From NCBI RefSeq assembly GCF_025965085.1, contig NZ_JAOPXP010000217.1:1-54864 (forward strand): a stretch of 54,864 bases of DNA, read 5' to 3'. The notes under the pieces were generated by a model. It had not been told where the DNA came from, made no database searches, and saw nothing but the letters and a program-made list of their open reading frames with translations. The position numbers and the translations under genes are program-made. Within the stretch, counting starts at the first letter, position 1; every line of letters begins with the position of its first letter. This document shows positions 1 through 54,864 of this stretch, one piece after another. This DNA comes from Marmoricola sp. (GTDB taxonomy: Bacteria > Actinomycetota > Actinomycetes > Propionibacteriales > Nocardioidaceae).

Positions 1-844
<844 letters not shown>

Positions 845-861
<17 letters not shown>

Positions 862-2065
862 CCGACCAGTCTCCTTCGTACTGCGTGTTCTGCGTTTCGT
901 CGAGCACCATGAAGTCGAACGTGTCCTGCAGGTCCTCCTCGGTCGGGAAGATCAGCTTGTTGTCCACGAGCGAGTCGTCGATCTTGACCATCGCCTCGCG
1001 CGCGCCCTCGACGGGGCAGATGTAGTTGACCCATGCCGCCAGCTTCGCGGCGACCTCGGGCTCGTAGTAGTAGTCGATCCACTTCTCGGCGTTGGCGTGG
1101 TGCTGCGCCTTGTTCGGCACGATCATGTTGTCGCTCCAGAGCGACAACCCCTCCTCGGGGATCACGAACTTGATGTCCGGGTTCGTGAACTGCGCCTGGA
1201 TCACGTCGCCCGACCAGGCCTCGCAGGCGACGATGTTGCCGGCGGTCAGGTCCTGGATGTACTCGTTGCCGGTGAAGGCGCGCACCTGGCCGGCACGCAC
1301 GACACCACGCAGGTTGTCGATCGCGTTGCCCCAGTCGTCGGCCGAGAAGTCGCCGGGGTTGCCGCCCTCGATCTTGATCATGAACGCCATCGTGTCGCGC
1401 ATCTCGGAGAGCAGCGTGACCTTGCCCTTGAGGTCCGGCCGGGTCAGCAGGTCGCTGAAGCTGCCGACCTCCTTGGTGAGCTTGGAGTTGTAGGCGATGC
1501 CGGTCAGACCGCTCTGCCACGGGGCCGAGTACGTGCGGTCCTTGTCCCACTGCCGGCCCTGCAACGGCTTGATCAGGTTCGCGTGCAGGTTGGGCACCTT
1601 GTCGCGGTCCAGGGGCTGGATCCAGCCCAGGCCGATCATCTTGGCGGCCATCCAGTCGGTCAGCATCATCATGTCGCGGCCGATGGGCTGGCAGTCGCCG
1701 AGCTGGTTGCGCACCTTGGCGAAGAAGTCGGCGTTGTCGCTGACGTCGTCGGTGTAGGAGACCTTGATGCCGGTGGCGGCCTCGAAGTCCTGCAGCGTGC
1801 CCTTCTGGCCCTTCTCTGCCTCGTCGAGGTAGGCGGGCCAGTTGGAGACAACCAGCTTCCTGGTCGAGGCGGAGACGTCCGGCGCCTTGCACTCCAGCGG
1901 GTTCTGCTTCGCCGAGGGGGTTCCGAACAGGGGCAGGACCGCGGCACTGCCGAGACCGAACACGGTCGCCCCGGCACCCTTGAGGAACGTACGTCGCGAC
2001 GGCGCGGAACCCAGACCACTCGCGCGTCGACCGGCGCCTTGCGTCGGTCTGCCTGTGTCGGCCAC
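845..2065 (-). CDS. potD: Tat-exported spermidine/putrescine-binding protein (PotD-like)
   Basis: This is the extracytoplasmic substrate-binding protein of the polyamine ABC importer, about 406 residues. Near the N terminus it has a twin-arginine motif (SRRTFLKG), a hydrophobic stretch and an Ala/Gly-rich region, so export by the Tat pathway is likely. The mature part carries the family pattern VSNWPAYLDE and binding-lobe segments such as AFTGNEYIQDLTAGN and EGLSLWSDNM. I chose the GTG at 2065 because AAGGAG lies five bases upstream; an in-frame ATG at 2089 would add eight residues. The gene overlaps potA by 17 bases. It is divergent from an Lrp regulator, which is the obvious candidate controller. 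Ligand choice among putrescine, spermidine and relatives cannot be read from sequence. Confidence 0.88.
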
Positions 2066-2094
2066 CCGGACTCCTTCCGTGTCCGGCACACCTT

Positions 2095-2138
2095 GTCACG
2101 ACGCAAGTCGTGACGACAAGGGATTCCGTCGTCACGAC
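2095..2138. promoter_or_regulatory. Repeated GTCACGAC octamers in the potD/lrp intergenic region
   Basis: The octamer GTCACGAC occurs at 2095-2102 and 2131-2138, exactly 36 bp apart, and inverted (GTCGTGAC) at 2107-2114. The first and inverted copies form a dyad with the four-base centre GCAA. Three phased copies just upstream of potD and opposite an Lrp gene suggest a regulator-binding array. The protein that binds is inferred, not shown. Confidence 0.45.
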
Positions 2139-2208
2139 ACACGACTGCCACGGAAACGTCACATTCAGCGTGACTGCAGCACGGTTTACGGGGGTCAGGA
2201 GGGCGCCA

Positions 2209-2235
2209 GTGCTTGCCAGTGCGCACTGCAAGCAC
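2209..2235. promoter_or_regulatory. Near-perfect nested palindrome, probable Lrp autoregulatory operator
   Basis: The arms GTGCTTG (2209-2215) and CAAGCAC (2229-2235) enclose the perfect palindrome CAGTGCGCACTG (2217-2228), with one extra base at 2216. The element ends a few bases before the likely start codon of the lrp gene and would cover its ribosome-binding region. Lrp/AsnC regulators usually bind such dyads and repress themselves; that role here is inference. Confidence 0.5.
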
Positions 2236-2239
2236 CACG

Positions 2240-2743
2240 ATGACGAACATGGCTGACAAGTTCGGTGGCAGCGGTTCGTCCAACGGCCGCGCCACCCCTG
2301 TCCTCGACGAGGTGTCGAAGTCGATCATCGAACAGCTGCAGCAGGACGGGCGTCGCAGCTACGCCTCGATCGGCAAGGCGGTGGGCCTCTCCGAGGCCGC
2401 CGTACGCCAGCGGGTGCAGCGGCTGACCGAGGCCGGTGTGATGCAGATCGTCGCGGTCACGGACCCCCTCCAGCTCGGCTTCGGGCGCCAGGCCATGGTG
2501 GGCATCCACGTCGACGGCCCGGTCCAGCCTGTGGCCGACGCGCTCTCGTCCATGGAGGAGGTCATCTACGTGGTGATGACCGCCGGCACCTACGACGTGC
2601 TGTGCGAGGTGGTGAGCACCGGCGACGAGGAGCTGCTCGACCTGGTGTCCGGCCGCATCCGGGCGGTGCCCGGCGTACGCAACACGGAGACGTTCATGTA
2701 CCTCAAGCTGGCCAAGCAGACCTACTCCTGGGGTGTCCGCTGA
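2240..2743 (+). CDS. Lrp/AsnC-family transcriptional regulator 1
   Basis: This is a DNA-binding feast/famine regulator. The winged-helix domain occupies roughly the first 65 residues (SIIEQLQQDGRRSYASIGKAVGLSEAAVRQRVQRL) and is followed by an AsnC ligand-binding RAM domain. Start choice is uncertain: ATG at 2240 or ATG at 2249, neither with a strong Shine-Dalgarno; a GTG upstream would place the start inside the palindrome at 2209-2235. The gene is divergent from potD and its stop overlaps the likely start of the downstream FAD oxidoreductase, so it probably regulates polyamine uptake and breakdown. It is clearly paralogous to the regulator at 4270-4791: both share QQDGRRSYA, MQIVAVTDPLQLGF, RQAMVG and the C-terminal QTYSWGV. 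Confidence 0.88.
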   Translation: MTNMADKFGGSGSSNGRATPVLDEVSKSIIEQLQQDGRRSYASIGKAVGLSEAAVRQRVQRLTEAGVMQIVAVTDPLQLGFGRQAMVGIHVDGPVQPVADALSSMEEVIYVVMTAGTYDVLCEVVSTGDEELLDLVSGRIRAVPGVRNTETFMYLKLAKQTYSWGVR

Positions 2744-4137
2744 GCTCCCTCGCAGGCGACCGAGACTACCGTTCCCTGTCGCTGTGGCACGACACCGCGG
2801 GCGACGACCTCGTGCCACGCCCCGCGCTGCCGGGCCCGGCGTCCTACGACGTCGCCATCGTCGGCGCCGGGCTCACCGGCCTCTGGACGGCGTACTACCT
2901 GCGCAGGGCCGATCCCGCCCTGCGGATCGTCGTGCTCGAGCAGGAGATCGCGGGCTTCGGGGCGTCGGGACGCAACGGGGGCTGGTGCAGCGCGCTCTTC
3001 CCGACCTCGTGGGACCTGCTGGTCAAGGAGTCGTCGGCCGACGGCGCCCTGCGCCTGCACCGCGCCATGCACGAGACCGTGCGCGAGGTGGGCCGGGTCG
3101 CCGAGCGCGAGGGCATCGACGCCCACTTCCACCAGGGCGGCACCGTGGTCCTGGCCAGCACGCCACTGCAGCTCGAGCGGCTCGTGGAGAGCGTCCGGAT
3201 CGCCCGTGCCCGGGGGTTCAGCGAGGACGACCAACGCATGCTGGACGCCGGCGAGGCGCGCCGCATGCTGGCGGCCGAGCCGGTCCTGGGCGGCATGTTC
3301 ACGCCCCACTGCGCGGCGATCCATCCCGCGCGGCTGGTGCGGGGGCTCGCCCGCGTCGTCGAGGCAGCGGGGGTGCCGATCTTCGAGCAGACCCCGGTGC
3401 GCAGCATCGGGCCCGGACGGGTGGAGACGGATGCGGGCACCGTGCGGGCGGGAGTCGTGCTGCGTGCCACGGAGGGCTACACGCCCGGGCTCGAGGGCCT
3501 CAGGCGCACTGTGGTGCCGGTGTACTCGTTGATGGTGGCCACCGAGCCGCTCGACGACGCCACCTGGGACTCCATCGGGCTCGGTGACCGGCCCACGTTC
3601 ACCGACGGGCGTCACCTGATCATCTACGGCCAGCGCACGGCCGACGGCCGACTCGCGTTCGGCGGCCGGGGTGCGCCGTACCACTTCGGGTCACGCATCA
3701 GCCCGGCGTACGACGCGGAACCGCGCGTCTTCGACGACCTCCGCGCGGTGCTGCGGAGAATGCTCCCGCAGCTCGGCGACGCACGGTTCACCCACCAGTG
3801 GGGTGGCTGCCTGGGGATCACGCGCGACTGGGCCGCCTCGGTGGGACTCGACCGGGCGACCGGGATGGGCTGGGCGGGCGGGTACGTCGGTGACGGCGTG
3901 GCCACCACCAACCTCGTCGGCCGGACCCTGGCCGACCTCGTCACCGGTGCCGACAGCGACCTGGTGACGCTCCCCTGGGTCAACCACCGCAGCCGTCCCT
4001 GGGAGCCGGAGCCCCTTCGCTGGCTCGGCATCAACGCCGGCCTGCGCGCCATGACGCTGGCCGACTCCGAGGAGTTGCGTACCGGGCGCCAGAGCCGGAT
4101 CGCGCGCGTGATGGCCCCGCTCACGGGGGGCCACTGA
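2740..4137 (+). CDS. FAD-dependent oxidoreductase, PuuB/DAO family (probable gamma-glutamylputrescine or amine oxidase)
   Basis: This is a flavin oxidase of the DadA/PuuB type, about 465 residues. The dinucleotide-binding motif VAIVGAGLTGLWTAYYL lies near the N terminus, with GASGRNGGW downstream and the family C-terminal pattern GYVGDGVATTNLVGRTLADL. The family sequence begins upstream of the first in-frame GTG (2812), at LWHDTAG. The best start is therefore CTG at 2740, overlapping the lrp stop as CTGA, with GGGGTG just upstream; this non-canonical start is uncertain. Placement between two Lrp paralogues and opposite potD suggests oxidation of an imported polyamine or its gamma-glutamyl derivative. 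Substrate assignment is inference from context. Confidence 0.8.
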   Translation: MSSLAGDRDYRSLSLWHDTAGDDLVPRPALPGPASYDVAIVGAGLTGLWTAYYLRRADPALRIVVLEQEIAGFGASGRNGGWCSALFPTSWDLLVKESSADGALRLHRAMHETVREVGRVAEREGIDAHFHQGGTVVLASTPLQLERLVESVRIARARGFSEDDQRMLDAGEARRMLAAEPVLGGMFTPHCAAIHPARLVRGLARVVEAAGVPIFEQTPVRSIGPGRVETDAGTVRAGVVLRATEGYTPGLEGLRRTVVPVYSLMVATEPLDDATWDSIGLGDRPTFTDGRHLIIYGQRTADGRLAFGGRGAPYHFGSRISPAYDAEPRVFDDLRAVLRRMLPQLGDARFTHQWGGCLGITRDWAASVGLDRATGMGWAGGYVGDGVATTNLVGRTLADLVTGADSDLVTLPWVNHRSRPWEPEPLRWLGINAGLRAMTLADSEELRTGRQSRIARVMAPLTGGH

Positions 4138-4269
4138 CCCTCGTCCGAGACGGCGGGCCGCAGAGGGACACCGGACGCGGTTCCACGGAGTCGCGCGAAC
4201 CGCCTCCCCGAGGGGGCCTTGACCGATATCGTTCGCGAGGCGGAGTAGTCACTCGGAAGGTCCACGACT

Positions 4270-4791
4270 GTGATCAAGGGCGAGCTGGGCCTGGGCGACG
4301 AGAGACGTCTGCACCGGGCGGTCGGCACGGCCAGGATGGAGATCGACGCCGCCTCGAAGGCCATCATCGAGCACCTGCAGCAAGACGGGCGACGCTCCTA
4401 CGCGACCATCGCCGAGTCCGTCGGCCTCACCGAGGAGGCGGTGCAGCACCGGGTGAAGCAGCTCGTGGACGCCGGGGTGATGCAGATCGTCGCCGTCACC
4501 GACCCCCTCCAGCTCGGCTTCGCCCGCCAGGCGATGGTCGGCGTGATCGTCGAGGGTGAGCTGAAGCCGGTGGCCGAGGCCATCGCTGCCGTCGAGGAGG
4601 TCGACTACGTGGTGATAACGGCCGGCGGCTTCGACATCCTCGCCGAGGTGGTGGGCCAGAGCGACGCCCACCTGCTGGAGCTCGTCACCTCACGCATCCG
4701 GCCCATTCCCGGCGTCAAGTCGATCCACACGTTCCTGTACCTCGAGCTGCAGAAGCAGACCTACAGCTGGGGCGTGCACGACCCCCACTGA
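4270..4791 (+). CDS. Lrp/AsnC-family transcriptional regulator 2
   Basis: This is a second feast/famine regulator of 173 residues with a helix-turn-helix (SYATIAESVGLTEEAVQHRVKQL) and a RAM domain. It starts at a GTG preceded by GGAAGG. About 20 extra residues precede the HTH compared with its paralogue at 2240-2743; the central and C-terminal parts are strikingly similar, which points to local duplication. It is convergent with the acyl-CoA ligase and separated from the oxidoreductase by about 130 bp of its own upstream region, so it is probably transcribed separately. The effector may be an amino acid or polyamine breakdown product, but nothing in the sequence identifies it. Confidence 0.87.
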   Translation: MIKGELGLGDERRLHRAVGTARMEIDAASKAIIEHLQQDGRRSYATIAESVGLTEEAVQHRVKQLVDAGVMQIVAVTDPLQLGFARQAMVGVIVEGELKPVAEAIAAVEEVDYVVITAGGFDILAEVVGQSDAHLLELVTSRIRPIPGVKSIHTFLYLELQKQTYSWGVHDPH

Positions 4792-4797
4792 GGGGTC
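4780..4797. terminator. Short hairpin between convergent genes
   Basis: GACCCC and GGGGTC form a six-base stem around CACTGA. The hairpin overlaps the stop codon of the second lrp gene and precedes the convergent end of the acyl-CoA ligase gene. There is no U-tract, so it is at best a weak bidirectional terminator. Confidence 0.35.
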
Positions 4798-4804
4798 ACT
4801 CCTC

Positions 4805-6454
<1,650 letters not shown>

Positions 6455-6597
6455 CGAGGTCCTCCGTGTCGGTGACGGGCGTCACCAGAGCCTCCCGCAC
6501 GACGCAAGCCAAATCCAGACCGGGTCCGTCCCACCGGCTCTCGGCCGGGACGACGGCTCGCCACAGCGGCCGCGCGAGGGTGGTCTTCAGCGGTCTC

Positions 6598-6603
6598 TAG
6601 GGT
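6598..6603 (+). promoter_or_regulatory. Leaderless-type -10 element TAGGGT
   Basis: TAGGGT ends six bases before an ATG at 6610, the classic actinobacterial layout in which transcription begins at or next to the start codon. No convincing -35 hexamer is visible. It would drive the short upstream ORF and the gamma-glutamyltransferase-family gene behind it. Confidence 0.5.
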
Positions 6604-6609
6604 CGGGGC

Positions 6610-6654
6610 ATGCAACCACGACTCCTGCGCGGGCAGCCGGGAACCCGCCGATGA
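6610..6654 (+). CDS. 14-codon upstream ORF (leader peptide), putative
   Basis: Starting at the ATG placed for leaderless expression, this frame encodes the 14-residue peptide [14 protein letters not shown]. Its TGA at 6652-6654 overlaps the ATG (6651) of the gamma-glutamyltransferase-family gene as ATGA. The main start has no good Shine-Dalgarno, so ribosomes finishing the leader may re-initiate on it. The peptide is arginine-rich (4 of 14) and has no cysteine. That it is translated is inference from the layout. Confidence 0.4.
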   Translation: MQPRLLRGQPGTRR

Positions 6655-8444
6655 GGTTCACCACGCGCCCCACCCTGGAGGGGACCTTCGGGATGGTCTC
6701 CTCCACCCACTGGATCGCCTCCCAGTCGGCCCAGCGGATGCTCGAGCTCGGCGGGAACGCCTTCGATGCGGCGGCTGCGGGAGGGTTCGTCCTCCACGTC
6801 GTCGAGCCGCACCTCAACGGACCCGGCGGCGACCTGCCTGCGATCGTCTCCGTCGCCGGATACCCGGCCCCGCGGGTGCTGTGCGGGCAGGGTCCGGCGC
6901 CCGCCGGCGCGACTCCCGAGGCCTTTGCCGCGATGGGCCTCGACCACGTCCCGGGCTCGGGGCCGCTCGCCGCTGCCGTGCCCGGTGCGGTCGACGCCTG
7001 GCTGCTCCTGCTGCGCGACCACGGCAGCCTGCCGCTGGCGACGGTGCTCGAGCCTGCGATCGGCTACGCCCGTGCCGGCCACCCCTTGCTGCCTCGGGTG
7101 GCCGCGACGATCGAGCTCGTCCGCGACCTCTTCGAGGATCACTGGACCACCTCGGCCGACCTGTGGCTGCGCAACGGGACCGCACCCAGGGCCGGTGAGC
7201 TGTTCACGAACCCCCGATACGCGGCGGTGCTCGAGCGCCTGGTCGAGGCGGCGACCGCCGCCGGGGCCGACGTGGGCGCCCAGGCGCAGGCTGCCCGCGA
7301 CGAGTGGCGCACGGGGTTCGTGGCCGAGACCGTGGACGCGTTCCGCTCGTCCGAGTGGCGTCATTCAGGTGGCCAGACCCTCCCCGGTCAGCTAAGCGGC
7401 GCCGACCTGGCGGCGTACACCGCCACCTGGGAGGCGCCCGCCGTCCTGGACTGGCACGGCGTCCAGATCGCCAAGACGGGGCTCTGGGGGCAGGGTCCGG
7501 CGCTGCTGCAGGTGCTGGCGATGCTCGACGTCCTGGGCGGCGACTCGCTCGACCCCGACTCGGTTGACGGGATCCACGCCATCGCCGAGAGCTGGAAGCT
7601 CGCGATGGCCGACCGCGAAGCGTGGTTCGGCGACCGATCGCCCCTCGCCGTGGAGGATCTCCTCGCGCCCGACTACGTGTCCGAGCGCGCGGGCCTGGTG
7701 GGCGATCGGGCCGACGCCGGCGTGCGGCCCGGCTCCCCGGGTGGACGCGAGCCACGGCTCGCGGAGCACGTACGCCGCCTCCTCGCCGGCCGGTCCACCG
7801 GCCGCTCCGCCGACGTGACGACGGGCGAGCCGACGGTGCAGCGCGACGGGACCACCCAGGGCGACACGTGCCACATCGACGTCGTCGACCGCTGGGGCAA
7901 CATGATCTCGGCGACCCCCAGCGGAGGGTGGCTGCAGAGCTCTCCCACGATCCCCGACCTCGGCTTCTGCCTGGGCAGCCGGTCGCAGATGTTCTGGCTC
8001 GACGAAGGGCTGCCGGCGTCGCTGGCCCCCGGCGCGCGCCCCCGGACGACCCTGACCCCGACGCTCGTCATGCGCGACGGCCAGCCCGTGCTGGCTTGCG
8101 GCTCCCCCGGTGGCGACCAGCAAGACCAGTGGCAGTCGCTGTTCCTGCTGCGGCACCTCGTCGGGGGCCTGACGCTCCAGGAGGCGATCGACGCCCCGAT
8201 GTTCCACACCACCAGCTTCCCGGGCTCCTTCCATCCCCGTGAGATGGAGCCGGGCGTGCTGGTCGTGGAGGACCGGGTCGCCCCCGACGCCCTCGACACG
8301 TTGCGGGCACGTGGCCACCGGGTCGAGCTGTCCGGCCCCTGGTCGCTCGGCCGGATGTGCGCGGTGACCCGCGACCCGGCGACCGGCATACTGGCGGCCG
8401 GGGCGAACCCGCGCGGGATGCAGGGGTACGCCGTCGGGCGCTGA
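6651..8444 (+). CDS. Gamma-glutamyltransferase-family Ntn-hydrolase
   Basis: This is a 597-residue self-processing hydrolase of the gamma-glutamyltranspeptidase superfamily. It carries the family N-terminal pattern [17 protein letters not shown] and [12 protein letters not shown]. The predicted autocleavage and nucleophile site lies in [14 protein letters not shown], with Thr at about residue 406 aligned to the catalytic threonine of the usual TTH motif (here TCH). The C-terminal substrate loop CGSPGGDQQ is present. No signal peptide is seen, so it is probably cytoplasmic and may be a GGT-like amidase or gamma-glutamyl hydrolase rather than a glutathione enzyme. Nearby polyamine genes raise the possibility of a gamma-glutamyl-polyamine substrate; this is speculative. 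Confidence 0.85.
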
Positions 8445-8493
8445 TCGGCCGGACCTGGCGAGCACCCGGTGTCGTGGGTGCGCGAGTGGGTAC

Positions 8494-8506
8494 TCAGGCT
8501 GCCTGA
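8494..8506. promoter_or_regulatory. 13-bp palindrome upstream of the type III PKS operon
   Basis: TCAGGC-T-GCCTGA is a perfect dyad about 65 bp before the PKS start codon, within the only intergenic space upstream of the operon. It is a candidate operator; no regulator gene is adjacent. Confidence 0.3.
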
Positions 8507-8571
8507 CCGCACAGGCCCGCGAACACGAACGTGCAGGACTGACAGCCAAAGCACCACGGAGGAGACCCAGC

Positions 8572-9660
8572 ATGCGCATCCTGAGCGTCCGTGGCGTCCT
8601 GCCCGACCACCGGTACGAGCAGCCCCGGGTGACCGCAGCCCTCCTCGAGACGATGTTCGACGACGGCGTGGACCGCACGCTGGTCGAGCGCCTGCACCGC
8701 AATGCTGGTGTCGCCTCACGACACTTCGCACTGCCGCTGGAGCAGTACGCCGAGCTGTCGGACTTCGGGGAGTCCAACGACGCCTTCATCGAGGCCGGGG
8801 TGGACCTCGGCGCGCGGGCGGTCACCGAGGCCCTCAAGGCCGCCGGCCTCACCCCCGAGGACGTCGACCTGATCGTCAGCGTGACGGTCACCGGCCTCGC
8901 CGTACCGTCCCTGGACGCGCGTGTCGCCGCCGTCATCGGCCTGCGACCCGACGTGATCAGGGTCCCCGTCGTGGGCCTGGGCTGCGTCGCAGGGGCGGCC
9001 GGCGTGGCCCGTCTCGACGACTACCTCGTGGGTCACCCCGACAAGGTGGCCGTGCTGATGTCGGTGGAGCTGTGCTCGCTCACCCTCCAGCGCAACGACT
9101 CGTCGATCCCCAACCTCGTGGCGAGCGGGCTGTTCGGCGACGGGGCAGCGGCGGTGGTGGCGGCGGGCTCGACCCGGGCCGCCAAGCTCCCCTCGGAGTC
9201 ACGCCAGCCACAGCCCGAGGTGCTCGCCAGCCGCAGCCGGCTCTACCCGGACTCCCAGCGCACGATGGGATGGGACGTGGGCCCGACCGGGCTGAAGATC
9301 GTGCTGGACAACAAGGTGCCCGACCTCGTGAGGGCCCATGTCGGCGGCGACGTGCAGGCGTTCCTGGAGGACCACGGGCTGAGCCGGGCGGACATCGAGT
9401 GGTACGTCGCGCACCCCGGAGGGCCCAAGGTGCTCGAGGCGCTGCAGGAGGCCCTGGGCGTCGACCGGGAGGCGCTGCAGGTCACGTGGGACTCGTTGTC
9501 CCGCATCGGCAACCTGTCCTCGGCCTCGGTGCTCAACGTGCTCGCGGACACCCTCGCCACACGTCCGCCACGGCCGGGCTCCTACGGACTGATGCTGGCG
9601 ATGGGTCCCGGCTTCTGCTCGGAGCTGGTCCTCCTCCAGGTGCCGGAGCCGGTGGCGTGA
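8572..9660 (+). CDS. Type III polyketide synthase
   Basis: This is a homodimeric chalcone/stilbene-synthase-like enzyme of 362 residues that extends an acyl-CoA starter with malonyl-CoA. The catalytic triad is visible: Cys138 in [10 protein letters not shown], His281 in AHPGG and Asn314 in GNLSSASV. The ATG is preceded by GGAGGAG. Its stop overlaps the methyltransferase start as GTGA. The order PKS III, ICMT-type methyltransferase, FAD enzyme matches the logic of the Streptomyces srsABC phenolic-lipid operon and the Bacillus bpsAB alkylpyrone operon, so an alkylresorcinol or alkylpyrone product is likely. Product identity is inference. Confidence 0.92.
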
Positions 9661-10196
9661 GCGAGGTCCTCTTCACGGCGCTCGTCGTCCTGGTGGCGGT
9701 GGAGCGGCTGGCCGAGCTGGTCGTCTCCACGCGCAACGCGGCGTGGAGCCTGGCACACGGCGGCGTCGAGACCGGACAGCGGCACTACCTGGTCATGGTG
9801 GTGCTGCACACAGGTCTGCTGGTGGGGGCGCTGGCGGAGGTCTGGATCCGGCGGCCGGAGTTCCACCCCGCCCTCGGCTACCCCATGCTGGGCGTCGTGG
9901 TCGCCTCCCAGGCCCTGCGGTGGTGGTGCATCGGCACGTTGGGACATCGCTGGAACACGCGGGTCATCGTGGTGCCCGGCCTGCCCCTGGTCACAACCGG
10001 TCCCTACCGGTTCCTGCAGCATCCCAACTACGTCGCCGTGGTGCTGGAGGGGCTCGCCCTGCCGCTGGTCCACTCCGCCTTGATCACCGCGACCGCGTTC
10101 ACGGTGTGCAACGCCGCCTTGCTGGCCGTGCGGCTGCGCGTCGAGAACGCCGCCCTGCGCTCCGCCACAGCCCAGCCGGCAGGAGCGACGTCGTGA
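9657..10196 (+). CDS. Isoprenylcysteine carboxyl methyltransferase-family O-methyltransferase
   Basis: This is a small integral-membrane SAM-dependent methyltransferase of 179 residues, probably methylating a hydroxyl of the polyketide made by the upstream synthase, as SrsB/BpsB do. Several hydrophobic segments are evident, and the C-terminal ICMT signature [20 protein letters not shown] is intact. It starts at a GTG overlapping the PKS stop (GTGA) and ends overlapping the next GTG start, so coupling is tight. The family assignment is strong; the acceptor is inferred from operon context. Confidence 0.88.
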
Positions 10197-11215
10197 TCGA
10201 CCTGGTGGTGGCCGGCGGGGGTCCCGCAGGGCTGGCGACCGCGCTGTACGCCGTACGGGCCGGTCTCCGCGTCACGGTGCGCGAGTCACGTCCCGGCGCG
10301 ATCGACAAGGCGTGCGGCGAGGGGCTGATGCCGGGTGCCCTGGCGGCGCTGCTCGAGCTGGGCGTCGACCCGTGCGGGCACGACCTGGCGGGAATCCGCT
10401 ACGTCGCCGGCCACCGGTCGGCGGAAGCCGTCTTCGTGGACGGCCCCGGGCGTGGGGTCCGTCGTACGACGTTGCACGCGGCGCTGCGCCGGGCCACCCT
10501 GGAGGCCGGCGTCAGGATCGAGCAGGCGACGGTGAAGCACGTGGTGCAACGCGAGAGTGAGGTCGTGGTGGACGGGACAGCGGCGCGGTTCCTCGTCGCT
10601 GCGGACGGGCTGCACTCCCCGCTACGCCGCTCCCTCGGGCTCGAGGGCCGCCCCTCCACGCGGCGCCGCTACGGCCTGCGTCGGCACTTCGCCGTCAGCC
10701 CGTGGACCGGCCACGTCGAGGTGCACTGGGCGGACTCGAGCGAGGCCTACGTGACGCCGGTCGGACCGGACCTGGTCGGGGTCGCCCTGCTGACCTCGAC
10801 GCGAGGAACCTTCGACGACCAGCTCTCGCGCTTCCCGGACCTCCGCTCGAGGCTCGGTCCGACCGGGATCGGGCAGGTGGCGGGGGCAGGTCCGCTGCGG
10901 CAGCACGCCGTCGCCCGGATGTCCGGTCGGGTGCTCCTCGTCGGTGACGCCGCCGGCTACGTCGACGCCCTGACCGGCGAAGGCATCGCCCTCGCCGTCG
11001 CGCAAGGACGCGCCGCAGCAGGCGCCATCGCGGACGGCGACCCCGGCCGCTACGAACGCGAGTGGCACACGATCACCCGCCAGTACCGCCTGCTCACCTC
11101 CTCCCTGCTGGGCGCCACGCAGGTGCGTGCGCTCCGCCGGGCGCTGGTGCCGGCGGCCCACCGAATGCCCGGCGTCTTCAGCAGGGCCGTCAACTCCCTG
11201 GCCGGGCCGGCATGA
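10193..11215 (+). CDS. FAD-dependent oxidoreductase, geranylgeranyl reductase/aromatic hydroxylase-like
   Basis: This is a flavoprotein of about 340 residues. GGGPAGLATALYAVRAGL near the N terminus binds FAD, DKACGEGLMP resembles the geranylgeranyl reductase family signature, and GDAAGYVDALTGEGIALA is the second FAD motif. By analogy with SrsC it could hydroxylate the phenolic lipid to a quinol or quinone; the reductase-like motif also allows action on an isoprenoid chain. The GTG start overlaps the methyltransferase stop and the stop overlaps the idi start (ATGA). Which reaction it performs is open. Confidence 0.83.
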   Translation: MIDLVVAGGGPAGLATALYAVRAGLRVTVRESRPGAIDKACGEGLMPGALAALLELGVDPCGHDLAGIRYVAGHRSAEAVFVDGPGRGVRRTTLHAALRRATLEAGVRIEQATVKHVVQRESEVVVDGTAARFLVAADGLHSPLRRSLGLEGRPSTRRRYGLRRHFAVSPWTGHVEVHWADSSEAYVTPVGPDLVGVALLTSTRGTFDDQLSRFPDLRSRLGPTGIGQVAGAGPLRQHAVARMSGRVLLVGDAAGYVDALTGEGIALAVAQGRAAAGAIADGDPGRYEREWHTITRQYRLLTSSLLGATQVRALRRALVPAAHRMPGVFSRAVNSLAGPA

Positions 11216-11814
11216 GCGCGCGCGGGACCGACGAGCTGGTCGTGCTGGTCGACGACTCCGGTGAGGCCCTCGGCACGGCACCCAAGGCGACGGTGCACCA
11301 TCAGCAGACGCCCCTGCACCTGGCCTTCTCGTGCTACGTCCTGGACGGGGCGGGTCGGCTCCTGCTGACGCGGCGCGCTCTCGGTAAGCCGACCTGGCCG
11401 GGCGCCTGGACGAACACCTTCTGCGGACACCCTGCCCCGGGCGAGGACATCTTCGACGCCGTTCACCGGCGCGCCGGACAGGAGCTGGGACTCCGGCTCG
11501 GTCACCTGCAGCTGACCCTGTCGTCGTTCCGCTACGAGGCCACCATGGAGAACGGTGTCCGCGAGAACGAGCTGTGCCCCGTCTTCACGGCGACCGCCGA
11601 GGCCGTCGTACGTCCCGACCCGTCCGAGGTGGACGCCGTCGAGTGGATTCCGTGGACGCAGTTCCGCGACGGCGTACGGGACGGTGCCCGGCAGGTCTCG
11701 CCCTGGAGCGTCCGCCAGGTCACGGCGCTGACCGAGCGGGAGAGGGACGGCGGCTTCGAGGCCGCGCCGACGTCCGGGCTCCCGCCGGCGGCTCGCCGGT
11801 CCCTTCGCCCCTGA
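11212..11814 (+). CDS. idi: Isopentenyl-diphosphate delta-isomerase, type 1
   Basis: This 200-residue Nudix-fold metalloenzyme interconverts IPP and DMAPP. The catalytic Cys71 lies in NTFCGHP and the catalytic acid in VRENELCPVF; metal-binding His residues (VHHQQTPLHLAF and GHP) are present. It is the last gene of the PKS III operon, joined by an ATGA overlap. Its presence suggests the pathway either consumes an isoprenoid unit or shares regulation with isoprenoid supply; no prenyltransferase gene is in the operon. It is convergent with the SCP2-like gene. Confidence 0.93.
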   Translation: MSARGTDELVVLVDDSGEALGTAPKATVHHQQTPLHLAFSCYVLDGAGRLLLTRRALGKPTWPGAWTNTFCGHPAPGEDIFDAVHRRAGQELGLRLGHLQLTLSSFRYEATMENGVRENELCPVFTATAEAVVRPDPSEVDAVEWIPWTQFRDGVRDGARQVSPWSVRQVTALTERERDGGFEAAPTSGLPPAARRSLRP

Positions 11815-11862
11815 TCTCCCGCGGCACGGCAACGCCACGCGGGGCCCGGGTCCTCGGCGCCC

Positions 11863-12798
11863 TCAGCCGCGCGGCTGTGGCGGCACCATGACGGCGTTGA
11901 GGGCGAGTGCCTTGGACCGGTCGCCCCTGACCTTCAGCGCTCCGGTGAGCACACCGCGAACGGGGTGCAGCTGACCGGTGGCGAGCCGCAGGAAGTCATG
12001 GCCCTCGATGGTGATCGTGGCGTCCCGGCGTTGGCCCTCCGGCGGGTCGCTCTCGATCGTGCAGACGCCGTCGGCGATGTGGACGGTGTAGCGGTCCACG
12101 TCACCGTCCTTGCGGCCCGCGATCCTGAATCCCACGCAGAGCCTCAGGTCGCCGGCCTTGCCGATGTCGATGAAGTCGGGGAAGCGGCGGAAGACCTCCT
12201 CCAGGACGATGGGTCGGAAGCCGCCCTCCATCACGGCACGCATGTGCCTGCTCGACGTGGTGGCCACCGCGGTGGCGACATCGACCGGGTCCAGCGCCGT
12301 CGGGTCCACGGCAGCCTGGTGGCTTCCCGGGACGGTGAAGACCGTGCCGACGGCGAGCGCGAGCAGCTCCTGCCCCTCGATGCCGAGCCGGCCGCCGAGG
12401 TAGAGCAGGGCGGCGTTGGACTGCCCAGTCACCAGCCGCACGAAATCCACGATGTCGGCCCTGATCGTCACGTCGGGCCGGGCGTCGGGCTCCAGGGTGA
12501 CGTTGCCGCGGTCGAAGCGTGCGGTGTGGCACACGTCCTGCTTCCTGAGCCGTGCCAGCTGGAAGCGGACGACTCCCTCGACCTCGGCGAGCCGCCCGGC
12601 GTCGGAGAACTCCGCGAACCTGTCGAGGATCGCGTCCACGGCCTCCTCGCGGAAGTGGTCGATCTCGATCAGCTCCCGCAGCTCGTCGTCGGAGGCGTCC
12701 CGGATCATCTCGGTGATCTCGAGGACGTCCCTCTGGCAGAAGTAGTCGTTCACCTCGGCCTTCGACATTGCGGCGAAGCGGTCGATCACAGCTGGCAC
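11863..12798 (-). CDS. Protein with tandem SCP2-like (sterol-carrier) domains
   Basis: This 311-residue protein has an N-terminal helical segment (residues 1-60) followed by two SCP2-like lipid-binding modules. Each contains the DxTIxxxxxDFLRLxTGQ-type pattern: DVTIRADIVDFVRLVTGQ around residue 110 and DATITIEGHDFLRLATGQ near residue 270. The GTG start is preceded by AGGAG. SCP2 modules bind acyl-CoAs or other lipids; here it may be a lipid carrier or regulator. It is convergent with idi. The exact role is unknown and the domain call is moderately sure. Confidence 0.7.
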   Translation of the reverse strand: MPAVIDRFAAMSKAEVNDYFCQRDVLEITEMIRDASDDELRELIEIDHFREEAVDAILDRFAEFSDAGRLAEVEGVVRFQLARLRKQDVCHTARFDRGNVTLEPDARPDVTIRADIVDFVRLVTGQSNAALLYLGGRLGIEGQELLALAVGTVFTVPGSHQAAVDPTALDPVDVATAVATTSSRHMRAVMEGGFRPIVLEEVFRRFPDFIDIGKAGDLRLCVGFRIAGRKDGDVDRYTVHIADGVCTIESDPPEGQRRDATITIEGHDFLRLATGQLHPVRGVLTGALKVRGDRSKALALNAVMVPPQPRG

Positions 12799-12893
12799 GG
12801 GGGCTCCTGGGTCCGGGTGAGTCCGGACAGGCTAGACGAGGAGGTCCCGGGAGTCGTGCAGGCTCGGGGGGCGTGTGACGCCGGAAGGACGCG

Positions 12894-13856
12894 TCAGCCC
12901 CAGGTGCCCCTGCGGCTGGGCAGATGCGTCCTGGGCGCCATCCGCGGACCGTGTCTCGGCCGGGACAGTCCGCCCAGCGCGACCAGCCGTTGGACGCGGT
13001 GCCGGTGCCCGGCGTACGGCTCCAGCAGTACGGCGAGCGCGTCGTCGTCCACCGGCTCACCGGTCAGCGCGAACCCGACGTCGGCGGCGACGTGGTAGTC
13101 GCCGAAGCTGACGGAGTCGGCGTCGCCCATGGCGCGGGACCGGGTCTCGGCACTGGTCCAGACACCGATGCCCGGCAGGGTGCGCACACGGCGGTCGAAC
13201 TCCTGGGGCGTCTCGCGGCCGGCTCGCTCCAGGGACGTCGCCACCCGGGCGGCGTGCTGGATCGGCCGCGACCTGCCGCCGTCCACCGGGAGCTTCAGCC
13301 ATTCCCACGACGGGATCGTGCGCAGGTCGGTGGCTGTGGGCTGCAGCCACAGCCTGACCACGGGCTCGGGCTCGCTCGGTGGACCGGGCGCACGCTCGCC
13401 GTAGCGGTGGACCATCCTGCGGAAGGCTCCGAACGCCTCCTGCCCGGTGGCCTTCTGCTCGATGATCGCCGGGACGAGGGACTCCATGACGAGGTCGGTC
13501 GCGCCGAGGCGCCAGTTGCCGTGGCGGCGCCAGGCGTCGGCGATCGGCTCGTGCAGCGGCTCGAAGCCCGACGGGTCGTCGTCCGCGCCGAGCATCCGGG
13601 GCAGCTGTGCGAGCACCCACTCCGCGCCGCTCCCCCAGGCCTCGCCGGTGACGGTCCCCCGTGCCGGCTCCGGACAGACCCGGAGCGTCGCGGGACCCTC
13701 GGGTGTGCGAATGCCGCGCCAGGTCGCGCCGTCCGTCGTACGCCGGAACGTGGGGTCACCGGCGCCCCGGCGATGCGTGGAGAGGATCGCCTCCACCGGG
13801 CACGGCCAGTCCGGCCGCCACACTCGCACGAGCGGACGGAGGGTGCTGACGGCCAT
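12894..13856 (-). CDS. DNA-3-methyladenine glycosylase-like protein (HhH-GPD superfamily)
   Basis: This protein of about 320 residues carries an AlkA-like helix-hairpin-helix-GPD core: LVPAIIEQKATGQEAF, then the hairpin LPGIGVWTSAETRSRAMGD with the catalytic Asp in the following GDADSVSFGDYH segment. This is the layout of base-excision glycosylases that remove alkylated purines. It is divergent from the DNA ligase gene, with only about 40 bp between the chosen starts, so repair functions are paired. I chose ATG 13856 (MAVSTLRPLV); the frame stays open further upstream. Confidence 0.8.
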   Translation of the reverse strand: MAVSTLRPLVRVWRPDWPCPVEAILSTHRRGAGDPTFRRTTDGATWRGIRTPEGPATLRVCPEPARGTVTGEAWGSGAEWVLAQLPRMLGADDDPSGFEPLHEPIADAWRRHGNWRLGATDLVMESLVPAIIEQKATGQEAFGAFRRMVHRYGERAPGPPSEPEPVVRLWLQPTATDLRTIPSWEWLKLPVDGGRSRPIQHAARVATSLERAGRETPQEFDRRVRTLPGIGVWTSAETRSRAMGDADSVSFGDYHVAADVGFALTGEPVDDDALAVLLEPYAGHRHRVQRLVALGGLSRPRHGPRMAPRTHLPSRRGTWG

Positions 13857-13897
13857 GAGGGGAGAGTATGTCGGCACGTCCCGACACAATGGACCGC

Positions 13898-15418
13898 ATG
13901 TTGCTCGCACGGCTCGTCGACGTCTCTGCCCGGGTGGCCGCGACCCGTTCCCGGCTGACCAAGCGCGAGCTCATCGCCGGGCTGCTGCGCGCCGTGGCCG
14001 CCGAGAGCGCGGACGAGATCGACATCGCGGCGTCGTACCTCTCCGGCACGCTGCGCCAGCGTCGCACCGGCCTCGGCTGGCGGGCGCTCGCCGACCTCCC
14101 TGCGCCGGCAGACGAACCGTCGGTCACGCTGATCGAGACCGACGCCGTGCTCGAGGAGATCAGCGCGATGTCGGGCTCGGGCTCCCAGGGCGCACGCCGC
14201 GAGGCCGTCTGGGAGCTCTTCGGTCGCATGACTGCCGACGAGCAGGAGTTCCTCCGCAATCTGGTGACCGGCAACGTCCGGCAGGGCGCCCTCGACTCGG
14301 TGATGCTGGACGCGATCGCCGAGGCATCAGGCCTGGACCCGAGGGCAGTGCGCCGGGCCGCGACGTTCAGCGCGCCGACCGGGCCGATCGCCACGGCTGC
14401 CCTGACAGGCGGCGAGGACGCCCTTGCCCACTTCGGCATGCTGGTGGGCCGCCCGGTCCGGCCGATGCTCGCGACAGCCGCGGCCGACATCCCCGCGGGT
14501 GTGGAGAAGGTGGCCGGCGCGTTCGCCGTGGACACCAAGCTCGACGGCATCCGCATCCAGGTGCACAAGCACGGTGACGAGGTCACCGTGTTCACTCGCA
14601 GCCTCGAGGAGATCGGCGCCCGCCTCCCCGAGGTCGTCGAGGCCACCAGGTCACTGGGCGCCACCGATCTGATCATGGACGGCGAGGCGCTCTCCCTCGA
14701 CGAGGCCGGACGACCGAGGCCCTTCCAGGAGACGGCCTCGACGACCGCCACCCGCAGCGGCGCCACAGGGATCCAGCCGTTCTTCTTCGACCTGCTGCTG
14801 CACGAGGGCGAATCCTTGATCGAGTCCCCGACCAGCGAGCGGCTGGCCAGGCTCGACTCCGTGGTGCCGGAGTCGCTCCGCGTGCCGCGCCTGGTCACCG
14901 ACTCCACCGACGAGGCCCGGTCGTTCTTCGACCGGGTGGTCGCCGACGGGCAGGAGGGAGTGGTCCTCAAGCGCCTCGATGCGCCGTACGACGCCGGGCG
15001 CCGCGGCTCCGCCTGGGTCAAGGTCAAGCCCCGTCACACCCTCGACCTCGTCGTGCTCGCCGTCGAGTGGGGCAGCGGCAGGCGCCGGGGCTGGCTGTCC
15101 AACATCCACCTCGGCGCCCGTGTCCCGGACCAGGACGGCGACCGAGGGTTCGTGATGCTCGGGAAGACCTTCAAAGGCATGACCGATGAGATGCTTGCCT
15201 GGCAGACCGAGCGCTTTCTCGGGCTCGAGACCGGCCGGGAGGGCCGCGTCGTACACCTCAGGCCGGAGCAGGTGGTCGAGATCGCCTTCGACGGCCTGCA
15301 GCGCTCCACCCGCTACCCGGGCGGAGTCGCGCTGCGGTTCGCGCGCGTGCTGCGCTACCGCGACGACAAGGGTGCGGACGAGGCCGACACCATCGACGGC
15401 GTGCGCGCGCTGATGTGA
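13898..15418 (+). CDS. ligB: ATP-dependent DNA ligase (LigB type)
   Basis: This seals nicks in DNA using ATP and is about 506 residues long. The adenylated lysine is Lys214 in TKLDGIRIQVHK (KxDG motif); later motifs include EEIGARLPEV, DLIMDGEAL, EGVVLKRLDAPY and the C-terminal AWVKVKP. The DNA-binding, adenylation and OB-fold domains follow the order seen in actinobacterial LigB. ATGs at 13868 and 13889 are also in frame; I preferred 13898 (MLLARLVD) because LigB proteins characteristically begin this way. Divergent from a glycosylase gene; probably a repair ligase alongside the essential NAD-dependent LigA elsewhere. Confidence 0.92.
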   Translation: MLLARLVDVSARVAATRSRLTKRELIAGLLRAVAAESADEIDIAASYLSGTLRQRRTGLGWRALADLPAPADEPSVTLIETDAVLEEISAMSGSGSQGARREAVWELFGRMTADEQEFLRNLVTGNVRQGALDSVMLDAIAEASGLDPRAVRRAATFSAPTGPIATAALTGGEDALAHFGMLVGRPVRPMLATAAADIPAGVEKVAGAFAVDTKLDGIRIQVHKHGDEVTVFTRSLEEIGARLPEVVEATRSLGATDLIMDGEALSLDEAGRPRPFQETASTTATRSGATGIQPFFFDLLLHEGESLIESPTSERLARLDSVVPESLRVPRLVTDSTDEARSFFDRVVADGQEGVVLKRLDAPYDAGRRGSAWVKVKPRHTLDLVVLAVEWGSGRRRGWLSNIHLGARVPDQDGDRGFVMLGKTFKGMTDEMLAWQTERFLGLETGREGRVVHLRPEQVVEIAFDGLQRSTRYPGGVALRFARVLRYRDDKGADEADTIDGVRALM

Positions 15419-15444
15419 CCCGGGCACTGCCCGCGACACTCGAC

Positions 15445-15477
15445 ACACACGTGTGTAAACCGGTGTTGCACTAGGAT
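15445..15477 (+). promoter_or_regulatory. TetR operator palindrome and leaderless promoter
   Basis: ACACACGTGTGT (15445-15456) is a perfect 12-bp palindrome located where the -35 element would be. TAGGAT (15472-15477) is a good -10 that ends six bases before the ATG at 15484, so the mRNA is probably leaderless. The palindrome is a natural autoregulatory site for the TetR protein encoded immediately downstream. Confidence 0.5.
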
Positions 15478-15483
15478 CCCCCC

Positions 15484-16161
15484 ATGACCAGCACGCGCGC
15501 CTCGACCCGGCAGCCGGCCGCGGCGCGTCGCCGTGCCCGCGAACGCGAGATCCTCAAGGCCACCCGGGAGCTCTTCGACGAGTCCGGGGTCCGTGACGCG
15601 CAGATCGAGGACATCGCGCGGGCCGTGGGCGTCAACCGGGCCATCATCTACCGCCACTTCAGCGGCAAGGAGGAGCTCTTCGCGCTCACCCTGGTCAGCT
15701 ACCTCGACGACCTCGAGACTCGGCTCGCGGAGGCCTCGAGGAGCAGGCGCACGCCGATGGAGCGGCTCGTCGCCGTCACGGAGGAGTTCATCGACTTCGG
15801 GGTCGAGTACCCCGCCTTCGTCGACTGCGCCCAGACGCTGATGCGGCGTCCCGGGCCCGAGCTGCTCGAGGAGATCAGTGAGAGCTCGCTGTTCCGCCTC
15901 GGGCGCGGGATCTCGGCGTGCCTGACCCAGCTCAGTGATGTGCTCGACGCCGGAGTCGAGTCCGGCGACTTCAAGGTCTCCGACCCCACGCTCCTGGCCA
16001 ACCACATGTATGCCAGCGGCCTCGGCGCCCTCCAGCTTGCCCGCGTCGGCATGCTGGTCAAGGAGTCGGCCCCCGGCATCCCGGCGATCTCCCCCGTCTC
16101 GGCGGCCGACGTCCGCTCCTACGTCGTCTCCACCGCGGTCGCCCTCGCCACCGCGAGCTGA
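15484..16161 (+). CDS. TetR/AcrR-family transcriptional regulator
   Basis: This is a 225-residue one-component repressor. Its N-terminal HTH reads ILKATRELFDESGVRDAQIEDIARAVGVNRAIIYRHFSGKEELF, followed by an alpha-helical ligand-binding domain. It has no ribosome-binding site, in line with leaderless transcription. It is convergent with the thiolase gene and adjacent to the fadA2/fabG4/htdX lipid genes, so an acyl-CoA ligand and control of that module are plausible but unproven. The stop codon lies inside a run of four 8-bp repeats. Confidence 0.88.
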   Translation: MTSTRASTRQPAAARRRAREREILKATRELFDESGVRDAQIEDIARAVGVNRAIIYRHFSGKEELFALTLVSYLDDLETRLAEASRSRRTPMERLVAVTEEFIDFGVEYPAFVDCAQTLMRRPGPELLEEISESSLFRLGRGISACLTQLSDVLDAGVESGDFKVSDPTLLANHMYASGLGALQLARVGMLVKESAPGIPAISPVSAADVRSYVVSTAVALATAS

Positions 16162-16186
16162 CGAGCTGACGAGCTGACGAGCTGAC
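16155..16186 (+). repeat. Four tandem copies of an 8-bp unit (GAGCTGAC)
   Basis: GAGCTGAC repeats perfectly four times, and the tetR TGA falls inside the first copy. Slipped-strand change in copy number would alter only the 3' untranslated sequence, since the stop is already in copy one. Confidence 0.85.
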
Positions 16187-16203
16187 CGTCCCGCGCGTGA
16201 CCG

Positions 16204-16267
16204 CGCCGAGGCGTCGCAGTTTGCGCCGAAAACGACGCCGAGGCGTCGCAGTTTGCGCCGGAAACGA
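16204..16267 (+). repeat. Two tandem 32-bp repeats related to the following palindrome
   Basis: The 32-bp unit at 16204-16235 recurs at 16236-16267 with a single base change. Both begin CGCCGAGGCGTCGCAG, the same 16 bases that open the hairpin at 16268-16310. The three-copy array fills the space between the convergent tetR and thiolase genes. Confidence 0.85.
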
Positions 16268-16310
16268 CGCCGAGGCGTCGCAGATTGCGGCAATCTGCGA
16301 CGCCTCGGCG
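16268..16310. terminator. Perfect 21-bp inverted repeat, probable bidirectional terminator
   Basis: Two perfectly complementary 21-base arms (beginning CGCCGAGGCG, ending CGCCTCGGCG) flank one central G, giving a long uninterrupted stem with a minimal loop. It sits between convergent genes. There is no U-tract; such long palindromes may also be members of a dispersed intergenic repeat family. Confidence 0.65.
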
Positions 16311-16353
16311 TGTGGTGTTTCGGGATCGGGTGGTCTGGTGCGGTGCGGTGGCG

Positions 16354-17634
16354 CTACTTCTCGAGGATCGCGGTGACGCCCTGGCCACCCGCGGCGCAGA
16401 TGGAGATCAGGCCGCGGCCCGAGCCCTTCTCGTTGAGGATCTTGGCCAGGTTGGCCACGATGCGACCACCGGTCGCGGCGAAGGGGTGACCGGCCGCGAG
16501 CGAGGAGCCGTTCACGTTCAGCTTGGACCGGTCGATGGAGCCCAGCGGTGCGTCGAGGCCGAGGCGCTCCTTGCAGAACACCGGGTCCTCCCAGGCCTTC
16601 AGCGTGGACAGCACCTGCGAGGCGAAGGCCTCGTGGATCTCGTAGTAGTCGAAGTCCTGCAGGGTCAGCCCGGCGCGCTCGAGCATCCGCGGCACTGCGT
16701 ACGCCGGAGCCATCAGCAGGCCCTCGCCACCGTGGACGAAGTCCACCGCAGCCGTCTCACACTCGGTGAAGTAGGCCTGCACGGGGATGCCGTGCTCCTC
16801 GGCCCAGTCCTCGGAAGCGAGCAGCACCGCCGAGGCGCCGTCGGTCAGCGGGGTGGAGTTCGCGGCGGTCATCGTGGCCGCCTCACCCTTGCCGAAGACG
16901 GGCCTGAGCTTGGCGAGCTTCTCCAGCGAGGAGTCAGCGCGCAGGTTCTGGTCGCGCTCGAGGCCGTTGAACGGCGTGATCAGGTCGTCCTGGAACCCAC
17001 GGTCGTACGACGCCGCCAGGTTCTGGTGCGACGCCACGGTCAGCTCGTCCTGCGCCTCGCGGGTGATCTGCCACTCCAGCGCGGTCAGCGCCGCGTGCTC
17101 GCCCATCGACAGCCTGGTGCGCGGCTCGCCGTTCTGCGGGATCGACGGCACGAGGTCGCCCGGCCGGATCTTGGCGAGGGCCGCGAGGCGCTGGCCGTTG
17201 GTCTTGGCCCGGTTGAGCTCGAGCAGGATCTTGCGCAGCTTCTCGCCCACCGCGATCGGAGCATCCGACGTGGTGTCGGAACCACCGGCGACGCCGACGT
17301 CGATCTGGCCGAGCGCGATCTTGTTGGCGACGTAGATCGCGGCCTGCAAGCCTGTGCCACACGCCTGCTGGAGGTCGGTGGCCGGTGTCTCGGCAGCGAG
17401 CTTGGAGCCCAGCACCGACTCACGGGTCAGGTTGAAGTCGCGGCTGTGCTTGAGCACGGCACCGGCTGCGACCTCACCGAGGCGCTCACCCTCGAGCCCG
17501 TAGCGGGCGACGAGACCGTCGATGGCGGCGGTCAGCATCTCCTGGTTGGAGGCGGTGGCGTAGGCGGTGTTGGATCGGGCGAACGGGATGCGGTTGCCGC
17601 CGAGAACGGCGACACGGCGAGTCTGTGACTGCAT
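16354..17634 (-). CDS. fadA2: Acetyl-CoA acetyltransferase/thiolase (FadA2-like)
   Basis: This 426-residue thiolase catalyses thiolytic cleavage or condensation of acyl-CoAs in the cytoplasm. The acyl-accepting Cys92 lies in QQACGTGLQA; NEAF-equivalent HEAFASQVL, the histidine motif GSSLAAGHPFAATGGR and the second cysteine region ISICAAGGQG are all present. I chose ATG 17634 (MQSQTRRVAVLGGNRIPFA), with AAGGAG about 11 bases upstream; the frame extends further without family similarity. It is divergent from fabG4, the arrangement of Rv0243 (fadA2) and Rv0242c (fabG4) in mycobacteria, which supports the symbol. Confidence 0.92.
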   Translation of the reverse strand: MQSQTRRVAVLGGNRIPFARSNTAYATASNQEMLTAAIDGLVARYGLEGERLGEVAAGAVLKHSRDFNLTRESVLGSKLAAETPATDLQQACGTGLQAAIYVANKIALGQIDVGVAGGSDTTSDAPIAVGEKLRKILLELNRAKTNGQRLAALAKIRPGDLVPSIPQNGEPRTRLSMGEHAALTALEWQITREAQDELTVASHQNLAASYDRGFQDDLITPFNGLERDQNLRADSSLEKLAKLRPVFGKGEAATMTAANSTPLTDGASAVLLASEDWAEEHGIPVQAYFTECETAAVDFVHGGEGLLMAPAYAVPRMLERAGLTLQDFDYYEIHEAFASQVLSTLKAWEDPVFCKERLGLDAPLGSIDRSKLNVNGSSLAAGHPFAATGGRIVANLAKILNEKGSGRGLISICAAGGQGVTAILEK

Positions 17635-17736
17635 GAGGTGATCTGCTCCTTGGTCGGGATGCGCGACCCACATCTTGACCCGGCTGGGGGCGAAAAGAAA
17701 CGGGATGAGTGGCACGTCACCTTGTCTGGACGCAGA

Positions 17737-17754
17737 GTTACACCACTCGTTACA
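17737..17754. promoter_or_regulatory. Direct GTTACA repeats between divergent fadA2 and fabG4
   Basis: GTTACA occurs at 17737-17742 and 17749-17754, a 12-bp period, in the 175-bp divergent promoter region. Such phased repeats are a likely activator or repressor site for the lipid module; the cognate protein is unknown, with the neighbouring TetR as one candidate. Confidence 0.35.
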
Positions 17755-17809
17755 TTCGTGCCATACCCATCAGTAGCAAGCCGTGAGCACGTCGAGCAGA
17801 GGATGACAG

Positions 17810-19147
17810 ATGACCGACCGTTACCAGGCCTTCACCGGCAGCCCGTTGGGCAAGCTGTTCGTCAAGAACCTGGGCCTGCCGAACCCGACTCCGCTCGAGC
17901 GCTGGTCGCAGGGTGCGCCGGTCGTGGACGGCACGGTCGTGACGGGTGGCCACGGCCGGCTCGGCAAGTCGCTGGTCGTCGCCCTGGACAACCTCGGCGT
18001 CACCAGCGTCAGCAACGCCGTCGAGGGTGAGAAGTACAAGGGGCTCGTCTTCGACGCGACCGGCCTCACCCACTCCACCGACCTGATCGCCCTCGAGCAG
18101 TTCTTCACGCCCCTGATGCGAAGCCTGACCGCCAACGCGCGCGTGGTGGTGCTGGGCACCATCCCCGACCAGACGGACAGCAACGACGAGCGCGTCGCGC
18201 AGCGCGCCCTCGAGGGCTTCACCCGCTCGTTGGGCAAGGAGATCGGCAAGGGCAGCACCGTCAACCTGGTGTACGTCGCGCCCGGTGCCGAGGACACCCT
18301 GGAGTCCACCCTCTCCTTCTTCCTGTCCCCGAAGAGCGCCTACGTCTCGGGCCAGGTCGCACGACTGGGCGCGACCGGCACCACCGAGGCCGCTGCCGTC
18401 GCGGACGCCGCGAAGCCGCTGGCCGGCAAGGTGGCGATCGTCACCGGCGCCTCGCGCGGCATCGGCGAGCAGATCGCCCGGGTGCTGCACCGTGACGGCG
18501 CCACCGTGCTGGGGATCGACGTACCCCAGGCCGCGAGCGAGCTGCAGTCGCTGATGAAGGAGCTCGACGGGGACCACCTCACCCTCGACATCACCGGCAA
18601 GGACGCGCCGCAGCGCATCGCCCAGCACGTCCGGACGAAGTTCGGCCGGGTGCACGCGGTCGTGCACAACGCGGGCATCACCCGTGACAAGAAGCTCGCC
18701 AACATGGCCGAGGACCGCTGGAGCTCGGTCATCGCTGTCAACCTCACCGCTCCGGAGCGGATCACCCGCGAGCTCCTCGACCAGGACCTGATCGAGAGCA
18801 ACGGGCGCATCGTCGGCGTCTCCTCGATCGCCGGCATCGCCGGCAACGTGGGACAGACCAACTACGCCGCGTCCAAGGCGGGGGTCATCGGCCTGGTGGA
18901 CGCCCTGTCCGGCGACCTGGAGGACGGCATCACCATCAACGCGGTCGCGCCGGGCTTCATCATCACGCAGATGACCGCCGCAGTTCCGTTCGCGACCCGC
19001 GAGGTCGGCCAGCGGATGAACGCCATGAGCCAGGGCGGCCTCCCGGTCGACGTGGCCGAGGCGATCGCGTGGTACCTCTCCCCCGGCTCCACCGCAGTCA
19101 ACGGCAACGTCGTCCGCGTGTGCGGCCAGATGATGCTGGGGGCGTAG
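17810..19147 (+). CDS. fabG4: High-molecular-weight 3-oxoacyl-ACP/CoA reductase (FabG4)
   Basis: This NAD(P)H-dependent ketoreductase has 445 residues, about 200 more than ordinary FabG. The N-terminal half is a flavodoxin-like degenerate domain. The C-terminal SDR domain starts near residue 205 with GKVAIVTGASRGIGEQIA and holds NAG (HNAGITRD), the catalytic Ser (GVSSIAGIAG) and YAASK (NYAASKAG). This two-domain form is the mycobacterial FabG4 type, which reduces long 3-oxoacyl substrates. GAGG lies seven bases before the ATG. It is followed after five bases by htdX, giving a ketoreduction-dehydration pair. Confidence 0.92.
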   Translation: MTDRYQAFTGSPLGKLFVKNLGLPNPTPLERWSQGAPVVDGTVVTGGHGRLGKSLVVALDNLGVTSVSNAVEGEKYKGLVFDATGLTHSTDLIALEQFFTPLMRSLTANARVVVLGTIPDQTDSNDERVAQRALEGFTRSLGKEIGKGSTVNLVYVAPGAEDTLESTLSFFLSPKSAYVSGQVARLGATGTTEAAAVADAAKPLAGKVAIVTGASRGIGEQIARVLHRDGATVLGIDVPQAASELQSLMKELDGDHLTLDITGKDAPQRIAQHVRTKFGRVHAVVHNAGITRDKKLANMAEDRWSSVIAVNLTAPERITRELLDQDLIESNGRIVGVSSIAGIAGNVGQTNYAASKAGVIGLVDALSGDLEDGITINAVAPGFIITQMTAAVPFATREVGQRMNAMSQGGLPVDVAEAIAWYLSPGSTAVNGNVVRVCGQMMLGA

Positions 19148-19152
19148 TCGGC

Positions 19153-20028
19153 ATGAGCGACCGGACCATCGAGGGCCAGCCGAGCGCGCTGCCCACCATG
19201 CTCAAGGCTGCGCTCCCGGTGCTGCCGGGCGTCAACCTGATCCCCGGCGTCGCGAGGAAGGGCAGCTCGCTCCCGGACCTGACGCTGCACCGCAAGGACG
19301 TGGTGATCGACCGCCGGCACGTGGCGGCGTACGCGGAGGTCTGCGGCTTCGAACCCAGCCAGACGTTGCCCTTCACCTACCCGCACATGCTGGCCTTCCC
19401 GCTCCACATGGGGATCATGACCGACGCGTCGTTCCCGTTCCCGGCCATCGGCACCGTCCACGTGGGCAACTCCATCACCCGGCACCGCGAGCTCGCGCCG
19501 ACCGAGAGGCTGGACGTCTCCGCCACCGCGGTGAACCTGCGCCCCCACCCCAAGGGACGCGTCTTCGACCTGGTCACCACGGTGACGTCCGACGGCGAGA
19601 CGGTATGGGAGTCGACGTCGAACTACCTGCGCATCGGCAAGGGCGAGAAGGGCGTGCAGGCCGAGGGCGAGCCGTTCGGGCTCGTCACCGGCACCGGCGC
19701 AGTGTGGCAGCTGCCCGGTGACCTCGGTCGCCGCTATGCGCGGGTGTCGGGCGACCACAACCCGATCCACCTCTACCCGCTCACCGCCAAGGCGTTCGGT
19801 TTCCCGCGCCAGATCGCCCACGGCATGTGGAGCAAGGCGCGCTGCGTCGCTGCGATGGCCAACCGACTGCCCGGGTCGGCTCGCGTGGAGGTCGAGTTCA
19901 AGAAGCCGATCTTCCTGCCGGGCCGCGTCGCCTTCGGGTCGTGCGTGGTGCAGGACGGTCTTGACTTCTCCTTGACCAAGCCGGGCGACGGTGCCCCGCA
20001 CCTCCTCGGACGGGCACGTCGGCTCTGA
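19153..20028 (+). CDS. htdX: MaoC-like (R)-3-hydroxyacyl dehydratase (HtdX)
   Basis: This is a double hot-dog hydratase/dehydratase of 291 residues. The catalytic hydratase-2 motif YARVSGDHNPIHLYP is in the C-terminal hot dog, with Asp and His as expected; the N-terminal hot dog is degenerate. It starts five bases after the fabG4 stop. In mycobacteria htdX (Rv0241c) follows fabG4 in the same way, and the two act on successive steps of fatty acyl elongation or breakdown. The 3' end is convergent with a decayed peptidase remnant and tesB. Confidence 0.88.
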   Translation: MSDRTIEGQPSALPTMLKAALPVLPGVNLIPGVARKGSSLPDLTLHRKDVVIDRRHVAAYAEVCGFEPSQTLPFTYPHMLAFPLHMGIMTDASFPFPAIGTVHVGNSITRHRELAPTERLDVSATAVNLRPHPKGRVFDLVTTVTSDGETVWESTSNYLRIGKGEKGVQAEGEPFGLVTGTGAVWQLPGDLGRRYARVSGDHNPIHLYPLTAKAFGFPRQIAHGMWSKARCVAAMANRLPGSARVEVEFKKPIFLPGRVAFGSCVVQDGLDFSLTKPGDGAPHLLGRARRL

Positions 20029-20044
20029 GGTGGGGCCTGGGCAG

Positions 20045-20290
20045 GGTGGGGCAGGTCGGTCACGGGTTCACTATTCCTGCCGTCGCCCTCCCAGTCACCC
20101 GTGACCGGACGGGCCTTGCACGCGGCCGCGCCGGTGGAGCCCATCGGGAACGTCCGGTAGAAGTGCGGCGGGCAGTAGGCGCCGCCCTTGCGCTGCTCGA
20201 AGTGCAGGTGCGGACCGACGACCACGTGGCGCCCGTGGCTGCCGGTCGGGCGAACGTGCCGGCGCGTGTCCTCCCGAGACTCCCAGGTCA
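20045..20290 (-). pseudogene. Remnant of an M23-family metallopeptidase gene
   Basis: Reading leftward, a frame contains VVGPHLHFEQRKGG (GPHLHFEQ encoded at 20193-20216), the HxH active-site end of lysostaphin-type peptidases. It is followed by AYCPPHFYRTFPMGSTG and CKARPVTGDWEGDGR, as found at the end of secreted M23 proteins. The rest of the catalytic domain and any start or signal peptide are missing, and the frame runs on into antisense of htdX. It therefore looks like the decayed 3' part of a gene, left between htdX and tesB. Confidence 0.55.
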
Positions 20291-20293
20291 GCG

Positions 20294-21136
20294 CTAGAAG
20301 CCGGAATGTGAGCGGATGAGCCCCTCTTGGGCCACGGTGGCCACCAGTTGGCCGTCCCGGCTGAACACACGAGCGAGTGCGAGCCCCCGCCCGCCCGACG
20401 CGGAGGGCGAGACCTGGTCGTAGAGCCACCACTCGTCAGCACGGAACGGACGGTGGAACCAGATCGAGTGGTCCAGCGACGCGACCTGCATCCCCTCCGA
20501 CTCGAAGGTCCGGCCGTGCGGAAGCATGGTGGTCGTCAGCAAGGTCATGTCCGAGGCGTAGGTGAAGGCCGCCAGCTGGGTCAGCTCGTCGTCGGGAAGC
20601 GTGGCGCTGGCCCGGATCCACCACCGCGACTGGGCCGGGTGGTGGGACCCCTCCGGGGACTCGCGCGGCACCGGGCGCACTTCCAGCGCGGCCCACTCGC
20701 GGAGCCAGTCATCGTTGCGGCGCGAGCTCCAGCCGCTGTCTGTGACGCAGTCCTCCGGGGCGGGGACCTTCGGCATCGGGTCCTGGTGCTCGAGCCCCTG
20801 CTCCGGGATCTGGAAGTTGGCGGTCAGGAAGAAGATCGGGCGTCCGTGCTGGCGGGCTGCCACGCGCCGCGTGCAGAACGAGCGCCCGTCGCGGATCTCC
20901 TCGACGTCGTAGATGATCGGCACCTGCGTGTCACCGGGTCGCAGGAAGTAGGAGTGCAGCGAGTGGCAGGCGAAGCCGTCGGGCACGGTCCGCACCGCCG
21001 CCACCAGCGACTGTGCGAGCACCTGCCCGCCGAAGACGCGCTGCAACGAGGTGTCCGGCTGGCGACCCCGGTAGAGGTTGTCCTCGATGACCTCGAGGTC
21101 GAGCAGGTCCACCAGCTCCTCGACGGAGGCGGGCAC
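20294..21136 (-). CDS. tesB: Acyl-CoA thioesterase II (TesB)
   Basis: This double hot-dog thioesterase of 280 residues releases free fatty acid from acyl-CoA. Family segments include RVFGGQVLAQSL, HSLHSYFLRPGD, the active-site Asp region YASDMTLL and the C-terminal SLDHSIWFHRPFRADEWWLY with the catalytic Gln/Thr side chains in the expected region. I chose GTG 21136 (VPASVEELVDLL), just after the PAC2 stop at 21141; the frame extends upstream into that gene. It is co-transcribed with the PAC2 gene. Confidence 0.9.
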   Translation of the reverse strand: MPASVEELVDLLDLEVIEDNLYRGRQPDTSLQRVFGGQVLAQSLVAAVRTVPDGFACHSLHSYFLRPGDTQVPIIYDVEEIRDGRSFCTRRVAARQHGRPIFFLTANFQIPEQGLEHQDPMPKVPAPEDCVTDSGWSSRRNDDWLREWAALEVRPVPRESPEGSHHPAQSRWWIRASATLPDDELTQLAAFTYASDMTLLTTTMLPHGRTFESEGMQVASLDHSIWFHRPFRADEWWLYDQVSPSASGGRGLALARVFSRDGQLVATVAQEGLIRSHSGF

Positions 21137-21140
21137 GCCC

Positions 21141-22049
21141 TCAGTCCTCGGGCTCTTCGAGGCGGGCCAGGAACTGTTCGAACTGGGCACCGATCTCCTC
21201 GCCGCTCGGCAGCGGCTCGTCCTCGGCCAGCAGGTTGGAGGCCTGACTGTGGAAGGCGTCGTACTGCTGCTCGAGCCCGGTGACCACGTCCCGCACGTCG
21301 TCGGAGTCGGCGATCTGGGTCGCGATCTCCACCTGTCGCGCCTCGCCGGCCTCCTTCAGGGCGGTCCGGTCCCACTGCAGCCCGGTGACGTCCTCGACTC
21401 CCTCGAGCAGCGCCAACGCCGCCTGCGGGTAGTCGAACTGCGCGACGTAGTGGGGGATGTGCGCGACGTAGCCCAAGGCGTCATGGCCCCACTCGCCCAG
21501 CCTGAGCTCGACGAGAGCCTGGGCACTGGCCGGGACGCGGATCTCGCCCTTCCACACGTTCTCCTGCACGAGCAGGCGGTGCGACGTCGCGTGGTTGGTC
21601 AGCTGCACGGGCCGCGTGTGCGGGACGGCCATCGGCACCGACCCCAGGGAGACGACGAGCCGGACGTCGAAGTGCTCGACGACCGAGCGCACCGCACGGG
21701 CGAAGGCCTCCCAGCGGATGTCGGGCTCGGGCCCGCTGAGCAGGAGGTACGGCGCCCCCAGCTTGTCCTCCAACAGCTTCACGACCAGGCGGGGCGCCTC
21801 GTAGTCGGCGTAGTGGTCCTCGAGGAAGGTCAGCGCAGGGCGACGCGCACGGTAGTCGTAGAACTCGTCGACCTCGAAGACCGCCACGACGCGTCCCGGC
21901 TCGACGTCGGTCAGGTGCGCGATCGCCAGGGCGGAGGCGTTGCCCGCGTCGAGGAAGCCGTCGAGCGCCGTCATCAGCACCGGGCCGTCGGATCGTCCTT
22001 CGAGCTCGGGGACGTCGTCGACGATGTGCACGAACCGGGCCTCGGTCAC
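21141..22049 (-). CDS. PAC2-family protein
   Basis: This 302-residue protein belongs to the PAC2 (proteasome assembly chaperone-like) family common in actinobacteria. Family features are LMTALDGFLDAGNAS near the N terminus and the central LLLSGPEPDIRWEAFARAV and VVSLGSVPMAVPHTRP. The C-terminal tail is acidic and probably coiled-coil. GAGGAG precedes the GTG start at five bases. Actinobacterial members have been linked to proteasome or protein-handling functions, but the biochemical role is not established. It lies directly upstream of tesB. Confidence 0.85.
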   Translation of the reverse strand: MTEARFVHIVDDVPELEGRSDGPVLMTALDGFLDAGNASALAIAHLTDVEPGRVVAVFEVDEFYDYRARRPALTFLEDHYADYEAPRLVVKLLEDKLGAPYLLLSGPEPDIRWEAFARAVRSVVEHFDVRLVVSLGSVPMAVPHTRPVQLTNHATSHRLLVQENVWKGEIRVPASAQALVELRLGEWGHDALGYVAHIPHYVAQFDYPQAALALLEGVEDVTGLQWDRTALKEAGEARQVEIATQIADSDDVRDVVTGLEQQYDAFHSQASNLLAEDEPLPSGEEIGAQFEQFLARLEEPED

Positions 22050-22171
22050 GTGGGCTCCTCTGCGCGTAGGACACGAACGGTGGTCTCACTCATCACACTA
22101 GTCGTCGCCAACACCACGCAACCGCTGCTGTGCCGGTGCTCCGCCGTGACGATCGCGACACCAGCGGGGAC

Positions 22172-23698
<1,527 letters not shown>

Positions 23699-23721
23699 GC
23701 TACAATTTCAGCCGCTCGACC

Positions 23722-23773
23722 GGCGACGTGCCCCGGCGACGTGCCCCGGCCCCGGCCCCAGCCCCGGCCCCAG
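23722..23773. repeat. 13-bp tandem repeat and CCCCGG-rich stretch
   Basis: GGCGACGTGCCCC is repeated exactly at 23722-23734 and 23735-23747. It is followed by about 26 bases made of near-repeats of CCCCGG/GGCCCC. The array fills most of the 81 bp between the permease start and the lipoprotein stop and could form alternative secondary structure. Confidence 0.7.
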
Positions 23774-23779
23774 GGATCC

Positions 23780-25078
23780 TCATCCGTAGAGGTTGCGGAT
23801 GCGGGTCGCCGCTCGCCTGGCGAGCTCTCTGCTGTCGAAGCCGAGCACCTGCCGGAGCACCCGGTCCTGCCGGTGGTCGGTCGTGCCCTCCCCTGCGTTG
23901 TGGGTGGCGGCGACGAGCTCCCACAACCGGGCCTCACCGTAGGCGTCGGCGATGTAGTCGCAGGCCATCCAGCTCAGCGCGTAGTGCCATTCCTGGTCGG
24001 TGTCGTTGAAGGCCCTGGACAGGGGCATCCCGCTGTCCTCGGTCCGCGCACGGCCCAGGGCCGAGGTCGGGATGATCCGCTCGCGCTGGGGGATGTCGCG
24101 CGCGCCGAGATACTCCGCGACCCCCTCGGAGACCCAGGCAGGCGCGCCGTCGTCCCGGACGCCGATGGCCACGTGACTCAGCTCGTGGCGCGCGATCCGG
24201 CCCAGGAACGGCTGCCCGGCCCGCACCGAGCTGGGCAGCACGAGCATCCGCGTGGACGCGACCCGCGAGCCGGTCTCATCGGCGTACGTCGGGAAGGTGA
24301 GCGCGCCGAGGTGGTCGAGCGCGCCGCCCGGCACCTCGGTGAAGGAGGCGAGGACCTTCGGGTCCTGCACGCTGTAGACGACCACCTTCCCGGACCACGT
24401 GAACGGGAGCGCACGCTCCATCTGGCCGATGCCGGTGCGGACCGCCGAGATGACCGCGCCCGCGGAGGGGCGCATGCCGGTGTCGAAGATGCCGAGGACT
24501 CCCGGCCGCTCCCGGACGGTGATCGCCGTCAGGTCCCAGGGTGCCGGGGCGCCCTCGAACAGCGGCTTCCCCGTGCTCGTCCGGTCCGAGACGATCGTGG
24601 CGCGCCCCTTCTCGAAGGAGAAGACGAAACCGACGGTGCGCTTGACCGGCAGCGCGTCGTACCCCTCGAGCTGCGTGGTCAGCTCCACCCGGGGGATGTG
24701 GACGTCGTCCCCCCAGCGCGGCACGGCCCTGACCTGCGGCCACTGCTCCTCCAGCACCCGGTAGCCGAAGCTCGCCCAGGGCAGCTGGACCAGGTTGCGG
24801 AAGTAGCGCCGCTGCCGCGACATCAGGCCTCTGTCGTCGTGGTCGACGTGGCGCAGGAACAGGTCGAGGTTGCGCTCGCGGACGGCGCGGACACGCTGGT
24901 TCAGGATCCGCTGCTCCTGGGCGCGGGCCTGTGGCGCGGTGACGCGGACGCTGTGTCCCGGGTCCGGCGCGCTCCCGCTGTGCTCGTCCTTGCCGCCGCA
25001 GGCGCCGAGGCCGGACGCCAGCGCCACGATGACTCCCGCGGCGACCAGAGGTCGCGCTCGCTCAGTCCTCCATGCCAC
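23780..25078 (-). CDS. Secreted lipoprotein with HEXXH metallopeptidase motif
   Basis: This protein of about 432 residues starts at GTG 25078. A short signal peptide ends in the lipobox GLGACGG, so it should be anchored to the outer face of the membrane. The C-terminal third contains the zinc motif HELSH followed by the downstream glutamate in [14 protein letters not shown], the gluzincin layout of peptidase MA-like domains. The middle resembles NTF2- or Cpa-like accessory folds without a clear match. It overlaps the dxs 3' end by 17 bases and is therefore coupled to it, although no functional link to isoprenoid synthesis is evident. Substrate unknown. Confidence 0.75.
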
Positions 25079-27029
25079 GGTCGACCGGCTGCCCGAGCCG
25101 ACCGGGGCCGGCCTCGGGCCCAGGCGCCGAGAGCTCGTCGTCGGTGCGGTCGAGCGCCGTGACGTCCTCCACGATGCCACGAGCCAGCGCCTGGGCCGTG
25201 AGGCCGATGCGCTCGAGGATCGCGTCGCGCTTGGCATGGTCGAGGAACTCCTGGGGGATGGCGTGCTGGCGGAACGGGGTGTCCACCTGCTCGTCGTTGA
25301 GCAGCTGCAGCAGCGTCGAGCCACATCCGCCGACCCTGCCGTTGTCCTCAACGCAGACCACCAGCCGGTGGTCACGGGCGAGGTCCACGATCGTGGGGTC
25401 CCAGGGCTTCACCCAGCGCGGGTCGACGACCGTGACGCCGATCCCCTGGTCGGCCAGGCGGCCCGCCACGTCGACCGCCACGGCGGCCATCGAGCCGATC
25501 CCGACGATCAGCACGTCGCGCGCGCCGTCACGGACGAGGACGTCCATGGTCCCGGACCGGTCGACGGCCTCGATGTCGGCCTGCGGCGGCCCCTTGGGCA
25601 GGCGCATCACCGTGGGTGCGTCGTCGACGGCGATGCTCTCGCGCAGCAGCTCGCCGACCCGGGCGCCGTCGCGGGGGGAGCTCATCCGCAGGCCGGGGAC
25701 GACCTGCAGGATCGACATGTCCCACATGCCGTTGTGGCTCGCACCGTCGTCACCGGTGACCCCGGCCCGGTCGAGCACGAACGTGACGCCCAGCCGGTGC
25801 AGGGCGACGTCCATCAGGACCTGGTCGAAGGCACGGTTGAGGAACGTGGCGTAGATGGCGACGACCGGGTGCATCCCGCCCATCGCCAGGCCCGCGGCAC
25901 TGGTGACGGCGTGCTGCTCGGCGATGCCGACGTCGAAGGTGCGCTCCGGGTACGCCGCCGCGAACCGGTCGAGGCCGACCGGGTAGAGCATCGCCGCCGT
26001 GATCGCGACCAGGTCCTGCCGCTCGGCGCCGAGGGCCACCATCTCCTCGGAGAAGAAGTCGGTCCAGATGCGGCCCTTGGGGGTGCCGACGCCGGTCTCG
26101 ACGTCGAACGGCCCGATCTGGTGGAACTGGTCTGCCTCGTGGCGCTCCGCCGGGTCGTACCCGAAGCCCTTGCGGGTCATCACGTGCACGATGACCGGTC
26201 CACCGAAGCGCTTGGCCTGGGTGAGCGCCTGCTCCACGGCGGCACGGTCGTGGCCGTCGATCGGGCCGACGTACTTCAGACCGAGGTCCTCGAAGAGTCC
26301 CTGCGGCGCGAGAGCGTCCTTCATGCCCCTCTTCATGGCGTGCAGCGCGTCGTACACCGCCGGACCGACGCCGCGCACACCGTTGAGGCGGCGCTTGACC
26401 ACGTCGAGCAGCTGCTCGTAGCGCGGGTTAGTGCGCAGCGTGGTCAGGTGGTTCGCCAGACCCCCCACCGTGGGCATGTAGGACCGACCGTTGTCGTTCA
26501 CGATCATCACCAGACGACGGTCGCCGTGCCGGTTCAACGGGCCCTCGGCGATGTTGTTCAGCGCCTCCCAGGCCATGCCGCCCGTGAGCGCCCCGTCGCC
26601 GATGACGGCGACGACGTGCCGGTCCTCGCCGCGGATCGCATAGGCCTTGGCCAGGCCGTCGGCGTAGGAGAGCGAGGTGGACGCGTGGGAGTTCTCCACG
26701 AGGTCATGCTCGGACTCGGCCTGGCTGGGGTAGCCGGAGAGGCCGCCCTCGATGCGCAGCGTGTCGAACCGGTTCGCGCGGCCGGTCAGCATCTTGTGCA
26801 CGTAGGCCTGGTGACCGGTGTCGAAGACGACCCGGTCGCGGGGCGAGTCGAACACGCGGTGGATGGCCATCGTGAGCTCGACGACGCCCAGGTTGGGACC
26901 GAGGTGGCCACCACGCGGTGAGCAGGTCCGGATCAGCTCGTCGCGGATCTCCGAGGCCAGCTCGGTCAGCTCGTGGTCGTCGAGCCTGCGCAGGTCCTGA
27001 GGACCTGTGATGTGCTCGAGGTGACCCAT
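25062..27029 (-). CDS. dxs: 1-deoxy-D-xylulose-5-phosphate synthase
   Basis: This is the first enzyme of the MEP isoprenoid pathway: it condenses pyruvate and glyceraldehyde 3-phosphate using thiamine diphosphate. The protein is 655 residues. The N-terminal [10 protein letters not shown]-type motif ([15 protein letters not shown]), the TPP-binding [16 protein letters not shown]...NDNGRSY and the transketolase pyrimidine-domain [17 protein letters not shown] are intact, as is the C-terminal domain. AAGGAG lies about ten bases before ATG 27029; the same frame is open for 200 codons upstream, but that part is antisense-like and lacks homology. It follows the SMP-30 gene by 44 bp. Confidence 0.95.
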
Positions 27030-27073
27030 CTGCTGGTTGCTCCTTCGTGCGGACGGCGGCTGGATGCCCGAGT

Positions 27074-28021
27074 CTAGACGGACTCGACGGGGAGGCTGAG
27101 GACCGCCAGCGCGGACTCGTCCAGGCTCCCCAGCCACACCTGTCCCTCGTGCTCCCGCACCCCCGTGACCATGTGGTACTCCCCGGCGTCCGCATCGAGG
27201 TCGTGCACCAGGCGACCTTCGTCGTCGAAGGCCTGGACCCGGACGGTCTGCTTCGGCCGGGGCTGGAGGACCTCGGGGAGCCGGGTGACCGCCTTGCGCA
27301 CGAACAGCGGCGCCCGCGCGCGCAGCAGCTCCACGACCGGGTCGAGCGGCGAGGCGACCGTGACCCAGATGAGCCCGTCGCTGCCGCGCGAGATGTTGTC
27401 CGGGTAGCCGGGCAGGTCGCTGGTGAGCAGGTCGGTCGCACCGGCTCTCTCCCCCGTCAGCCACACACGTACGACGGTCCGGCGCGCCGTCTCGGCCACG
27501 CACACGTAGGACTCGTCCGCGGAGAGGGCGACCCCGTTGGCGAAGGCGAGCCCGTCGAGGTGGACCTCGACCGTCCCGTCCGCCCGGCGGCACAGCAGCC
27601 GCCCCGTCCGTGTGTCCTCGACGAAGTCGGCCTTCCACCGGTCGATCGAGTAGACCGTGCTGGAGTCGGAGAACCAGATGTCACCGTTCACGGCGACAGC
27701 GGCGTTGTTGCAGAAGACCATCCGGGTGCCGTCCACCTCGGTGAGCAGCCGCTCGACGACCCCGGTGGTGGCGCTCATGGTGAGCAGGCCGAGCCGGGCG
27801 TCGGCGACCAGCAGCCGGTCCGGACCGTAGAGCTCGATGCCCAGCGGTCGTCCCCCGGTGTTGCCCACGCACGTGACCGTGCCGTCGGGACGGATCCGCC
27901 AGACGCTGCCTTCCTCGGTGCCGGTCCAGGCGTTGCCCTCGGTATCGATCACGACGTCCTCGGCACCCATGGCGGGCACCTCGATGCGGCGCAGCCGGGG
28001 TGTCGTCGGCGAGGTGGTCAT
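27074..28021 (-). CDS. SMP-30/gluconolactonase/strictosidine synthase-like beta-propeller
   Basis: This 315-residue six-bladed beta-propeller has repeated blade motifs: [50 protein letters not shown] and [16 protein letters not shown]. These give the metal-binding Glu/Asn/Asp pattern of SMP-30 lactonases. It starts at ATG 28021, overlapping the Nudix stop as ATGA. Family members hydrolyse lactones or organophosphates; some strictosidine-synthase-like proteins are only structural relatives. The substrate is unknown. Confidence 0.83.
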
Positions 28022-28458
28022 GCGGTGGTCCCTTCGTCGCAGAGGTGTCGGTAGAGGCCGGAGGCGAGGAACAGCGGCAGGAAGTGGGCCAGGGACTCGG
28101 CCTTGTCGAGCTCTGGGGTCTCGGCCGGGTCGACGAAGACGATGGCCCGCCCCTCCCCCAGGACGATGTCGTCGTCGCGCAGGTCCACCCGGCCGGCGTA
28201 CACCCGGTAGGAGCTGTGGTGTCCGTCGGAGTAGGTGAACTCCGCCTCGCGCCACAGCACGAGGTCGGCCGGGCCGGTGGAGATGCCGGTCTCCTCGAGG
28301 ATCTCCCGGTGCACGGCGGTGTCGAAGTCCTCCCCGCGCTCGACGTGGCCGCCGACCATCCCCCACTGGTTGGCCGCCCGGGGCGCGTGCTCGTCGCGGT
28401 GCTGGAGGAGCACGTGACCGCGGGCGTCGACGAGGAGGACGACAGCGATGCGGGGCAC
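28018..28458 (-). CDS. Nudix hydrolase
   Basis: This 146-residue pyrophosphohydrolase has an intact Nudix box, GGHVERGEDFDTAVHREILEETGI (GX5EX7REUXEEXGU), split here only for description: the Gly lies near residue 36 and the REILEE catalytic core near residue 52. It starts with MPRIAVVLLVDARG. It is coupled to the SMP-30 gene by ATGA and lies 30 bp after a small gene with an SOS box, so it might clean oxidised nucleotides under DNA damage; that is inference. Confidence 0.88.
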   Translation of the reverse strand: MPRIAVVLLVDARGHVLLQHRDEHAPRAANQWGMVGGHVERGEDFDTAVHREILEETGISTGPADLVLWREAEFTYSDGHHSSYRVYAGRVDLRDDDIVLGEGRAIVFVDPAETPELDKAESLAHFLPLFLASGLYRHLCDEGTTA

Positions 28459-28488
28459 GAGGACACACCCTAGTCACCCCGGCTGCGT

Positions 28489-28920
28489 CTACAACCGCTC
28501 GACGAAGCGCCGCCCGCGCAGCGCCTCCTCGACCAGGCCCACCGCCCGTCGTACGGCGATCAGGCGCGCCGACTCGCGCTGCCAGGTCTCGACCGCAGCC
28601 TCGACGACCGAGGCCTCTACGACCTCGCGCAGCCCACCGCGTGCCTCGCTCAGCCCCTGGTTCACCGCGGACTGGCACGCCTCGACGTGCAGCACCGCGA
28701 AGCGCGCCAGGACGACCGCGTGCCGACGCAGCGCCGGATAGCTGCGGTACTCCGGTGGACACAGGTCCAGCAGCCATCCGACTGCGGTCGTCTCCCAGTC
28801 GGGAGCGCCCGGAGGACGCACCTGGTCGGGCCAACCGGGCGGGCGCACGGCCCGGCCGGAACCGGAGGAGGTGGTCAGGGGGCGGCCGGGGGCCGTGCGT
28901 CGTGGAGGTGCTCCGAACAT
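28489..28920 (-). CDS. Conserved-looking hypothetical protein, possibly SOS-controlled
   Basis: I do not recognise this 143-residue protein. Its N-terminal 45 residues are Pro/Arg/Gly-rich and probably disordered. The C-terminal part (CPPEYRSYPALRRHAVVLARFAVLHVEA onward) is a predicted helical bundle with regular Arg/Glu spacing. GGAG sits two bases before the ATG. A LexA-type box lies 21 bp upstream. The gene heads a same-strand series with the Nudix and SMP-30 genes. No catalytic motif is visible, so I assign no function. Confidence 0.7.
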   Translation of the reverse strand: MFGAPPRRTAPGRPLTTSSGSGRAVRPPGWPDQVRPPGAPDWETTAVGWLLDLCPPEYRSYPALRRHAVVLARFAVLHVEACQSAVNQGLSEARGGLREVVEASVVEAAVETWQRESARLIAVRRAVGLVEEALRGRRFVERL

Positions 28921-28940
28921 TGCTCCAGTCTAGGCGTCAC

Positions 28941-28956
28941 TCGAACACCTGTTCGG
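28941..28956. promoter_or_regulatory. LexA/SOS box
   Basis: TCGAACACCTGTTCGG matches the actinobacterial/Gram-positive SOS consensus TCGAAC-N4-GTTCGA at 11 of 12 defined positions. It lies 21-36 bp upstream of the start codon of the leftward hypothetical gene, inside its likely promoter, where LexA would block transcription. It is also about 135 bp upstream of the rightward ssgB-like gene, a less likely target. Confidence 0.6.
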
Positions 28957-29091
28957 TCAGATTAGACCAGTGCAGCGAATTTCCTAGACCACCTGCGAAG
29001 TCGTGTCATGCCTGCCGAGGAGTCTCGTTGAACCCACACAAGGCAACGAACTCGGGTAGCACCCCGCCTGACCGCGACATGAGGAACCATC

Positions 29092-29517
29092 ATGGACAAG
29101 CCCTCGCCACGCACCACGACCACCGTCCGCGCCACCGTGCCCTTCCTCTCGGGTGACGCCCAGAGCGAGCTCCTCGAGGGACTGCTCGTCTTCGACCCGG
29201 CCGACCCGTTCGCCGTCGTCATGCGCCTCGAGGCCAGGTCAGGCACGGTCGTCTGGACCTTCGCCCGCGAACTGCTCGCGGAGGGCCTCTACACCCCCAG
29301 CGGCGACGGGGACGTCCAGGTGTGGCCGTGCCTGAGCCAGAACGGCAGCGCCGTGGTGATCATCGAGCTCAGCTCCCCGGACGGCACGGCCATGCTGCAG
29401 GCGCCGTCCCGGACGATCAGCAGGTTCCTGGCCGACACCGAGAAGGTGGTGCCGTCCGGCGAGGAGAGCCCCCACCTGCTGCTGGACAGCCTGATCACCC
29501 GGCTGCTCGCGAGCTGA
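29092..29517 (+). CDS. SsgA/SsgB-family sporulation/cell-division regulator
   Basis: This 141-residue SsgA-like protein (SALP) has the family core: VRATVPFL near the start, then DPADPFAVVMRLEA, WTFARELLAEGL and GDVQVWP. In Streptomyces SsgB recruits FtsZ to septum sites; non-sporulating actinobacteria with a single SALP generally carry an SsgB orthologue, presumably for division. GAGGAA lies five bases before the ATG. It stands alone between a divergent hypothetical gene and a convergent XdhC-like gene. Confidence 0.88.
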   Translation: MDKPSPRTTTTVRATVPFLSGDAQSELLEGLLVFDPADPFAVVMRLEARSGTVVWTFARELLAEGLYTPSGDGDVQVWPCLSQNGSAVVIIELSSPDGTAMLQAPSRTISRFLADTEKVVPSGEESPHLLLDSLITRLLAS

Positions 29518-29571
29518 CCCGTTCCGCGTTCGCCGTCCACCCGGCTTCCGACACCGCTTGACCAACGGCCG

Positions 29572-30051
29572 TCAGTCCCGGCGCATCGGGCCCCCACCGC
29601 GCCCGTAGGACGTGGCGACGATCTCCGCCACCACGGAGAGTGCGATCTCCCCCGGCGCCTTGCCGCCCGTGTCCAACCCTGCGGGCACGTGCAGCTTCTC
29701 CAGCCCCGGGGCGCCCTCCTGCTCGAGCTCCTCGAGCAGGCCGGTGGCACGGCGGCGGCTCGCCATCATCGCGACGTACGACGCGGAGGAGGCCAGCGCG
29801 TCACGCAGCACCCGGGGGGCGTCCGGGGCGTCGTGGTCGCAGAGCACGACCGCGTCACCGGCACGCAGCCCGACCTGCCCCAGAGCCGCCACGCCCCGCC
29901 CGTCGGTGTCCTCGTCGAGGAGAACCACGCTCCGGCCGGCGGTGGTGGCGATGGAGTCGATGGCCTCCGCGATCGGGTTGCGGGTGAGCAGGACGACCCG
30001 GCCTGCCGTGGGATCGTCGTCGGACCAGGGCTGCTCACGCGTCGTCGTCAC
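29572..30051 (-). CDS. XdhC/CoxI-family Rossmann-domain protein (C-terminal domain only)
   Basis: This protein of about 159 residues corresponds to the C-terminal half of XdhC/CoxI proteins, ending with the family signature HVPAGLDTGGKAPGEIALSVVAEIV. The N-terminal CoxI domain with its usual conserved Cys is absent, so it is a stand-alone domain, as seen in some actinobacteria. XdhC-type proteins insert or sulfurate the molybdenum cofactor of xanthine dehydrogenase-like enzymes. The GTG start at 30051 follows the TauE-like gene by 32 bp, and both probably share an operon. No molybdo-hydroxylase is in the window, although NarG on the island uses molybdenum too. Confidence 0.75.
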   Translation of the reverse strand: MTTTREQPWSDDDPTAGRVVLLTRNPIAEAIDSIATTAGRSVVLLDEDTDGRGVAALGQVGLRAGDAVVLCDHDAPDAPRVLRDALASSASYVAMMASRRRATGLLEELEQEGAPGLEKLHVPAGLDTGGKAPGEIALSVVAEIVATSYGRGGGPMRRD

Positions 30052-30083
30052 GGCCCCTAGCGTGCCACTGAGCGGCCGATGCC

Positions 30084-30815
30084 TCAGCCCAGGATGCTGC
30101 GGACGAGCAGGACGACGGCCGAGGCTGCGCACACCGCGAGCACGGCGTACCGGATCTGCCGATCGGGCACCGCGCCCTGGAGCCGGTTTCCCGCCCAGGC
30201 TCCGACCACCAGGCACGGGGTCAGCACCATGGCCAGTGGGAGCACGTGGGTGTCCAGGTCGCCGCTCAGCCCGAGGCCGACCAGGCTCATCGCGGCTCCC
30301 ACGGTGAACAGCACCGCGAGCGTCGAACGGATCTGCTGCGGGGGACGGTGCTGGTAGAGGATCGCCACGGGAGGCCCACCGATCGAGGTCGTCGTTCCGG
30401 CCAGGCCGGACAGCAGCCCGGCTGCGCCCAGCGTCGCCGGTCGCACCGGTACCTCGACCGAACGCAGCGTCAGCAGCACCGCCAGCAGGACCATCAGCGC
30501 CACGGCAACGGCCACTGCGCGCTCCGAGAGGACCGCGAGGAACAGCACCCCCAGCGCGACCCCCGGCACCCGCGCCGACAGCACCCAGCCCAACCCTCGC
30601 CAGTCGATGTCGTCGCGGTCCCGGGCCAGGGTGAAGGCCGGGAGCAGCACGGCGAGGGCCAGCGGCAGCTCCGGCATCAGCGACGGCGCCACGAGGGCCA
30701 CGACGGGCGCCGAGACCAGGTTCAGTCCGAGACCGACGAGCCCCTGCACCGTTGCGCCGAGCAGGACGACGAGGACCAGCAGCGCGACCACGGACGCGCT
30801 GACTCCGAGAGCCAT
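30084..30815 (-). CDS. TauE/SafE (DUF81) family membrane transporter
   Basis: This 243-residue protein is almost entirely hydrophobic, with about seven or eight membrane spans arranged as two repeats (GATVQGLVGLGLNLV and GLLSGLAGTTTSIGGPPVAILYQ). That is the TauE/SafE sulfite or organic-anion exporter pattern. It starts three bases after the YjbQ-like gene stop. The substrate is unknown; sulfoacetate or sulfite export is typical of characterised relatives. Confidence 0.85.
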   Translation of the reverse strand: MALGVSASVVALLVLVVLLGATVQGLVGLGLNLVSAPVVALVAPSLMPELPLALAVLLPAFTLARDRDDIDWRGLGWVLSARVPGVALGVLFLAVLSERAVAVAVALMVLLAVLLTLRSVEVPVRPATLGAAGLLSGLAGTTTSIGGPPVAILYQHRPPQQIRSTLAVLFTVGAAMSLVGLGLSGDLDTHVLPLAMVLTPCLVVGAWAGNRLQGAVPDRQIRYAVLAVCAASAVVLLVRSILG

Positions 30816-30818
30816 CCG

Positions 30819-31223
30819 TCAGCCCGGAAGGAAGGAGAACCGCACCTGCCGGTCGGGGTTGTCCACGTTCAGGTCGACGAGGCAGACGCTCTGCCAGGTG
30901 CCCAGGGCCAGGCTGCCGTCGAGCACCGGCACCGTGGCGTACGGCGGGAGGAGGGCGGGCATCACGTGCGAGCGACCGTGACCCTTCGTCCCGTGCCGGT
31001 GGCGCCACCGGTCGTCGGCCGGCAGCAGGTCGCCGAGTGCCGCAAGGAGGTCGTCGTCGGACCCCGCACCTGTCTCGATCACCGCGATGCCGAGGGTCGC
31101 GTGCGGCACGAACACCTGCAGCAGGCCGTCGCCCTCACCCGCGACGAACTCCGCGCAGTCACGGGTGATGTCGAGGACCACCTCGTCCCCACCCGTCCGG
31201 TAGTCACGCAGCTCGGACTTCAT
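30819..31223 (-). CDS. YjbQ/UPF0047-family protein
   Basis: This 134-residue protein carries the family pattern: VFVPHATLGIAVIE, GHGRSHVMPALLPP and LGTWQSVCLVDLN. The conserved His and Glu/Asp residues resemble a metal-binding site; thiamine phosphate synthase activity has been reported for some relatives. It starts at ATG 31223 behind AGGAGG. Its neighbour at 31268-31591 is a thiamine-binding DUF77 protein, a suggestive pairing. Confidence 0.87.
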   Translation of the reverse strand: MKSELRDYRTGGDEVVLDITRDCAEFVAGEGDGLLQVFVPHATLGIAVIETGAGSDDDLLAALGDLLPADDRWRHRHGTKGHGRSHVMPALLPPYATVPVLDGSLALGTWQSVCLVDLNVDNPDRQVRFSFLPG

Positions 31224-31267
31224 CGCAGCGCCTCCTCGGTCTGTGCTCGGTCCCGGGTGCAGCGGCC

Positions 31268-31591
31268 TCATCGCTCATGCAGGTGCTCCTCCACGCGCTG
31301 CACCTTGGCGGCCAGCTGGCCGTCGTACCCCGGCCGGATGTCGGCCTTCAGCACCAGCCCGACACGGGGGTAGCGGGCTGCCACGACGTCCACGGCCTGC
31401 TTGACCGCGCCCATCACCTCGTCCCACTCGCCCTCGATGTTGGTGAACATCGCGTTCGTCTCGCACGGCAGGCCCGAGGCGCGGATCGCGCGGACGGCCT
31501 GCGCCACCGCCTCGCTGACCCCGGCGTCGGCCGGCTGCTCTGCTGCGTCGAGGGGTGGTCCGGACGGGCTGATGCTCACGGCGACGATCAT
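31268..31591 (-). CDS. DUF77/MTH1187-family thiamine-binding protein
   Basis: This 107-residue ferredoxin-fold protein has the family pattern: N-terminal MIVAVSISPSG, SGLPCETNAMFTNIEGEWDEVMGAV and the C-terminal LVLKADIRPGYDGQLAAKV. Characterised relatives bind thiamine at subunit interfaces. It is the first gene of the leftward group with YjbQ, TauE and XdhC-like genes and is divergent from the histidine kinase gene. Confidence 0.85.
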   Translation of the reverse strand: MIVAVSISPSGPPLDAAEQPADAGVSEAVAQAVRAIRASGLPCETNAMFTNIEGEWDEVMGAVKQAVDVVAARYPRVGLVLKADIRPGYDGQLAAKVQRVEEHLHER

Positions 31592-31680
31592 GGACCCAGA
31601 CTCCCAGTGCGCGGGGTGATCGCCAACTCCGCCCCGGCACGGCACGATGTCCCCGGGAAGTCACCTCGGGAGGACCTGAC

Positions 31681-33693
31681 ATGTCGGTGAGACGCTGGGC
31701 ACAGTGCGCGCTCCTGCTCGTGCTGGTGGGCGTCCCCCTGTCCATCCCGGGCGTCCAGGCCACGGCGTACGGCGGCTGGCCCTCGATCGGCTTCGCGATC
31801 ACGCTCCTCCTGCTGGCCGGCCCGGAACGCCGCTGGATCGTCCTCGCTGCCGAGACCCTCGTGACCACGCCTGCGCTGGCCTACAGCTACGAGGTGGCAT
31901 GGTGGCAGGCGGCGCTGGGGAGCCTCGCGGTCACCCTGCCCTCCCTGCTCGCCGCACAGCTGCTGAGCCCCGGGCACGCAGGCCGGCTCCGGCTCGACGA
32001 GGTGGACACCGCTCGCTACCACCTCGTGACCCTGGGATCGGCTCTGGTCTGCGGGGTGCTGGCCATGGCAGCCGCGGCGACGCTGCTCAGCCTGCGCGAC
32101 GTCCTCATCTCCGGACTGATGTCGACCCTGGCCGCGTTGACGGCCCAGCTGGTGGTGCTGCCACTGCTGATCCGCAGCTCGGTCACCCGGCCCGCCGGCA
32201 AGCCCCTCGAGCTGATGCTCCAGAGGGCCCTGCTGCTCGGCATCGGCCTCGCCGTGTTCTACCCCGTCACCGCCCTGGGCACCTCCTTCCTGGTCTTCCC
32301 GGTGCTGGGCTGGGCGGCGCTGCGGGCCACGCTGCGCGAGACACACGTGCAGCTGTTCCTGATCTGCGTGGGTGCCTACGTCATGACGTTCACCGGCCGG
32401 GGCCCCTTCACCGGAAACCTGCAGGGCATCCCGGAGGACCTCGCCTCCTCGCTCGTCTACCTGTTCGTCGCCTCCGCGTGCTACCTGACCGTCCCGCTGA
32501 CCCTCACCGTGCAGAAGCTGATCTCGATGACGGGACAGGCCACCCGCGCCGCGACGACCGTCGAGCGGCTGCTGGACTCGGTGAGTGGCGCCCTGATCAT
32601 CGCCACGGACTCCGCCGGGCTGATCACGCACTTCAACAGCGGCGCGCAGGAGACCCTCGGCTACTCCCCCGAGGAGGTGCTGGGCCGCAGCCCGCGGATG
32701 TTCCACACGCAGGTGGAGCTCGCCCGGCAGGCCGAGCACTTCCAGGTCCCCGTGGACCACTCCGCGATCGTCCTCGAGATGGTGCGGCGGGGCGAGCGGC
32801 GTGACTGGGAGTTCCTCCGCAAGGACGAGACCCCGCGGATGGCCTCACTGACGGTGAGCGAGGTCACCGCCGCCGATGGTCAGGTGATCGGCTTCATCGG
32901 CGCCGGCGAGGACTTCACCGAGCGGTTGCGCGCCCAGGAGGCCCTGATGGCGGCGCTCGACCGGGAGCACGCCTCGGTGCTGCGGCTGCAGGAGGTCGAC
33001 CACGTCAAGCAGGAGCTGGTCTCGAACGTGAGCCACGAGCTGCGCACCCCGATCACCAGCATCTCCGGGTACGCCGAGCTGCTGGCCGACGGGACCCTGG
33101 GCCGTCTCAACGAGGACCAGGTGGACGCACTGCTCCGCATCGAGCGGAACACCGCGCGACTGGGACTGCTGGTGGGCGATCTGCTGACACTGTCCCGGGC
33201 TGAGTCCGGCCAGCTGGACCTCGAGCAGAAGCACGTCGACCTGTGTGCCGTGGCGAGGGAGTGCGGCGAGACGATGCAGGAGCAGCTGCACACCAGGACC
33301 CTCGACGTGCGCCTCGTGCTCCCGGAGCGCCAGGTGACCGTCCTGGGCGACGCGCACCGGCTCCACCAGGTGGTGACCAACCTGATGAGCAACGCGATCA
33401 AGTTCACGCCCGACGGTGGGCGGGTCACCCTCAGCGTCTCGAGGTCGGAGCGCGACGCCTCGCTCAAGGTCCGCGACAGCGGGATGGGCATCTCCGAGGA
33501 GGACCAGGAGCACCTCTTCACCCGCTTCTTCCGCGCCGCCGGCGCGATCGATCAGGCCATCCAAGGGACCGGGCTCGGGCTGAGCATCGTGCACTCCATC
33601 GTCACGCAGCACGACGGCAGCGTCGAGGTGGAGTCGTCCCCCGGGGCAGGCACCGCGGTGACGGTGCTGCTGCCGCTCGCGCCGGTCCCCTGA
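31681..33693 (+). CDS. Membrane PAS-domain sensor histidine kinase
   Basis: This 670-residue sensor kinase has an N-terminal membrane sensor of about eight hydrophobic spans (residues 1-285, MASE1-like). A PAS domain follows (about 300-415, FNSGAQETLGYSPEEVLGRSPRMF...GFIGAGEDFTERLRAQ). The HisKA dimerisation helix has the phospho-acceptor His452 in SHELRTPITSISGY, and the HATPase_c domain shows NLMSNAIKFTPDGG, DSGMGISEEDQ and GTGLGLSIV. GGGAGG precedes the ATG. No response regulator gene is adjacent, so it is an orphan kinase here. The signal is unknown. Confidence 0.9.
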   Translation: MSVRRWAQCALLLVLVGVPLSIPGVQATAYGGWPSIGFAITLLLLAGPERRWIVLAAETLVTTPALAYSYEVAWWQAALGSLAVTLPSLLAAQLLSPGHAGRLRLDEVDTARYHLVTLGSALVCGVLAMAAAATLLSLRDVLISGLMSTLAALTAQLVVLPLLIRSSVTRPAGKPLELMLQRALLLGIGLAVFYPVTALGTSFLVFPVLGWAALRATLRETHVQLFLICVGAYVMTFTGRGPFTGNLQGIPEDLASSLVYLFVASACYLTVPLTLTVQKLISMTGQATRAATTVERLLDSVSGALIIATDSAGLITHFNSGAQETLGYSPEEVLGRSPRMFHTQVELARQAEHFQVPVDHSAIVLEMVRRGERRDWEFLRKDETPRMASLTVSEVTAADGQVIGFIGAGEDFTERLRAQEALMAALDREHASVLRLQEVDHVKQELVSNVSHELRTPITSISGYAELLADGTLGRLNEDQVDALLRIERNTARLGLLVGDLLTLSRAESGQLDLEQKHVDLCAVARECGETMQEQLHTRTLDVRLVLPERQVTVLGDAHRLHQVVTNLMSNAIKFTPDGGRVTLSVSRSERDASLKVRDSGMGISEEDQEHLFTRFFRAAGAIDQAIQGTGLGLSIVHSIVTQHDGSVEVESSPGAGTAVTVLLPLAPVP

Positions 33694-33756
33694 GCAGCCG
33701 TTGCCCGAGCGGTCGAACGGGCAGCCGTTGCCGGGGCAGCTCGTCCGGCGACGCCT

Positions 33757-33786
33757 GCGGCCCGCCACCGAAGGGTGACGGGCCGC
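33757..33786. terminator. Bidirectional hairpin between the kinase and acnA genes
   Basis: Thirteen-base arms (33757-33769 and 33774-33786) with one mismatch surround the loop GAAG. The stem opens GCGGCCCG and closes CGGGCCGC. It lies between convergent genes, 64 bp after the kinase stop and 14 bp from the acnA stop, so it could end transcription from both sides. There is no U-tract. Confidence 0.6.
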
Positions 33787-33799
33787 TGGTCGGTCGGGC

Positions 33800-36670
<2,871 letters not shown>

Positions 36671-36769
36671 GATTCTCCCTCTCTCGGGGCCTCGACCGGT
36701 CGGTTCTGCCCGGGCGTCCCATCTTGCCCATCCGCGTCGTGCCATGGGAAGAAGGGGGCCCTTACGATG

Positions 36770-36787
36770 TATCTTGACATCAAGATA
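36770..36787. promoter_or_regulatory. 18-bp palindrome between divergent acnA and aldo/keto reductase genes
   Basis: TATCTTGACATCAAGATA has perfect eight-base arms around CA. Its AT-rich composition stands out from the surrounding GC-rich DNA. It lies 100 bp upstream of acnA and 44 bp upstream of the reductase, and contains TTGACA. TTGA-CA-TCAA dyads are typical of MarR- or TetR-type operators; which gene is controlled is unknown. Confidence 0.55.
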
Positions 36788-36830
36788 TCACGCCCTCGGC
36801 ACCGGAGAACACCGGCTCTAGGGTGGGCAC

Positions 36831-37859
36831 ATGCGCTACCGAACCCTGGGAAACAGTGGCTGTGCGGTCTCCGAGCTGTGCCTCGGGACCATGACGTTCG
36901 GCGACGAGACCGATGAGACGGGGTCGCACCACCAGCTGGACCGGTTCATCGAGGCCGGCGGCAACCTCGTGGACACCGCTGACGTCTACTCGGCGGGGCT
37001 CTCCGAGGAGATCATCGGCCGCTGGCTCGCCACGCGATCCGGCGAGGTGACCGATGCCGTGGTGCTCGCCACCAAGGGGCGGTTCCCGATGGGGAGCCGG
37101 CCGAACGACAGCGGCCTGTCCGCACGCCACCTCACCCGTGCGCTGGAGGCCTCCTTGCGCCGGCTCGGGGTGGAGGCGGTCGACCTCTACCAGGTGCATG
37201 CGTGGGACCCGTGGACGCCCTTGGCCGAGACGCTCCGCACCCTCGACGGCTTCGTGCGGTCGGGCAAGATCCGCTACTACGGCCTGTCCAACTTCACGGG
37301 CTGGCAGCTGACGAAGGCCGTCCACCTGGCACACACGCTCGGCCTGGCCGAGCCGGTGACGCTGCAGCCGCAGTACAGCCTGATCGTCCGCGAGACCGAG
37401 TGGGAGATAGTGCCCGCCGTCCTGGACGCCGGCATGGGCATGCTGCCGTGGAGCCCGCTGGGTGGTGGCTGGCTGAGCGGGAAGTACCAGCGCGAGCAGC
37501 GCCCCGCAGGAGCCACCCGCCTCGGTGAGGACCCGGGCCGCGGCATGGAGGCCTGGGAGCGCCGGGGCACGGACCGCACCTGGCGCATCGTCGCGGCGGT
37601 GCAGAAGGTGGCCGAGGCACGCGGCGCCACGATGGCGCAGGTGGCCCTCTCCTGGGTCACGAACCGACCCGGCGTGACCTCCACGATCCTGGGCGCCCGC
37701 ACCCTCGAGCAGCTCGAGGACAACCTGGCGTCCGCCGACCTCGTCCTGGACGAGACGGAGGTGGCCGTGCTGGACGAGGCGAGCGACCTGCAGGCGACGG
37801 ACTACCCCTACGGGGAGCTCGCCCTGGAGCAGCGCTCCCGGAACCTCGCCGGCGGGTAG
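36831..37859 (+). CDS. Aldo/keto reductase
   Basis: This 342-residue TIM-barrel NADPH-dependent oxidoreductase has the catalytic tetrad region: Asp and Tyr in NLVDTADVYSAGLSE, Lys in VVLATKGRF and His in LYQVHAWDP. The C-terminal cofactor loop is STILGARTLEQLEDNL. TAGGGT ends six bases before the ATG, so the mRNA is probably leaderless. It belongs to the YajO/YhdN-like subgroup; the carbonyl substrate is unknown. The gene ends four bases from the convergent MmcQ/YjbR gene. Confidence 0.9.
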   Translation: MRYRTLGNSGCAVSELCLGTMTFGDETDETGSHHQLDRFIEAGGNLVDTADVYSAGLSEEIIGRWLATRSGEVTDAVVLATKGRFPMGSRPNDSGLSARHLTRALEASLRRLGVEAVDLYQVHAWDPWTPLAETLRTLDGFVRSGKIRYYGLSNFTGWQLTKAVHLAHTLGLAEPVTLQPQYSLIVRETEWEIVPAVLDAGMGMLPWSPLGGGWLSGKYQREQRPAGATRLGEDPGRGMEAWERRGTDRTWRIVAAVQKVAEARGATMAQVALSWVTNRPGVTSTILGARTLEQLEDNLASADLVLDETEVAVLDEASDLQATDYPYGELALEQRSRNLAGG

Positions 37860-37863
37860 CCGC

Positions 37864-38211
37864 TCAGGTGGGCAGCCGGTCGCCTCGCTGGAGGACGAGT
37901 CGCTGCGGCGCCGAGAGGCGCCACGCCTCGAAGGTCAGCTCCGCCAGCTCGTCGCGGGCGATGCCGCCGAGCTGGACCACGACCCAGCCGAACCCACCCG
38001 CGGTGAACTGCACCTCGAAGACCTCCGGCCGCTCCCCCACGAGTGCCGCCTGCTCGGCCAGTGTCTGCTTGAGCCCGACGGTGCGCGTCGGCTCCCAGAG
38101 GTAGCCGAAGGTCCTGCCGTCCACCTCGAGCCGGGAGTAGCGGGAGTGAGGCGCCACCGACACCTCGTCCAGCTGCGAGACGAGTTCGAGGAACTCGCTG
38201 ATCTCGGTCAC
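37864..38211 (-). CDS. MmcQ/YjbR-family protein
   Basis: This small protein of about 115 residues has a MmcQ/YjbR double-wing DNA-binding-like fold: YSRLEVDGRTFGYLWE, KQTLAEQAAL and GGFGWVVVQLGGIARDELAELTFEAWRL. GTG 38211 overlaps the stop codon (38208-38210) of a broken methyltransferase tail as GTGA. That shows the gene was once translationally coupled behind an intact rRNA methyltransferase gene, which the island has since separated from it. Its function is unknown. Confidence 0.8.
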   Translation of the reverse strand: MTEISEFLELVSQLDEVSVAPHSRYSRLEVDGRTFGYLWEPTRTVGLKQTLAEQAALVGERPEVFEVQFTAGGFGWVVVQLGGIARDELAELTFEAWRLSAPQRLVLQRGDRLPT

Positions 38212-38340
38212 ACGGGGACCAGCAGGGCGACACACTCGACGTGGTGCGTCATCGGGAAGACGCCCATGGTGCTGAGCGTGAGCGCGATCCTCTGCCGATT
38301 ACTGCGTTCATCTGAGCAAACTATCCGCTGACCTGCGGCT
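38208..38340 (-). pseudogene. 3' fragment of RumA/TrmA-type rRNA (uracil-C5)-methyltransferase gene at attL
   Basis: Reading leftward, the sequence ends GVFPMTHHVECVALLVP then V and stop. FPxTHHVExVxLL is the invariant C-terminal signature of 23S rRNA m5U methyltransferases (RumA/RlmD/TrmA family), which methylate uridine in RNA. Only this tail is native; upstream codons (about QRIALTL) are shared with the right repeat rather than with the enzyme family. No methyltransferase body follows to the right; instead the nitrate island begins. The fragment thus marks the left junction of an insertion into the 3' end of the gene. Confidence 0.75.
38233..38255. repeat. Left attachment-site core (attL)
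   Basis: These 23 bases, beginning CACTCGACGTGGTGCGTCAT, are identical to 54561-54583. The surrounding 38223-38337 aligns without gaps to 54551-54665. The core encodes PMTHHVE of the methyltransferase tail on the minus strand, so the integrase target is a coding 3' end that is restored on insertion. Confidence 0.75.
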
Positions 38341-38645
38341 TTGCTGTTTTGGATGCTCGTGGCGCAGGTTCCGCTTTGCGACCGTCCGCGAGTCAAAGCG
38401 CGCCCAAACCGCGCCCTCCGAGAATCGAGCTCCGACGCTCACAGTCGACAGCAGAGTGCGCATCGCTACCCGGACTACGGGGAGCCAGTTCGAGCTGCTC
38501 TGCGACCGATGAACCCCGATGGTCTCGTGAGGACGGCTCCCGGTGCAGGCATCGTGCACCGCGATCCTGGCGCGAAGGTCGGCCGCGGTGTCGGCCACCG
38601 CAAGCGACAGTTCGCCGTGCTGGAGCAGGACTCGTGTCCGACAGG
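38256..38645. other. Island left end, no protein-coding gene seen
   Basis: This 390-bp stretch lacks a convincing gene. Up to about 38460 it is alignable with sequence right of the second repeat (54584-54760). Both copies contain CTTTGCGA, then TCAAAGCG and GCCC in the same order, and the CTTTG/CAAAG pair can form a stem in each. It is therefore likely to be a conserved element terminus with recombination or regulatory sites. The remainder is the 3' flank of the flavohemoglobin gene. Confidence 0.55.
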
Positions 38646-39866
38646 TCAGGCCGAGGCCAGCCACTTGTCCGGCCCGAAGACCTCGTAGTAGATGTCAGCC
38701 TCGGAGACGTCCTGCTCGACCAGGCTGGCGCGTACGGACTCCATGAACGGCAGCGGACCGCACAGGTAGATCTGCGCGTCCGCGGGGATCTCGACTGCCC
38801 CGAGGTCGACACGTCCGGCCCGGAGGACGTCGCGGGTCGGGCGGACACCGAGGTCCTCGTACCAACGGTGCAGGAACGCCGTGGGCATCGCCGCCACAAG
38901 CTCTTTGAGCTCCTGCCGGTGGGCGTGCCGTGCCGGAGACCGGTCAGCGTGCAGCACCAGCACCTCACGGGCTGAGTCGGTGCCTGACAGGTAGTGGAGG
39001 ATGCCGATGATCGGGGTGACGCCGATGCCCGCGGAGATCAGCACCAGCGGGCGGTTCGAGTCCTCGACGACCAGGTCTCCGAACGGAGCCGACACCCTGA
39101 TCTCATCGCCCTCGAAGAGGTTGTGGTGCAGGAAGTTCGACACCTCACCGGCCGGAACGATCGTGCCGTCTCCCGTATCGTGGGCCGCGACAGCCTTGAC
39201 CGAGATCCCCCACTCACTGGGTTCCGATGAGCGCGTGATGCTGTACTGGCGGATCTGTCGGGCGCCGTCCGGCAGCGTCGCCTGGACTGACACGTACTGG
39301 CCCGGGCGCGCCACGGGCAGAGCACTGCGGTCGGCGGTGCCGATCACGAAGGACACCGTGTCCGGGGACTCCTGGAGACGACGCCTCAGCACCAGGGTGC
39401 GCCAGACGTCACCGTCCGCGACGCCGGTCTCGGCGTACAAGCGCTTCTCGATGGTGACCAGCGCTCCGGCCATGTGCCAGTAGACCTCGTCCCAGGCGCT
39501 GGCGACCTCGGGTGTGACGGCATCACCCAGCACCTCGACGATCGCTGCGAACAGGTGCTCGTGGACGATCGGGTACTGGTCCTCGGTGATGCCGAGCGAG
39601 GCGTGCTTGTGGGCGATGCGGGCCAGCACCTCGACCGGGTCGCGCCCGTCCTCTGCCACCAGGAGCGTGGCGTACATCGCGATCGCACCCGCAAGAGCGC
39701 TCTGCTGCTCGCCCTGGGCCTGGTTGCCGCGATTGAACAGGTCACGCTCGAGCTCGGGGTGAGCGGCGAACATGCGCTGGTAGAACACCGTCGTGATGTC
39801 GCCGATCGCGGCTCCGATGACGGGCAGCGTGGCCTTGACGACAGCGGCGGACTGGGTGGACAGCAT
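38646..39866 (-). CDS. hmp: Flavohemoglobin (nitric oxide dioxygenase)
   Basis: This 406-residue enzyme converts NO and oxygen to nitrate in the cytoplasm. The N-terminal globin (residues 1-140) has the proximal His in IAHKHASLGI and FYQRMFAAHPEL; the FAD domain has RQYSITRS; the NAD domain has LISAGIGVTPIIGILHYL and YLCGPLPFMESV. GGAG precedes ATG 39866. It lies next to the left attachment site at the end of the nitrate cluster, separated from the cupin gene by 156 bp with its own promoter space. It would remove NO formed during nitrite metabolism. Confidence 0.94.
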   Translation of the reverse strand: MLSTQSAAVVKATLPVIGAAIGDITTVFYQRMFAAHPELERDLFNRGNQAQGEQQSALAGAIAMYATLLVAEDGRDPVEVLARIAHKHASLGITEDQYPIVHEHLFAAIVEVLGDAVTPEVASAWDEVYWHMAGALVTIEKRLYAETGVADGDVWRTLVLRRRLQESPDTVSFVIGTADRSALPVARPGQYVSVQATLPDGARQIRQYSITRSSEPSEWGISVKAVAAHDTGDGTIVPAGEVSNFLHHNLFEGDEIRVSAPFGDLVVEDSNRPLVLISAGIGVTPIIGILHYLSGTDSAREVLVLHADRSPARHAHRQELKELVAAMPTAFLHRWYEDLGVRPTRDVLRAGRVDLGAVEIPADAQIYLCGPLPFMESVRASLVEQDVSEADIYYEVFGPDKWLASA

Positions 39867-40022
39867 GGGGTCTCCGAGACGTTTGGGTGCATGGGTGATA
39901 GCTCTTCTCCGGAGGAGGAGAGCCAGTGCGTCCACACCACCACGCCGCGACCGGGCTGCGGAGGGGTCGAAGGTCCTACCTCCCCCGGATGAACGTCACG
40001 ACTCGTTTCTCCGGGCTGCTGG

Positions 40023-40355
40023 TCAGCTCCGGATGGCGACGGTCAGCAGGACGGCCGAGTCCTCGACGGCAACGAGTGCGTGCCGGGAGTCAGGGATGGT
40101 CAGCAGGTCCCCGGGTGACCCGTTCCACCTGGTGTCGCCCGCCACGAGCGTGACGCGCCCGTGGAGCACCTGGAGCGTCGCCTCGCCCGGGTTCTCGTGC
40201 TCATCCAAGTTGGAGCCGGCACGGAGGGCGATCAGCGTCTGGCGCAGCACGTGCTCGTGGCCGCCGTAGATCGTGTGGGCGCTCCTCCCGCTGGTCGCGG
40301 CCGATGCCGCCGCCAGGTGGTGACGGACCAACGCCGTCAGTGACTCCTTCTGCAT
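40023..40355 (-). CDS. Small cupin-domain protein
   Basis: This 110-residue single-cupin protein shows the metal-site pattern: HENPGEATLQVLHG in motif 1 and the PGDLLTIPDSRHALVAVED region in motif 2. GAGGAG lies five bases before the ATG. It starts 35 bp after the hemerythrin stop and is probably the tail of the nar transcript. Cupins of this size often accompany nitrogen-oxide and redox gene sets, perhaps as metal-dependent sensors or scavengers; the function is not known. Confidence 0.8.
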   Translation of the reverse strand: MQKESLTALVRHHLAAASAATSGRSAHTIYGGHEHVLRQTLIALRAGSNLDEHENPGEATLQVLHGRVTLVAGDTRWNGSPGDLLTIPDSRHALVAVEDSAVLLTVAIRS

Positions 40356-40390
40356 GGATTCTCCTCGTGCGGGATGGTGGGTGATCGTCC

Positions 40391-40879
40391 TCAGCTGGGG
40401 GTCGGTGTCGCCGTCGCGGCGTCGAGCAGGAAGCTCGGCGACCGGGTGTGGGCCTCGTCGACGATCGCCCAGCCGTCGGCGCCGAGTGTCACCACGGAGA
40501 CCGGGAAGATCCCCAGGTCCTCGCGCTCGACATGGACATCCAGGTCATCGAGCAGATGGGTGACGTCCACGACGGAGTCCGGGGAGTCGGGGTCGAGGGC
40601 GGCGACGACCGCCGCGAAGCCGCGGTGCTCACCCTCCAGGGCGTCGACCTCGTCGAGGAACTCTCCCGACGTGCGCATCGCCCGGAAGATGCCGGTCTCC
40701 TCACGCTGCACGTGCCGGTCGAGGTGGGCGACGAGCTCGGCGAGCAGCCTCATCGCCGCCGCATGATTCCCGGACCCCAGCTCCTGTCGGACGAAGTGAG
40801 CCTGGCCCATGAGGGCCATGTGCTCGTCCATCAGCTCGGCGATCGGTGGGACGCCGCGGCATCCGCAGTGCTCGCACAC
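40391..40879 (-). CDS. Hemerythrin HHE-domain protein with N-terminal Cys cluster
   Basis: This 162-residue protein is predicted to bind a di-iron centre. The HHE helices include MDEHMALMGQAHFVR, HLDRHVQREETGIF, LEGEHRGFAAVV and LDVHVEREDLGIFP, supplying the expected His and Glu ligands. The N terminus MCEHCGCRG has three cysteines close together, unusual for the family and possibly a second metal or redox site. Its GTG start lies one base after the narI stop, so it is part of the nar operon. Related proteins take part in NO resistance or Fe-S repair. Confidence 0.85.
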   Translation of the reverse strand: MCEHCGCRGVPPIAELMDEHMALMGQAHFVRQELGSGNHAAAMRLLAELVAHLDRHVQREETGIFRAMRTSGEFLDEVDALEGEHRGFAAVVAALDPDSPDSVVDVTHLLDDLDVHVEREDLGIFPVSVVTLGADGWAIVDEAHTRSPSFLLDAATATPTPS

Positions 40880-40880
40880 G

Positions 40881-41609
40881 TCAGCCGACCCGGTCCCAGC
40901 CGCGGCGGGGCCGGTGGCTGCCGAGCTGGGTGTCGTCGCGGCTGCGGTAGACGATGTAGGGGCGCGTCAGGTAGCCCACGGGGGCGCTGAAGACGTGCAC
41001 CAGACGGGTGAAGGGCCACAGCGCGAAGAGTCCGAAGGCGACGAGCGCATGCAGCTGGAAGCCCAGGGGCGCGTCGGCCATCAGCGATGCGTCGGGTTGG
41101 AATGCGAGGAACGAGCGGTACCAGACCGAGACGCCCTCGCGGTAGTTGTACTCGCCGCCGATGGTCAGGATCGAGCCGGCGATGGTGTTCCACATGCCGA
41201 GGACGATCGCCACGGCCAGGAAGGCGTACATCACCTTGTCCATCACGGTCGTGGCGGAGAAGACCGGCCCGACGGTCCGTCGCCGGTAGATCAGGATCGC
41301 CATCCCGACAACGGTCATCACGCCCGCGAGCAGGCCGCCTCCGACCGCGGCCACGTGATACGTGTGCTCGCTGATCCCAACCGCGTCGGTCCACGACTGC
41401 GGGATCAGCAACCCGATGACGTGGCCGCCGATGACCCCGAGCATCCCGAAGTGGAACAACGGGCTACCGATGCGCAGCAGGCGGTTCTCGTAGAGCTGGG
41501 AGGAGCGGGTGGTCCAGCCGAACTTGTCGTAGCGGTAGCGCCACAGGTGTCCGACGACAAAGACCGTCAGGCAGATGTAGGGGAAGACCACGAACAGTAA
41601 GTCGCTCAT
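40881..41609 (-). CDS. narI: Respiratory nitrate reductase gamma subunit
   Basis: This di-heme cytochrome b (242 residues, five membrane spans) passes electrons from menaquinol to NarH. Histidines in SPLFHFGMLGVIGGHVIG and FQLHALVAFGLFALWPFTRLVH supply heme ligands. It starts ATGA-overlapped with narJ and is followed by hemerythrin after one base. Confidence 0.95.
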   Translation of the reverse strand: MSDLLFVVFPYICLTVFVVGHLWRYRYDKFGWTTRSSQLYENRLLRIGSPLFHFGMLGVIGGHVIGLLIPQSWTDAVGISEHTYHVAAVGGGLLAGVMTVVGMAILIYRRRTVGPVFSATTVMDKVMYAFLAVAIVLGMWNTIAGSILTIGGEYNYREGVSVWYRSFLAFQPDASLMADAPLGFQLHALVAFGLFALWPFTRLVHVFSAPVGYLTRPYIVYRSRDDTQLGSHRPRRGWDRVG

Positions 41610-42316
41610 GCGCGCACTCCGGGGAACGACGGCATGGGCAGGAGAGTCTTCTCGGGGGCGGCACCACTGGCAGCACCCGGGCTGAACTGCGGGCTGGCGA
41701 AGGGGGCTAGTCCGACTTCCTCCTCGGGAGGACCTTCGGCTGCCAGGCGGCGTACGGCGTCGCGCTCTTCACCCCGCAGCGGCGGCAGGGTGGCCGTGAC
41801 CGCGTCGATCAGGCTTGCCCAGGGCGAGTGCATGTCCCGGAGGGAGAGCCGCAGAAGCTCCAGGCCGGCACGGTGGTCGAGCATCAGGTCCCGGCCGAGG
41901 TCGCGATCGATCGTGGCGGCGAACTCGAGCACGACGCACAGGTGGTCGGGCAGTTCCGCGTCGTCGAGCTCGAAGCCGGCGCGGAGGTAGGTCTGCTTGA
42001 AGCGGAGCAGCGCCATCCCCCGCTTGCGGGTGTCGCCGTGGGCGAAGTAGGTCAGGAAGAGGTTGCAGCGCCGCCGGTTGTCGAACGTCTCGACGTAGTC
42101 GGCCTGCAGCTCCGGCAGCGGCGTCGTCTCGAGGTGCACGAGGAAGTCGCGGATCGAGTCGCCGATCACGGCCGGCAGTCCCAGCGAAGCCGACCTGACG
42201 AGCTCGGCCCGGGCCAGGACCTCCTCGTCGGGGTAGTCCAGGAGCAACGAGACCGACTGCCACACGATCGTCAGCTGTTGGGGCGGCAGTGCCGCCTTGG
42301 CTCGACGCGCGCTCAC
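41606..42316 (-). CDS. narJ: Nitrate reductase assembly chaperone
   Basis: This 236-residue TorD-like chaperone assists molybdenum cofactor insertion into NarG. Key segments are LLLDYPDEEVLARAELV, ELQADYVETFDNRRRCNLFLTYFAHGDTRKRGMALL and ELPDHLCVVLEFAA. The C-terminal 45 residues are Pro/Glu/Ala-rich. GTG 42316 overlaps the narH stop (GTGA); upstream codons in the frame are antisense noise. Confidence 0.93.
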   Translation of the reverse strand: MSARRAKAALPPQQLTIVWQSVSLLLDYPDEEVLARAELVRSASLGLPAVIGDSIRDFLVHLETTPLPELQADYVETFDNRRRCNLFLTYFAHGDTRKRGMALLRFKQTYLRAGFELDDAELPDHLCVVLEFAATIDRDLGRDLMLDHRAGLELLRLSLRDMHSPWASLIDAVTATLPPLRGEERDAVRRLAAEGPPEEEVGLAPFASPQFSPGAASGAAPEKTLLPMPSFPGVRA

Positions 42317-43962
42317 GAGTCGGGTCCCTTCGGCGGGAACATCCCGGGTGGCGAACCCTTGCCGTCCCAGTTGAGGAGATTCACCCGGGCTCCCTTGTCG
42401 GCGGGCCCGGCGAGCGAGTCCGAGGTCTGGCGGTCCTGCAGCATCTGGAAGTTCTCGACGGCGATCGGGGTGGGTACGCCGGAGCCCTCGCCGAAGAGGT
42501 CCTGCTGGCCGCCGCCGTACTCCGAGACCGAGCACTCGGTCGATAGTTCCTCCAGGGAATGAGCCTGCTCGGCGTGCGCCGGCGGGATCACGTAGCGGTC
42601 CTCGTACTTCGCGATCGCGAGGAGTCGGTACATGTCGTACATCTCCTCCTCGGTCATCCCGACCGCGGCCGGGATGGAGGCGTCGGGGTCACGGCCCATG
42701 TTGATGTCGCGCATGTAGCAGCGCATCGCGGCCAGCTTCTTGAGCACGGCGTCCACCGGCTCGACCTCGCCGGCGGTGAACAGCTCGGCGAGGTACTCGA
42801 CCGGGATCCGCAGCGCGTCGATGGCGGCGAAGAGGTTGCCTTTGTCCTCGGCGTCCTCACCCGTCTCCTGGACCACGTCGACGACCGGCGAGAGCGGCGG
42901 GATGTACCAGACCATCGGCATGGTGCGGTACTCCGGATGCAATGGCAGCGCGACCTTGTAGGTGTTGATCAGCGCGTAGATCGGCGAGCGCTGCGCGGCG
43001 TCGATCCAGTCGCGGGCGATGCCGGCCCGCTCAGCCTCACGCATCACCTCGGGGTCGAACGGGTCGAGGAAGACGTCGCGCTGGGCCTCGTACAGCCCGT
43101 GCTCGTCCTCCATCGACGCGGCCTCGAGCACCTTGTCGGCGTCGTAGAGCATCAGGCCGATGTAGCGCAGACGCCCGACGCAGGTCTCTGCGCAGACGGT
43201 GGGCAGGCCCACCTCGATGCGGGGGAAGCAGAACGTGCACTTCTCGGCCTTGCCGGTGCGGTGATTGAAGTAGATCTTCTTGTAGGGGCAGCCGGACACG
43301 CACTTGCGCCACCCCCGGCACTTGTCCTGGTCGACCAGGACGATGCCGTCCTCCTCGCGCTTGTAGATCGCCCCGCTGGGGCAGGACGCGGCACACGAGG
43401 GGTTGAGGCAGTGCTCGCAGATCCGCGGCAGGTAGAACATGAAGGTCTGCTCGAACTCGAACTTCACCTTCTCTGCGATCTTCGCGAGCATCGGGTCGCG
43501 GTGCGCGGTCTCGGTCGAGCCGCCGAGGTCGTCATCCCAGTTGGCCGACCACTCGATCTTCATGTTCTTGCCGCTGATCAGTGACTTCGGCCGCGCGACC
43601 GGGGTGTGTTCCTGGGCGGGTGCGTCGGTGAGGGTGGCGTAGTCGTAGGTCCAGGGCTCGTAGTACTCGCCGATCGAGGGCAGCTTGGGGTTGGAGAAGA
43701 TCGTCATCAGGTTCTTGAACCGGCCTCCGGCCTTGAGCTTCATCCGGCCGCGCTTGTTGAGCTCCCAGCCGCCCTGCCACTTCTCCTGGTCCTCGTAGGT
43801 CCGCGGGTAGCCGAGGCCGGGCCGCGTCTCGACGTTGTTGAACCAGATGTACTCCGTGCCCGACCGGTTGGTCCACGCCTGCTTGCACGTGACCGAGCAG
43901 GTGTGGCACCCGATGCACTTGTCGAGGTTCATCACCATCGCCATCTGGGCCATCACGCGCAT
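42313..43962 (-). CDS. narH: Respiratory nitrate reductase beta subunit
   Basis: This 549-residue electron-transfer subunit holds three [4Fe-4S] clusters and one [3Fe-4S] cluster. Cysteine groups are visible in CIGCHTCSVTC, ICEHCLNPSCAASCP, KCRGWRKCVSGCPYKKIYF (the Trp marks the 3Fe cluster) and CTFCFPR with CAETCVG. The start MRVMAQMAMVMNLDKC at 43962 lies one base after the narG stop. The C-terminal tail beyond residue 500 is poorly conserved. Confidence 0.96.
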   Translation of the reverse strand: MRVMAQMAMVMNLDKCIGCHTCSVTCKQAWTNRSGTEYIWFNNVETRPGLGYPRTYEDQEKWQGGWELNKRGRMKLKAGGRFKNLMTIFSNPKLPSIGEYYEPWTYDYATLTDAPAQEHTPVARPKSLISGKNMKIEWSANWDDDLGGSTETAHRDPMLAKIAEKVKFEFEQTFMFYLPRICEHCLNPSCAASCPSGAIYKREEDGIVLVDQDKCRGWRKCVSGCPYKKIYFNHRTGKAEKCTFCFPRIEVGLPTVCAETCVGRLRYIGLMLYDADKVLEAASMEDEHGLYEAQRDVFLDPFDPEVMREAERAGIARDWIDAAQRSPIYALINTYKVALPLHPEYRTMPMVWYIPPLSPVVDVVQETGEDAEDKGNLFAAIDALRIPVEYLAELFTAGEVEPVDAVLKKLAAMRCYMRDINMGRDPDASIPAAVGMTEEEMYDMYRLLAIAKYEDRYVIPPAHAEQAHSLEELSTECSVSEYGGGQQDLFGEGSGVPTPIAVENFQMLQDRQTSDSLAGPADKGARVNLLNWDGKGSPPGMFPPKGPDS

Positions 43963-43963
43963 G

Positions 43964-46900
43964 TCAGTACTCCACGTCTTGTGAGCGCTTGCGGATGATG
44001 GTGACCTCGTCACGTTGGTTGCCGGTGGGGCCGAGATAGTTGAAGGCGAAGGTCAGCTGGGCATACCCGCCGATGAGGTGGGACGGCTTCACCAGCAGCC
44101 GCGTCAGCGAGTTGTGGATGCCGCCGCGCTTGCCCGACGTCTCCGCGATCGGTACGTCGATGAGCCGGTCCTGTGCGTGGTACATGTACACCGTTCCCTC
44201 GGGCATCCGGTGCGAGACGATCGCCCGGGCCACGACGACACCGTTGCGGTTGACCGCCTCGATCCAGTCGTTGTCCTTGATCCCGACCTTCGCGGCATCC
44301 CGGTCGCTCATCCAGATGTTCTGCCCGCCCCGCGACAGCGAGAGCATGAACAGGTTGTCCTGGTACTCCGAGTGGATCGACCACTTGTTGTGCGGCGTCA
44401 GGTAGCGCACGGTCAGCCCCTCCACCTGCCCGTTGGAGCCGTCGGAGACGTTGCCGAGGGCGGGCTCGGCGAACAGGGCGGCCATGTTGAGCGGGGGCCG
44501 GTAGACCGGCAGCCCCTCGCCGAGCTCGGTCATCCAGTCATGGTCGAGGTAGAAGTGCATCCGCCCGGTCAGCGTGTGCCAGGGCTTCTTGCGCTCCACG
44601 TTGATGGTGAACGGCGAGTAGCGCCGGCCACCGGTCTCGGAGCCCGACCACTCCGGTGAGGTGATCACCGGCACGGGCGGGCCCTGGGTGTCGGCGAAGG
44701 TGATCTGCTTGCCCTCGTGCTCCTCGGCCAGGTCGGCCAGCCGCACGCCGGTCCGCTTCTCGAGGGTCTTGAAGCCCTGCGTCGCGAGAACGCCGTTGGT
44801 GGTCCCGGACAGCGCCAGGATCGCCTCGCAGACGTTGACGTCCTTCTTCAGCGAGGGCCGGCCGTCGGCGACACCACCGCGTACAGCGCCGTTCTTCGCT
44901 CGCAGGTAGTCGACCTGCTTGCTCAGCTCGAACGTCACGCCCTTGGTGGTCGCACCGAGCGTGTCGACCAGCGGTCCCAGCGCGTTCATCTTCTCGGCCA
45001 CCGCGCCGTAGTCACGCTCGACCTCGACCAGCTTGGGCATCGTGACTCCCGGGATCGGCTCGCACTCGCCCTTCTTCCAGTCGCGGACCACGCCGTGCGG
45101 GTTGGCCATCGCGTCGGGGGTGTCGTGCGTGAGGGGCACCGCCACGACGTCCTTGCGCAGCCCGAGGTGGGTGGCCGCCAGCTCGCTGAACTTCTCGGCG
45201 ATCGTCTGCCACGCGTCCCAGTCGGTGCGGGTCTGCCACGGCGGTGCGATGGCCGGGTTGAAGGAGTGCACGAAGGGGTGCATGTCGGTGGTGTTGAGGT
45301 CGTGCTTCTCGTACCAGGTCGCCGCCGGCAGGACGACGTCGGAGAAGATCGTCGTGCTCGTCTGCCGGAAGTCGATCGTCATCAGCAGGTCGAGCTTGCC
45401 CTCGGGTGCCTCGTCCCGCCACGTCACGTCGACCGGACGGTGGTCCTCGGGTGTCTCGGCCGCGCGCACCGACGAGTCGGTGCCGAGCAGGTGCTTGAGG
45501 AAGTACTCGTTGCCCTTGCCGGACGAGCCGAGCAGGTTGGCCCGCCAGATCGACAGGATGCGCGGATAGTTCTGCGGCGCGTCCGGGTCCTCGCCGGCGA
45601 AGTCGAGCTCGCCAGACCTGAGCTGCTCGACGACGTACTCCCCTACCGGCTTGCCGGCCGCAGCGGCGTCGTCGCTGAGGTCCAGCGGGTTGCGGTCGAA
45701 GGTCGGGTAGGACGGCATCCACCCCATCCGCGCGCTCTGGGCGATGACGTCGGCGGTGGACTTGCCGGCCAGCTGGCCGCTGCCGGTCGTGGCGGACAGG
45801 GTGTCGGCGCCGAACTGGTCGTAGCGGAACTGGTTGGTGTGGAGGTACCAGTACGCGGTCTGGATCATGTTGCGCGGTGGCCGGTTCCAGTCGAGCGCAT
45901 TGGCGATCTGGGTGTAGCCGGTGATCGGCCGGACCTTCTCCTGCCCCACGTAGTGCGCCCAACCGCCGCCGTTGACGCCCTGGCAGCCGGTCAGGTTGGT
46001 CAGGGTGAGGAACGCGCGGTAGATCGTGTCGGAGTGGAACCAGTGGTTGGTGCCGGCCCCCATCACGATCATCGAGCGTCCCCGGGACTCCTCGGCGTTG
46101 GCGGCGAACTCGCGGCCGATCCGGGCCGCGGTCGAGGCCGGGACGCCGGTGATGGCTTCCTGCCACGCAGGTGTGTACGGCGACTGTGCATCGTCGTAGC
46201 CGGCGGCCCATTCCCCCGGCAGCCCGTCCCGGCCGACGCCGTACTGCGCGAGCAGCAGGTCGAACACCGTGGTGACGAGATGACCGTCGACGCGGCGGAC
46301 CGGGACCCCACGCGGCAGGTCGGCGGCCGCGCCGTCGGGGGTGTCGAAGCGCGGCATCCGCACCAGCACGGTCTCCTCCGCGCCGCCGAGCAAGGAGAGC
46401 TGCGGGTCGACGTCGCCGAGCTCGAGGTTCCACGTGCCGACGCCGGAGTCGCCGTACCGGTGGCCCAACGAGCCGTTGGGCACGACCGGCTCGCCGGTGC
46501 GCGCGTCGATGAGCACGGTCTTGAAGGCGGCGTTCTCCTCTGCCGCGTCGGTCGACGCCAGGTCGGAAGCGGTCAGGAACTTCCCGGCCGTGAACTCGCC
46601 GTCGGCCGCTTCGTCGAGCTTCACCAGGTAGGGCAAGTCGGTGTAGGTCTTGACGTACTGCGTGAAGTAGGGCGTGTCCCGGTCGACGAAGAACTCCTTG
46701 AGCACGACGTGCCCCATCGCCATCGCCAGCGCGGCGTCCGTGCCCGGCCTTGCGGGAAGCCACTCGTCGGCGAACTTCACGTTGTCCGCGTAGTCGGGCG
46801 CGACCGCGATGACCTTCTGGCCGCGGTAGCGCGCCTCCGTCATCCAATGCGCATCGGGCGTGCGGGTGACCGGCAGGTTGGAGCCCCACATGATGAGGTA

Positions 46901-47659
46901 GCCCGCGTTCCACCAGTCCCCGGACTCGGGAACGTCGGTCTGGTCGCCGAACACCTGCGGCGAGGCGACCGGGAGATCGGCGTACCAGTCGTAGAAGCTC
47001 AGCATCGAGCCGCCGATGAGGTTCACGAACCGAGCACCCGAGGCGTGGGAGACCATCGACATCGCCGGGATCGGCGAGAAGCCAGCGACCCGGTCGGGCC
47101 CGTACTTCTTGATCGTGTGGACGTGGGCGGCCGCGACGATCTCGCTGGCCTCCTCCCACGTGGCCCGGACCAGTCCGCCCTTGCCGCGGGCGGCCTTGTA
47201 GGCCTTCGCACGCTGCGGGTTCTCGACGATGTGCTCCCATGCCTTCACCGGATCGCCGCCGTGCTGAGACTTGGCCTCCCGGAACATCTGGAGCAGCACA
47301 CCGCGCACGTAGGGGTAGCGGACCCGGGTCGGCGAGTAGGTGTACCAGGAGAACGCCGCGCCGCGGGGACAGCCGCGGGGCTCGTACTCCGGGGAGTCCG
47401 GGCCGACCGACGGGTAGTCGGTCTGCTGGGTCTCCCAGGTGATGATGCCGTCCTTGACGTAGACCTTCCACGAGCACGACCCCGTGCAGTTCACGCCGTG
47501 CGTGGAGCGCACGACCTTGTCGTGGCTCCAGCGGTCCCGGTAGAAGTCGTCCGCCTCCCTCCCGCCTGCGTGGGAAAGGGTCCGGAGGTCCGCCGAGACC
47601 GTCCCCCGGGTGAAGAACCGACGGCTGCGGACCAGCGCATCCGCGAGGGCGCCGTCCAT
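43964..47659 (-). CDS. narG: Respiratory nitrate reductase alpha subunit
   Basis: This 1231-residue catalytic subunit reduces nitrate to nitrite at a Mo-bis-MGD centre. The FS0 cluster ligands lie in HGVNCTGSCSW with His54, Cys58 and Cys62. LIMWGSNLPVTRTPDAHW and GAGTNHWFHSDTIYRAFL belong to the cofactor pocket; the C-terminal domain carries KWSIHSEYQDNLFMLSLSRGG. No Tat signal is present, as for cytoplasm-facing NarG. ATG 47659 (MDGALADALV) is preferred; a TTG overlapping the narK stop is an alternative. Gene order after narK is G-H-J-I. Confidence 0.97.
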   Translation of the reverse strand: MDGALADALVRSRRFFTRGTVSADLRTLSHAGGREADDFYRDRWSHDKVVRSTHGVNCTGSCSWKVYVKDGIITWETQQTDYPSVGPDSPEYEPRGCPRGAAFSWYTYSPTRVRYPYVRGVLLQMFREAKSQHGGDPVKAWEHIVENPQRAKAYKAARGKGGLVRATWEEASEIVAAAHVHTIKKYGPDRVAGFSPIPAMSMVSHASGARFVNLIGGSMLSFYDWYADLPVASPQVFGDQTDVPESGDWWNAGYLIMWGSNLPVTRTPDAHWMTEARYRGQKVIAVAPDYADNVKFADEWLPARPGTDAALAMAMGHVVLKEFFVDRDTPYFTQYVKTYTDLPYLVKLDEAADGEFTAGKFLTASDLASTDAAEENAAFKTVLIDARTGEPVVPNGSLGHRYGDSGVGTWNLELGDVDPQLSLLGGAEETVLVRMPRFDTPDGAAADLPRGVPVRRVDGHLVTTVFDLLLAQYGVGRDGLPGEWAAGYDDAQSPYTPAWQEAITGVPASTAARIGREFAANAEESRGRSMIVMGAGTNHWFHSDTIYRAFLTLTNLTGCQGVNGGGWAHYVGQEKVRPITGYTQIANALDWNRPPRNMIQTAYWYLHTNQFRYDQFGADTLSATTGSGQLAGKSTADVIAQSARMGWMPSYPTFDRNPLDLSDDAAAAGKPVGEYVVEQLRSGELDFAGEDPDAPQNYPRILSIWRANLLGSSGKGNEYFLKHLLGTDSSVRAAETPEDHRPVDVTWRDEAPEGKLDLLMTIDFRQTSTTIFSDVVLPAATWYEKHDLNTTDMHPFVHSFNPAIAPPWQTRTDWDAWQTIAEKFSELAATHLGLRKDVVAVPLTHDTPDAMANPHGVVRDWKKGECEPIPGVTMPKLVEVERDYGAVAEKMNALGPLVDTLGATTKGVTFELSKQVDYLRAKNGAVRGGVADGRPSLKKDVNVCEAILALSGTTNGVLATQGFKTLEKRTGVRLADLAEEHEGKQITFADTQGPPVPVITSPEWSGSETGGRRYSPFTINVERKKPWHTLTGRMHFYLDHDWMTELGEGLPVYRPPLNMAALFAEPALGNVSDGSNGQVEGLTVRYLTPHNKWSIHSEYQDNLFMLSLSRGGQNIWMSDRDAAKVGIKDNDWIEAVNRNGVVVARAIVSHRMPEGTVYMYHAQDRLIDVPIAETSGKRGGIHNSLTRLLVKPSHLIGGYAQLTFAFNYLGPTGNQRDEVTIIRKRSQDVEY

Positions 47660-47694
47660 CCCGATCTCTGATGTGGGCTTCTTCGGCGGTGGGG

Positions 47695-49005
47695 TCAACG
47701 AGCTTCCTGTCCCTGGGTGGCGGTGCGGCGGACGACGGTGATGGTGAGCAGGAGGGCGAGGGTGGCGGTGACGCAGAGCATCCACAGCCCGATGGCGTAG
47801 GAGTCGGTGCGTCCGTAGACATAGCCCATGATCAGCGGCGGAACGAAGCCGCCCAGTCCTCCGGCGGCCCCAACGAGGCCCGTGACGCCGCCGACCCTGG
47901 AGGGGTCGGTGACCTTGGCGATGAGGGCAAAGGTAGCCCCGCTGCCGGAGCCGAGAGCGGCTGCCATCGCGAGGAACGCCACGGTGCCGATACCGCCCAA
48001 GGGCGGGGTTCCGGCCGAAATGGCGGCACCCACCACGACCACACCGAAGCCGGTGGCGAGCACCGGAATCGCGCCGAGCCTGTCGGCGAGCCAACCTCCG
48101 ACGGGGCGCATGATGACCGCTACCAGCACGAAGCCGGCCATCCGATTGGCGGCGTCCGCTGGGCTGAGCCCGTGAGCGGTCTTGAGGTAGGCCGGGAGGT
48201 ACACCGAAAACGCGACGTAGCCACCGAAGGCAACCGCATAGAGCAGGCAGGCCTGCCACGTGATGGGCAGCCGGGCGTTGGCCGAGATCCGCGATGTCAG
48301 GGAGGTCGTGGGCACGACTCGGCCGGGGGCGTCGCGCATGATCAACCAGGCCGCGAGTGCATAGCAGGCGAGCACACCGGCGGTGATCAGGAAGGGTGCC
48401 TTGGCGCCGAGGTGATCGGTGAGCTTCACGGTCGTCAGGGCGCTGATCGCGGTCCCGCCCATGCCGGCGCCGAAGATCCCGATCGCGAGACCGCGCTTCT
48501 CCGGCGGGAACCAGGCATTGACGAAGGGGACTCCGACGGCGAAAGCCGTGCCGGCGATGCCGAGGAAGAAGCCACCGACCAGGAGCAGGTTGTAGGAGTG
48601 CAGGGCGAAGAAGGCGATGAAGAGGATCGGCAGGATCGTCACGCCCGAGACGATCGGGAACATGACGCGGCCGCCGTACCGGTCGGTGAGTCCACCCACG
48701 ATGATGCGGCCCAGAGAGCCCACGACCACCGGGACCGCCACGAGGAGCGCGACGTCGGACTCACTGAGCTTGCCGATGCCGCCCGTGGCTCGGAAGAGCG
48801 GCCCGAGTGGGCTGATCAGGGCCCAGGCCCAGAAGTTGACCGCGAACCCGATGGTCGCCATTGCCAGCATCAGCCACGGCGAGCGCGTTGCCCCGCGGGT
48901 CTGGGGCTCCGAGGTGGTCGGAGTCGTCACTGTCGTGTCCATCCCGGGGGAATCATCAGACCCACCATGGCCCTTCGCCGTGGTCTTGCCAATGGACGCG
49001 GTCAT
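47695..49005 (-). CDS. narK: Nitrate/nitrite transporter (NarK, MFS)
   Basis: This 436-residue major facilitator has 12 predicted spans. Nitrate signature-like segments are GIFGAGMGGTAIS and the second-half GAAGGLGGFVPPLIMG; FNAWF-like FVNAWFPPEKRGLAIGI follows the fourth span. It has an unusual polar N-terminal tail of about 40 residues rich in Thr/Ser/Gly. Its start is one base after the DUF2249 stop and its stop lies 35 bp before narG. It probably imports nitrate or exchanges it for nitrite. Confidence 0.94.
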   Translation of the reverse strand: MTASIGKTTAKGHGGSDDSPGMDTTVTTPTTSEPQTRGATRSPWLMLAMATIGFAVNFWAWALISPLGPLFRATGGIGKLSESDVALLVAVPVVVGSLGRIIVGGLTDRYGGRVMFPIVSGVTILPILFIAFFALHSYNLLLVGGFFLGIAGTAFAVGVPFVNAWFPPEKRGLAIGIFGAGMGGTAISALTTVKLTDHLGAKAPFLITAGVLACYALAAWLIMRDAPGRVVPTTSLTSRISANARLPITWQACLLYAVAFGGYVAFSVYLPAYLKTAHGLSPADAANRMAGFVLVAVIMRPVGGWLADRLGAIPVLATGFGVVVVGAAISAGTPPLGGIGTVAFLAMAAALGSGSGATFALIAKVTDPSRVGGVTGLVGAAGGLGGFVPPLIMGYVYGRTDSYAIGLWMLCVTATLALLLTITVVRRTATQGQEAR

Positions 49006-49006
49006 G

Positions 49007-49345
49007 TCAGGCCTTCTGTCGGATCAGGGAGAGGCGCCAGGCTTCGGGTCCGGACTCGATGTACTCGACGTCGAAGCTGTCCGGCGCGCGTTGCTGGAGC
49101 TGCACCAAAAGGCCCACCGGGTCGTGGGGAGCGACGAGTACCAGCCCATCACCGGGTGCGACCCCGTCGAGGGCACCGAAGATCGCAGCGTGCCGGATGG
49201 CGTGCGGGATCGCCCGGGCGTCAAGCTCGGGCAGCCCTGCCGCTTCGGTCTCGCTACAGGCGCACACACCCGCACAGCCCCTGGGGTCGGGCGCCTTCTC
49301 CGACCGGGTGTCGACACCACACGTCGCGATGTCCGCGTCCGTCAT
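49007..49345 (-). CDS. DUF2249-domain protein with Cys-rich N terminus, first gene of the nar operon
   Basis: This 112-residue protein carries a DUF2249 (TusA-like fold) domain: LDARAIPHAIRHAAIFGALDGVAPGDGLVLVAPHDPVGLLVQL. Before it are six residues of Cys within about 30 positions (TCGVDTR, RGCAGVCACSE), suggesting metal or redox binding. AGGAG precedes the ATG by seven bases. DUF2249 genes often accompany hemerythrin, cupin and denitrification genes; a role in NO response or in sulfur/metal cofactor delivery is inferred. It is divergent from the regulator at 49402. Confidence 0.82.
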   Translation of the reverse strand: MTDADIATCGVDTRSEKAPDPRGCAGVCACSETEAAGLPELDARAIPHAIRHAAIFGALDGVAPGDGLVLVAPHDPVGLLVQLQQRAPDSFDVEYIESGPEAWRLSLIRQKA

Positions 49346-49401
49346 GACGGCTCTCCTCACTGACCCACCGACGCTGGTGGCGCCCTCCAGAATTAACTAC
49401 A
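49346..49401. promoter_or_regulatory. Divergent promoter between the nar operon and its regulator
   Basis: Only 56 bp separate the first nar-operon gene from the regulator gene. The AT-rich patch AATTAACTACAGTGG at 49391-49405 stands out in GC-rich DNA and overlaps the regulator start; TAACTA could serve as a -10. It is the likely binding site of the Cys-rich winged-helix protein. Confidence 0.45.
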
Positions 49402-50121
49402 GTGGAAGCCGTGCAAAATAGTGAGGGCCGAAGGTCCCGGCCCCCAGAGCCATCCGGCTCCGTCGGACCCCGCGGCGGAACACCCGGCCGCAGGCTCTCC
49501 GCCTCCGCGACGAAGGTTCTCGACAACCTGCGCGCCCAGCAGCGCCCGGTCACCCTGGCCGCACTCTCGGAATCGTTGTCGCTGCACCCGAACACCGTGC
49601 GCGAGCACCTCGACACCCTCATCCGGTCCGGTCTCGCCACACGCACGCGGAAACAGCCGCACGGCCGCGGTCGACCGGCCTGGACCTACCAGGCCACCGC
49701 GGCGGTCACCCAGGCATCCGAGTACGCCGCACTCGCCGTCGTCCTGTCCTCCACCATCACCCGCACCAGCGCGCACCCGAGCAGGGACGCTGAGCTCGCG
49801 GGCGAGGACTGGGGACGCGACCTGGCCCGCGAACGAGGCGCCACCCCGACGACCCCCGAGCTTGCCCGCGACCGCGCCGTGGAGCTGCTCGACGACCTCG
49901 GCTTCGAGCCACGACAGGACCCGTCGGTGCAGTCCTCGGTCCGCCTGACCCGATGCCCGCTGCTCGAGGCAGCCCGTAGAAACCCGCACATCGTGTGCAA
50001 CGTCCACCTCGGCTTGCTGCGCGGAGTCCTCAGCGAGCAAGGCGCAGATCCGACCGGGAGTGTCCTGGAGCCGTTCGCCGAACCGGGCGCCTGCCTGCTC
50101 GTCATCCCTCCGGTCCAATGA
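49402..50121 (+). CDS. Winged-helix regulator with C-terminal cysteines (SufR-like, candidate Fe-S/NO sensor)
   Basis: This 239-residue regulator has a winged HTH (TKVLDNLRAQQRPVTLAALSESLSLHPNTVREHLDTLI) around residues 37-80. The C-terminal domain carries Cys185 in TRCPLLEAARRNP, Cys199 in HIVCNVHLG and Cys231 in GACLLVI. The CP...C spacing resembles the Fe-S-binding region of SufR-type repressors. It is divergent from the nar operon and probably controls it in response to oxygen or NO. A GTG start at 49402 or 49411 is possible. Cluster binding and the target are inference. Its 3' half is overlapped by the antisense YwiC-like frame. Confidence 0.78.
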   Translation: MEAVQNSEGRRSRPPEPSGSVGPRGGTPGRRLSASATKVLDNLRAQQRPVTLAALSESLSLHPNTVREHLDTLIRSGLATRTRKQPHGRGRPAWTYQATAAVTQASEYAALAVVLSSTITRTSAHPSRDAELAGEDWGRDLARERGATPTTPELARDRAVELLDDLGFEPRQDPSVQSSVRLTRCPLLEAARRNPHIVCNVHLGLLRGVLSEQGADPTGSVLEPFAEPGACLLVIPPVQ

Positions 50122-50933
50122 CCTCTGGTTCGGAGGTTCGCTGCGAGGGCCGCACCGACGACCACCGCCACGAAACAGGCCAGCTCGACAAGCCCAATCC
50201 GACCCGGCCGCCACCCGCTCCAGTCTCGCTTCAGGGCCCGCGCCATCAACAGCACGAACGGCGCGACAAGCGCGAGCCCGACAGGAAGCCCCCACCGAGT
50301 GGCGAGGCCGATGACCACCGCCAGGGAGGCCACGGCGAAGGCACGCGATGCCCGGGCGTACGCCGCGTTGCGGCGCTCCCGCAGCAAGGATTTCACGTGA
50401 AGGGTTGAGCCGATCAGGACCAAAGCGCACACCGCCGTCAGCAACCACACCCGCCCCGGAACAGCGCTTGCCGGCGCGGCAAGCAGCCACGTGAGCGGCA
50501 CGAGCGCCACGACCTCGAGGATCAGCACCGTCTCGTTGACCAGGTCCCGCTCCTGGTTGCGGCGCGCGAAGGCCAGGTTCACCGCGAACAGTCCGGCGTA
50601 CCCGAGGCCCACCACAAGCAGCCACGGCCGCATCGCAACCAGCACCGCTGCCGGCGCCGCCGCCGCGAGCATCCAGACGGCCAGGGGTCGGCGGAAGCGA
50701 GCGCCCCGGCGGGCGCGCACCAGGCTCAGCGCGAAGTACGAGACGGGGTAGCAGGTGAACGCCGCCCATGTGAGCAGCGCCGTGGTCCAGGACGCCGGCG
50801 TCGCCAGGGCCCCGAGGACGAGCGGGAGACCCACGAACGCCCACGCACCGTGCTGCGGGGGCACCAGCGAGGTCGGGGGCACCCTGGGACGCCCACTAGG
50901 GGTGGCGCGATCCACGGACGCCGAGGTCAACAC
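49686..50933 (-). CDS. YwiC-like integral membrane protein with an antisense-overlapping 3' extension
   Basis: The first 275 residues form a YwiC-like membrane protein: PPQHGAWAFVGLPLVLG at the start and about seven to eight hydrophobic spans, ending near AALAANLRTRG (around 50130). In Bacillus subtilis ywiC lies beside fnr, narK and narGHJI, so the nitrate context is shared across phyla. Downstream the frame stays open for another 435 bases antisense to the regulator gene, adding about 140 Arg/Ser-rich residues without family similarity. Either the native stop was lost (a frameshift near 50100 would give an earlier end) or the overlap is real. Confidence 0.7.
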   Translation of the reverse strand: MLTSASVDRATPSGRPRVPPTSLVPPQHGAWAFVGLPLVLGALATPASWTTALLTWAAFTCYPVSYFALSLVRARRGARFRRPLAVWMLAAAAPAAVLVAMRPWLLVVGLGYAGLFAVNLAFARRNQERDLVNETVLILEVVALVPLTWLLAAPASAVPGRVWLLTAVCALVLIGSTLHVKSLLRERRNAAYARASRAFAVASLAVVIGLATRWGLPVGLALVAPFVLLMARALKRDWSGWRPGRIGLVELACFVAVVVGAALAANLRTRGHWTGGMTSRQAPGSANGSRTLPVGSAPCSLRTPRSKPRWTLHTMCGFLRAASSSGHRVRRTEDCTDGSCRGSKPRSSSSSTARSRASSGVVGVAPRSRARSRPQSSPASSASLLGCALVRVMVEDRTTASAAYSDAWVTAAVAW

Positions 50934-51035
50934 GCGTTCATCGTGAGCCCACCCGATCCGGGCCCACAGAGTCGAACGTCCCCAGTTCAGACAGCTCGCG
51001 GCCCCGGCCCGGACTCAACGGACCTCCGAGAATGG

Positions 51036-51200
51036 TCAGCAGGGGAATCCTGGCGTCGAAACTGGGATGCCCGTGGCCGTGCCCCAGCGTTCCCAGACTC
51101 GCCGGGTGTGGGCAAAGGCAATGCGGGTGGACTCGGCGTGGGCAGCCTCGAGCGCGGCGGCGATCCAGACCGCGTCGTCCACGGTCAGACCACACGGAAG
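51036..51200 (-). pseudogene. Fragment of a second tyrosine recombinase (core-binding domain)
   Basis: Reading leftward, GLTVDDAVWIAAALEAAH is followed by AESTRIAFAHTRRVWERW and a stop soon after. This parallels GLTDQDLERITRASEAA then PGTHKIYQYAWEQWATW of the intact integrase at 53268-54353: the same SAM-like core-binding domain. No catalytic domain follows. It is a remnant of a related integrase. Confidence 0.5.
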
Positions 51201-51489
51201 ATCTTCCGAAGCGCGTGACGTAAGCAGGGTCAGGGGGAAGCCGGCGGTGGCGGCCTCGGTTGCTGGGCGAGCATATCCGCCTCCCCCGCGACGACCTGAC
51301 CTGGCAATCAGGACGCGTGGCGCGTCTGTCCTGACACCTCGGCCCGCGGCGCGGCCGATCTCACGAATGTCGGTGCAGCCCCAGAAAACTGGCTTGCGAG
51401 GAGATCCGGCCCGGCCGGGCGCTGAGCCAGTCGCGGGTGGCAGCCTCAGCACGACTCATCAGGCTGCGGGCGTGACGGAAGTTCGTCGG

Positions 51490-51706
51490 TGACACATCGA
51501 GCGGACACCGACCGGCAGCCGCCAAGTCGCCAGAGCGGGCCAGCCGAAAATCTCGGCGTCTGCTGGCCACTCCTCGACACGGTGGCAGTAGACGGCCAGG
51601 TGTCCTTCGCCTTGAGGATGATCCCGTCCCCGAGCGCGATCCGGAGGAGGTACGGCAACGTCGACCCGGGGTCGGCGTTGCGGGCGATCACGAAGTCCTC
51701 CGGCAC
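51490..51706 (-). pseudogene. Frameshifted remnant of a small conserved actinobacterial protein (possibly ERCC4-like nuclease)
   Basis: From GTG 51706 the frame reads MPEDFVIARNADPGST and LPYLLRIALGDGIILKAKDTWP, then loses similarity; a different frame continues VYCHRVEEWPADAEIF from about 51597. I recall proteins with MPxDFVIARNP...DTWPRTAKVYCHR in actinobacteria annotated as ERCC4-domain or hypothetical proteins. A small deletion near 51595 explains the frame break. The family name is from memory and unverified; the frameshift is seen in the sequence. Confidence 0.5.
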
Positions 51707-51750
51707 GTCGTCACGATAGCGAGGCTGGATCTGGCACTACTGGCGGACAG

Positions 51751-52473
51751 CTACAGGTCAGCCGCCGTACCGAGCCGCTCGAGCGAGACCTCGGCATTCG
51801 GGACCTCGATCAGGAGCACGCGGTCCTTCTTTACCGCAGCGATCATCGCACGCAGCCGCTGGCGGTCCTTCTTGGTGAGCTCCTCGCCCCGGAAGTCGCG
51901 GGCCGTCAGCAGTCCGGCGAGGATCACGAAGTCGCGTCGGTGGCGACCGGGGCCGGGGTCGCCCGAGTTGCTGAGAGCTGCTGCCTTGCCGACCAGGGCG
52001 CCGACGAGATTGGGACGGCGTACGGATCCTTCGCGGCCCCCGGCCGTCACTCCGATCGTTTCGCTGCGCCGAAGCGCTTGGGTCCCGCCGGCGGTCGGCA
52101 GGGTTGGACCGCCGGTGACTCCCTGGCGCTGGCTGGCCCGCTCGCCGATGCCGTCCGGAAGGAGCACGTCGATCGAGGCGTCGCCTCGGATCCAGCGATG
52201 CTGGAGGCCCTCGGCTGAGATACCGGCAGACTCGAACCCTAGGTCGGTCAACGTCTTGGTGAAGGTGGCGAGCATCGTGGGGGCGGCGCGTACGTCGATG
52301 ACGGTGTCGGCGTCGTTCGTCGGCCGCACCGCGAACTGTCCGCGCTCGGCGCAGTGCAGATGGACGAGCTGGCCGCCGATCAGCGTCCAGCCTTCGGCGA
52401 GCCGCTCGTGCAGGTCGAGCAGGCCCAGCCAGGAGGCGGTTTGCTCGGGCGGCATCGCCGGCAGGACGATCAT
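51751..52473 (-). CDS. Nucleotidyltransferase (AbiEii/MNT-like) of a two-gene module
   Basis: This 240-residue protein has a nucleotidyltransferase-like N-terminal half: GWTLIGGQLVHLHCAERG gives the GG-containing loop and RPTNDADTVIDVRAA the Asp-x-Asp catalytic pair. The C-terminal half is helical and basic (ELTKKDRQRLRAMIAAVKKDR). Its ATG overlaps the stop of the upstream HTH gene as ATGA. Such NTases serve as toxins in AbiE- or MNT-type systems, although housekeeping or antitoxin-like roles are possible. Located beside the integrase, it may stabilise or defend the island. Confidence 0.72.
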   Translation of the reverse strand: MIVLPAMPPEQTASWLGLLDLHERLAEGWTLIGGQLVHLHCAERGQFAVRPTNDADTVIDVRAAPTMLATFTKTLTDLGFESAGISAEGLQHRWIRGDASIDVLLPDGIGERASQRQGVTGGPTLPTAGGTQALRRSETIGVTAGGREGSVRRPNLVGALVGKAAALSNSGDPGPGRHRRDFVILAGLLTARDFRGEELTKKDRQRLRAMIAAVKKDRVLLIEVPNAEVSLERLGTAADL

Positions 52474-53189
52474 CGCTCTGCTGCCTTCCGCTCCATGGCC
52501 AGCTCGTGTAGCAACTCAGCTGCCCTGGCCTCCTCGCGCGGCCCGCGATGCTCGGCGAGATCCGCCGCAAGCCGGAGCCTTGAGTCCGGGTATGGGTACT
52601 GCACGTCTGGGATGACGTGAAGTACGACATTCGCATCGCTGTCGGCCTCGACCAGGAGGTAATCCCTCACGACCCCATCCACATCCGATTCGCCGAGGTA
52701 GCCCTCGATGTCGGCCGAGGCGATGCCGATCGCCCCTAGGTCGACGAGCACGGCCCAGCGGTCATCGGCCCTGAGATCGGCCAGATCGGCCGGTGCCGCA
52801 CGGAGCGGGCGGCGCTGGGCCCGGTTGCGGAAGACTGACCGAAGTGACGCTGCCAGGTCGCCGACGGCTTCCTCACCGCTGGCGGGCTTCACAGCAGGGG
52901 CAAGCAGACGCTTCAGCTGCCCTCGGGCACGCGCCGAGGCTGCGGGCTCGCTGGGACGCATTCCTTCGCGATCGCTCTCCGAGACCGCGATGACGGCCCA
53001 TGCGGAGCGGGCCGAATGCGGGCGGCCCGGCTTGCTGCGCTCCTGAACGCGCAGGAGGGAACGCTCGTCGACCACCCACTGGGACCCGATTCGCTCGGCG
53101 ACCAGCGAGCCATCCGCGATGCGCTGGTGGATCCGGGGCACGCTGACGCCGAGCCGCTCTGCGGCCTGCGCGACGCTGATTGCTCCCAT
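52470..53189 (-). CDS. HTH (excisionase/MerR-like) protein paired with the nucleotidyltransferase
   Basis: This 239-residue protein starts with a helix-turn-helix ISVAQAAERLGVSVPRIHQRIADGSLVAERIGSQWVV, the excisionase/MerR-type fold. A charged linker follows, and then a C-terminal domain (ADLRADDRWAVLVDLGAIG onward, ending LLHELAMERKAAER) that I do not firmly recognise but that recalls AbiEi-like antitoxins. ATG 53189 fits a leaderless promoter (TAGGAT seven bases upstream) and lies beside the palindrome at 53194-53221. It is probably the autoregulating antitoxin or regulator of the module; an excision role for the island is also possible. Confidence 0.7.
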   Translation of the reverse strand: MGAISVAQAAERLGVSVPRIHQRIADGSLVAERIGSQWVVDERSLLRVQERSKPGRPHSARSAWAVIAVSESDREGMRPSEPAASARARGQLKRLLAPAVKPASGEEAVGDLAASLRSVFRNRAQRRPLRAAPADLADLRADDRWAVLVDLGAIGIASADIEGYLGESDVDGVVRDYLLVEADSDANVVLHVIPDVQYPYPDSRLRLAADLAEHRGPREEARAAELLHELAMERKAAER

Positions 53190-53193
53190 GCAC

Positions 53194-53221
53194 ACAATCC
53201 TAGAAGACTTTCAAGGATTGT
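53194..53221. promoter_or_regulatory. Inverted repeat over the HTH-NTase promoter
   Basis: ACAATCCT and AGGATTGT are perfect eight-base arms with a 12-base spacer. On the minus strand the proximal arm includes TAGGAT, the apparent -10 element, so a bound protein would block RNA polymerase. The layout fits autoregulation by the adjacent HTH protein. Confidence 0.6.
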
Positions 53222-53267
53222 GATATCTCACCCGGCCCACCGGGATCGCCTTCACGTGCTCCGTCGG

Positions 53268-54353
53268 TCACAACCCGAGGTCCTTGCTGGAGCTGAACTC
53301 GAGGGCGTCGACGGGGCGGATGTAGCGGTCGAACAGGACGGAGAGGTCCTTGTGCCGGGTCTGGGCAGCGATCCGCGCGAGCGGGACGCCGGCGCGGTGG
53401 GCCTCGGTGGCGTGTCCAGCGCGGAGTGAGTGGCCGGTGATCCGTTCGGCGTTGGGGAGGCCGGCTTCTTTCGCGCGGGCTTTGAGCAGCCGACCGAAGG
53501 TGTGGGGTGCGAGCCCGCGTTCCCCTGTTGCGCCGCCGCGGAGCGGGACGAACACCGGCCCCGGTGTGATGCCGCGGAGTCGGAGCCAGTGCTGGAGTGC
53601 GGCGATCGGGTCGGTCTCTGGGTGCTTGCCCCGCGCGACGGCGACCTTGGCGCCGGCGGCGTTGCGGTCGGTCTTGGAGCGGCGGATCCGCAGAACGATC
53701 CCGTCAGGCCGCGACTCGAGGTCGTCCAAGGCGAGCGCCGCGAGTTCGCCGATGCGTAGCGCGCCGGCGTAGCCGACGAGGATGATGGCGACGTCACGGG
53801 CGCCGCCGAGTGTTGCCCTGTCGATGCCGGTCACGAGAGTGCGGAGCTCGGCGACGGAGAGCGGGTGGGCTTGGCGGACGGGCGCCACGCCGTAGGTGCG
53901 CCGGAGACCGTCCCGGACCTGGCGGACGGCACGGTTCTCGTTGGGGTTGGGCAGGCCGTGGGCGCTGTGAACGTAGTTGATCACGCTTATGAAGGGGCTG
54001 AGGCTGATCACGGCGAGGCCGTCGGCGACGCGCTGGGTCATGAAGGCGCACATCGCGGCCGGGTCGGCCGGGAGCGGTTCGAACCCGCGCTCGGCGCACC
54101 ACGTGGCCCACTGCTCCCACGCGTATTGGTAGATCTTGTGAGTTCCGGGTGAACGGGCGGCCTCGCTCGCGCGGGTGATCCGCTCGAGGTCCTGGTCGGT
54201 CAGTCCCCGACGTGGCTGGAGCGTGGGCCCGGGCAGCCACGGGATCACGGCAGCGAGGTCGGCTGCGTCCTCCTGGTCTCGTGCGGGCTGGGGTGATGGT
54301 TGAGCAAGGGACGTCGATGCGTTCGTAGGCATTGGCGGTTCATAGCCAGCCAC
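53268..54353 (-). CDS. Tyrosine recombinase (island integrase)
   Basis: This 361-residue site-specific recombinase has an N-terminal SAM-like core-binding domain (residues 51-150) and a catalytic domain with the full set of residues: Arg200 (GALRIGEL), Lys227 (RRSKTDR), His308 and Arg311 (HSLRAGHATEA), His334 (TRHKDL) and the nucleophile Tyr344 (LFDRYIRP). Starts are uncertain: GTG 54353 or ATG 54332. It lies about 200 bp inside the right attachment repeat, the usual place for an integrase, and reads away from it. It shares ancestry with the fragment at 51036-51200. Confidence 0.93.
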   Translation of the reverse strand: MAGYEPPMPTNASTSLAQPSPQPARDQEDAADLAAVIPWLPGPTLQPRRGLTDQDLERITRASEAARSPGTHKIYQYAWEQWATWCAERGFEPLPADPAAMCAFMTQRVADGLAVISLSPFISVINYVHSAHGLPNPNENRAVRQVRDGLRRTYGVAPVRQAHPLSVAELRTLVTGIDRATLGGARDVAIILVGYAGALRIGELAALALDDLESRPDGIVLRIRRSKTDRNAAGAKVAVARGKHPETDPIAALQHWLRLRGITPGPVFVPLRGGATGERGLAPHTFGRLLKARAKEAGLPNAERITGHSLRAGHATEAHRAGVPLARIAAQTRHKDLSVLFDRYIRPVDALEFSSSKDLGL

Positions 54354-54785
54354 TCCCCCGGTGTGCGGCCCGGGTCGGTTCAGCCCCGCCGCGCGCGACG
54401 AAACCGCCCGGCCTTCCGTGGGCCGGATCGGGTGTCAAACGCCGCCGGTCGGCATACATTGCGCCCAAAGTGCGCCATAAGGCGGGTTGGCGGAGGTCGA
54501 CGGCTTCATCGCGAATCGCTCCGCCGCAGGTCAGAGCCGGTTTTCTCCAACAGCGCGACGCACTCGACGTGGTGCGTCATCGGAAAGACACCGATCATCA
54601 CGAGCGTAAGCGCGATCCTTTGCGGTCGGCTGCGCTCAGGAGGCGAAACCGGCCTCTGACCTGCGGCGATGCCGTCCTCGGGGACTGCGGGCGCCGGAGC
54701 GGTGTTGCGGGCCTTTGCGAATCAAAGCGAGCCCATTCCGAGCCCTCGTGTCAGCGGACACCGGCTGTCGCAGACGAGGCCAGTG
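54354..54785. other. Right island end and start of a second element-like sequence
   Basis: No gene is supported in these 432 bp. From the integrase start to 54550 lies its upstream region, with TTGACA on the minus strand at 54433-54438 but no clear -10. From 54551 to 54665 is the right repeat. Beyond it, 54666-54760 resembles the island's own left end (CTTTGCGA, TCAAAGCG and GCCC in the same order) and not a methyltransferase body. Confidence 0.55.
54561..54583. repeat. Right attachment-site core (attR)
   Basis: This is identical to 38233-38255 over 23 bp, within a gap-free alignable block 54551-54665. On the minus strand it encodes GVFPMTHHVECVALLEK, again the C-terminal signature of an RNA (uracil-C5)-methyltransferase, here ending in EKTGS instead of the native VPV-stop. 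Upstream codons share QRIALTL with the left copy. Confidence 0.75.
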
Positions 54786-54864
54786 TCAGATCTCACCGCG
54801 AGCGCGTACTTCGAGGTACTGATCCATGACTGCCACCGGGATCCGGCCGCGGTCGGAGACGACG
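54786..54864 (-). CDS. Lsr2-like nucleoid protein, C-terminal end (partial)
   Basis: The last 25 codons of a gene running in from the right edge read VVSDRGRIPVAVMDQYLEVRARGEI then stop. The segment SDRGRIPxxVxxxY is the AT-hook-like DNA-binding end of Lsr2 proteins (RGRIP core), actinobacterial xenogeneic silencers comparable to H-NS. It lies just beyond the right island repeat, probably inside a second element. The fragment is short, so the family call rests on one motif. Confidence 0.6.
   Translation of the reverse strand, partial: VVSDRGRIPVAVMDQYLEVRARGEI

What the first reader, a model, noticed from the sequence alone, without database searches (positions are those of the whole stretch)
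54551..54864. Second related element apparently stacked in tandem right of the island
If only one element had inserted, the right repeat should lead into the methyltransferase body. Instead the next about 100 bp resemble the island's own left end, and then an Lsr2-like silencer gene begins. This fits two elements accreted at one site, with the intact methyltransferase gene beyond the window.
Basis: inference. Interest (0 to 1): 0.55.

Follow-up and report, generated by a model that had tools for sequence, protein, structure and literature searches.

The report
Two stacked integrative elements, confirmed
Two related mobile DNA elements, the first carrying a nitrate-respiration operon, appear to have inserted one after the other at the end of the same RNA-methyltransferase gene; this is a recognised way for genomic islands to grow, found here as a widespread family in Nocardioides-type bacteria.

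Summary
The window is one whole contig (C152). At its right edge lie the right arm of the nar island, the attachment core, then about 200 bp homologous to the island's own left end. The predicted third core is on contig C150, fused to a complete RlmD/RumA-type methyltransferase gene with a second tyrosine integrase (INT2) beside it. Joining the window's left flank to C150 restores an empty site seen in relatives. The link C152–E2–C150 is inferred: E2's interior was not found. The "Lsr2-like silencer" is the C-terminal tail of an ERCC4-nuclease gene.

New here: the arms carry an 11-bp motif (CAAAGYGMGCC) at fixed distances from the core, nearly confined to these att sites. It accompanies INT2 in half of the right ends read (15 of 30) and was absent from 14 loci of Int1 relatives at other sites. 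Left or right ends occur in 30 and 38 of 341 family genomes; stacks on single contigs are seen in six other genomes, one with nar. Known kind of event (ICE/IME/CIME accretion), new family.

The parts
36831..37859 (+). aldo/keto-reductase-like gene, chromosomal left flank (named by eye)
   Evidence: 80% identical gene in empty site G009, 83% in G017
37864..38235 (-). YjbR-family gene, chromosomal left flank; directly follows the methyltransferase gene in three empty-site relatives
   Evidence: Pfam YjbR; adjacent to the MTase in G006, G009, G010
38229..38255 (+). left attachment core: inferred native 3' end of the methyltransferase (VECVALLVPV*) fused to E1's left arm
38256..38457 (+). E1 left arm; arm motif CAAAGYGMGCC at 38394-38404
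38646..39935 (-). E1 cargo: flavohemoprotein-like (globin + reductase)
   Evidence: Pfam; NCBIfam NO-inducible flavohemoprotein 5.6e-104 but below its cut-off
40881..49005 (-). E1 cargo: respiratory nitrate reductase cluster narI (40881-41609), narJ-like (41606-42535), narH (42313-44013), narG (43964-47683), NarK-type transporter (47695-49005)
   Evidence: NCBIfam narI, narH, narG above cut-off; NarK 2.6e-53, below cut-off; narJ by position and homology only
51446..51706 (-). E1: truncated N-terminus (about residues 1-59) of the ERCC4-nuclease gene
51751..53195 (-). E1: nucleotidyltransferase-like gene (named by eye, no family match) and HTH_17 gene, same pair as in the 2.8-kb G017 element
   Evidence: 86% and 78% identity to G017; HTH_17
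53268..54353 (-). E1: Int1, tyrosine recombinase, 361 aa, reads away from the core
   Evidence: Pfam Phage_integrase 1.1e-11
54466..54536 (+). E1 right arm: arm motif 54466-54476, inner repeat CCGCAGGTCAGAG 54524-54536
54557..54583 (+). chimeric junction core (E1 right arm / E2 left arm)
54584..54785 (+). E2 left arm: inner repeat (inverted) 54654-54666, arm motif 54723-54733
54786..54864 (-). E2: C-terminal end of the ERCC4-nuclease gene (Lsr2-type DNA-binding tail), cut by the contig end
   Evidence: 92% identical to residues 300-323 of the G017 protein; domains

Best explanation
Two related integrative elements are stacked at one attachment site, the 3' end of an RlmD/RumA-type methyltransferase gene: YjbR - attL - E1 (16.3 kb, nar cargo, Int1) - chimeric att - E2 (interior not found, INT2 at its right end) - attR - intact methyltransferase. 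Each insertion was a tyrosine-recombinase exchange in the core; each element brings its own short 3' coding end, so the gene stays open (ending LLTKIGSDLR instead of the inferred native LLVPV). The second element most simply entered the E1/methyltransferase att site, giving the E1-right/core/E2-left junction. Shown: three cores, the three junction types, the empty site, the intact gene, INT2, the arm anatomy, single-contig stacks elsewhere. Inferred: that E2 spans C152 to C150 without other elements, the order of insertion, that INT2 is the recombinase for these att sites, and that Int1 is not.
For: Third core with intact gene and INT2 on C150. Joined flanks align through the junction to empty-site relatives G009, G006 and G010, while each occupied half stops near the core; YjbR directly follows the MTase in those three. 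Arm motif: 3 in the window, 0.08 expected, 0 of 100 shuffles reach 3; in 26 loci (477 kb) 37 of 39 occurrences lie within 500 bp of a scored core, nearly all at 99-110 bp on the right or 156-158 bp on the left (L083 re-reads the site of L069, so 34 of 36 without it); the other 2 lie about 50 bp past a methyltransferase 3' end. Family scans: left att in 30 and right att in 38 of 341 genomes, reversed-pattern control 0. Of 30 right-att loci read (of 41 sites listed), 25 abut a full methyltransferase. Close INT2 relatives: 8 of 12 loci have core and methyltransferase directly beyond, 1 more a core followed by a nar element. Stacks on single contigs: G002, G035, G190, G206, G242, G246.
Against: No contig bridging C152 and C150 was found. 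Neither a TraG-type coupling protein from G035 nor a gene upstream of Xis/INT2 in N. baculatus was found in this assembly (the tool warns that such empty answers lack a positive control), so E2 is not shown to be conjugative. Int1 remnants sit at the same place in G195 and G182, so Int1 may be E1's true integrase. INT2 was seen at only 15 of 30 right-att loci within 1.5 kb (11 long matches, 4 fragments). 6 of 26 loci read for the motif have none. 5 of 30 right att are not followed at once by a full methyltransferase: 2 are strict chimeric junctions, 1 has it about 0.8 kb on, 2 (G152, G228) are unexplained.
Confidence: 0.9

Rival explanations
1. A single element with a duplicated end: the left-end-like 200 bp at the right edge is an internal duplication within one island, not a second element.
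For: The ERCC4 gene is split between E1 (residues 1-59) and the right edge (residues 300-323), as if one gene had been broken.
Against: A different integrase and a third core stand at the methyltransferase on C150; the middle right arm differs from the C150 right arm (61 of 85 aligned bases identical); single-contig stacks occur in other genomes.
Confidence: 0.05
2. Three or more elements lie between YjbR and the methyltransferase; the unassembled gap holds further copies.
For: G190 has two units in series bounded by three cores, and G246 has two left arms 4.1 kb apart with a right arm beyond (these cores have 2 to 6 mismatches); the interior between C152 and C150 was not found.
Against: BLAST found three junction copies in the 95.9%-complete assembly; E2's left end and C150's right end fit one element, as in G071, which has the ERCC4 C-terminus at one end and INT2 remnants at the other.
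Confidence: 0.2
3. Int1 and INT2 are both cognate integrases that use the same attP; E1 is autonomous.
For: Int1 remnants at the same position in G195 and G182.
Against: Other Int1 relatives in the genus are not at this gene, 4 of 11 examined lie near tRNA genes, and the exact arm motif is absent from 14 such loci (53 kb; the 5 weakest relatives were left out); Int1 and INT2 share about 30% over 151 aa.
Confidence: 0.3

Closest known systems
ICE/IME/CIME tandem accretion in streptococci (PMC5704250, passages read; Pavlovic 2004 and Bellanger 2011 seen only in its reference list)
   Same: Elements stacked in one target-gene end, chimeric internal att, incoming element entering attR that contains the gene end, decayed members that keep their att sites, distantly related integrases in one stack
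   Different: Actinobacterial hosts; here the att arms are shared across members while integrases differ, whereas the tested example in the review has very different att sites
Streptococcal ICEs in rumA (PMC4701971, passages read)
   Same: [quoted passage not shown] integration changes the protein's C-terminus
   Different: Those use serine integrases and change the reading frame; here tyrosine integrases, and an in-frame 3' end is restored
Actinomycete ICEs (AICE; passages of PMC11706625 read)
   Same: Tyrosine integrase, actinobacterial host
   Different: AICEs are described there with FtsK-type transfer proteins; the G035 relative has a TraG/T4SS-type coupling protein and a T2SSE ATPase; the interior of the window's E2 is unknown

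Membership tests
Tandem (accreted) integrative elements | Att cores flank each element in direct orientation at one target gene end | tested here: met
   Three cores, same orientation relative to the gene
Tandem (accreted) integrative elements | Chimeric att between elements: right arm of one, left arm of the next | tested here: met
   Window 54466-54733; same in G002 and G206
Tandem (accreted) integrative elements | Empty site restored when flanks are joined | tested here: met
   (G009, G006, G010; in G011 YjbR is further away)
Tandem (accreted) integrative elements | All junctions of this genome on one molecule | tested here: inconclusive
   Junctions lie on two contigs
ICE (self-transmissible) | Conjugation genes in E2 | tested here: inconclusive
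   No match to the G035 coupling protein or the N. baculatus right-end gene in the assembly; relative G035 has a TraG-type protein
CIME (att sites kept, integrase and transfer genes lost) | No integrase in the element | tested here: not met
   E1 has Int1, so E1 is not filed as a CIME; in the 2.8-kb G017 element no Int1 or INT2 match was seen
Any integrative element | Excision and circular form | not testable with these tools
   needs PCR or reads

The most novel reading that the evidence does not exclude
One att frame (core plus CAAAGYGMGCC arms) defines a family of elements in Nocardioidaceae in which INT2-bearing conjugative elements move integrase-less or Int1-bearing satellites that swap cargo (nar respiration, restriction-modification-like genes, ERCC4/HTH modules); respiratory nitrate reduction thus spreads as a passenger mobilised in cis or trans by INT2.
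Probability: 0.4. Interest if true: 0.55.

Novelty: new member of a known kind. Interest (0 to 1): 0.4.

Why it matters
A guess from some 300 bases at a contig edge proved right in substance. The work also gives an exact sequence signature (core, arm motifs, fixed spacing) with which such islands and their stacks can be delimited in draft genomes of this family, where, as here, a contig can end inside the stack. A nitrate-respiration operon inside a stackable element bears on how that trait moves.

Tried and rejected
Lsr2 silencer on E2: rejected, ERCC4 nuclease with Lsr2-type tail. Inner repeat CCGCAGGTCAGAG as a diagnostic site: not used, since it also occurs near Int1-family loci (exact in L041, one mismatch in L039, L042, L047; L039 and L041 near tRNA genes), in L041 as part of what looks like a terminator hairpin. 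Finding E2's interior in other contigs: nothing found. nar as a marker of the site: rejected as general, since 160 of 197 family genomes have some NarG match, many weak, and close nar copies in the 9 genomes read around them show no MTase, integrase or ERCC4 match in the stretches read (for G017 only 4 kb); among the loci read, only G002 besides the window has nar at this site. Defence-system match for the ERCC4 module: none for ERCC4 or the nucleotidyltransferase-like protein, two weak HTH-region hits. Literature: accretion terms, 3 papers; rumA with ICE, 10; Nocardioides island terms, 32, of which 12 listed; Lsr2 with ERCC4, 0; six-term actinobacterial search, 0; Nocardioides with ICE, 4, none about Nocardioides elements by title and start of abstract. 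Three papers were read in passages only. No claim of absence from print is made beyond these searches. The random-background maxima were invalid because segments could overlap the query; they were redone.

Full report
Setting. The window is the whole of contig C152 of a 3.55-Mb, 243-contig genome, 95.9% complete.

Observation. The two ends repeat: 38219-38347 and 54547-54675, 75% identical. BLAST extends this to about 200 bp at 72%, E 1.6e-22. Beyond the core 131 of 201 aligned bases agree, score 58 against a background maximum of 15 in 2000 segments. After the right copy the sequence is therefore a second left end, and no methyltransferase body follows.

The missing half. BLAST of the junction region against the own genome gave three places: the two in the window and C150:1070-1131. 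There the core is the 3' end of a complete 381-aa methyltransferase gene. It passes the NCBIfam cut-off of TIGR00479, rumA/RlmD (210 against 183.55 bits), though not that of a second RlmD model (222.5 against 458). Left of it, reading towards the core, lie the last 289 residues of INT2, 94% identical to the N. baculatus integrase and cut by the contig start.

Empty site. In G006, G009 and G010 the methyltransferase is directly followed by YjbR, the gene at the left edge of the window's island, with the aldo/keto-reductase-like gene beyond it in the G006 and G009 stretches; in G011 YjbR lies some 0.75 kb away. Joining the window's left flank to C150 at the core gives a 376-aa gene ending VECVALLVPV. 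One alignment spans the junction in G009 (2744 columns), G006 (1432) and G010 (1641); in G011 the match is split. Each occupied half alone stops near the core. This places both elements between those two genes.

Anatomy of the att sites. The motif CAAAGYGMGCC occurs three times in the window, all at the ends (0.08 expected, 0 of 100 shuffles reach three). In 26 loci chosen because they hold the site (477 kb), 37 of 39 occurrences lie within 500 bp of a scored core: at 99, 101 or 110 bp on the integrase side and 156-158 bp (once 179) on the other. L083 re-reads the site of L069; without it the figures are 34 of 36. The remaining two lie about 50 bp past the methyltransferase end in G149 and G195, where no core was scored. 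Six of the 26 loci have none (L064, L065, L068, L111, L112, L113). In 649 kb of other loci there are three occurrences, all in L013 and L021, which re-read the methyltransferase sites of G035 and G021. In 14 loci with Int1 relatives (53 kb; 19 were fetched besides the own one, the 5 weakest left out) there is no exact copy. Patterns for a left or right att found 30 and 38 of 341 family genomes; the reversed control found none. The right-att search listed 41 sites and gave loci for 30. Of these 30, 25 abut a full methyltransferase; 11 have a long INT2 match, 4 an INT2 fragment, 1 an Int1 remnant. Of the 5 others, L165 and L178 are strict chimeric junctions, L175 has the methyltransferase about 0.8 kb on, L164 and L168 are unexplained.

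Which integrase. Close INT2 relatives stand at this gene: of 12 loci, 8 have core and methyltransferase directly beyond, 1 has a core and then a nar element, 3 show neither on the stretch held. Int1 relatives in the genus, other than the window's own, lie elsewhere, 4 of 11 examined near tRNA genes. Yet Int1 remnants are found at this site in G195 and G182. I favour INT2 as the recombinase for these att sites, E1 being a user of INT2-type att sites that also carries Int1, but this is inference.

What the right-edge gene is. In G017 the same C-terminal tail belongs to a 324-aa ERCC4 nuclease with an Lsr2-type DNA-binding domain, next to a nucleotidyltransferase-like gene and an HTH gene, all within 2.8 kb between two cores, with no Int1 or INT2 match. 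E1 carries the same pair and a truncated N-terminus of the nuclease; E2 starts with its C-terminus; the middle of the gene was not found in the own genome. G071 has INT2 remnants at the methyltransferase end and the ERCC4 C-terminus at the other, the layout proposed for E2.

Stacking elsewhere. Stacks on single contigs are seen in G002 (INT2-bearing element, then a nar element without an Int1 or INT2 match, then the methyltransferase, whose core there has 8 mismatches), G035 (2.4 kb plus about 90 kb, the outermost copy seen only as a short protein match), G190, G206, G242 and G246. G002, G206 and G246 match N. aequoreus NRRL B-24464, N. limicola DJM-14 and N. gansuensis WSJ-1 by equal contig lengths, an inference. 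The G035 element encodes a TraG-type coupling protein and a T2SSE ATPase; two further proteins that I took by eye for secretion proteins gave no Pfam match.

nar cargo. The closest full-length NarG relatives are 92-97% identical and lie in other species and genera of the family; around 9 of these copies no element of this kind was seen in the stretches read. This suggests, but does not prove, recent transfer of nar and its capture into E1.

Limits. E2's interior was not found as far as tested (searches have no positive control), so its size, transfer genes and copy number are unknown. Excision was not tested. Gene calls in relatives come from a simple script of mine, and several names were given by eye and are marked so.

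Verdict. The kind of event is known (PMC5704250, passages read; rumA as a target in PMC4701971, passages read). What is added is the exact att frame, its spread, and the nar-carrying member.

Noticed in passing
window 16204-16311: Two to three 32-nt tandem repeats (CGCCGAGGCGTCGCAG...) followed by a perfect 22-nt inverted copy one base away, a strong hairpin.
   Followed up: no
window 2304-2603 and 4343-4642: 300-nt direct repeat at 76% identity, 2 kb apart; perhaps paralogous coding sequence.
   Followed up: no
L011, L015 (G014, G018): Just after the methyltransferase stop lies a palindromic TATCTTGACRTCAAGATA-type sequence; a similar half lies near the distal core in G021.
   Followed up: no
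L116:1912-6505 (G071): Between INT2 remnant and ERCC4 tail at the same site lie genes that look like a glutamate transporter and decarboxylase pair (by eye), another cargo type.
   Followed up: partly
L194:7881-20000 (G206): The stacked element beside the methyltransferase carries helicase-, kinase- and type I restriction-modification-like genes (by eye).
   Followed up: no
L141 (G190:C1:1725559-1725714): A left-att match about 500 kb from the main site in G190, possibly a second or displaced insertion.
   Followed up: no
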